Shown one piece after another: positions 1 to 35,382 of a stretch of DNA of 35,382 bases. This DNA comes from an uncultured Anaeromyxobacter sp. (lineage in GTDB: Bacteria; Myxococcota; Myxococcia; Myxococcales; Anaeromyxobacteraceae). The notes beneath the pieces were generated by a model. The model searched no databases and was not told the DNA's origin. It was given only the letters and a program-made list of their open reading frames with translations. Numbering within the stretch: position 1 is the first letter of the stretch; each line of letters begins with the position of its first letter. A program made the position numbers and the translations under genes. The stretch lies in contig CAIQRS010000225.1 of assembly GCA_903874275.1 (NCBI GenBank), positions 1 through 35,382 of the forward strand. Direction: 5' to 3'.

Positions 1-142
1 CCCACCGCTCCATCGCCACCTCCGCCGCGAGCAAAGTCCCGCGCAGAGGCAAAAAGATCATGCCAGGATGGGCCCTGTCGATCCTTGTCTGGTAAACGAT
101 GGGATTCATGGAACTTCTCAACCGATCGGTGCTCTAGGCGGG

Positions 143-1789
143 TCACTGCCCCGGCGTGTGCCGGAGGATGAACTTCGTCTCCTCGATCGCCCCCTCGGCA
201 CCCTGCAGGATCCACTTCTTCTCCGCGAGGACGGCCCCGCCGGACCAGGTCCAGTCCTTCGCGACGAGGGCATCGCCCTGCAACTCGCCCTGGTGGAGGA
301 CGGCGACGACCGCGTACCACATGGCCGTGAAGTCGTAGTGGAAGATCTGGGGCGCGCGTGGGGGGTCGGGGCAGGTCGCGGTCCATGACTCGAAGTCGGG
401 GAGCGGGTTCCATCTGAGCTCGACGTCGTGGAAGAGCCGGTAGCCGTCCGCGTCCTTTTCCGTCCCCGGGATGAGCTGCATGCCCGGCACCTCCAGGACA
501 TTGCCCTTCGCGACGACCTCCACCGTGCAACCCAGGAGGTAGCCGAAGTTGGACGTGAACGAGTAGTTCGCGGAGCCACGGGGTCCCGGCATCGGGATCG
601 GGGAATCCAGCCGGATGGGCACGCTTGCGACCACCGTCATGCCGTAGGCGATGGGCGAGACCGCCGAGGCCAGGCTCGTCACGTCCAGCGTGAACGAGAA
701 ACACTGGTACATCTTCGTGATGCCGTAGCCGTCGCTCGTCTGTCCCAGGAGCTGGACCTGCCTCTCGATCCCGAGCACGGTGGGGATCATCGACTCCATC
801 CGGTGCTGCTCGCACTTTGCGTAGGCCTCGTCGATGCAGAAGTGCTCCCCCTTCACCAGGGCGGCGGCGACGTCGGGAGACTCCATTTCCGGGGTACCGG
901 GTCCGGGCGTGATCCCGAGTGAGGCGAGCATCCGGGTGAGCTGGCGCACGGCCGCCACCATGGCCTTGCCACTCGCGCAGTCGTGAACGGCAGCGATGCT
1001 CGGCCTCGCCACGTCCTTTTCGAACGCCTTCACGATGTCCTGAAGCATCTTGGCCTGGGCGTCGAGGTTCACCGCTCCGCTCGCGAGATCTTCCTGGGCG
1101 GCTGCCTGGAACTGCTCGAGGCGCGCCTCGCTCCCGGCCGGCAGGCTCTGCAGGGAAGTGGCCCGTTCCGCCGCGCTCCCGTCGGCGATGCCGCCCCCGC
1201 TGAAGTGGAGGATCTGCATCCGGTAAGCGCCCCCGGAGGCCTGCGCCGGGGAGAGGTGGAAGTCCGTCCCGTTCCCGGAATAGCCGAACGGGCTCGCCCG
1301 GCCCGTCGCGATCGCCGCCGCCGGGGTGATGACGAGCTCTGCCGGCTTCTGGAAGTGAAGGCCCGAGGGGGCGAGGTCGACCCCGGCGACGAGCCCGCCC
1401 GAGAAGGGCATGCCCGCGAGCGCCTGGATCGGCGTCATGGTGACGTCGGTGTCGACGAGCAGGGCGTCCGGGGGAATGGTCAGCGTGGCCGTCCCGCCAC
1501 CGGGCGTGGTCACGGCCACGACGCCACCCGATGTGGGAACGTGGACGGTGCTCGCCCCCGTGGTGGCGAGCGTCGGAGCCACCGTCAGCGGGTTGCCCGC
1601 GACGGTGAAGTCGAAGGTTCGCGTGGGGGTGCTCCCCGGACCGGTGGGCCCCGTGCTGCCCGTGCTGCCAACCCCGCCGCTGCCGCTACCGCATGCGGAG
1701 AGCAGCGCAAGCGCGATCACCACGGCGAGAAGCTCCCACCTGAATCCGTGAAATTTCCGTCCTTCGAGGGTCGTCGCGTCGATCGTCAT
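143..1789 (-). CDS. Putative secreted lipoprotein with ZU5-like beta domain
   Basis: A 548-residue protein. The N-terminus has a basic stretch, a hydrophobic segment and a lipobox LLSAC with Cys33, so it is probably lipidated and anchored in an envelope membrane. A Gly/Ser/Thr-rich linker follows. Residues of roughly 90-160 (threonine/valine-rich, with IPPDALLVDTDVTMTPI) resemble a ZU5-type beta domain as seen in bacterial surface proteins. The rest, with several cysteines, is not recognised. I chose the ATG at 1789, which has GGAAG upstream, over the in-frame ATG at 1801, which has no ribosome binding site. It stands alone, with long gaps on both sides. The substrate or partner is unknown. 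The lipoprotein call is firm; the domain call is tentative. Confidence 0.8.
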   Translation of the reverse strand: MTIDATTLEGRKFHGFRWELLAVVIALALLSACGSGSGGVGSTGSTGPTGPGSTPTRTFDFTVAGNPLTVAPTLATTGASTVHVPTSGGVVAVTTPGGGTATLTIPPDALLVDTDVTMTPIQALAGMPFSGGLVAGVDLAPSGLHFQKPAELVITPAAAIATGRASPFGYSGNGTDFHLSPAQASGGAYRMQILHFSGGGIADGSAAERATSLQSLPAGSEARLEQFQAAAQEDLASGAVNLDAQAKMLQDIVKAFEKDVARPSIAAVHDCASGKAMVAAVRQLTRMLASLGITPGPGTPEMESPDVAAALVKGEHFCIDEAYAKCEQHRMESMIPTVLGIERQVQLLGQTSDGYGITKMYQCFSFTLDVTSLASAVSPIAYGMTVVASVPIRLDSPIPMPGPRGSANYSFTSNFGYLLGCTVEVVAKGNVLEVPGMQLIPGTEKDADGYRLFHDVELRWNPLPDFESWTATCPDPPRAPQIFHYDFTAMWYAVVAVLHQGELQGDALVAKDWTWSGGAVLAEKKWILQGAEGAIEETKFILRHTPGQ

Positions 1790-2046
1790 ACTTGCTTCCA
1801 TTCAGCGACGGGGGTCGACACGGGGCGACGGATGGTCATGGCGGGTTCCTCCGATGGGTGTGCTTTCAAACCCAGGGACAAGCTGCCGGTGCCGATCTGA
1901 CCGGGCGGCGGCCGGAATGCACCGAAGACCTTCCCCGGAGTTTGACCAGGCCGTCGATCGCCAGGCACACGTTTCCCGTGTCGCGGCTGGTGTTTAGGTG
2001 CACTTGGGCCTGAAGTGGTCGTGTTACTAGGAAAACCTAATGGGCG

Positions 2047-2217
2047 TCAGGTCGGGGGGACGGGCTCGATGGCGTGGAAGCGCTGCGGCAACGGCACACC
2101 GATTTGCTGGAGCAGGGCGGCGGCCTCCTCGCGCACCTCGGTGGTCTGCAGGACGCGGGCGCCAGCACGGTCGTACTCGACCTGTAGCTCGCCACAACTC
2201 CGTCCGCCTGGAACCAT
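2047..2217 (-). pseudogene. Possible transposase C-terminal remnant
   Basis: Reading from 2217 to the stop at 2047 gives a short frame ending with VLQTTEVREEAAALLQQIG and then VPLPQRF. This pattern resembles the extreme C-terminus of IS4/IS1634-type transposases (a beta strand, then a short helix ending in G-x-P-x-P). The frame upstream does not continue as a convincing transposase, so if real it is a decayed insertion-sequence end. A chance frame is possible. It sits beside the peptidase-phosphatase fusion gene, which has signs of acquisition. Confidence 0.35.
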
Positions 2218-2347
2218 TGACGGTTTCTCCCGGGGCCTGGACTCTCCGGCTCGATGCTCCGCCTCCTCTTAGCCCTCCTGCCGACGCTCTTCTCGGCCAT
2301 GCGTTCTCGACGCCATCTGGTGATCGAGAACTTAGCGGCGACGACGG

Positions 2348-2382
2348 GATGCAGTCGGGGATGTAGGCCAGGACGGCCGCTT
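2348..2382 (+). repeat. 35-bp direct repeat, left copy
   Basis: This matches 4448-4482 at 31 of 35 positions in the same orientation, exactly 2100 bp apart. The two copies bracket the peptidase-phosphatase gene. On the minus strand both can be read as a similar peptide (AAVLAYIPDCI and AATLADIPNCI), which suggests both derive from one coding sequence, perhaps a lost mobile element. Confidence 0.65.
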
Positions 2383-2427
2383 GCCGTTCGTTCGGGGGAT
2401 TGGGAGCCGTCGCTTTCACCGCCCCGC

Positions 2428-4134
2428 CTACGACGTCGACCGATGAAGCTGAGCCAGTTCCCTCTCCTTGCCATCAACGCGGAAACTGACAATCCGGTCC
2501 TCGGAGATCACGAGAGCGTGGGGTGTGTTCGTCCCGTAGTCCGGCGTCATTCCCACGTCGATGTCAAAGATGCGCCCACCGTAGTTCATGATCTTGCCGG
2601 GATGGGGCGTGTGTCCGGTGACGATGTAGTCCACATTGGCTGCATCGCAGATCGACTCAATTGCTTCTGGGGTCGCATCTTCGAGCCGTCGGAAGGAACG
2701 ACACCAGAAGAAGCTGGCGCTACCCTTCAACCATGCGTGACCGTACTTCTTCGCGGTGCCGCCGAGCGCAGCCGATCCAGCAGCGAGTCGCTGCAACAAG
2801 TCCTTCTTGTAGCGAGATAGGACTCCGGGCGCGAGAAGCTCCATGGAAAAGTCGCCATGAGTGAAAAGGAACTTCCGGTTACCGATCTGCGCCTCGTACC
2901 AAGGGAGAAGCGACCTCATCCAGGACCCGATGTCGCCGCTGCCGCCCATTCGCTCGACGTAGGCAGCCAGCGCCGCACTCCTCTTGGACCCTCCAAACTC
3001 CCTCACGAATGCGCCACCGCCGTTGTAACCGTGAACCGTTGATGCCTCGTACTCGCGAAGACCGCCGACCGAGTCATCCGAGTCCGAGACCAACTCCCGG
3101 GCTTTGTCGAGACATTCGAGGGCGAGGAGTTCGTGGTTTCCGAACAACGTGATGACACGTCCGGGGCTTGCTCTTGCTAGTTCACTCAGTCTCGAGATGA
3201 TCTTGAGCGCTTGATTGCCGCGGTCGATGTAGTCGCCCGTGAAGACCAAGGTGACGCCAGGAGCTAGAGCGTCGGCATCACTCCCATCGAAGATCCCATG
3301 GTGCTTCTGGAGCGCATCGAGGAGAGCCACCAGAGCCGGATAGTGGCCGTGGAGATCCCCGATGGCGATCAAGAGCGGGCTGCCGTCATGTGCAGATTCC
3401 GACCGTCGCCGCCGGGCGGGCTTGAAGACCGGCGGCCGTAGGGTCTTCTCCTGCGCTTTCATCCAGGTCCAAGCGTCTTCGCGGTACCACGCCAGGGCAT
3501 TCATTGACGGGTCGAGGTCGGTCTTCAGGAGCGTGGGCTGTACTAGTAGCTGGATCGCTAGGCGGCCGAAGCACTTCTTGATCCGCTCATTTCCCAGAAG
3601 TGTGTGGGTTCGCCAGGCCAGTCTAAGAAGCTCATTCCAGGGCCATAGTTCGTTGTCGTCATGATCATCTGGCTCACCGTTGACGAGCATTACGAACGCC
3701 CCAGCGATGTCTGAGCTAAGTCCGTCTCCCTCAGGGGCGAAGTAGTCCTTCTGGGTCTGGAATGGCTGTTGGAAGAATTCGTCTGGGGCGTTGGAGACCA
3801 TCCCAGCGACAAGCATCATCACTCGCCGTTCGCGCCTGTGCCTGTACGACCTTTGCACGGATGGAGCCTCGAACTCCTCCGGATACATGCACCCGAAGAA
3901 GGCAGAGGTAGGCTCGATGGTCACCTTGATCGGCCTGCTGCCGAGAGCAATCACGGACACCACGGCATGCGCCGCCTCGTGGCGTGCTACCCGGTAGATC
4001 TTTTGCTCGAGTGAACTCTCGTCGAAGGGAGGACGGTCGTATAGGGAGAGTTGCTTCGACGCCTGCGAGTCCGGCTTCCGAAGTGCCCTTCTGTACGCCT
4101 CGAGCAAATCCTTCGACAGGTTCAACTGTGGCAT
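2428..4134 (-). CDS. Zn-peptidase-like / PPP metallophosphatase fusion
   Basis: A 568-residue soluble protein with two enzyme-like parts. Residues 51-58 read RHEAAHAV, an HExxH zinc motif of the FtsH M41 type; Asp142 in the segment GLSSDIAGA could be the third zinc ligand. No AAA ATPase part is present. After a basic linker (about 236-250), residues 255-555 form a calcineurin-like PPP phosphatase with GDLHGH (259-264), GDYIDRG (300-306), GNHE (332-335) and later the metal-ligand segments FLFTHGD and VTGHTPH. Known families: M41-like zinc peptidases and PPP Ser/Thr or diadenosine-tetraphosphate phosphatases. The joint function is not known to me. The base composition looks less GC-rich than its neighbours, and direct repeats flank it, which suggests transfer. 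It is a single-gene unit. Confidence 0.82.
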   Translation of the reverse strand: MPQLNLSKDLLEAYRRALRKPDSQASKQLSLYDRPPFDESSLEQKIYRVARHEAAHAVVSVIALGSRPIKVTIEPTSAFFGCMYPEEFEAPSVQRSYRHRRERRVMMLVAGMVSNAPDEFFQQPFQTQKDYFAPEGDGLSSDIAGAFVMLVNGEPDDHDDNELWPWNELLRLAWRTHTLLGNERIKKCFGRLAIQLLVQPTLLKTDLDPSMNALAWYREDAWTWMKAQEKTLRPPVFKPARRRRSESAHDGSPLLIAIGDLHGHYPALVALLDALQKHHGIFDGSDADALAPGVTLVFTGDYIDRGNQALKIISRLSELARASPGRVITLFGNHELLALECLDKARELVSDSDDSVGGLREYEASTVHGYNGGGAFVREFGGSKRSAALAAYVERMGGSGDIGSWMRSLLPWYEAQIGNRKFLFTHGDFSMELLAPGVLSRYKKDLLQRLAAGSAALGGTAKKYGHAWLKGSASFFWCRSFRRLEDATPEAIESICDAANVDYIVTGHTPHPGKIMNYGGRIFDIDVGMTPDYGTNTPHALVISEDRIVSFRVDGKERELAQLHRSTS

Positions 4135-4294
4135 GTCGCCTGGCTCCGTTCCCGCTGTCGCCGCCCAACTGGCAACCTGGTCACCACGTCATCATGCCTT
4201 GCACCGGAAACCTGGCGTCTAACCTATCCGGGGCTCAGACACGGAAAGGGGCGGGACAGGGCTAAGGCCCGGCTCCTTCCGATCTCCAGCATTA

Positions 4295-4406
4295 GCCTCC
4301 AGATCATCCCGGCTGCCGCTGGATAACGCTCCTGGTACAGGACCACACCACACCGTCGTCATCTCTAGAAACCGCTCCTCGGCTCGTCCTGGATCTTCAC
4401 CAAGAA
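4295..4406 (+). repeat. Degenerate dispersed repeat, copy 1
   Basis: By eye it aligns almost without gaps with 8233-8344 (both 112 bp). Shared blocks include CCTCCAGA, GGCTGCC, CAGGACCAC, CGCTCCT and GGATC. Identity is roughly two thirds. It probably derives from an old duplicated or mobile sequence now decayed. Confidence 0.5.
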
Positions 4407-4447
4407 GAGCCGGAGACCAGTCGGCCGAAGCTGGCGCTGGTGGCGTA

Positions 4448-4482
4448 GATGCAGTTGGGGATGTCGGCCAGGGTGGCCGCTT
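4448..4482 (+). repeat. 35-bp direct repeat, right copy
   Basis: Partner of 2348-2382, with 4 mismatches in 35. It lies between the peptidase-phosphatase gene and the kinase gene. Confidence 0.65.
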
Positions 4483-4590
4483 CCCCTTTACCCCTTGGTG
4501 GCGAGGTTGAAGCGGTCGGAACCCTCCCGGGGAGGCCCGGTATGGCTTCCCGTTCCCCCGATCAGGTAGCCTCGATCCGCCTGACGGGGG

Positions 4591-7500
4591 GTGCACGTGG
4601 CCGAAGGCGCCGGGGATGGCAGCGGAGGAGCGACGGGCTTGAAGCCCGGCGCGCTGACCGCGCTCCTCCAGGAGGTCGCGGCCAGTCCCGAGCAGCGCGA
4701 GGCCGAACCGGAATCACTCCCGCCCGGGACGGTCATTGGGCGGTTCGAGATCATTCGCGAACTGGGGCGAGGCGGCTTCGGTGTCGTCTACGAGGCCAAG
4801 GACCGGGACCTCGGCCGGCAGGTGGCGGTGAAGGTCGTCCGGCCGGGACGCATCGTCGAGGAGGAAGGAAAGGTCACCCGCGAGGCCGAGGCAATCTCGC
4901 GGCTCCTGCATCCCAACCTCATCACGCTCTTTGACGTCGGGACAAGCGACGCAGGGCCATATCTCGTCTTCGAGCTGCTCCGCGGGAAGACGCTCGATCT
5001 CCGGATCGAGGAAGGGCCGCTTCCAGTCCAGGAGGCGGTGCACATCGCGACCGAGGTGACTCGAGGCCTCGCCCACGCGCACGCCGAGGGAGTGATCCAC
5101 CGGGATCTCAAGCCCGCCAACGTGTTCGTCACGAACAAGGGGCAGGTGAAGATCCTCGACTTCGGGATGGCGCACGCCTTCGGGCGCAGGCGTCTCTCCG
5201 GCGGGACGCCCGCCTACATGGCGCCGGAGCAGTGGGAGGACGAGCCCGAGGACGAGCGGACCGACGTCTTCGCGCTCGGCGTGATGCTCTACCGGATGCT
5301 CACCGGGGAGTACCCGTTCCCGGAAGGGAGGGGGAGGTGGTCGGCGGAAGCGGCGACGGTCCCGAAGCTGGACGTGCCCGGGGCGCCGGAGCTCCCGGGA
5401 CTGGTCGGGAAGATGCTGGATCGGGCGACCAAGGCGCGGCCTCGCGATGGCGCCGCTGTGCTGGCCGCGCTCCAGCCCATCGAGGACGCGCTCCGGGCGA
5501 AGCCGGCCGATGGCGCGCCTCCTGTTCACGCGAAGCGGCGGAAGGCGACGTTCGGCGATCTCCTCGCGGAGCTGAGGCGGCGACACGTCTTCCGGGTGAT
5601 GATTGGCTACGGCGTCTTCGCCTTCGCCGTGCTCCAGGTCACCGAGCCGATCATGCACGGCGCGGACCTCCCGAACTGGGTCCTCAAGGCCGTCCTCGTC
5701 GCCCTGGTCGTGGGCTTCCCGGTCGCGGTGATCCTTGCCTGGGTCTACGACCTGACCGCGCAGGGCGTGAGGCGGACGCCGTCCACTACGGACCCCGGTG
5801 CTCCCCGCTTCGGCAGGTCCCGGTTCCTGCTGCCGCTCGCAGTCGCCGCCGTGGTCCTCGCCATCGCCACGGTCGGAGCGGGCGGCTGGTACGCCTGGAA
5901 GGGAGCGAGTGGCGGAAGGCAGCCCGGGGCATCGGTTCCTGTCGCCGGCCCGGACGGCCGCATCATGGTGGCCGTCGCCGATTTCGTGAACGACACGAAG
6001 GACCCGGACCTCGACGGGCTTTCCAGCCAGCTCATCACCTCGCTGGAGCAGTCCCAGAAGCTCCGGGTGCTGACCCGCTCCCGCATGGTGGACGTCCTCC
6101 GGCAACTCGGAAAGGCGACCGTCCCGGTCGTGGACGAGGTGATGGGAAGGGAGATGGCGCGCGCCGCCGGGGTCCAGGCGCTGGTGGTCGCAAGCATCCG
6201 CCGCTTCGACCAGCTCTACGCCATCGACCTGAAGGTTCTCGACCCCGGCACGAGCGAGTACTTCTTCACGCTGAAGGAGGAGCGGGAGGGGAAGGCGGCG
6301 ATCCCGGGGATGCTCGATCGGCTCTCCGAGAGGACGCGAGAGAAGCTTCGAGAGACGCCTGCCCAGGTGAGCGCCTCGAGGGTCAGCGTCGCCGAAGCGA
6401 CCACGCGCAGCTACGAGGCCTGGCAGCTCTACTTCGAGGGGACGAAGCTGGAGGACGCGCTCAAGTACGAGGGCGCCCTCGCCCTGTACCGCAAGGCCGT
6501 CGAGGCTGACCCGCACTTCGCCATCGCCTGGTACCGGATCGCCTACCTGGGTGCGTTCGCCTGGTGGTTCCCGCTTGAAGAGCGGGTGGCGGCGATGGAC
6601 GCAGCCATCCGGGAGATCGACCGCGTCCCGGCGAAGGAGCGGATGCTCTTCCGGGCCTGGAAGGCCCACATGGAGAAGCGCTCGGAGGAGGCCCACGCCC
6701 TCTACTCCCAGGCGGCCGAGGCCTACCCCGAGGACAAGGACGTCCTCTATCTGGCCGGTGGCCTCTACTTCCTCGAGCGACGGTATGCGGAGGCGCTGGC
6801 GTGGTTCGAGAAGGCGCTGGCGCTCGACCCCGCATGGCCCGAGGCCCTGGGAGACTTCGTCGCCACGCTCTCCGCCCTCGGGCGCGGCGAGGAAGCCGTG
6901 ACCGTTGCCCGGGGCTGGGTGGAGAAGGCCCCTGGCACGCCGTCCCGGGTCGCGCTCGCCGATGCGCTCGGCAGCGTGGGTCGTCGCGAGGAGGCGGTGG
7001 AAGTGGCCCGCAGGATCGCCGCAGAGGACCCGGGGATGAACTGGTTCCTCGCAGCCAAGATGATCTGGGCCGATCACTTCGAGGAGGCGACCAATCTGCT
7101 TCGCCCACTCGCCAGGGTAGGGAACCCCTACCGGGCCAACAATGCCGGGGCCCTCCTTCTTTCGCTCACCTACCAGGGCCGCATCCGTGAGGCACTCAAG
7201 GTGGTCGAGGATCACGAAGGGCATCCAGGGACTGCTTCGTGGTTCGGACTGGGCATGGGATGGAACGTCCTCGCTGCCGGGCGGAACTACCCGGCCGCGC
7301 TGCGGAAGGCCCTCGCGCTGGACGAGGCGGACATCCGCCGCGGACAACCGGGAAGCCAGTTCACCAACTGGTATCTCAAAGTCGGGCAGGACGGCGAAGC
7401 CGCCAAGGCTGCCGAGCGCATCACCAATCCAAAGGGGCAAAGGTTGTACGAAGCGCTCCTGGCGTGGCGGCGCAAGGACTTCAAGACCGCGCTCGAGGGA

Positions 7501-7830
7501 CTGCGGACTCTCGACCAGGTCCCGACCACGAACCCGTGGGTCGTCTGGTGGCACGCGTACGTCGCGCGCGACGCCGGGGAGGACGCCGAGGCCGTCGCCG
7601 CGACCGACCGATTCGAGGTCGTGAGGGGGGGCAATCCCGCTACCGGAGGAGAGATGGCCGAGCTCCTCTATCGCAAGGCCCAGTCCCAGGAGCGGCTCGG
7701 CGATACCGCCGGCGCGCGGGCCACCATCGAGCGCCTTCTCCGCTGGTGGAAGCGGGCCGACCCCGACCTTCCGCTCCTCGCCGAGGCGAAGGGCCTCTGC
7801 CGGAACCTCGGGTGCACGGCGCCGAAGTGA
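4591..7830 (+). CDS. Transmembrane Ser/Thr protein kinase with TPR domain
   Basis: A 1079-residue protein. Residues 50-300 are a Hanks-type kinase with all key motifs: glycine loop GRGGFGVVYEAKD (59-71), Lys81 in VAVKVV, HRDLKPAN (170-177), DFG (190-192) and APEQ (211-214). The next section, starting with ELRRRHVFRV, has two hydrophobic helices (about 334-352 and 363-384), and a third lies at 411-433. This places the kinase in the cytoplasm and the rest probably outside. Residues of roughly 450-590 resemble the FlgO-like or TolB-like domain that precedes TPRs in such proteins. TPR-type repeats fill the C-terminal half. The start is a GTG at 4591 with a G-rich stretch just upstream. Targets are unknown. 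The antisense strand is also open over almost the whole length, a GC-rich artefact. Confidence 0.9.
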   Translation: MHVAEGAGDGSGGATGLKPGALTALLQEVAASPEQREAEPESLPPGTVIGRFEIIRELGRGGFGVVYEAKDRDLGRQVAVKVVRPGRIVEEEGKVTREAEAISRLLHPNLITLFDVGTSDAGPYLVFELLRGKTLDLRIEEGPLPVQEAVHIATEVTRGLAHAHAEGVIHRDLKPANVFVTNKGQVKILDFGMAHAFGRRRLSGGTPAYMAPEQWEDEPEDERTDVFALGVMLYRMLTGEYPFPEGRGRWSAEAATVPKLDVPGAPELPGLVGKMLDRATKARPRDGAAVLAALQPIEDALRAKPADGAPPVHAKRRKATFGDLLAELRRRHVFRVMIGYGVFAFAVLQVTEPIMHGADLPNWVLKAVLVALVVGFPVAVILAWVYDLTAQGVRRTPSTTDPGAPRFGRSRFLLPLAVAAVVLAIATVGAGGWYAWKGASGGRQPGASVPVAGPDGRIMVAVADFVNDTKDPDLDGLSSQLITSLEQSQKLRVLTRSRMVDVLRQLGKATVPVVDEVMGREMARAAGVQALVVASIRRFDQLYAIDLKVLDPGTSEYFFTLKEEREGKAAIPGMLDRLSERTREKLRETPAQVSASRVSVAEATTRSYEAWQLYFEGTKLEDALKYEGALALYRKAVEADPHFAIAWYRIAYLGAFAWWFPLEERVAAMDAAIREIDRVPAKERMLFRAWKAHMEKRSEEAHALYSQAAEAYPEDKDVLYLAGGLYFLERRYAEALAWFEKALALDPAWPEALGDFVATLSALGRGEEAVTVARGWVEKAPGTPSRVALADALGSVGRREEAVEVARRIAAEDPGMNWFLAAKMIWADHFEEATNLLRPLARVGNPYRANNAGALLLSLTYQGRIREALKVVEDHEGHPGTASWFGLGMGWNVLAAGRNYPAALRKALALDEADIRRGQPGSQFTNWYLKVGQDGEAAKAAERITNPKGQRLYEALLAWRRKDFKTALEGLRTLDQVPTTNPWVVWWHAYVARDAGEDAEAVAATDRFEVVRGGNPATGGEMAELLYRKAQSQERLGDTAGARATIERLLRWWKRADPDLPLLAEAKGLCRNLGCTAPK

Positions 7831-8699
7831 CTCGAAGCGAGGAGCACTGCCCAAACACTGCCCAACGGGTGACCGGAGCGGCTCTCCCGGCAGTGTCAGC
7901 AGCGGTCACATCCCGTCGCCAGGTACCTGGAATGACTGCTCCTGACCACGAGGAGCGGTCAGCCGCATTCACTCTCGGGCGACCCCGGCTTGCGCTTCAG
8001 GACATCCCCCCAAGAATCTTGATGCCCGGGGGCGGGGGGGGTCGATCTGAAGAGGCCGGGGGGTGTTCCCCGGCTCGGTCTCGGAGGCGGGAGTTCGGGA
8101 ACCAGTTCCCTATCTCGCCGGAGATCCCTGTACCGGGGGACCGATTGGCCGATCAATAGTCTCGACGTTGAGAAAGTTGCTGGCCCAGGTCTTGGATGCG
8201 GTCTCGGCAGGTGGCGACCCGCATCGGGGATGCCCTCCAGACAATCCTGGCTGCCCCTGAATCGCGCGCTTGGTGCAGGACCACCCAGACCCACCCCCCT
8301 TGCTGGCGAATCGCTCCTGAGGCCGCTCCAGGATCCCCAGAACCAAATCTGACGGGTGGGGGGTGGTGCCGGGGATCGGATTCAAGAGGCCGGCGGGGGT
8401 GGCGGACCTGGAGATGATCTTCCCCACCGGCGTGGCCCTCCCCTTCCTGGCACCGGTGACACCGGTGACGAGGGCGGAATGGGAACCTGGGGAGGGAAAA
8501 GAAGATCTGCCGAGGCGGTCTGACTCATCGCGCACGAGAGCGACATGCCCTTCTCAGTGATGGTCTACGGCAAGGAGCCCAGCAGGTAGGAGCGGGTGGG
8601 ATCTTTCCCAGGACCCCAAAGATTCTCAACAACCACTGTGGGGGTGGGGCCTAGGTCGATCAGATCGCTCCAAGCCCTAAGCGCTGGCGACGCGAATGG
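7831..8699. other. Long gap with decayed repeats
   Basis: About 870 bases without a credible gene. It contains repeat copy 2 (8233-8344), a second pair of loosely similar stretches (about 8040-8065 and 8375-8405, both with AAGAGGCCGG) and a tandem of CACCGGTGA at about 8453-8470. At 8589-8606 a sequence resembles parts of the tRNA-Gly attachment core. It appears to be decayed mobile DNA at the left edge of island A. Confidence 0.5.
8233..8344 (+). repeat. Degenerate dispersed repeat, copy 2
   Basis: Partner of 4295-4406, same orientation and same length. The surrounding sequence is not conserved between the two copies. Confidence 0.5.
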
Positions 8700-9557
8700 T
8701 CAGCCGACGATTCGGATCGGAACGGGGTGCCCAAGCAAACCCGAGGTTCCAGCAACCTGGACCTTGCGCTCCCGGACGGCGGTCAAGCAGGCCATCTCGG
8801 ACTGAAGGCGGCGCTCAAGATCCCGCCGGTAACGAACCAGGAGCGTCGCCTGCTTCCCTTCGGGGAGTGGAACGGTCGCTGCCAGGGCCTTCGTCGCCTT
8901 CTCGGCAGCCTCCTTGGCAGGGCCTACCTGCGCAGCAACTGCCGCGGCGCATTCCTCCGCACGGGCCACCACCTCACGATACGCATCGCTTTCGATCTCA
9001 TCGACGGAGCGAATCCCGACTCTGCTCATTGCCCTGGCAAGGGCCTCGGACCCCAGAACACAGCCAGGCTTCTCTGCCTCGACAGCCCGGACCATCTCGA
9101 CGACGGTCATGACGGCGTCTCTTAGCGGCTCGAGGTTGTACTCACCCTCCAGGTTTGGATGGGCCACGACCTCAGCCATCACCTTCGTTGCCTGAGCAAC
9201 GCGAGCGACCATTTGTGAGAAGTGATGTTCGGGAAGGTCTTCTGCCTGCGCCAGGGCCTCGGCCCGCGTTCGGTTCATCTCGATCGCATCGAGGCGCTGC
9301 ATTCGCCAGCGGATGTCGGCTACTGCCATCACGAGTTCCAGCTCGGCCTCATCGGAGGGGAGCAGCGATTCGACCCAGATCCGCGTGTGCTCCACGTATT
9401 GCGCCGGGTCTTCATGTGGCAGGACCACCCGCTCGGAACGAAGACCATGGACCACGCCATTGGTCGAAACCCTCGCCTTGCCGGATGGCGTAGTGGGCCC
9501 AATGGAGATGGCTCCATTGCGTCGAGATGCCTCCTGCTGGTCCGGAGTCCGCTTCAT
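8700..9557 (-). CDS. Conserved hypothetical protein, island gene
   Basis: A 285-residue, mostly helical protein. The N-terminus is basic with the pattern RRNGA, then GPTTPSGKARVSTNGVVHG. This pattern (R-N-G/A...G-P-x-T-x-x-G-K-x-x-x-x-x-N...H-G-L) is common in short proteins of unknown function found in many high-GC soil bacteria, often near mobile DNA. The middle and C-terminal parts are Ala/Glu-rich helices without catalytic motifs. The ATG at 9557 has only a weak AAGAGAA upstream. The 83-residue gene lies 21 bp upstream on the same strand, so the two are probably co-transcribed and divergent from the gene at 10055. Function unknown. Confidence 0.75.
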   Translation of the reverse strand: MKRTPDQQEASRRNGAISIGPTTPSGKARVSTNGVVHGLRSERVVLPHEDPAQYVEHTRIWVESLLPSDEAELELVMAVADIRWRMQRLDAIEMNRTRAEALAQAEDLPEHHFSQMVARVAQATKVMAEVVAHPNLEGEYNLEPLRDAVMTVVEMVRAVEAEKPGCVLGSEALARAMSRVGIRSVDEIESDAYREVVARAEECAAAVAAQVGPAKEAAEKATKALAATVPLPEGKQATLLVRYRRDLERRLQSEMACLTAVRERKVQVAGTSGLLGHPVPIRIVG

Positions 9558-9578
9558 GTTTCTCTTGCGCTCAGGTGG

Positions 9579-9830
9579 CTATCCGTTCCGCCCTGGTTCT
9601 TGGGGGAAGCGCCCGTCGAGAGCCACGAAGTAGGCGACGATGCCTTCCCCGGCCCTGGCGTGCCGGTCAGCTGCCTTCTGCTCCTCGAGTCGTTCCGGCG
9701 AAAGCGGCTTGGGCGGGGAAGGGACGAATGGACGGCCAGTCAGCAACTCGATGTTTCGCCACATCGTCTCGGGCGTGAAGATTCCCTCTGGCGTGAAGGC
9801 GGACCTCCTATCGCCGGTTGAGTCGCTCAT
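9579..9830 (-). CDS. Small hypothetical protein
   Basis: An 83-residue protein starting MSDSTGDRRSAFTPEGIF. The ATG at 9830 has a good ribosome binding site (AAGGGAG, 7 bases upstream), so the longer in-frame extension to 10160 is rejected. The product contains ETMWRNIELLTGRPF, then a Pro-rich segment and an acidic/basic helix. No family was recognised. It is the first gene of a two-gene unit with the 285-residue protein and is read divergently from the gene at 10055. Confidence 0.7.
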   Translation of the reverse strand: MSDSTGDRRSAFTPEGIFTPETMWRNIELLTGRPFVPSPPKPLSPERLEEQKAADRHARAGEGIVAYFVALDGRFPQEPGRNG

Positions 9831-9849
9831 CGTTGGCTCCCTTGTGGTT

Positions 9850-9861
9850 GAGACTGGTCTC
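9850..9861. promoter_or_regulatory. Operator-like palindrome in divergent gap
   Basis: GAGACTGGTCTC, perfect 5-bp arms around TG, lying 20 bp upstream of the 83-residue gene in a 224-bp divergent intergenic region. It may bind a repressor; this is an inference from symmetry and position. Confidence 0.35.
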
Positions 9862-9891
9862 CATTCGGCCAGCAGTTCGTGCCTGTGGGAA

Positions 9892-9910
9892 GGAGAACCA
9901 TTCGTTCTCC
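9892..9910. promoter_or_regulatory. Second inverted repeat in divergent gap
   Basis: GGAGAAC and GTTCTCC (7-bp perfect arms) around a 5-base spacer. It lies in the same divergent region as the palindrome at 9850. It could be a regulator-binding site controlling island genes in both directions. Confidence 0.4.
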
Positions 9911-10054
9911 AACATGGTGTTGCGGCCGGTCGAAGACGCTTTGGGGACGGTGGTCCCGCCTGGCCCACCAGCTCGCCCTCGAGGAGGGTTTGGGCATCCG
10001 GGGCCGTGGGGGAGCCTTCCTCGGCGATATCCGGACACCTGCTATCGTTGGCAG

Positions 10055-10885
10055 ATGAAGCCGCTCTCCCCGTTCCCCCCACCAGAACGCTACAGGAGTC
10101 GGATCGTCCGCATGCGGGCCGTCGTGACGGGGCCAAATGGCTTTCTGGCTTCCGACACAATCGATACCGAGTTCGTCGTCATAGATCGCGCTGCCCCCTA
10201 CGTTGTACTGGGTGTACCGCCCGCCGCCGAAGGGGTGTGGGACGGCCTTGAGCCCGACTACCTTGGGCAGGACCCCGACGGTTGGTACTGGTTTGCCCCG
10301 GGGATGGGCGGTATCCGCAAGCGACTCGCGGACATTGGAGTGACGAAGGAGGAGTGGGAAGCACTCCCCCGCCGTGACCGTGGGAAGGTCCTGAAAGGCG
10401 CCCTCACGATCGGGTACGCGGAGGGCGCACTTCGCGACATCGTGAAGCGACGCAACCCTTCTGTCGTAGCCAAGGCAGAGAAGTATCTTGGCCTGATGGT
10501 GGCCCACACCGTGGACGCTCGTAAGGCTCCGCGTGGGCTTTCCACTGAACGTCGCCGCCCAAAGGCATTCCGCCTCGCCAAGCGCCTCCTACCTATTCTC
10601 GCCGTCGAACTCGATCGAGTTCGACAGGAGGGCCTTGCACTCCGTCGGTCACCATTTGAGAGCGAGACCTGGGCCCGATCCAAGGCTGACGAGATCAATC
10701 AGCGGACAGTGGCGCTTGGACTGGGAGAACCGTGCTCCGCAAGAGACATTGCAGAGCTAAAGGCAGGAGTGCCGAACGTGATGGCCAAGACGATTGCCAG
10801 CAGAGCTACCGGAGTGGGTGCCGATTCACTCCGCTACAGCCAGGCAAGAACTCGCGCCAAGGGCGCGCCCAGGGTGAAGCGATAG
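10055..10885 (+). CDS. Hypothetical protein upstream of replicase
   Basis: A 276-residue protein starting MKPLSPFPPPERY. The frame is open upstream to 9818, but the extension lies in the regulatory gap and reads as non-coding, so the ATG at 10055 was chosen; an ATG at 10112 is also possible. The N-terminal third has acidic and aromatic residues (GQDPDGWYWFAPGMGG), the centre has a segment with EEWEALPRRDRGKVL, and the C-terminal half is very basic. It could be a nucleic-acid-binding protein. No family was recognised. It precedes the replicase by 111 bp in the same direction, so it may work with it. Confidence 0.6.
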   Translation: MKPLSPFPPPERYRSRIVRMRAVVTGPNGFLASDTIDTEFVVIDRAAPYVVLGVPPAAEGVWDGLEPDYLGQDPDGWYWFAPGMGGIRKRLADIGVTKEEWEALPRRDRGKVLKGALTIGYAEGALRDIVKRRNPSVVAKAEKYLGLMVAHTVDARKAPRGLSTERRRPKAFRLAKRLLPILAVELDRVRQEGLALRRSPFESETWARSKADEINQRTVALGLGEPCSARDIAELKAGVPNVMAKTIASRATGVGADSLRYSQARTRAKGAPRVKR

Positions 10886-10996
10886 CGTAGGCGCATTCTC
10901 CGAACTCAGCCCATATCGGGCAGCACCCGGCATAACTAGGCTCCGAGAAACAACGACCCCGCGCCATTGGAGTGGCCGGGGCCTCGGAGACCGGTC

Positions 10997-13900
10997 TTGC
11001 CGAACCAGCCTCACGACGATCATACCCTCGACCGTTTGGGCGCAGCAACCCTGCTCCCTCATCACCGGGAGCATTTGGCCCGGAGCGGCCTGAGCGACGC
11101 CACCATCGAGGCCGCGAACCTCTTCTCAGTCACGGACAGCGGCCAGGCCCGGGAGTTGCTCAACTGGCGGAACGGTGGGGACGGCCCGCCGGTCCCAGCG
11201 ATTGCGTTCCCGTACTGGGTTCCGGAAGGATACGCGCGGCTTCGGCCGGACCAGCCTCGGACAGACAAGGACGGCAGGCCGACGAAGTACGAGGCCCCCT
11301 TGGGGCAACCGCCTCGGCTTTACGTTCCCTGGGACTGCTTCCCCGATCAAGGCGGCCGCGAGACCGAACTCCTCCTAACTGAGGGCGAAAAGAAGGCTCT
11401 GGCCGGATGCCAGGCCGGGATTCCGACGGTGGCGGGAGGCGGGATCTTCGGCTTTCACGACGCGACCGCAAGGCAAGCCGCGAAGGCTCGGGGCGAGGAC
11501 ATCTGGCCGCCGTTGCCGGAGTTGGTTCAAATCGTGAGTTCTCGCGACCCAACCATCGCCTTCGACTCGGACATAGACGAAAACTCAGAAGTCATGCGTG
11601 CGGCCACGGTTCTTGCGCGCATGCTCCATGGTGTTGCAAGGTCCTCCCGGATCACTTTCCTCCCGTCCCCGGGGGGAAAGAAGGTCGGCCTGGATGATCT
11701 CTTCGTCGCTTGCCACGGGAACCCAGCGCGCTTCCGGGAAGAACTCTTCGCCGCCCGGAGGCCGGCGGAGCCACACGACCTTCTCGAGTGGACCGCAGGC
11801 AAGTTGTCCACCTGGAGCGCATCCCAACGGGCCCTGGAGCTCCGGCGGGCCATGGCGTTTTGCCTGCACCTGCTACCCCGGGAGCAATTCGCAGCTTGGA
11901 GAGCGCGTGCGTCGGAGCGATTGGGCGTCGGTAAGAACGCCCTGAAGGAGGTCGAGCGTTCGATCCGGGCGCAGATGGCCCAGCACCCGCAGCAAGATCC
12001 CTCGTGGCTGACCGCTCCCGGCTACACCGTCTCGGCCCAAGGGGAAAGCACGGGTGTCTGGTGGAAAGGATCGCAAGGAGAGAACGCGACCCTGGTCGCC
12101 GTTGCGCCCATCAACGTCTACGAGGTCGGCACGGATGAAGACGGGGTGCAGCACGTTGGAGTGAAGTGGCGTTACGGCCAGGACACACAGTCCGTCCTGG
12201 TCCCTCGCCTACACATCGCGGGCCCGGACCTACTACAACTCGCTGCTCGCGGCGCACCCGTAACCCTTGCCAACCGCGGCCGCCTCCAGGATTTCCTCGC
12301 CCGTCAGGAACAGGTGAACCTCGACAGGATTCCGCGCATCCGCGTGTTCAACAGGTTCGGGTGGTCAAAGGACCTTCACCACTTCGCGTTGGGGCGGTTT
12401 GTCGTTGGCGAGGGAGGCGGGCGAGCAATAGCCGAAGCCGACGAGCAGTTCCTCGACGCCCTGCGCCCGAGTGGTGACATCGCCATCTACAAACATATTT
12501 GCCGCGAAGTCATTGCTGCGTCGCACGCGGCCGAGGCAGGGTGGGCCGTTGGCTACGCCCCTCCGCTTCTTCGATTACTGGGGCACCGGAGCTTTCTATT
12601 GTCGTTCTGGGGCCCGTCCCACGGAGGCAAGTCGGCCGACCAGGCACTCGCCGTGTCAACGTTTGGGCGGCCGGAGGGGCTGAAGCTCACCGGCGACGCT
12701 ACGCCCACTGCGGTCGAGGCAAACTTGAGTCGTTGCAACGACATTACCTCCTGGGTCGACGACACGCAGCAGACGCGGAGCCGCGCGTTGCTCGACGGGC
12801 TCGCATACCAGGTGGGCGGGGGCACGGGCCGAGCTCGAGGAACCGTTACGGGGGGGCTTTGCCGCATCGCGAACTGGACGTCCATCGGCTTTGTCAGCGG
12901 CGAGCACCCCCTGCTCAAGATAAACGCGGCAGCGGGCGCCAGGAATCGCACACTGGAACTGCAAGTCGTGCCTATGACAAGAGCCCTGGCGGCCGACGTT
13001 CACGTGACGCTCCGTCAACACCACGGGCTGACCGGACCTGCCTTCGTCGAGGAACTGCTCCATCGGTTTATCATCCCAGGCAAGCTCGACGAGCTCGACG
13101 ACCTTTACCGCTCGTTCGTCACCCAGCTCTCTCCGGAGCCGGGTGATCAGCCGGGCCTCTATGTCGCGCTCATAGCGCTTGCGGACTTTCTCGCCCGGAT
13201 ATGGGTCCTCGGCGATGAGGAACACTCTGCGCGAACTGCCGCTGTTTCGATGGGGCGTGCGCTCATCGGGATGTCCCGTTCCCAGCGAGACACGGCTGTC
13301 GATTCGGTGGATGCCGGGTACGAAGCGATCGTTGCTTGGGTCGTCGAGAACGACGCACTCTTCCATCCCGAACCGGATGTCACAGCCGAACGGCCACTTC
13401 GCGGCCCTCTAAAGCGCCTGGGCCTCTACATCGACGCCTCCGATGCGGATGGGCGGCGGGTCGTCGCGATCTTGGGCGAACCCCTTCGCGAGGCCATGGA
13501 GAAGGCCGGGTTCAACTTCCAGGAACTTCTCCACGGCCTCCTCGAGCGCGGGCTGCTCGTCCCGGGCGAAGAGAGTGGGCCGAAGGGACCTCGCCTCGGC
13601 AGGAAGACGATGATCGGTCGGGACCGGGCGCGCGCCTACTGGGTCGTCCTGCCCGAGGATGGACCTGATGGTGATGTCCCAGGGGGCCGCCCGTTCCGGC
13701 GCGGGAATATGGGACACGGAAATGGCCCGCAAGATCCACATCTTGGCGTGATTTGTCCCACCGTCCCGGACGTCCCGCCGGTAGAGACTTCCATGGAGGT
13801 GCAGTTCAACTCTGAAGAAGAGACGCCCACCAGAGTGTTCACGATCGGAACCACCGGGACAGTGGGACTTTTAACTCTATATCCAGAAGAAATAGAAGAA

Positions 13901-15814
13901 AGAATAGGTGCTTACGTGGGCCCGCCCCCTGTCCCACCAGGTGTCCCACTTGCTGTCCCGGTGGGACACCAACCTGACGACTATGGCCGGGGATACGAGC
14001 TGGTCACGACCCCAGAGGCCGCGGAGCAGGCTTGCGCCAGGCGCGCCACCGACACCACCCTCTACGTGGGCATCTGTACATTTCCAGTAGCCGCCCCCTC
14101 CGGTGCCCCCGTCCTCTCTCACGTGGGGTCCGGGTGTTCACAACGCCGGGTTCGGAAGCCGAAGAAAGATGACTCGCGGGTATCTCCCCACAACCCTGGC
14201 CTGACCACCATCCGCCTCGTCATGGTGCTCGGCTCGGACGGTATCGTCAGGGCTTTCGACGTCCTCGCCCTCCAGGGCGTCCCGGACGCCCTGCGACGCC
14301 TGCTGACCAATGACCAGGTCATCTGGGTTGGCTTCGAGATGCTGGCCATCGCCCGGGCCCTGAGAAGGCACCACGGACTCGAGGTCCAGGACCCGGTCGA
14401 CCTCCGGTTCGGAGCTGTTCTGGCCGACGGATCTGCCAAGCTCAAGGACCCCACGGCGTACACGCTCTCGACCGAAGTGGCTCGCCACCTTGGACAAGTC
14501 CTTCCATCGGAACCGCCGGCATCGACCTGGGGTGAGCCCGTCCTGCCCCACGCGCAGTTGGTCGCCGCCGCTCGATCCGTTGCTGTCCTGCCGGCTTTGC
14601 GCCAGCGCGTTGCCGCGGAGGTCGAGCGAGCTGGGGTGGGGGTCACCTGGTGGCTCGAGAATCAGGCCATCCCGGCCACGGTGTCGATGGAGGCGGTCGG
14701 CTTCCGTGTGGACCGGGAGAAGCTCGAGCGCCTCGAGGCTGATGCCCGTGCCGAAATGAACGCCTCGCAGGAGCGCGCCCTGGATGCGCTTGGCGACCCG
14801 ACGCTCAAGTTGACCAACGACGCCGAAGTGAAGCAGCGGGTCGAGAGGGTCTACGGGATCACGCTTGCAGATGCCAAGTTCGTGACTCTGGAGGCAGCGG
14901 CTCCGCAGGCCCAGGCGCTTTACGACGTCGTGAAGTTCAAGCGCGCCAAGTATCGGATGGATTGGGCGAGAATCATCATCGACGCCATCCAGCCCGACGG
15001 CAGGGTTCACCCTACGTTCGATTTGCTGGGCACGGTCGCTGGTCGATTAAACTGCGACAAACCGCCGATGCTGAATCTCCCCAAGGGAGACGAGTTTCGA
15101 GCTTGCTTCATCACCGATCCCGGAGAGGTTCTCGGGGTCGCTGACTACTCGATGGCGCAGGTCCGGATCGTCGCCGATCACACGCAGGACCCGGAGATGC
15201 TGCGGTGTCTACGAGCCGTCCCCGAGATCTGCCTTCACAAGCGAACCAGCGCAGCCATGCTAGGCAAGCCAATTGAACAGGTAACTCCGGGTGAACGGCA
15301 ACTGGGAAAGCCGGTGGTCTTCGGTGTCACGTATGGGCAACAACCCAGGGGCCTCATGAAGAGCGCACTCGACTTCAGAGTGACCTTTACGCTTGAGGAG
15401 GCAACGGCATTCAGGAACACCTTCCTGGAGACCTACAGCGGTATCCAGGCGTGGCACGAGCACCTGGCACGCCTGACCGTCCATACGAGGGAAGTCCGGA
15501 GCGTGAGCGGCCGGCTTCGAGCTCTGAAAGACCATGAAGCTCGGGTGAGCGTGTTTGCGGCGTCGTTCGCTCAAGGGAGCGAGGCCGACATCTTGAAGCT
15601 CGCCCTGCCGTCACTGCACCGCAAGCTGAAGCCACTCGGAGGAAGCATCCGCACCGTTTTTCATGACGCAGTTGTCGTTGGGGGGACGAGCGAGAACGCT
15701 GAAGCGATCAAGGCCGTTCTGGTCGAGTGCATGCAGGAGGCCATGTCGTTCTTCGTGAAGTCGGTGCCCGCGAAGGTCGATGCGTACATCTCCAACTCCT
15801 GGGCGAAGCCATGA
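10997..15814 (+). CDS. Fused TOPRIM-DUF927-family A DNA polymerase replicase
   Basis: A 1605-residue replication protein. Residues 1-260 look like a DUF3854/TOPRIM primase-type part, with TEGEKKA (128-134) and FDSD (189-192). Residues 350-700 match the DUF927 helicase-like ATPase, with Walker A GPSHGGKS (539-546) and acidic SWVDDTQQ (585-592). A low-complexity linker (about 890-1030) follows. Residues 1040-1210 look like a 3'-5' exonuclease fold without its acidic residues. Residues 1210-1605 are a family A polymerase: motif A DYSMAQVR (1383-1390), motif B with Arg1434, Lys1438, Phe1442 and Tyr1446, and motif C HDA (1556-1558) where most have HDE. A TTG at 10997 was chosen because CGGAGA lies 6 bases upstream; a TTG at 10967 is in frame. 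It probably replicates the excised island. Confidence 0.85.
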   Translation: MPNQPHDDHTLDRLGAATLLPHHREHLARSGLSDATIEAANLFSVTDSGQARELLNWRNGGDGPPVPAIAFPYWVPEGYARLRPDQPRTDKDGRPTKYEAPLGQPPRLYVPWDCFPDQGGRETELLLTEGEKKALAGCQAGIPTVAGGGIFGFHDATARQAAKARGEDIWPPLPELVQIVSSRDPTIAFDSDIDENSEVMRAATVLARMLHGVARSSRITFLPSPGGKKVGLDDLFVACHGNPARFREELFAARRPAEPHDLLEWTAGKLSTWSASQRALELRRAMAFCLHLLPREQFAAWRARASERLGVGKNALKEVERSIRAQMAQHPQQDPSWLTAPGYTVSAQGESTGVWWKGSQGENATLVAVAPINVYEVGTDEDGVQHVGVKWRYGQDTQSVLVPRLHIAGPDLLQLAARGAPVTLANRGRLQDFLARQEQVNLDRIPRIRVFNRFGWSKDLHHFALGRFVVGEGGGRAIAEADEQFLDALRPSGDIAIYKHICREVIAASHAAEAGWAVGYAPPLLRLLGHRSFLLSFWGPSHGGKSADQALAVSTFGRPEGLKLTGDATPTAVEANLSRCNDITSWVDDTQQTRSRALLDGLAYQVGGGTGRARGTVTGGLCRIANWTSIGFVSGEHPLLKINAAAGARNRTLELQVVPMTRALAADVHVTLRQHHGLTGPAFVEELLHRFIIPGKLDELDDLYRSFVTQLSPEPGDQPGLYVALIALADFLARIWVLGDEEHSARTAAVSMGRALIGMSRSQRDTAVDSVDAGYEAIVAWVVENDALFHPEPDVTAERPLRGPLKRLGLYIDASDADGRRVVAILGEPLREAMEKAGFNFQELLHGLLERGLLVPGEESGPKGPRLGRKTMIGRDRARAYWVVLPEDGPDGDVPGGRPFRRGNMGHGNGPQDPHLGVICPTVPDVPPVETSMEVQFNSEEETPTRVFTIGTTGTVGLLTLYPEEIEERIGAYVGPPPVPPGVPLAVPVGHQPDDYGRGYELVTTPEAAEQACARRATDTTLYVGICTFPVAAPSGAPVLSHVGSGCSQRRVRKPKKDDSRVSPHNPGLTTIRLVMVLGSDGIVRAFDVLALQGVPDALRRLLTNDQVIWVGFEMLAIARALRRHHGLEVQDPVDLRFGAVLADGSAKLKDPTAYTLSTEVARHLGQVLPSEPPASTWGEPVLPHAQLVAAARSVAVLPALRQRVAAEVERAGVGVTWWLENQAIPATVSMEAVGFRVDREKLERLEADARAEMNASQERALDALGDPTLKLTNDAEVKQRVERVYGITLADAKFVTLEAAAPQAQALYDVVKFKRAKYRMDWARIIIDAIQPDGRVHPTFDLLGTVAGRLNCDKPPMLNLPKGDEFRACFITDPGEVLGVADYSMAQVRIVADHTQDPEMLRCLRAVPEICLHKRTSAAMLGKPIEQVTPGERQLGKPVVFGVTYGQQPRGLMKSALDFRVTFTLEEATAFRNTFLETYSGIQAWHEHLARLTVHTREVRSVSGRLRALKDHEARVSVFAASFAQGSEADILKLALPSLHRKLKPLGGSIRTVFHDAVVVGGTSENAEAIKAVLVECMQEAMSFFVKSVPAKVDAYISNSWAKP
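13675..13968. repeat. TGTCCCA repeat cluster with AT-rich patch; possible origin
   Basis: Inside the linker-coding part of the replicase gene, TGTCCC or its complement occurs at 13675, 13711, 13754, 13863 (as TGGGAC), 13930, 13942 and 13954. The last is part of a hairpin-like palindrome TGTCCCGGTGGGACA (13954-13968). An AT-rich, purine-rich stretch (about 13868-13910) breaks an otherwise GC-rich gene. Iteron-type repeats beside an AT-rich segment are the usual form of plasmid and phage origins, and some phage origins lie inside the initiator gene. That this is an origin is an inference. Confidence 0.45.
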
Positions 15815-15864
15815 CCGGCGTGAAGCAAGCGGCGCCGGCCCAGGCGCGGGGCGACTCACCGTGA
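15811..15864 (+). CDS. 17-residue coupling mini-frame
   Basis: MTGVKQAAPAQARGDSP. Its ATG overlaps the replicase stop (ATGA at 15811-15814), and its stop overlaps the GTG of the next gene (GTGA at 15861-15864). This arrangement would let ribosomes pass from the replicase to the excisionase-like gene. The peptide itself is probably not functional. It could be a chance frame. Confidence 0.35.
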   Translation: MTGVKQAAPAQARGDSP

Positions 15865-16241
15865 GCGAATACATGGGACTCGCCACGATTCTCGAGGGCA
15901 CCATCCGGGAGATCGTTCGGCAGGAACTGAAGGCCGTGATGGCTGATGGCCGGCAGCCTCGGGCAGATGAGCCCCTGCGAGGTCGCTGGCTCACCCCGCC
16001 GGCGGCCGCTAGACAGGTCGGCATTCCGGAGAAGGCGGTCCGGGCCATGATCAAGGAGAGGCTCATCCCGCATCGGCTCCGCAACATCAACCCGAACCCT
16101 CGCCAGCCCAAGTACATCGTCGATGTCGATGCCGTCGCAGCCGAGGCGGCGCGTGTCAGCAGGGTCGTGCATAACGATCAGATGCCAGAAGGCGTCACAG
16201 CTCGAGCGGCACGGATTCGCGCCAAGACAGAGGGGAGGTAG
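15861..16241 (+). CDS. Excisionase-like DNA-binding protein
   Basis: A 126-residue protein. The N-terminal third is helical; residues of about 45-100 hold a winged-helix segment of the excisionase/MerR kind (WLTPPAAARQVGIPEKAVRA, then a basic wing and KYIVDVDAV). Excisionases bend the attachment site and direct integrases to excise. It lies between the replicase and integrase 1, with integrase 1 starting 4 bp downstream, so all are probably one transcript. The start was taken as the GTG at 15861; an ATG at 15873 is a close alternative. It may also act as a repressor of the integrase. Confidence 0.7.
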   Translation: MSEYMGLATILEGTIREIVRQELKAVMADGRQPRADEPLRGRWLTPPAAARQVGIPEKAVRAMIKERLIPHRLRNINPNPRQPKYIVDVDAVAAEAARVSRVVHNDQMPEGVTARAARIRAKTEGR

Positions 16242-16245
16242 GTCG

Positions 16246-17547
16246 ATGGGCGCTGTCTACCGTCGAAAGGGTAGTCGCTACGTGTGGCTCAAATGGTTCG
16301 ACGCGCTTGGCCACGAGCAGCGGCGGTCCAGCGAGACCGAGAACGAGGCCGAGGCTCGTTCCATTCTGGCCGAGATAGAACGGCAGGAAGAAGAGAAGGC
16401 TCCACGGGTCGCACTGGGCGCTCTCACGGTGGAACGCTGGTTCGATGAGGTCTGGCTCCCGCTCCGGCAGCGAACGAGGCCGTGGCAGTGGAAGAGCGAC
16501 CGGGCCGGGATGCGGACCCACTTCTTTCCGAAGTTCGGTGGTCACGCCCTTGCGAGTCTCGCCACGGACGCCGGTGAGGTGGAGCTACTCAAGTGGCTCG
16601 AAGGGCTTCGGGAGCACAAGTCGCGACGAGACGGTACGCCGCTTGCCTCGCGTACTCAGAGGAACGTGGCGAGCGTGGTCCGCATGTTCTTCGCGGACGC
16701 CAGGCAACGAAAGGTGATCGCCCGCAACCCCACTGTGGACTGGGCGAGAAACCTCCCAACAATCGAGGACAAGGAGCGAGGGTGGCGAGCGCAGGCCGGC
16801 TTCACGCTGGAGCAGGTCGTCACAGTCACGACGGACGAGCGCGTCCCTGAGGATCGCCGTGTCCTCTACACACTGCGCTTCCTGGGTGGCCTACGGCCTG
16901 GGGAGGCTGCCAACGCCAGGTGGCGGGAACTCAACCGAAGCAAGCGACCGTTGTGGCGGCTCGCCCTGGAGTCCTCGTTCAACAGTCCGACGCAGCGAGA
17001 GAAGAGTACGAAGACTGGGGCCGAGCTAAACATCCCGGTGCATCCAGTTTTGCAGGGGGCCCTTGAGAGGTGGGAGGCCCAGGGGTGGGAGGTGTTCATG
17101 GGGCGGAAGCCGGAGCCAACCGACTTCATCTTCCCCCGGGGAGACGGCCAGCAACGGCGCGTCAGTGCCACGTACAAGCAGTTCAAGGCCGACCTCGCCA
17201 TGGTCGGCATCCCGGCGCAACGGCAGTACGAGTCACGCTCGACGTTCCGAAACCTGGCCCTCAGCGCCGGCGCCAATGAGTTCCACCTGAACCTCATCAC
17301 CCACCCGAAGCCGAAGCGGGCATCTGACCACTACACACGGCTGGAGATGCAGTGGTCGGGCATGTGCGCGGCGGTGCTCGCCATCGACCCGGCAGCCTGG
17401 CCGGGGTCCCCGGCCGCTGTAACCCAAGACGAGGTTACAGTCGGGGTTACAGGCCAAGGGACAACCAATGATAAACCCCCGACAACCTTGACGATTGTCG
17501 GGGGCGAACTGGAGCGGGAAAAGGGATTTGAAGGGTCTACACGGTGA
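16246..17547 (+). CDS. Tyrosine integrase 1 of island A
   Basis: A 433-residue site-specific recombinase. After an N-terminal arm-binding and core-binding part (about 1-180), the catalytic part shows Arg217 (GLRPGE), Lys256, Arg331, His353 and the nucleophile Tyr363 (DHYTR). The usual HxxR box reads YESR (328-331), so the first histidine is a tyrosine. The ATG at 16246 has GGGAGG 8 bases upstream. The C-terminal tail extends about 50 residues past the catalytic fold, and its last codons (LEREKGFEGSTR) are written by the tRNA-derived attachment core at 17510-17532. It is predicted to integrate island A at the tRNA-Gly 3' end. Confidence 0.88.
   Translation: MGAVYRRKGSRYVWLKWFDALGHEQRRSSETENEAEARSILAEIERQEEEKAPRVALGALTVERWFDEVWLPLRQRTRPWQWKSDRAGMRTHFFPKFGGHALASLATDAGEVELLKWLEGLREHKSRRDGTPLASRTQRNVASVVRMFFADARQRKVIARNPTVDWARNLPTIEDKERGWRAQAGFTLEQVVTVTTDERVPEDRRVLYTLRFLGGLRPGEAANARWRELNRSKRPLWRLALESSFNSPTQREKSTKTGAELNIPVHPVLQGALERWEAQGWEVFMGRKPEPTDFIFPRGDGQQRRVSATYKQFKADLAMVGIPAQRQYESRSTFRNLALSAGANEFHLNLITHPKPKRASDHYTRLEMQWSGMCAAVLAIDPAAWPGSPAAVTQDEVTVGVTGQGTTNDKPPTTLTIVGGELEREKGFEGSTR
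17417..17452. repeat. GGTTACAG sites near right end of island A
   Basis: CTGTAACC (17417-17424), GGTTACAG (17433-17440) and GGTTACAG (17445-17452). The first two form an inverted pair and the last two are 12 bp apart. They lie about 60-90 bp from the attachment core, a usual place for integrase arm sites. They also fall inside the integrase coding tail. Confidence 0.4.
17476..17504 (-). terminator. Hairpin inside integrase 1, terminator-like on minus strand
   Basis: A perfect 10-bp stem (CCCCCGACAA with TTGTCGGGGG) around a 9-base loop. Read on the minus strand it is followed by TTTATCATT. Its place relative to the attachment core equals that of the terminator after the present tRNA-Gly, so it probably ended the tRNA transcript when island A was directly next to the tRNA. 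The same bases code for integrase residues. Confidence 0.55.
17510..17532 (-). repeat. Attachment core between islands A and B
   Basis: These 23 bases are identical to 29499-29521, the 3' part of tRNA-Gly from the CCA end into the T loop. Integration of an island into the tRNA 3' end leaves such a copy at the far end. Here it is the junction of island A (integrase 1) and island B (integrase 2). Confidence 0.88.
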
Positions 17548-17671
17548 GTGAATAACCCTATGCGGGACGCGCCGTTACCTCACAACTCGCCGGGACCCTT
17601 CGCCTTTCCCGTTCCATCGCCTTCCCTCCCGTACCGGCCCATCCCGCCCCGTGGTGCAGGGTCGGGGCACA
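17530..17671 (+). repeat. 142-bp direct repeat, copy 1
   Basis: It matches 21552-21693 without gaps at about 90% (some 14 differences). It begins in the last bases of the attachment core and probably represents the left end of an island, including integrase arm sites. It shows no coding content of its own. Confidence 0.85.
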
Positions 17672-17682
17672 GGTGGGGCACA
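17664..17682 (+). repeat. Paired GGGGCACA sites, left end of island B
   Basis: Two GGGGCACA copies 11 bp apart (17664 and 17675), one helical turn. The same pair, with the same 11-bp step, lies at 29434-29452 beside the other attachment core. They are good candidates for integrase 2 arm sites. Confidence 0.55.
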
Positions 17683-17707
17683 GATGCAAAGTCCAAGCGT
17701 GCAGTCC

Positions 17708-19978
17708 CTAAGTCCCGACCCGTACCTGTGTGCGTACCGGGAGGTCCACCGACGCCCAACCAGCCGTGATCATCGCGGCGACGACTTCATTGTAGACGGG
17801 GCCCTGATTCTCGGGGTCCCGGAGCGTGATCAGGAGCGCGATACGCTGAGGCGCCGTCGTCACGAACTCGGCCCGATGATGGATTGACACCCGCAGCCTC
17901 CACTCGCTGCCGCTCACACCACGCGGGATCCGCCGACGGTAGACCTTTACCGGAGACCACTTGAATCCGTGCTCGACAAGGTGCTTCTCGTACAAGAGGT
18001 TAACGTCCCTCGGCTCCGGCGGGATCTGTCGGTGATGGTGCGGCTTGCCGTCATCTCCGATGTCGTATGTGCCAAGCGACACGTCGACATTTGTGCGGCA
18101 GTACTCTGCGCCGAAGCTGGGATCCAGCGGAGGATCGTAAACCAGAGTGATGATGAACTCGCCCCTCACCTCACCGTTAGCCGTCCGGAACGCAGCGGGT
18201 ATTGGGAACTCGCGCTTCTCAAACTCATATCCACTGATGAGCTCTGGCTCAAAGACCAGGGTTGCGGACCACGGATCGCACGTGAGGACCCGGCTTATGT
18301 CGCCAGGAATCCCAAACCCGCGGTATCGCATCTCGTCCACTTTCACTGGCTGTGACCCAAGCATCGCCGAATGGACGACCAGCGCCTTTACCAGCGTCCG
18401 CGATACAGGTGGAGCCAAGATCCCGTCTACGTTCGCGAACAAGGTCGCGACAAGCGGCGATGCGAAGCTGGTGCCGATATTTTCGGCGACGTTTCCCTTC
18501 CCATCGAATGAGAGCACTCCCGTCTGCGCGTACTGGCCTACATGGTCGCAGTTGCCGCCGTAGTGACTGAGTTCCGGCTTGGGAATGAAGACGGGACCAG
18601 GTCCCCGGCGCGAAAACGGCGACGGCTGTTCATTCTGCACGCGCGAGTTCGGGCGGTGGATATGCGCGGTGCTCGCGACCGTTGCGCCCCGTACGGAGTC
18701 CGCTGGCGCGCAGATCCGGTCCGCTTCGCCCAGTGTTCCGCCTGGAGGCCAGCCTCGAAACGGCGGGACCACGTAGTTCCCGGCCGCCAGCACGAAGGTA
18801 ACGTTATACCGGTCCTGCAGGTCATCGAGCTTGATGGCCAAGTCCGAGAATCCGATATCCGTGCACGGCAACGTTGTTGCAAGTGAGAGATTCCAGATGC
18901 GTACGTCTGGATGTTTCGGCAAGACCTCGTCAAGAATCGCGACCAGTTCGTCTTCTGAGATCTTCCCGCTTTTCGGCACCGCCATCACGTCGACGATTTT
19001 CGACGACACCCCTGGAAACCGAGGGTCATCCTGGTTGAGCCGCCTCGCGTGGACCAAGAGCCCGCCTACAAAGCTGCCGTGATCGTGATCTCGGTCGCCC
19101 GGAGGCACGTATACGTGCTTCGCAACGATCCAGGGAGCGAGAGCCTGGTCCCCGGGGGGGATACCCGAGTCGACAATGCCTACAGTGGGGTAATCCACGC
19201 CCGCCTGCGGGGGTGGAAACTCGTCCCCGAGCGCAGCACGGACAGGAAGGGACGCCGTTCTGACTATTCGATAGGTTGGAAAGTCCGACAAGCTCTGTGC
19301 CCCGACGAAGCGGGAAAGCTCTTCCAACTTGCCTGACTGGATCCCCTTCACGCGGTAGACCGTAACGCCCCGTCCGTAGTCCAACGCGTCAACGCGAGAC
19401 GGTCGTACATTTTCGAGGAGGCGGGCAAGTGCCTCGTCAACTGCCTGATTGAGCGCGGCTCGCCCGTGCCTGAAGAGTTTTAACTTCACCCCACGATCGC
19501 CTTGTGCAGCCCTGCGAAGTTCATCCAGTCGACTTGAACCCAGGACGTCTGCCTCTGTGAAGGGCTCGATCCGCTCGATGGTGGAAAGGTTTGCTACGGT
19601 CGTCTTGGAGTCATCTTCAAGGATTCGGTCGAGGAGATGCCGAATTCGGTGGGGTTGAACCGTGATCAGAAGTTCGCCGAAATTCCGAACACCCATGATG
19701 GGACACGTGTTCTCATTGAGTAGCGCCGACGGGCGGTGTGACTTGGCCAGTGCGTCGTCCTTGAGAATCACTCGGGCGACCGCCGGGATGTCGGGGGCTC
19801 CGTCGAACGCCGGGGAGAAGTACGTCTGGACCTTGAGAAGTTGCTTCTTGAGGCTTACTCGTGTCTGCATCGACACCGAGCCAAATACCTTACGGGGCCC
19901 GTAGCTAGCATCCGGTCGCCGAAGGTCCTTCTCGCTCGTGAGAACCACCTTCAGAGGAAGTCGATTCTCGCCAGTCAA
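17708..19978 (-). CDS. ietS: IetS subtilase, defence-system protease
   Basis: A 756-residue serine protease of the subtilisin (S8) family. The triad is visible: Asp270 (VGIVDSG), His300 (DHDHGSF) and Ser504 (GTSFASP), with oxyanion Asn401 (AAGN). A 250-residue N-terminal extension precedes the protease and a beta-rich C-terminal part follows. There is no signal peptide, so it acts in the cytoplasm. Its ATG overlaps the stop of the AAA ATPase gene by 4 bases (19975-19978), so the two are translationally coupled. Such AAA ATPase-subtilase pairs are known as ietAS, first described as a plasmid toxin-antitoxin-like locus and later shown to protect against phage. How the protease is switched on is not clear. 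The pair assignment rests on domain content and order. Confidence 0.88.
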   Translation of the reverse strand: MTGENRLPLKVVLTSEKDLRRPDASYGPRKVFGSVSMQTRVSLKKQLLKVQTYFSPAFDGAPDIPAVARVILKDDALAKSHRPSALLNENTCPIMGVRNFGELLITVQPHRIRHLLDRILEDDSKTTVANLSTIERIEPFTEADVLGSSRLDELRRAAQGDRGVKLKLFRHGRAALNQAVDEALARLLENVRPSRVDALDYGRGVTVYRVKGIQSGKLEELSRFVGAQSLSDFPTYRIVRTASLPVRAALGDEFPPPQAGVDYPTVGIVDSGIPPGDQALAPWIVAKHVYVPPGDRDHDHGSFVGGLLVHARRLNQDDPRFPGVSSKIVDVMAVPKSGKISEDELVAILDEVLPKHPDVRIWNLSLATTLPCTDIGFSDLAIKLDDLQDRYNVTFVLAAGNYVVPPFRGWPPGGTLGEADRICAPADSVRGATVASTAHIHRPNSRVQNEQPSPFSRRGPGPVFIPKPELSHYGGNCDHVGQYAQTGVLSFDGKGNVAENIGTSFASPLVATLFANVDGILAPPVSRTLVKALVVHSAMLGSQPVKVDEMRYRGFGIPGDISRVLTCDPWSATLVFEPELISGYEFEKREFPIPAAFRTANGEVRGEFIITLVYDPPLDPSFGAEYCRTNVDVSLGTYDIGDDGKPHHHRQIPPEPRDVNLLYEKHLVEHGFKWSPVKVYRRRIPRGVSGSEWRLRVSIHHRAEFVTTAPQRIALLITLRDPENQGPVYNEVVAAMITAGWASVDLPVRTQVRVGT

Positions 19979-21120
19979 TGGCTACCCCCATCACGTAGAA
20001 GGTTGCTCACGTGTCCCAGCGACACGTCAAACGCCTCCGCCAGCCGACGGTAAGTCAGTGCATCAGGCGCCAGGGCTCGCGCCTGTTTCAATCGTTCGGA
20101 AAGCGGCTTGTGGGAATCCATCGTCGACGGAGACCGCAGCCTGAGCACGCGTCTCAGGGCATCCCCCTGATTCACTTGGTCGCTGTCTGCGAGGATCGCG
20201 GCTCGCTTTGCACCCTCGCAAACTTGTCGAATCTCGGCACCCGTTAGGCCCTCTGCGACCTGCGCCATTGCATCGACTAACTCGTCAGATGCGAATGCCC
20301 CCAAGAACCGACTTAGCAACCTGGCACGCGTGCTTGCATCAGGCCTCTCTAGGTGGACCTTGAACGCGAATCGGCGCCACACAGCAAGATCGAGCAAGTG
20401 CTCATGATTGGTCGCTGCGAGGAGAATTGTCTTGTTATCGAGCGCGTCGATGTTTTGGAGGAGGCTTACGACGACACGCTTCAACTCTCCCACTTCGTGT
20501 TGGTCGTCGCGAACCTTCGCTACTGCGTCGAACTCGTCGAGAAACAGTACGCAGGGGCGCGAGCTCGCGTGCTCGAAAAGCGCGCGAAGATTCTTTGCCG
20601 TACTCCCAAGAAAGGACGAAATCAACGAATCGGTGCGGCCAATCAGCAGCGGAAGTCCCAACTGTTGCGCCACAAAGCGGCCGAGTTCGGTCTTCCCGCA
20701 ACCTGGCGGGCCGTAGATGAGCATCGAGGGCGCAATGCCAACGCCGTGCCGCGTTAGCTTGTCGGCGGATTGCACGAAACGGAGGAACTCTTGGACAATT
20801 GAGTCGGGTTCGGCACCAAGCACCACCTCGGCCTCGCCGGGCGCTATGACCGCTTCGTCCGCGAGAGCGAGTCTTGACTCACTATCGACCGGGAGGCGGT
20901 CGGCCGGCGATAACCGAGCCGGGCTCAGGTCGCGGGTCCGAGCACTTGCGATCACCCTTCGGAGCCGATCGGCTGTGCGCGAATCGCCTTCGGCCTCCAG
21001 CTTGGTGGCAAGTTGCTCCGAAAACGCCCTCACTCGCGTGCGGTCGAGATTAACGCCGCCTTCGATAATTTTGAGAATCTCGAAGAGGTGAGGAAGCGCT
21101 GGATGAACCGAGTCTGCCAT
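19975..21120 (-). CDS. ietA: IetA AAA ATPase with C-terminal helix-turn-helix
   Basis: A 381-residue protein. After an N-terminal helical part (1-115), residues 125-300 are an AAA ATPase: Walker A GPPGCGKT (137-144), Walker B VLFLDEFD (191-198), sensor Asn238 and arginine fingers Arg249/Arg250, as in FtsH/Cdc48-type AAA proteins. The last 35 residues include TYRRLAEAFDVSLGHVSNLL (356-375), which reads as a helix-turn-helix. The ATG at 21120 was chosen; upstream in-frame codons run through the operator and the vsr remnant. It is the first gene of the ietAS pair. In this system the ATPase is thought to regulate or feed the subtilase. The helix-turn-helix suggests it may also bind its own promoter, where three repeats lie. 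Confidence 0.85.
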   Translation of the reverse strand: MADSVHPALPHLFEILKIIEGGVNLDRTRVRAFSEQLATKLEAEGDSRTADRLRRVIASARTRDLSPARLSPADRLPVDSESRLALADEAVIAPGEAEVVLGAEPDSIVQEFLRFVQSADKLTRHGVGIAPSMLIYGPPGCGKTELGRFVAQQLGLPLLIGRTDSLISSFLGSTAKNLRALFEHASSRPCVLFLDEFDAVAKVRDDQHEVGELKRVVVSLLQNIDALDNKTILLAATNHEHLLDLAVWRRFAFKVHLERPDASTRARLLSRFLGAFASDELVDAMAQVAEGLTGAEIRQVCEGAKRAAILADSDQVNQGDALRRVLRLRSPSTMDSHKPLSERLKQARALAPDALTYRRLAEAFDVSLGHVSNLLRDGGSH

Positions 21121-21170
21121 TTCATGAACATAACAGCTACTTCGTGAACAGATCAATGTATTTATGAACA
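21121..21170 (-). promoter_or_regulatory. Triple-repeat operator and promoter of ietAS
   Basis: Three 10-bp repeats, TTCATGAACA (21121), TTCGTGAACA (21141) and TTTATGAACA (21161), are spaced exactly 20 bp apart, so all face the same side of the helix. The first contains the palindrome TTCATGAA and touches the ietA start codon. On the minus strand TTGATC, 18 bases, then TATGTT could be a -35/-10 pair that would start transcription about at the ATG, giving a leaderless message. The region is strikingly AT-rich. The repeats are seen; the promoter is inferred. Confidence 0.6.
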
Positions 21171-21548
21171 GATGACGATGGCGGCCGAAGTACTGGCCGC
21201 GCTCAGCCACGCATCGACCCCCGATGCCTGTCTTATCAACCATGACTCCCTGGGCGAGGCCGCCAAACGAGGCCGCCATATCCAGACGCACCCGCCATCC
21301 GAGCGGATCCCTGCCAACTTCTGCAGCGCGATGCTCGTCCGGTCGTCGCATTCACATTCCCAGAAGACGACGACCCGTTGCCCACTCGCCCGGAGGGCCC
21401 GGACCGCCCGTCGATCCCTCCGTCGATTCGCGTTGAACTTCCGCGCCCAGAACGCTCGGCTCCTCTTCGGCATCGTTGCCCGCCTTCACCCTCGGTGCGC
21501 GTTCCAAATGCAACCATGGACGAAGATGCGCCAGCCGTGGGCGAGGTA
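21162..21548 (-). pseudogene. vsr: Truncated vsr endonuclease gene
   Basis: The minus strand reads FVHGCIWNAHRG, a TGA stop (21486-21488), then RRATMPKRSRAFWARKF, NANRRRDRRAVRALRASG and VVVFWECE. This is the conserved core of very-short-patch repair endonuclease Vsr, which nicks T:G mismatches arising from deaminated 5-methylcytosine. The normal HxGC cysteine codon has become the stop. The N-terminal half, with the catalytic Asp, is missing: the frame meets the 142-bp repeat at 21552. The gene is therefore broken twice. Vsr genes usually travel with C5-cytosine methyltransferases, as found here 3 kb to the right. Its end runs into the ietA operator. Confidence 0.8.
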
Positions 21549-21551
21549 CAC

Positions 21552-21693
21552 GAAGGATCTACACGGTGGGTGAATAACCCTATGCGGGACGCGCCGTTAC
21601 CTCACAACTCACAGAGACCCCTCGCCTTTCCCATTCCATCGCCTTCCTTCCCGCTCCGGCCCATCCCGCCCCGTGGTGCACCGTCGGTGCACA
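21552..21693 (+). repeat. 142-bp direct repeat, copy 2
   Basis: Partner of 17530-17671 with equal length and about 90% identity. It truncates vsr on its left and is followed by the end of the membrane-protein gene on its right, just as copy 1 is followed by the end of ietS. Unlike copy 1 it has no intact tRNA-derived core in front. Confidence 0.85.
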
Positions 21694-21707
21694 TAGACGC
21701 TGATAGG

Positions 21708-22775
21708 TTACTCGAAGTTCAAGGTACTCGTGTACCAGGCCATGTCGTCTGCGGTATGAGCCCTGAAGTCCAGCACGACTGTCTGCGGCTTCCACGACTC
21801 AGGCATAAAGGCCTTGAGCGTCCCTTCGGCCTCCAGTCCAGGCCCGACGAAGAGATCGGCGATCCGTCGATCGTCATACCCAAGCGGCCCCTTTGCGCTC
21901 GCCGGCCCCTTGCTGTCCACACTCATCAGCACGAACCCGGCCGACCGATTCATGAAGACCACTCGAAATTCCAGGATATCGCCCCGCCGGACGATTTCCT
22001 TGATTCGGTGAGTCACTTCGCCCGATTTGATGAGTTTGGTTGCTCGGGCACCGCCCTGGACTCCGCCCACCTCAGTTCGAAAGCCAGCGAGTTGCTTGCT
22101 TGGAGTGAAGGATTCCGTTGCCTTGACCACGTAATCCCAGGCCCACATCCCTTCGTACTTCCCGACGAGCGTGCCAACGATGAATGGCCCTCCGAGCAAT
22201 AGCGCTAGGATCGGCCACATCATTGCTTGGTCCCTTAGGTTGCTTACCTGCTCTGGCTTCTCGACAACCTTTCCGGTCGTGTCCTTGGACTCCACGGATT
22301 CAATATCGGAGTGCTCGAATGTCTTGCCCTCCGCGAGGATGAGAGCGGTTACCTTTTCGAATCTGCTGATTCTGGGGATGCGCAACACGCCCTGGGCGAG
22401 AGAGGTCCCGCTCTTGGAGGACGCGAGTAGTTCGTAAGTACACGTCTTCTTGAGGGTGACGTGCACATCCTCCTCGGTGCGAAACCCACCATTCGCGAGA
22501 GTCATTGTGACGACATGACCCTTGCTGAGAGGGGTTTCAAAGTAGAGCTTGGGCACCACCAGGTAAAGCCATCGACTCTTTGCGATTGCGACCACGCACA
22601 CAACTACCAATGCCGCGGTCGCCGACGTGACTATCGCCGACAGCACGGCCGCCCTCTCCGGCAAGGCAAGTGTTCGACGCCCCTCGCAATTAGTAAGCAT
22701 TCCAAGACGTAGCTCGCCATCGGTGGCACCCGGAATCAGGGTGGATGTGATGTCTGCGGAGAGTGCGCTCGACAT
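21708..22775 (-). CDS. Two-TM membrane protein of unknown function
   Basis: A 355-residue protein with two hydrophobic helices, about 43-66 and 185-205. Between them lies a beta-rich segment of about 110 residues (VPKLYFETPLSKGHVVTM...), and after the second a C-terminal part with hydrophobic and basic strands. No catalytic motif or family was recognised. The gene starts 33 bp after the restriction enzyme gene ends, on the same strand, so it is probably the fourth gene of the restriction-modification operon. ATG 22775 has a weak ribosome binding site; the ATG at 22700 is a fallback. It could be an envelope-linked accessory or a separate defence component. Confidence 0.7.
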   Translation of the reverse strand: MSSALSADITSTLIPGATDGELRLGMLTNCEGRRTLALPERAAVLSAIVTSATAALVVVCVVAIAKSRWLYLVVPKLYFETPLSKGHVVTMTLANGGFRTEEDVHVTLKKTCTYELLASSKSGTSLAQGVLRIPRISRFEKVTALILAEGKTFEHSDIESVESKDTTGKVVEKPEQVSNLRDQAMMWPILALLLGGPFIVGTLVGKYEGMWAWDYVVKATESFTPSKQLAGFRTEVGGVQGGARATKLIKSGEVTHRIKEIVRRGDILEFRVVFMNRSAGFVLMSVDSKGPASAKGPLGYDDRRIADLFVGPGLEAEGTLKAFMPESWKPQTVVLDFRAHTADDMAWYTSTLNFE

Positions 22776-22808
22776 GGCGAGCGCACCTGTTTGCTGGGTG
22801 AAGACCCT

Positions 22809-24260
22809 TCAAACTGGGCCTGGCGCCCCCGTTTCTTCGAGTGCAACCCTGAGTTGGGCGCGCTTCAGATCTCTCGTCACCGCGGCCGCTCCCACCATCC
22901 GCTCTAGGAGGGCTGGCGCTCCCTTCTCAACGTAGAGGCGAAGCGCCTCACCGTCGAGCAAGACCGCCTGGATGGATGTGCCCTGAGCCAATTCGCTTGC
23001 GTGCTGCCGAACCGTCTCGGCAAAGCTACCAGTTGTCACGAGCAGTATGACCTGCGCTTTCAGGAGCGTCGCCATCCCGATCTCTTTTGCCAGATCTGAG
23101 ACGGTCACGAGCGCGGTGTTCTTGCACTGGCAAAGCCATCGCGAATAGTGCAGCCCTACGCCGTCGGCGACGACGTCTACTTCTGCCCCGCCGGTCGCCT
23201 TGCTTCGCTCGCGAAGGCGTACCGGCTCCAGTCCGAGGTCGGACACGAGTCTCACCGCCAGTGCCTCGAGCGCGAGCCCCTTGACGTTCCGATCGCCGGA
23301 CTTCAACTCCCCGTATATGGCGACGGTTTCCTTGACCAGAGCGGCCTTTATTTCTGGCGGGATCTCATCGGGCGAGCCTTCGAGGAGGAAGCCTTGTTCG
23401 ATTCCCGTGAGCTTTGCCGTGGGACGGACATTGCCCGACTTCCCTCCTCTACCTTCGGTCAGCTTGTCGAATTCGATCCAACCGCCTGCCTCAAGCGGGT
23501 TGAACAGGGTCCTTCGAAGCGTATCTCCGTGCGGGAAAACGTTCCCCGCCCGATAGACCGACCCCGCAAGTATCTCCTTCGTTGGGAACCAGTGGCCCGG
23601 TGGGCTCGCCTTGGCTCGGTCATGGAGCGTCTTCAGGAACACCCTCTTCTCGTACCCGAGCATGCGGAGTTCGGTGAGCGTGGAGTTGGGTGTGCCTACG
23701 ACTTGCTCGAACTGCGCTTCGTCTACTACGTAGCCCTTGTCACCGACGAAGACCTTTGCCCGCCGGAGCCAGGCGACCATCGTGAGGTGATGCGTAGTGG
23801 CTCGGGGAAGATCGAAGCCTCCTCGCTCCAGTTGCTCGTGAAAGGTCGCCTTCGTGATCGGCTCGCCGCGCTTGCGGAGGGTGGTGATCGCCGCCACGAC
23901 TTCCACCCCATGAAGATTCTTGAGTATGTGCTCGGCAAAGGCACGCATCCGAGCCTCGGGATCCGGCTCCACCAGCAGTTGCTGGCCCAGGGATGTAAGC
24001 GTGGCGCTCTTGCTGCTAAACAGCCCGTAGCACTGCATTCCGATCAGGATATTTCCAGCACGCTTGGTTTGCTCGACCTTGCGGCGCTCGGGGTCGGCCG
24101 CATACTTGGGGGCAGACGCCGCGAAGTATTTCCTGCGCAACGCCTCGCGGATTGCAACAAGGTCTCCGTGCGCTGTGTCAACGATCTTGAGCACGTCGAG
24201 AAGCTCGACCTGCCCAGGCGAGAACTCATGCCCCGCCGGAAGCCGAAACCTCTCCCCCAT
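22809..24260 (-). CDS. Mrr-like restriction endonuclease
   Basis: A 483-residue protein. The C-terminal part (about 315-440) reads as an Mrr-type PD-(D/E)XK nuclease: KGLALEALAVRLVSDLGLEP (helix with Glu), GAEVDVVA (the Asp), WLCQCKN (the Q-x-K), then ILLVTTGSFAETV and LLDGEAL, as in Mrr_cat. The long N-terminal part probably holds DNA-recognition winged helices. The ATG at 24260 lies inside the end of the first methyltransferase gene (35-bp overlap) and has GAGGAG at a good distance. Together with two C5-methyltransferases upstream it should cut DNA not methylated at the cognate site. Mrr enzymes elsewhere cut methylated DNA, so its specificity cannot be read from sequence. Confidence 0.82.
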   Translation of the reverse strand: MGERFRLPAGHEFSPGQVELLDVLKIVDTAHGDLVAIREALRRKYFAASAPKYAADPERRKVEQTKRAGNILIGMQCYGLFSSKSATLTSLGQQLLVEPDPEARMRAFAEHILKNLHGVEVVAAITTLRKRGEPITKATFHEQLERGGFDLPRATTHHLTMVAWLRRAKVFVGDKGYVVDEAQFEQVVGTPNSTLTELRMLGYEKRVFLKTLHDRAKASPPGHWFPTKEILAGSVYRAGNVFPHGDTLRRTLFNPLEAGGWIEFDKLTEGRGGKSGNVRPTAKLTGIEQGFLLEGSPDEIPPEIKAALVKETVAIYGELKSGDRNVKGLALEALAVRLVSDLGLEPVRLRERSKATGGAEVDVVADGVGLHYSRWLCQCKNTALVTVSDLAKEIGMATLLKAQVILLVTTGSFAETVRQHASELAQGTSIQAVLLDGEALRLYVEKGAPALLERMVGAAAVTRDLKRAQLRVALEETGAPGPV

Positions 24261-25314
24261 CTCGAGACTCCTCTGTCAGGTGCTGCAGGATGGCCTTTGC
24301 GAGGATCTCGGCAAGTCGTGGCGGCACAGCATTGCCGACCTGGCGCCACTGCTCCTCGACTGTTCCGGCCAGTTTCCAACCATCAGGGAACGTCTGAATT
24401 CGCTTCACCTCAGCGATTCGCAGGATGCGATTTCGCCAGTGGAAGGGACCCATGTTGTTCGAGCGCCGCGCCTGGATCGTCCAGGACGGCATATCGGGGC
24501 TAAGCTTCAGGAGAAAGGACCAGTACCGGGACCGCCACTTCCAGATCGGCTTGGGATGCCCGCGCTCCTTGGTAAAGAAGAGGTAGTTGTCGCCCGGCGG
24601 GACCTCGCATAGTTGCTCGTGGAACGCTCCACCAGCGAAGTGCCCCTCGTCGGAAGCATTCTTCTCCGTGTCCAGGTCATCAAGTACACGACCCACGCCC
24701 ACCCACGGTTTGGCGCGCGCGAAGAGAGTTGGCACCTTGGAGGCCTTCGTGTGCGTCTCGGCTGGGAACGTGAAACGTTTCCCTCTCAGGCCCACGAGGA
24801 AGAACCGTTCACGGATCTGCGGCACACCGTGATCTGCAGCGTTGATGACCTTCCACTCGCACGAATAGCCCAGCTTCGCCGCCTTCGTCAGAATGTGGTC
24901 AAGCGCGTCATGGTGGACCTTGTACGCAAGGCCGGGAACGTTCTCCAGGAGGAAGGCCTTCGGCCGAAGGGTCTTGAGGACCGAGAGGTACCCCTTCATC
25001 GTCTCTTCGCCGACTGGATCCTGGAGCGCTCGGGGCTTGTCCTTCCGGTAGAAGCGCGACTTCGAGTACGGCGGGCATGGTGGACCGCCGGCCAGGAGCG
25101 CGATGTCCTCGAGATCCTCTCCCAGCAGTTTCTTCAGCCTTGCAGGTGTCAGCTGCTTCACCGACCCATGATGAAAAGCCTTCGAGAGCTTGTTTGCGGC
25201 GTGTGCCTCCGCGCACCGGTTGTCGATGTCATTGGCGAGGACGATCTCGAACCCCGCCCGCTTCAGGCCCAGGTCCAGCCCTCCACACCCGGAGAACAGG
25301 CTTACCGCCTTCAC
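24226..25314 (-). CDS. DNA C5-cytosine methyltransferase 1
   Basis: A 362-residue Dcm-family enzyme that transfers methyl from S-adenosylmethionine to cytosine C5. Motif I FSGCGGLDLGL is at the N-terminus, motif IV GGPPCPPYS carries the catalytic Cys, and motifs VI ENVPG, VIII QIRERFF and X RQVGNAVPPRLAE follow. The target-recognition part lies between VIII and X. The start is GTG at 25314 (AAGGAG upstream), overlapping the stop of methyltransferase 2 by 4 bases. Its C-terminal third resembles that of methyltransferase 2 (shared FLLKLSPD, PSWTI and GPFHW), so the two are paralogues. Paired C5 enzymes usually modify the two strands of an asymmetric site. Confidence 0.93.
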   Translation of the reverse strand: MKAVSLFSGCGGLDLGLKRAGFEIVLANDIDNRCAEAHAANKLSKAFHHGSVKQLTPARLKKLLGEDLEDIALLAGGPPCPPYSKSRFYRKDKPRALQDPVGEETMKGYLSVLKTLRPKAFLLENVPGLAYKVHHDALDHILTKAAKLGYSCEWKVINAADHGVPQIRERFFLVGLRGKRFTFPAETHTKASKVPTLFARAKPWVGVGRVLDDLDTEKNASDEGHFAGGAFHEQLCEVPPGDNYLFFTKERGHPKPIWKWRSRYWSFLLKLSPDMPSWTIQARRSNNMGPFHWRNRILRIAEVKRIQTFPDGWKLAGTVEEQWRQVGNAVPPRLAEILAKAILQHLTEESRDGGEVSASGGA

Positions 25315-26468
25315 TGGCGCAACTCCTTGCGACGCAGTCGCCGAACGGGCCTGGCTCTACCTTCGACAGCATCGAGTACGGCTCTGATCATGTGCTTGAG
25401 AAGAAGCGGTGGCGCGGCATTACCCACCTGGCGGACTTTCTCCCGCCGGCTGCCCGCGAAGACGTACCCCCTCGGGAACGCTTGGAGGGCAGCCATCTCC
25501 ACGATTCGAAGGCGACGATCGTCCCAGTGAAATGGCCCGATCCAGGGACCAGGGTTTGCTGCGATAGTCCAGGACGGTCGGTCAGGGGACAGCTTCAACA
25601 GGAAGTTCCAAAAGCGTGTCTCCGCCTCGAAGACCGGCCGCGGGTGCCCAGCCCACTCGCTAAGGAACTTGTAGTTCCATCCCGGGGGCACCTCCCGAAA
25701 CTCCTTCTCCCAGGTTCCACGGACCACTTCTTCCGGCTCAGCAAACCTGGTGGCGTCCAAACCACAAAGGGCATCGCCGGCGGTCACTGCCGCGCGCAGG
25801 CCATTTGGAGCTACATCAGGAAGTAGATGGGTCTTGGTTGGCGAGACGGGGGATGACGCGCGAGCTCCCAAGATGAAGACGCGCTCACGCAACTGCGGGA
25901 CACCGTACTCGACCGCGTTGGCCTTGATGAATGTGGTCTCGAACTTGTACTCGGTCGCGCGCGCGAGGAGCTTGGCGAGCAGGTGCCTGTTCCTCGGATG
26001 AGTGATCGAGACGACATTCTCGAAGACGAATCCGTCCGCGCCAGCCTCTGCCACCCGGTCCATGAAGACCTCTACTAGGGTCCTCCTCTCGTCCGGCCTG
26101 GCCATCGTGATCGGTGCCGGCTTCTCCGCCCGCTGACCTCGTGCGCGAGCGCGTCGGTAACGGGAGTCATCCCCAGGGTCTAGCCAGTAGGCAGCCTTCG
26201 AAAATGGCTGGCACGGCGGCCCACCAACAATGACGAGCCGGTCGTCCTTGCGAAGCCCCGCCTTCTTCCGCAGCGCACCGCCGTCCAAGGATGTCACGTC
26301 GGCTTGGACGATCTCGCCAGGGTGAACCTTCTTGTTCAGCGCCAAGGTCTTGCAGCAAACGCCGTCCATCTCGACCGAAAGGCGAAGGTCGCCGCCTGCC
26401 ATGACGGCCCCGACCCCGATTCCGCCTGCGCCGGCGAAGAGGTCGATGATCGGAACCCTAGATGACAT
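25311..26468 (-). CDS. DNA C5-cytosine methyltransferase 2
   Basis: A 385-residue Dcm-family enzyme: motif I DLFAGAGGIGVG, motif IV GGPPCQPFS with the catalytic Cys, motif VI ENVVS, motif VIII QLRERVF and motif X RQVGNAAPP. An insertion after motif IV (DPGDDSRYRRARARG) is basic and may touch DNA. It is the first gene of a four-gene operon, so methylation protects the host before the nuclease is made. The ATG at 26468, with GGAGG upstream, was preferred over a GTG at 26492 that has none. The stop overlaps the GTG of methyltransferase 1. Confidence 0.93.
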   Translation of the reverse strand: MSSRVPIIDLFAGAGGIGVGAVMAGGDLRLSVEMDGVCCKTLALNKKVHPGEIVQADVTSLDGGALRKKAGLRKDDRLVIVGGPPCQPFSKAAYWLDPGDDSRYRRARARGQRAEKPAPITMARPDERRTLVEVFMDRVAEAGADGFVFENVVSITHPRNRHLLAKLLARATEYKFETTFIKANAVEYGVPQLRERVFILGARASSPVSPTKTHLLPDVAPNGLRAAVTAGDALCGLDATRFAEPEEVVRGTWEKEFREVPPGWNYKFLSEWAGHPRPVFEAETRFWNFLLKLSPDRPSWTIAANPGPWIGPFHWDDRRLRIVEMAALQAFPRGYVFAGSRREKVRQVGNAAPPLLLKHMIRAVLDAVEGRARPVRRLRRKELRQ

Positions 26469-26779
26469 CGAAGCTGGTGCCTCCGTTCCCACGAGAACGA
26501 CCGCCGCTAGTCCTTCACCCGAGGAATCGAAGGCTTACCTTGCCTCTCTGACACAGGCGGCTAGCCGCGAACCGGGAAAACCTCCTCCCGCCAAGCGAGT
26601 GATCCTCCGAGGGCTCGACCGCCTTTGCTTGTTCTGACGGGCTTCGTTGGCGTCATTGCACATAGCTTCAAGACCTTGGGATCCTGGTCGCTTAGGGCAG
26701 GGATTCCGTGGTTGCCGCTGTGACGGACAGGGCGCGGAGATAGGGTACCGTCGCAACGACGTGCGAGGAGGTCGGTCCC
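26469..26779. other. Divergent gap between R-M operon and zinc-ribbon gene
   Basis: About 310 bases that must hold the promoters of the restriction-modification operon (minus) and the zinc-ribbon gene (plus). I see no clear -35/-10 pair, control-protein (C-box) symmetry or gene. Confidence 0.4.
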
Positions 26780-27040
26780 ATGACAGCGACGGGTCTCGAG
26801 TGCCCAACATGCGGGCATGGCGGACGAACCAATGCCCCGCTTAGCCGCGCGTTCCGCTACGTGGCAGACGTGACGAGTCTCCGATGGATCGTTGGCGTGG
26901 ATACGGACGGGGCGCTGCGAGTCGACGCCGAGGAGCACATTGCCAACGAGGAGGGTGGTCGGGCGCAGCGCCTTCAGTGCAGCCGGTGCTTGGCGGAGTT
27001 CCCGCTTCCACGCGGAATGCGGGTGACGTTCACCTGCTAA
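26780..27040 (+). CDS. Small zinc-ribbon protein
   Basis: An 86-residue protein. It has CPTCG near the N-terminus and CSRCLAEF near the C-terminus, four cysteines that can hold one zinc ion, around a beta-rich centre (RYVADVTSLRWIVGVDTDG). The ATG at 26780 has GAGGAGG upstream. Zinc ribbons of this size bind nucleic acids or proteins. It is read away from the restriction-modification operon, and its role in the island is not known. Confidence 0.7.
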   Translation: MTATGLECPTCGHGGRTNAPLSRAFRYVADVTSLRWIVGVDTDGALRVDAEEHIANEEGGRAQRLQCSRCLAEFPLPRGMRVTFTC

Positions 27041-27091
27041 CCGATGTAAGGCGGCTGGGATTAGCGCCGCCGGTGTTTGCCGACCCCCTTC

Positions 27092-27189
27092 CTGGTCCAC
27101 GTGGACCAGGGGGCCCCCCTCCGATTTCCGCCGCCTGGTCCGCGCGGACCAACCCCTCGAAAAACTGCGTCCTGGTCCGGGCGGACCAG
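27092..27189. repeat. Three CTGGTCC-N4-GGACCAG palindromes
   Basis: CTGGTCCACGTGGACCAG (27092-27109, perfect), CTGGTCCGCGCGGACCAA (27135-27152) and CTGGTCCGGGCGGACCAG (27172-27189). The arms are conserved and the four central bases vary, as expected for binding sites of a dimeric protein. The steps are 43 and 37 bp. They may be operators or accessory recombination sites. Confidence 0.7.
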
Positions 27190-27249
27190 AACCACGTTTT
27201 TCGATGACACGGCGAGCGAACCCTGCCCTGGGGGGTGCCCTCCGGCGAG

Positions 27250-27289
27250 GGCAGGATTGAGGACACCGGCACTGGCAGGATTGAGGACA
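27250..27289 (+). repeat. 16-bp direct repeat pair
   Basis: GGCAGGATTGAGGACA occurs at 27250-27265 and 27274-27289, 24 bp apart, with no mismatch. Role unknown. Confidence 0.6.
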
Positions 27290-27332
27290 GGGTTCGATCC
27301 GCAAGCGATGGGATTCACGGCGGGTTTCGCGT

Positions 27333-27457
27333 GGCCCGCCCTCCGCCGTGCAGGGCAAGGTCGAGGGTGCCATCCGCCCGACCCCTCCCACTCGACCACT
27401 TGAGTGGGAGGGGTCTGGCAGCTGGCACCATTTTCAGTGGGAAGCGGAGGGCGGGCC
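27333..27457. repeat. Nested inverted repeat
   Basis: An inner hairpin has perfect 13-bp arms GACCCCTCCCACT (27380-27392) and AGTGGGAGGGGTC (27403-27415) around 10 bases. Outside it, GGTGCC (27366) pairs with GGCACC (27424), and GGCCCGCCCTCCGC (27333-27346) pairs with 27444-27457. All share nearly one centre (about 27396). It could fold as RNA or as a cruciform. Confidence 0.6.
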
Positions 27458-27660
27458 ATGAGCAGGGCGAACTTCGGTCGGAGGAGGTCGGAGATGGCTG
27501 GTCGAGTTTGAACTGGGTGATCTGCAGTTGAAGGAGATTTCTGTCGGGTGAAGAACGGCCGGGTTGGTGAGGGCGCGACGAGAAGCGGGGGGTGGCCGGG
27601 TTTCGGATTGGAGGTGACGGTCGGGCGGCATGGGTCGGCTCGGAGACGCTCGGGAGGGGG

Positions 27661-27689
27661 TTGCGTCGTCTAGTCGAACCGATTAGAAA
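27661..27689 (+). promoter_or_regulatory. Possible promoter and operator of RHH gene
   Basis: TTGCGT (27661-27666), 17 bases, then TAGAAA (27684-27689) fits a weak sigma-70 pair. Overlapping it, CTAGTCG-AAC-CGATTAG (27670-27686) is nearly symmetric and would suit self-regulation by the ribbon-helix-helix protein downstream. Inferred from spacing and symmetry only. Confidence 0.35.
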
Positions 27690-27721
27690 TGACATACGAA
27701 TAGAAGTCAAAGGAGGCCCCG

Positions 27722-28036
27722 ATGCCCGCACCGAGCACCACCGAGAAGCTGATGCAGACGTTCCGGCTCCCCCGCGAGCTCGTCACTTTCCTGAAGGCGG
27801 AGGCCGCCCGGAAGGACATGGATCTGACCGCCTACGTCAGCCGCCACCTGGAAGGGCTGCGCACCTGGTTCGGCCTTCCGGCCGCGGCCACGGCCCTTCT
27901 CGAGGAGGACCGGATGGCGCTCCGGATGGGGCGCTACGAGTACGTCCTGCACCTCCTCTTCCAGCGGACGCTCGAGCTTCGGGAGAAGGGCGCCGGCTTC
28001 GACGCCCCGGGCGGAGGCAAGCGGAAGCGGTCCTGA
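27722..28036 (+). CDS. Ribbon-helix-helix-like small protein
   Basis: A 104-residue protein. The N-terminal 45 residues (MQTFRLPRELVTFLKAEAAR, then KDMDLTAYVSRHL) match the strand-helix-helix pattern of MetJ/Arc-type DNA-binding proteins. The rest is helical with a basic tail. The ATG at 27722 follows AAAGGAGG, a strong ribosome binding site. It precedes the excisionase-like and integrase genes by 45 bp, so it may control them. Function inferred from fold pattern only. Confidence 0.65.
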   Translation: MPAPSTTEKLMQTFRLPRELVTFLKAEAARKDMDLTAYVSRHLEGLRTWFGLPAAATALLEEDRMALRMGRYEYVLHLLFQRTLELREKGAGFDAPGGGKRKRS

Positions 28037-28081
28037 CGCGCAGTCGCGGCCGTCGGCGAGGCGGCCGCCGCAGGGTGACAC

Positions 28082-28357
28082 GTGGCCCAGGTCTCTCCAG
28101 CCGAAGCCCTCACCGGCGCTCAGAACGCCGCTGGAGAGGCCGGCGGCGACGGCGCGGCCACCACCCTTCCCCAAGCGCTCACCGTCGACGAGGCGGCGCG
28201 CCTCCTGCGTGTAAACCGGAAGACGCTCTACGACGCGGTGCGCGACGGCCGGATCCCGGGCGTCATCCGCATGGGCCGTTCCATCCGCATCGGCCGCGAC
28301 GCCCTGTTAGGCTGGCTTCGAGGCAACGGCGGTCCCGCGCTCGGAGACGACCGATGA
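28082..28357 (+). CDS. Excisionase-family helix-turn-helix protein
   Basis: A 91-residue protein. After an Ala-rich N-terminus, residues 32-85 match the excisionase-type helix-turn-helix: LTVDEAARLLRVNRKTLYDA, then VRDGRIPGVIRMGRSIRI and a last helix with LLGWL. It binds DNA near attachment sites and favours excision. The start is GTG at 28082. The stop overlaps the ATG of integrase 2 (ATGA, 28354-28357), so the two are made together. Confidence 0.8.
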   Translation: MAQVSPAEALTGAQNAAGEAGGDGAATTLPQALTVDEAARLLRVNRKTLYDAVRDGRIPGVIRMGRSIRIGRDALLGWLRGNGGPALGDDR

Positions 28358-29463
28358 GCGTGAGGCTGCGGAAGTGGAAGGGAAAGGACGGCAAGGTGCT
28401 CGAGCACTGGGCCATCGACGTGAAGGTCGCGATGCCGGGGCGGCGTCCCCAGCGCGTTCGCGACTTCTCGCCGGTGAACACGCGCCGCGGCGCGCTGCAG
28501 TACGAGCGCCAGGTCCGCGACGCGATCCTGGCCGGAACCCTGGGCAAGGAGGTGAAGGAGGTCCCGACGCTGGAGTCCTTCCAGTCGCGGTTCCTCGACT
28601 ACTCGGAGGTGAACAACAAGCCCAGCACGGTCTACGCGAAGCGCTGGGTGCTGCGCACGCACCTCGTCCCGGCGTTCGGGAAGCGGCGCCTCGACACGAT
28701 CGGCCCCGCCGACGTCGAGACCTACAAGGCCCGAAAGCTGAAGGACGGCCAGGCGGCGAAGTCGGTGAACAACCACCTGACCATCCTCCGGAAGCTGCTC
28801 AACCTCGCGGCCGAGTGGGGCGAGCTGCCCCAAGCGCCGCGGGTGAAGCAGCTCCGGGTCGCCCACGGCGACTTCCAGTTCCTCTCCTTCGAGGAGACGG
28901 AGCGCTTCGTCCGGGCCGCCGCGACCGAGTGGAAGGCGTTCGTGGTCACGGCGCTCAAGACCGGCCTCCGCGTCGGTGAGCTCCTCGCCCTCAAGTGGGA
29001 GGACCTCGACCTGGTGGCCGGCCGGCTCCTGGTCCGCCGGACGCTCTGGCACGACCAGGAAGGGACGCCGAAAGGCGGCCGGACGCGCGAGGTGCCTCTA
29101 TCCAACGAGGCCATCGCGACCCTGAAGGCGCACCGCCACCTGAAGGGGGACTACGTCTTCTGCGAGACCAACGGGAAGCGACTCACACACAGCCGGGTGA
29201 AGGCCGTCGTCCCGTCCACCTGCAAGAAGGCCGGTCTCGCGAAGCGGCTCACCACCCACGATCTGCGACACACCTTCGCTTCACACCTGGTGATGCGCGG
29301 GGTGGCGTTGAAGGCCGTCCAGGAGCTCCTCGGTCACGCGACCATGGAGATGACGATGCGGTACGCCCATCTCTCCCCGGAGGTGAAGCGCGAGGCGGTC
29401 CAGGTTCTCGACCGGCCCGTCCCGGGAAATTTTGGGGCACATGTGGGGCACATGGAGGGCTGA
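28354..29463 (+). CDS. Tyrosine integrase 2 of island B
   Basis: A 369-residue site-specific recombinase with the complete active site: Arg206 (TGLRVGE), Lys240, His302 and Arg305 (HDLRHTFA), His328 (LLGHAT) and nucleophile Tyr337 (MRYAHL). An N-terminal arm-binding part (1-65) and core-binding part (70-165) precede it. The ATG at 28354 overlaps the excisionase-like stop; the frame is open further upstream without good coding content. The gene ends 35 bp before the attachment core in tRNA-Gly and points at it, the usual arrangement for tRNA-targeting islands. Its final codons contain the GGGGCACA arm-like sites. Confidence 0.93.
   Translation: MSVRLRKWKGKDGKVLEHWAIDVKVAMPGRRPQRVRDFSPVNTRRGALQYERQVRDAILAGTLGKEVKEVPTLESFQSRFLDYSEVNNKPSTVYAKRWVLRTHLVPAFGKRRLDTIGPADVETYKARKLKDGQAAKSVNNHLTILRKLLNLAAEWGELPQAPRVKQLRVAHGDFQFLSFEETERFVRAAATEWKAFVVTALKTGLRVGELLALKWEDLDLVAGRLLVRRTLWHDQEGTPKGGRTREVPLSNEAIATLKAHRHLKGDYVFCETNGKRLTHSRVKAVVPSTCKKAGLAKRLTTHDLRHTFASHLVMRGVALKAVQELLGHATMEMTMRYAHLSPEVKREAVQVLDRPVPGNFGAHVGHMEG
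29434..29452 (+). repeat. Paired GGGGCACA sites, right end of island B
   Basis: GGGGCACA at 29434 and 29445, an 11-bp step, about 47 bp from the attachment core and inside the integrase 2 coding end. The same pair lies at the left end (17664-17682). Confidence 0.55.
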
Positions 29464-29465
29464 AA

Positions 29466-29493
29466 AAGAAAAACCCCCTGGCGAACCAGGGGG
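29466..29493 (-). terminator. Rho-independent terminator of tRNA-Gly
   Basis: On the minus strand a stem AACCCCCTGG / CCAGGGGGTT with a 4-base loop, followed by T-rich sequence (TTTTTCTTTTT), lies directly after the tRNA CCA end. It also sits just past the stop of integrase 2 on the other strand. Because it is inside the integration boundary, this terminator belongs to island B. Confidence 0.8.
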
Positions 29494-29498
29494 TTAGA

Positions 29499-29573
29499 TG
29501 GAGCGGGAAAAGGGATTTGAACCCTCGACCCTCGCCTTGGCAAGGCGATGCTCTACCGCTGAGCTATTCCCGC
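29499..29573 (-). tRNA. tRNA-Gly (GCC)
   Basis: A 75-base cloverleaf with the CCA end encoded. The acceptor GCGGGAA pairs with TTCCCGC; D-arm TAGCTCAGCGGTAGAGC; anticodon loop CTTGCCAAG with anticodon GCC; T-arm GGGTTCAAATCCC. It reads glycine codons GGC/GGU. It lies 48 bp downstream of pgsA on the same strand. Its 3' 23 bases (29499-29521) form the attachment core shared with 17510-17532. Confidence 0.97.
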
Positions 29574-29621
29574 AAAATCCTGTATCGAGGGGCGGATTTA
29601 TAGGGTCACCCCTCCGGAGTG

Positions 29622-30242
29622 TCAAGAGCCTTGGCCGCCCCCCGGCCCCCCGTCTTCCTGGGTGTACACGGCCTTGAAGAAGTCGCGGATGTACACCCAG
29701 GCCGACCAGAGCGAGAAGGCCAGCGAGATGTAGAGGAGCCACGTCCCCACCACGTTCGCGTCCACGTCCACCTCGAAGGCCAGGAAGTCCACCCGGTACC
29801 GGTAGTGGACGAGGAGGAAGGAGATGGCGGCGATCTGCAGGCTCTGCTTGTACTTCCCCTCCTGGCCGGCGGCGATGACGATCCCCTCGCTCATGGCCAT
29901 GGTGCGCAGGCCCGTCACGGTGAACTCGCGGGCCAGGATGAGGATGACCAGCCAGGCCGGCACCCGTCCCAGGTGCACCAGCATGATGAGCACCGCCATC
30001 AGGATGAGCTTGTCGGCGAGCGGGTCGAGGAACTTGCCCACCACGGTGACGGTGTTGGTCCGCCGCGCCACCCAGCCGTCGAGGAAGTCGGTGGCCCCGA
30101 CGATGGCGAAGAGGCCGCCGGCCACGAAGCTGTTCACCCGTCCCTCGTAGTAGGTGAAGGCCAGGATGAGCGGGATCATGCCGATCCGCGCCACCGTGAT
30201 GGCGTTCGGCGCGTTGAGGATGTCCCGGCGGAGGTTCCCCAA
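29622..30242 (-). CDS. pgsA: CDP-diacylglycerol-glycerol-3-phosphate 3-phosphatidyltransferase
   Basis: A 206-residue integral membrane enzyme that joins CDP-diacylglycerol and glycerol-3-phosphate to phosphatidylglycerophosphate, the first committed step to phosphatidylglycerol and cardiolipin. The CDP-alcohol phosphotransferase signature is complete: DG-x2-AR-x8-G-x3-D-x3-D in DFLDGWVARR...GKFLDPLADK. Several hydrophobic helices follow. The TTG at 30242 was chosen: it lies 8 bp after the stop of the upstream TPR gene, with AGGA just before. Longer in-frame starts would overlap that gene fully. Confidence 0.92.
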   Translation of the reverse strand: MGNLRRDILNAPNAITVARIGMIPLILAFTYYEGRVNSFVAGGLFAIVGATDFLDGWVARRTNTVTVVGKFLDPLADKLILMAVLIMLVHLGRVPAWLVILILAREFTVTGLRTMAMSEGIVIAAGQEGKYKQSLQIAAISFLLVHYRYRVDFLAFEVDVDANVVGTWLLYISLAFSLWSAWVYIRDFFKAVYTQEDGGPGGGQGS

Positions 30243-30250
30243 GCTCGTTC

Positions 30251-31471
30251 CTAGTCCGCCTGGGCCGCGTCGGGGTCCACGAAGACTCGCCCATCGCCGG
30301 TGAGTTCCACCATCACCGGCGATCCCGGCGATGGAGCGGTGGCCGCCACCCCGTCCACGGCGCCGAGCAGGCCGATGCGGGGGGTCACGGCGCCCGTCCA
30401 GCCCACCAGCGCCGACGGGGGGACCCGAAGCGACTCGGTCCCGGAAACCTCGATGGCCACCGGTGCGCCGGCGGTGCGGAGCAGCATGCGCCCCCGCCCC
30501 CGCAGGTGCACGAGGTCGAGGTCGCGGGAGTGGCGCGACGGCACGCGGCCGTTCTCGAAGATCACCGCCTCCTCGAAGGCGAAGACCGCGCCCTCGCGGA
30601 AGTAACCGGTGTCCCCGGCCAGATCCACCACCGTGAAGACCCAGCCGCCCGTCCGGAAGAAGAGCGCCCCCTCCCCGGCCATGCGGTTCATGCGGTCGCG
30701 CCCCGCGCCGAAGGGCTTCTCGGTCACCTTCCCGCGGAAGCGCTTCACCTCGGGGTGGGCCGTCACCGCGCCGCGCACCGCGAAGAGCCCGTCGATCCGG
30801 CACACCAGTTCGCCGCGCACCGCGACGTGGAGGATCCCCTCGTCCACCGCGAAGACCTCCGGCGGAGGGCGCACGGTGCAGCCGGCGGCGAAGGCCCCGA
30901 GCCCTCCGGGAGCCACCGGGGTGCGAAGCGGCGCCGAGGTCGGCATCGGGGTCGGCGAGGGTCGGGTCACTTCGGGGGCGGCTGCGGCCCGATCGGCCAG
31001 GAGCGCGTCGCAGCGGGCCAGGAGCGGAGCGCTGCCGGATTTCTCGAGCCACGGGCGCGCGGCGCTCGGGTCACCCGACTCGAGCAGCGCCAGCCCCAGG
31101 TAGCCCATGGACTTGCGGTGCTCCGGGTCGAGGTCGAGCGCGATGGAGAACTGGCGCACAGCCTCGGGTCGCCGGCCACCCTTCAGCCAGGCAAGCCCCA
31201 GGTTCACGCGCCCCGAGACCTCGGCGGGATTCTCGTCCACGAGCTTCCCGTAGGCCTCGGCCGCCTCCTCGTAGAGGCCGGCCCGGTAGCAGGCCTGGCC
31301 GAACAGCCCGAGCGCGGCGACGTCCCGCGGCAGCCGCTCGGCTGCCTTGCGGAGCGAGTCCCTGGCGCCTTCCGCGTCCCCCGCGGAGAGCCGCTCCTCG
31401 CCCTGCTCGAGGAGGTGCCGGAACTCCTGGTCGGCCGCGGAGGTCGCCTCTTCCGTCGCAGCGATGGTCAC
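30251..31471 (-). CDS. TPR and AIM24-domain protein
   Basis: A 406-residue protein. Residues of about 10-170 carry TPR-type repeats (AYGKLVDENPAEVSGRVNLG and similar). A Pro/Thr linker follows, then a beta-rich AIM24-like domain (about 200-380; GELVCRIDGLFAVRG, GEGALFFRTGG, FREGAVFAFEE). AIM24-type proteins have no firmly known activity. The start overlaps the stop of the lytic transglycosylase gene (ATGA, 31468-31471), and pgsA follows 8 bp after the end, so these are one operon. The protein is probably cytoplasmic, as no signal peptide is seen. Confidence 0.85.
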   Translation of the reverse strand: MTIAATEEATSAADQEFRHLLEQGEERLSAGDAEGARDSLRKAAERLPRDVAALGLFGQACYRAGLYEEAAEAYGKLVDENPAEVSGRVNLGLAWLKGGRRPEAVRQFSIALDLDPEHRKSMGYLGLALLESGDPSAARPWLEKSGSAPLLARCDALLADRAAAAPEVTRPSPTPMPTSAPLRTPVAPGGLGAFAAGCTVRPPPEVFAVDEGILHVAVRGELVCRIDGLFAVRGAVTAHPEVKRFRGKVTEKPFGAGRDRMNRMAGEGALFFRTGGWVFTVVDLAGDTGYFREGAVFAFEEAVIFENGRVPSRHSRDLDLVHLRGRGRMLLRTAGAPVAIEVSGTESLRVPPSALVGWTGAVTPRIGLLGAVDGVAATAPSPGSPVMVELTGDGRVFVDPDAAQAD

Positions 31472-32112
31472 CCGTCCCCCCTGGCGTTCTGGCGCTTCAG
31501 TTGCTCGTAGATCGCGATGACCCTTCGCACGTACTCCTGGGTCTCCGGATAGCTGGGAACCCCTCCGGCGCGCTTCACCGCATCCGGTCCCGCATTGTAG
31601 GCGGCGAGCGTCTTCACGAGGTCACCCTGGTACTGGTTCGCGAGGGTGCGCAGGTAGCGGGCCCCCCCGTCGATGTTCTCCTCCGGGCTCCACACGTCGC
31701 GCACGTACATGTCCTTCGCGGTACCGGGCATGAGTTGCATCAGCCCCTGGGCGCCCTTCACCGAGAGCGCCCTGGGCTGGTAGGCCGATTCCACCTGCAT
31801 CACCGCGTGGAGCAACTCCTCGGAGAGCTTGTACTTGTCGGCGGCCCGGCGGATGTGCTCGGTGTAGTGGGCGGGAGCACGATGGATGGCCCTCACGTCG
31901 GCCCCCTCGGACGTCGCCGCCCGCCGCGTCGTGGAGGAGGTACCGCGAACCCTCGTCGTCTTCACCCTGCCGACGCAGCGGTACCGCTCCACGTTTCCGA
32001 AGACCTGGACCCCGTCGGCGTCCCTGCAGGCGAAGATCTCGTCCGCCCCGGCCTCGGCGGTGGGGGCGAGCACCAGCGTGCCCAGCAGGAGCATGGCGAG
32101 GAGGCGGGTCAT
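31468..32112 (-). CDS. Lytic transglycosylase with DUF4124-like N-terminus
   Basis: A 214-residue periplasmic enzyme that cleaves peptidoglycan glycan strands. It has a signal peptide (MTRLLAMLLLGTLVLAPTAEA). A short DUF4124-like beta unit follows (IFACRDADGVQVFGN). The SLT domain (about 85-205) has catalytic Glu in MQVESAY, then GLMQLMPGTA and the NAGP motif AAYNAGPDAV. The first gene of the operon with the TPR-AIM24 protein and pgsA, it is read divergently from nadB across 73 bp. Confidence 0.92.
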   Translation of the reverse strand: MTRLLAMLLLGTLVLAPTAEAGADEIFACRDADGVQVFGNVERYRCVGRVKTTRVRGTSSTTRRAATSEGADVRAIHRAPAHYTEHIRRAADKYKLSEELLHAVMQVESAYQPRALSVKGAQGLMQLMPGTAKDMYVRDVWSPEENIDGGARYLRTLANQYQGDLVKTLAAYNAGPDAVKRAGGVPSYPETQEYVRRVIAIYEQLKRQNARGDG

Positions 32113-32185
32113 GTGAACCCTTCCAGGTTACCGCCGGGAGCCCCCCCGGGACAACTTCCGGGGTGCCGTGCTAGGGATCGCGGCC

Positions 32186-33805
32186 ATGTCCACGACATCG
32201 CGCGAGCACGTCGATTTCCTGGTCCTTGGTGGGGGGGTCGCGGGCCTGTCCTTCGCCCTCGAGGCGGCGAAGCACGGCACCGTCCTCGTCCTGACCAAGC
32301 GGAATCGCCAGGAGGGCAACACCCAGTACGCCCAGGGCGGGGTGGCCGCGGTCCTCGGACCCGACGACGCGTTCCCCCTCCACGTCGAGGACACGCTGGT
32401 CGCCGGCGCCGGCCTCTGCCACCTCGACGCGGTCCAGGTCACGGTGGAGGAGGCCCCGGAGCGGATCGGCTGGCTCCAGTCGCTGGGCGTCGAATTCGAC
32501 CGGGAATCCCCCGATCGGCTGCACCTCACCCGGGAGGGGGGGCACTCGCGTCGCCGCGTCGCCCACGCCAAGGACACCACCGGCAAGGAGATCGAGAAGA
32601 AGATGCTGGCGGCCTGCGCGGCGGCCGGCATCCGCATCGAGGAGGACCAGGTCGCCATCGACGTCATCACCAGCGAGCGGGCCGGCGCGGCCGGACCGAA
32701 CCGTGCGCTGGGCGCCTACGTCGTCGATCGGGCCACCGGCGCCATCCGCACCATCACCGCCTCGGTGACCGTCCTCGCCACGGGCGGGGCCGGGAAGGTC
32801 TACCTCTACACCTCGAACCCCGACGTCGCGACCGGCGACGGGGTGGCCATGGGCTACCGGGCCGGCGCCTCCATCGCCAACATGGAGTTCTTCCAGTTCC
32901 ACCCCACCTGCCTCTTCCACCCCGACGCCAAGAGCTTCCTCATCTCCGAGGCGCTCCGCGGCGAGGGAGGGATCCTGCGCAACAAGGCGGGAGAGGCCTT
33001 CATGATCCGCTACGACCCGCGCAAGGAGCTGGCGCCGCGGGACATCGTGGCTCGCTCCATCGACGCCGAGGTGAAGCGGCGCGGCGACGACTGCGCCTTC
33101 CTCGACATGACCCACCTGCCGAAGGGGTTCCTGCTCGACCACTTCCCGCACATCTACCAGACCTGCCGGGAGTTCGGCATCGACATGGCCGTGCAGCCCA
33201 TCCCGGTGGTCCCCGCCGCCCACTACCAGTGCGGTGGCGTGGTCACCGACCTCCACGGGCGCACCGGCGTGCCCAACCTGCTCGCGGTGGGCGAGGTGGC
33301 CTGCACCGGCCTCCACGGCGCCAACCGCCTGGCCTCCAACTCTGTGCTGGAGGGGCTGGTCTTCGGGCGGCGCGCCGCGCTGGCCGCGGTCGAGCTCCTC
33401 GCCGAGAAGCGCCCTCCCCCGCCGGTGCCGGAGTGGAACCCGGGCGACGCGCTGGCGCCCGACGAGGGGGTGGTGGTGGCGCACAACTGGGACGAGCTGC
33501 GCAGGCTCATGTGGAACTACGTGGGGATCGTGCGCTCGGTGAAGCGGCTCGAGCGGGCCCGGACCCGGCTGCGCATCCTCCGCTCCGAGATCCGCGAGTA
33601 CTACTGGCGGTACAAGGTCACGCCCGACCTGGTGGAGCTGCGCAACCTGGCCGACGTGGCGCTGCTCATCGTGCAGTGCGCGCTGCGGCGGGGCGAATCG
33701 CGCGGCCTCCACTACCTGCTCGACCACCCGGCCACCGACGACCGCTTCCTGAAGGACACCGTGGTCCACCGGGGCGAGCTGGAGGAGGCGTCGCCGCGCG
33801 CCTGA
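32186..33805 (+). CDS. nadB: L-aspartate oxidase
   Basis: A 539-residue FAD enzyme that oxidises L-aspartate to iminoaspartate, the first step of de novo NAD synthesis. The FAD-binding GGGVAGLSFALEAA is at the N-terminus, followed by the family signature NTQYAQGGVAAV, the substrate-site region EFFQFHPTCL, and HGANRLASNSVLEGLVFGRR near residue 390. The length equals the usual one. An ATG at 32168 is in frame, but 32186 gives the expected N-terminus. The partner nadA is not in the window. Confidence 0.95.
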   Translation: MSTTSREHVDFLVLGGGVAGLSFALEAAKHGTVLVLTKRNRQEGNTQYAQGGVAAVLGPDDAFPLHVEDTLVAGAGLCHLDAVQVTVEEAPERIGWLQSLGVEFDRESPDRLHLTREGGHSRRRVAHAKDTTGKEIEKKMLAACAAAGIRIEEDQVAIDVITSERAGAAGPNRALGAYVVDRATGAIRTITASVTVLATGGAGKVYLYTSNPDVATGDGVAMGYRAGASIANMEFFQFHPTCLFHPDAKSFLISEALRGEGGILRNKAGEAFMIRYDPRKELAPRDIVARSIDAEVKRRGDDCAFLDMTHLPKGFLLDHFPHIYQTCREFGIDMAVQPIPVVPAAHYQCGGVVTDLHGRTGVPNLLAVGEVACTGLHGANRLASNSVLEGLVFGRRAALAAVELLAEKRPPPPVPEWNPGDALAPDEGVVVAHNWDELRRLMWNYVGIVRSVKRLERARTRLRILRSEIREYYWRYKVTPDLVELRNLADVALLIVQCALRRGESRGLHYLLDHPATDDRFLKDTVVHRGELEEASPRA

Positions 33806-33829
33806 CCCCGCCGGTCGCGGGGGCGTGGC

Positions 33830-34429
33830 TCAGCGGGCGGGCGGCTCCCAGGACATCCGGAGGCTGCCGAGCACGCCGGCGATGCGCAGCTCGAAGGGCA
33901 GCGCCGAAAGCGGCGTCGGGCCGGGGAACTTCGGGAACCTGACCCGGTAGAGCGTGACGAAGTCGGTGACGTACGGGTAGAGGGCCTGGTTGGTGGGGTC
34001 CCGCTTCACGAGCGACACCTTGACCGGGAGCGCCTGCTCGTTCCCGTTCACCAGGAGCGCGACCCGCCAGGTGCCCCGGTCGGTGGCCAGGTCGTTGGCC
34101 CGCCGGTCGTCGGTGAAGAAGGCCAGCAGGAACTCCTCCGCCTCGGCCCCCTCGGCGCGCTCCCTGGCGAGGAACGCCTCCTTCTCGGCCGGGAGCATCC
34201 CCTTCCACGCGGCGAGCCGGTCCACCCGCGCGACCCGCACCGCATCCGACTGCCAGGTGGCGGTGGCGAAGGCCACGTCGTCGAGCATGTCGTAGAGCTT
34301 GGCGGTGCGGGTGGCGCCGTCGCGGGCCTCGGCCCAGGCCCCATCCCGTGCGGAGGGGTCGGATGCCGGCGTGAGGTAGGTGCAGGCCGATGCGGAGAGG
34401 AGCAGCGCGAGCAGCGGGAACCGCTTCAT
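33830..34429 (-). CDS. Putative lipoprotein
   Basis: A 199-residue protein with a lipoprotein signal (MKRFPLLALLLSASAC, lipobox with Cys16). The mature part is mixed alpha/beta with segments AWKGMLPAEKEAFLARERAE and a C-terminal beta region (LPFELRIAGVLGSLRMSWE). No known family was recognised. The ATG at 34429 is 8 bp after the pyrE stop, so it is in the pyrE operon; the open frame upstream to 34669 is antisense-like and rejected. Confidence 0.8.
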   Translation of the reverse strand: MKRFPLLALLLSASACTYLTPASDPSARDGAWAEARDGATRTAKLYDMLDDVAFATATWQSDAVRVARVDRLAAWKGMLPAEKEAFLARERAEGAEAEEFLLAFFTDDRRANDLATDRGTWRVALLVNGNEQALPVKVSLVKRDPTNQALYPYVTDFVTLYRVRFPKFPGPTPLSALPFELRIAGVLGSLRMSWEPPAR

Positions 34430-34437
34430 GTCCGGCA

Positions 34438-34998
34438 CTATCCCAGAAAATCGCGCCGGGTGAAGAGCGCGTCCACCGGGACCCCGAGGGCCTCGATGGC
34501 CTCGCGCCCCCCCTCCATCCGGTCCACCAGGGCGAAGCACCCGGCCACCAGGAGCCCCTCGGCGCGGCAGCGCTCGATGGCCTTGATGGCGCTCCCACCG
34601 GTGGTGATGACGTCCTCGAGGACCGCCACCCGGCTGCCGCCGGGGATGGTCTTGCGCCCCTCGATCCACTGGCCGGTGCCGTGCCCCTTGGGCTCCTTGC
34701 GCACGATGAAGGCATCCACCGGCTCGCCGGCCAGGAAGCTCGTGTAGGCCACGGCGCTCGCCAGCGGGTCGGCGCCCAGCGTGAGGCCGCCGGCCCCGCG
34801 CAGGAGCGGCTTCATCTGGCGGATGCGGTCGAAGAGGAGCCGCCCCACCAGCACGTGCCCCTCGGCGGTGAGGGCGGTGCGCTTGCAGTCCACGTAGAAG
34901 TCGCTCTCCTTTCCGGAGGCGAGGATCACCTTGCGCCGCTCGAAGGAGAGCTCCCGCATGAGCACGAGGAGGCGGGCGCGATCGTGGGCCAGGTTCAT
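34438..34998 (-). CDS. pyrE: Orotate phosphoribosyltransferase
   Basis: A 186-residue enzyme of pyrimidine synthesis that makes orotidine 5'-phosphate from orotate and PRPP. It shows the PRPP-binding loop VAVLEDVITTGGSAIKAI, the catalytic-loop segment RKEPKGHGTG, and SDFYVDCKRT near the N-terminus. The ATG at 34998 has AAGGAGA upstream and overlaps the stop of the preceding gene by 4 bases. Confidence 0.95.
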   Translation of the reverse strand: MNLAHDRARLLVLMRELSFERRKVILASGKESDFYVDCKRTALTAEGHVLVGRLLFDRIRQMKPLLRGAGGLTLGADPLASAVAYTSFLAGEPVDAFIVRKEPKGHGTGQWIEGRKTIPGGSRVAVLEDVITTGGSAIKAIERCRAEGLLVAGCFALVDRMEGGREAIEALGVPVDALFTRRDFLG

Positions 34999-35382
34999 GG
35001 GTTCTCCTTCTCGAGGAGCGGGAGGATGCGGACCAGGTAGCGGAGCTGCTCCAGGACGAGCCTCCGCCCCTCGGGCGGGAGCGCGCCCCAGGACTCGTAG
35101 GCGGCGGCCACGTCGCCGTTCAGCTCGTAGGCGCGGACGGCAAGCCCGTGCGTGAAGGCGGCCGGGTCGGCGGCGGGAGGGGGGCGCGAGGCGCCCGACG
35201 CCCGCGAGGGAGCGGCGCTCTTCTCGCCTGCGCGGCGCCTGGCCGCGGCGAGGGCTGGCTCGGCCCAGGGAGCGTGGGTGCGGAGCTTCGCGGCCACGGC
35301 GTCGAGGTCGGCCGGGCTCCAGGGCTGGCCGAAGGCGGGACCGGAGAGGGCCAGGGCCCAGGCGTCCTCGTCGGGGAGGCGG
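34995..35382 (-). CDS. Partial gene upstream of pyrE
   Basis: The frame is open to the window edge, so the N-terminus is missing. The visible 128 residues include a Pro/Ala/Ser-rich linker and a C-terminal helical part (AYELNGDVAAAYESWGALPP, then EGRRLVLEQLRYLVRILPLL). No family was recognised. Its stop overlaps the pyrE start (ATGA), so it is co-transcribed with pyrE and the lipoprotein. Confidence 0.7.
   Translation of the reverse strand, partial: RLPDEDAWALALSGPAFGQPWSPADLDAVAAKLRTHAPWAEPALAAARRRAGEKSAAPSRASGASRPPPAADPAAFTHGLAVRAYELNGDVAAAYESWGALPPEGRRLVLEQLRYLVRILPLLEKENP

Follow-up and report, generated by a model that had tools for sequence, protein, structure and literature searches.

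A single open reading frame of an uncultured Anaeromyxobacter probably contains a complete replicon, in the order primase, helicase, origin and polymerase (pri-rep-ori-pol), and is carried by an integrative element inserting at tRNA-Gly. We base this reading on the protein domains, kept and lost catalytic residues, attachment (att) sites, iterons, AT-rich tract and fused relatives observed. The gene lies at 10997..15814 (+ strand) of the window, the whole stretch of 35,382 nucleotides analyzed; this stretch makes up the entire contig C225 in a genome of 5.07 Mb and 285 contigs. The open frame, the Pfam domains and a codon-position bias in every module identify the gene as a fused primase-helicase-polymerase replicase gene. 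If the DNA encoding the linker between helicase and polymerase is an origin, then initiator, primase, helicase, origin and polymerase reside in one gene, a very compact arrangement that might be transferred as one unit.

The frame is open across 1605 codons from a TTG start at 10997, which has a Shine-Dalgarno-like GGAGA 7-8 nt on its 5' side; the list of open reading frames also permits a start at TTG 10967. A scan for sigma-70 promoters gave no match. GC3 is even over the replicase modules (0.74-0.79) and lies below that of two chromosomal-looking neighbor genes (0.88-0.92); the linker, whose peptide is rich in proline and charged residues, is the only segment of the gene showing a drop (0.61). 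Production of a free polymerase from an internal start was considered and rejected, as scanning the linker revealed no internal start preceded by a Shine-Dalgarno sequence. The initial annotation had described one 1605-residue frame joining a TOPRIM/DUF3854-like part, a DUF927 part and a family A polymerase, in the order primase-helicase-polymerase in cis and with xis and int as neighbors. The open frame, the Pfam matches and their positions, and the Pfam/PHROG matches to a Xis-like gene and then an integrase gene directly 3' bear out this description, and for the N-terminal parts there are matches to profiles of primase-like and helicase families. As proposed there, the likeliest reading remains a self-replicating integrative element, the replication itself being what we infer. 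The further idea of the initial annotation, that one chain could prime, unwind and copy the island almost unaided, is to be set against a polymerase that has lost its proofreading residues and carries unusual residues in its active site.

Pfam residue positions were converted to numbering from the start at 10997. The DUF3854 TOPRIM-like primase core (residues 124-238; 11366..11710, +) scores above the Pfam cut-off (E = 2.8e-10). It presents the TOPRIM catalytic glutamate (EGEKK, E129-G130) and DxD motif (FDSDID, D190-x-D192), both of which are kept in the alignment with L038, a DUF3854-VapE protein of the same family to which the wider primase module (residues 1-335) is 32% identical. As to a primase zinc-binding domain, profile search returned no zinc-finger family and residues 1-120 hold no cysteine cluster. 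The DUF927/Cch-type AAA+ helicase (residues 354-621; 12056..12859, +; Pfam E = 4.4e-28) contains Walker A (GPSHGGKS) and Walker B (WVDD) motifs, and its profile matches the solved structures of SaPI Rep (8tch, 6.5e-67) and SCCmec Cch (5dgk, 2.4e-47). Over residues 320-905, identity to the helicase in Prim-Pol-DUF927-HTH proteins from Myxococcus-family genomes is 39-42%. A Cch-type helix-turn-helix (HTH) is the predicted iteron reader (residues 773-887; 13313..13657, +). Its match to HTH_56 is below the cut-off in the window (0.0013) and reaches 5.9e-15 and 2.5e-16 in relatives, and the putative C-terminal HTH of the helicase module thus rests partly on relatives. Because the AlphaFold model of the N-terminal part is unusable (pLDDT 37), it was profiles and motifs that served to assign the primase and the helicase. 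Helicase patterns scanned against 84,980 genomes, a non-exhaustive search with two short motifs, matched only in Myxococcales. Since the primase and helicase modules each have differently combined relatives within the phylum, where the contigs compared include those of Myxococcus and Corallococcus, the chain is, judging from sequence, a mosaic.

The C-terminal part comprises a 3'-5' exonuclease-like domain (about residues 1021-1215; 14057..14641, +), recognized by its fold in the structural model, and a family A polymerase domain (residues 1216-1605; 14642..15811, +), assigned by Pfam (DNA_pol_A at residues 1304-1603, E = 1.1e-43), residue mapping and the model. The C-terminal location given in the initial annotation stands, with the N-terminal limit moved from residue 1040 to about residue 1020. 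With E. coli Pol I as reference, the exonuclease has lost its catalytic residues: the equivalents of E357, D424, Y497 and D501 are R, A, A and S. The polymerase keeps the metal-binding D705 and D882 as well as R668, R754, K758, F762 and Y766, whereas the sugar gate is changed (E710Q), as are N845 (N845A) and E883 (E883A). The AlphaFold model of residues 985-1605 has a pLDDT of 86.9 and a pTM of 0.87. By sequence, the closest solved polymerases are the apicoplast PREX polymerase (apPol) and then 8jrb, the structure of Aquifex pyrophilus Pol I; the same two are closest by fold. The window protein probably adds an exonuclease-dead, TOPRIM-linked relative to the PolA kind of apicoplast PREX and Aquificae, on a very long, tentatively placed tree branch (2.16). 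The three substitutions and this long branch suggest that the polymerase may be specialized or decaying; E710Q could conceivably loosen discrimination against ribonucleotides, although Q is nearly the same size as E. We also considered that the island PolA had replaced the host Pol I, and rejected this because the genome does have a chromosomal polA locus, interrupted where a contig ends. The split of this locus (contigs C156, position 9, and C83) makes the island PolA look like the only one of the genome.

The DNA encoding the helicase-polymerase linker looks like the replication origin of the element itself. This predicted origin (13675..13968, no strand assigned) is supported by a 7-mer cluster, the lowest-GC 50-mer and the mirrored-repeat maximum. 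Directly 3' of the helicase module, two sets of putative iterons flank an AT-rich tract (13868..13915, no strand assigned; 31% GC within a 64% GC region) that we predict to be the DNA-unwinding element. GGGAC-core iterons occur to its left at 13675(-), 13709(+), 13754(-), 13854(+) and 13862(+), and to its right at 13930(-), 13942(-), 13954(-) and 13961(+). The arrays start at residue 893, directly after the HTH domain, and the arms nearest the AT tract are mirrored (left, CCGGGACAGTGGGACT; right, TGTCCCACCAGGTGTCCCACTTGCTGTCCCGG).

Each of these features was compared with synonymous shuffles. A k-mer scan of the element found TGGGACA/TGTCCCA clustered in the linker-coding DNA, with six copies of TGGGACA in 300 nt, a density reached by 0/400 shuffles holding protein and codon usage constant; when a 200-nt window is used, the 7-mer cluster is reached by 10/200. 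The 50-mer at 13865 (32% GC) is the lowest of 7800-17530, the next having 48%, and none of 200 shuffles gave a GC content as low as that of the linker tract. The mirrored-repeat score has its maximum over 9.5 kb exactly at this tract, and no comparable AT/mirrored-repeat site was seen elsewhere in 8000-17550. Since the mirror score alone is marginal (8/150 shuffles reach it), the case for an origin depends on the mirrored repeats falling where the AT minimum falls, and on relatives showing the pattern again. As it was a scan that brought the signal to light, no single score gives it its strength, which comes from two coinciding features and this recurrence. Origin-like DNA inside the gene had been overlooked in the initial annotation. 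It would give the linker a function and, if true, would account for its weak coding signal. An origin inside a gene has a known parallel in phage lambda, where the origin lies within gene O. We read the linker as an origin because SaPI/PICI origins have the same layout: they adjoin the 3' side of rep, and in them an AT-rich region is flanked by two sets of iterons (PMC6092414, PMC7581432). In these systems, Rep and Cch2 read the iterons through their C-terminal domain (PMC6092414, PMC7581432).

From this arrangement we infer the following biochemical and replication steps, and a history. Xis and Int would excise the element as a circle. The Cch-type HTH of the helicase module would then bind the GGGAC iterons just 3' of its own coding DNA, and the AAA+ ring would open the AT-rich tract between the inverted iteron arrays and load there. 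Primers would be made by the TOPRIM module and extended on the element circle by the tethered PolA, which would act without proofreading. The linker peptide would be the in-frame translation of origin DNA: an ordinary primase-helicase gene, its 3' origin and a polA gene probably became one frame by reading through the origin. If true, this hints at how such fusions form, namely by translation through an origin placed between rep and pol.

Fused homologues with the same module order, as opposed to genes all split at the linker, were found in IMG/VR. A scan with the polymerase alignment retrieved five genes of 1469-1498 codons among the best matches, and a second scan with the N-terminal half brought the total to eight loci, 8/8 full length. 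These eight chains, of about 1461-1498 aa, have the order primase-AAA-exo-PolA, with an AEP primase (PrimPol). Pfam recognizes Prim-Pol and then the exonuclease and DNA_pol_A; the AAA-type segment between, which has a Walker-A-like GNREGCGKDT, gives no Pfam match. The contigs with one-chain PrimPol-AAA-exo-PolA proteins of about 1,460-1,500 aa (L120-L123, L125, L200-L207) come from uncultivated viruses and measure 23-83 kb. No full-length relative was found among cultured phages or plasmids or in 195 Myxococcota genomes, and no TOPRIM-fused relative in IMG/VR. Grouping of the window polymerase with the viral fused clade is neither supported nor rejected (p-AU 0.11).

In L120, L121, L122, L123, L125 and L206, the GC minimum falls together with the maximum of the mirrored-repeat score, within 2-8 residues, at the helicase-exonuclease joint. 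Examples of the linker arrays are GGGGACAT in L120 and L125, GTGGGACAT in L121, GGGGATGT in L123 and GGGAATCTC in L206. The mirror score is reached by 0 of 150 shuffles in L120, L121 and L125, by 2 in L206 and by 3 in L123, and is not significant in L122 (73/150); L120, L121, L123 and L125 are closely related and do not count as four independent cases. It seems fairly likely that we are dealing with a recurrent class of single-gene replicons, in which fused primase-helicase-PolA frames pass through their own origin. Carried by an integrative element and by uncultivated viruses, these replicons would have arisen or been maintained with more than one type of primase (TOPRIM, AEP) and of AAA+ helicase.

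A contrasting case is G183, a 1524-aa protein from another Myxococcota family (L080, 3223-7797), which has zinc-ribbon-like CxxC and AAA+ motifs, matches DUF927 weakly and includes a PolA of phage type; its linker shows no coincidence of AT minimum and mirrored repeats. An integrase gene lies nearby in L080. A single-origin clade for all fused PolAs was therefore rejected: G183, with its phage-type PolA and no linker origin, represents a separate fusion. Unfused PrimPol-DUF927-HTH relatives adjoin a tRNA or tmRNA gene in 6/7 loci, and in both loci where the downstream neighbor was scanned, a tyrosine integrase follows immediately. In five of the seven, an AT/mirrored-repeat site lies 70-250 bp upstream of the primase-helicase gene, and the position of the putative origin thus varies between lineages. 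In these five (L031, L032, L034, L035 and L036), mirrored CGGGGCA-type repeats flank the AT-rich tract, and on this pattern the sites are probable origins of their elements. We also observed what amounts to a split version of the same set in a 12.2-kb plasmid of Cyanobacterium aponinum (L048, 2706-7547), where 0 nt separate an AEP-DnaB helicase gene from the PolA gene directly after it, whose product groups near PREX.

Three other explanations deserve consideration. The fused protein may be a replicase while the linker repeats and AT tract reflect codon or peptide-linker composition, the origin lying elsewhere. The proline- and charge-rich linker peptide, the marginal mirror score and the upstream sites of the unfused Myxococcus-family relatives are in line with this, but synonymous shuffling reproduces neither the low GC content nor the TGGGACA cluster in 300 nt, the element offers no comparable site elsewhere, and viral fused genes with other linker peptides and iterons show this coincidence too. 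We consider this explanation unlikely. That the primase-helicase gene and the polA gene were joined by a recent accident, or only by faulty assembly, would agree with the lack of full-length relatives in 195 Myxococcota genomes. Given eight fused viral relatives of the same order, a second DUF927-like/PolA chain (G183) in another family, an even GC3 over the modules and the published Pyrovirus polyprotein, this explanation is highly improbable and already largely refuted.

Doubtful, although a shade more credible than a purely compositional linker, is the notion that the PolA part is a decaying or non-replicative appendage: primase and helicase would start replication, host Pol III would copy the element, and PolA would be inactive or limited to gap filling or primer extension. 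SaPI and related elements replicate with the host polymerase, a chromosomal polA seems present, and E710Q, N845A, E883A, the lost exonuclease site and the very long branch could all be signs of decay. Against such decay, the polymerase retains its two catalytic aspartates and its O-helix residues, the coding bias is intact, and a full fold is predicted at pLDDT 87.

Apicoplast PREX is a nuclear gene of apicomplexans, unlike the window gene, and its primase-helicase part is of another type. The two share primase, helicase, exonuclease and PolA in one chain (PMC6523293), and PREX provides the best polymerase match by both sequence and fold. Pyrovirus 3173 Pol (OS3173 Pol) is a one-chain DUF927-exo-PolA protein of 1,606 aa (PMC7689252, PMC10423840), nearly equal in length to the window chain and likewise carrying an N-terminal DUF927 helicase and a C-terminal family A polymerase. 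Its polymerase is of the Aquificae/apicoplast type, and the window PolA best matches apPol and Aquifex Pol, on a long branch. The Pyrovirus protein, however, belongs to a viral genome of Aquificae and not to an integrative element, has an active 3'-5' exonuclease where the window chain has lost the catalytic residues, and has no named TOPRIM module where the window chain has a DUF3854 TOPRIM-like one; the Pyrovirus origin has been placed in an intergenic region, and DUF927 is unfused in 2/4 species. Phage 1706 GP55 (PMC12205980) also unites primase, helicase and polymerase, but with an AEP primase and a family B polymerase whose exonuclease is active. With fusions already known from Pyrovirus 3173 Pol, PREX and GP55 (with PolB), the statement in the initial annotation that these functions are normally separate in mobile elements needs qualification.

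SaPI/PICI Pri-Rep-ori and SCCmec Cch/CcPol-MP resemble the window in having a related DUF927 helicase in an integrase-linked island (PMC7581432, PMC10061031, PMC6092414), SaPI/PICI also in the iteron/AT layout just 3' of the helicase part, and some SaPI/SCC-type elements likewise use an A-family polymerase. Their helicase and polymerase are in separate genes with the origin outside any frame, whereas the window has one gene with origin-like DNA in frame. CcPol keeps E710, as well as F762, and works with the MP protein; the window polymerase has E710Q and shares a chain with the helicase, no gene lying between. The Myxococcus/Corallococcus PrimPol-DUF927-HTH proteins (L031-L037) are similar in helicase and HTH (39-42% identity) and in their location beside a tyrosine integrase, mostly at a tRNA/tmRNA, but have an AEP primase in place of TOPRIM and no polymerase, and their mirrored-repeat site precedes the gene. 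In its domain architecture, the window chain is thus one more variant among the one-chain DUF927-PolA replicases already described; an origin written into the joint of such a replicase appears to be new.

The surroundings of the gene exhibit the features of a tRNA-associated integrative element: a tyrosine integrase, a Xis-like gene and direct att repeats at a tRNA 3' end. The Xis/MerR-like DNA-binding protein is encoded at 15780..16241 (+; HTH_17 0.00098, excise domain 0.03), its true start being probably about 15861, and the tyrosine integrase at 16246..17547 (+; open reading frame from 16123; Phage_integrase 0.00049, PHROG integrase 8.6e-23). A 22-nt att core where the integrase gene ends (17511..17532, +) marks the right end of the element and exactly repeats the 3' end of tRNA-Gly(GCC) (29499..29573, -; tRNA call and repeat), the attachment gene, where the second core lies at 29500-29521; 0 such exact repeats are expected by chance. 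Because this tRNA-Gly 3' end recurs at 17511-17532, two elements seem to be inserted in tandem. The left one (A), with replicase, Xis-like gene and tyrosine integrase, ends at 17511. Its left end was not found on the contig; it may lie between about 7.9 and 10 kb, as the Ser/Thr kinase-TPR gene at 4591-7830 has many paralogues in the genome and a GC3 of 0.88, unless this gene is cargo. No capsid or terminase gene was found among the part of the window ORFs scanned, the left end of the element lying outside the contig. The right element (B, 17511-29500) carries a subtilase (S8)-AAA ATPase pair, a Mrr-like nuclease, two C5 cytosine methylases and its own 623-aa integrase, and is probably a defence island. 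The chromosome to the right of tRNA-Gly is also found in three congeners.

Four more att cores, one with a mismatch, occur on contig C238 of the same genome (L103 8837, 11199 and 14502; L104 1183). The tandem array at tRNA-Gly seems longer than the window shows, and C238 may be the leftward continuation of C225. Positions 17530-17671 and 21552-21693 of the window form a direct repeat of 142 nt (91%), which is present on C238 as well, beside an att core; it is perhaps a shared element end, in which case element B may be composite.
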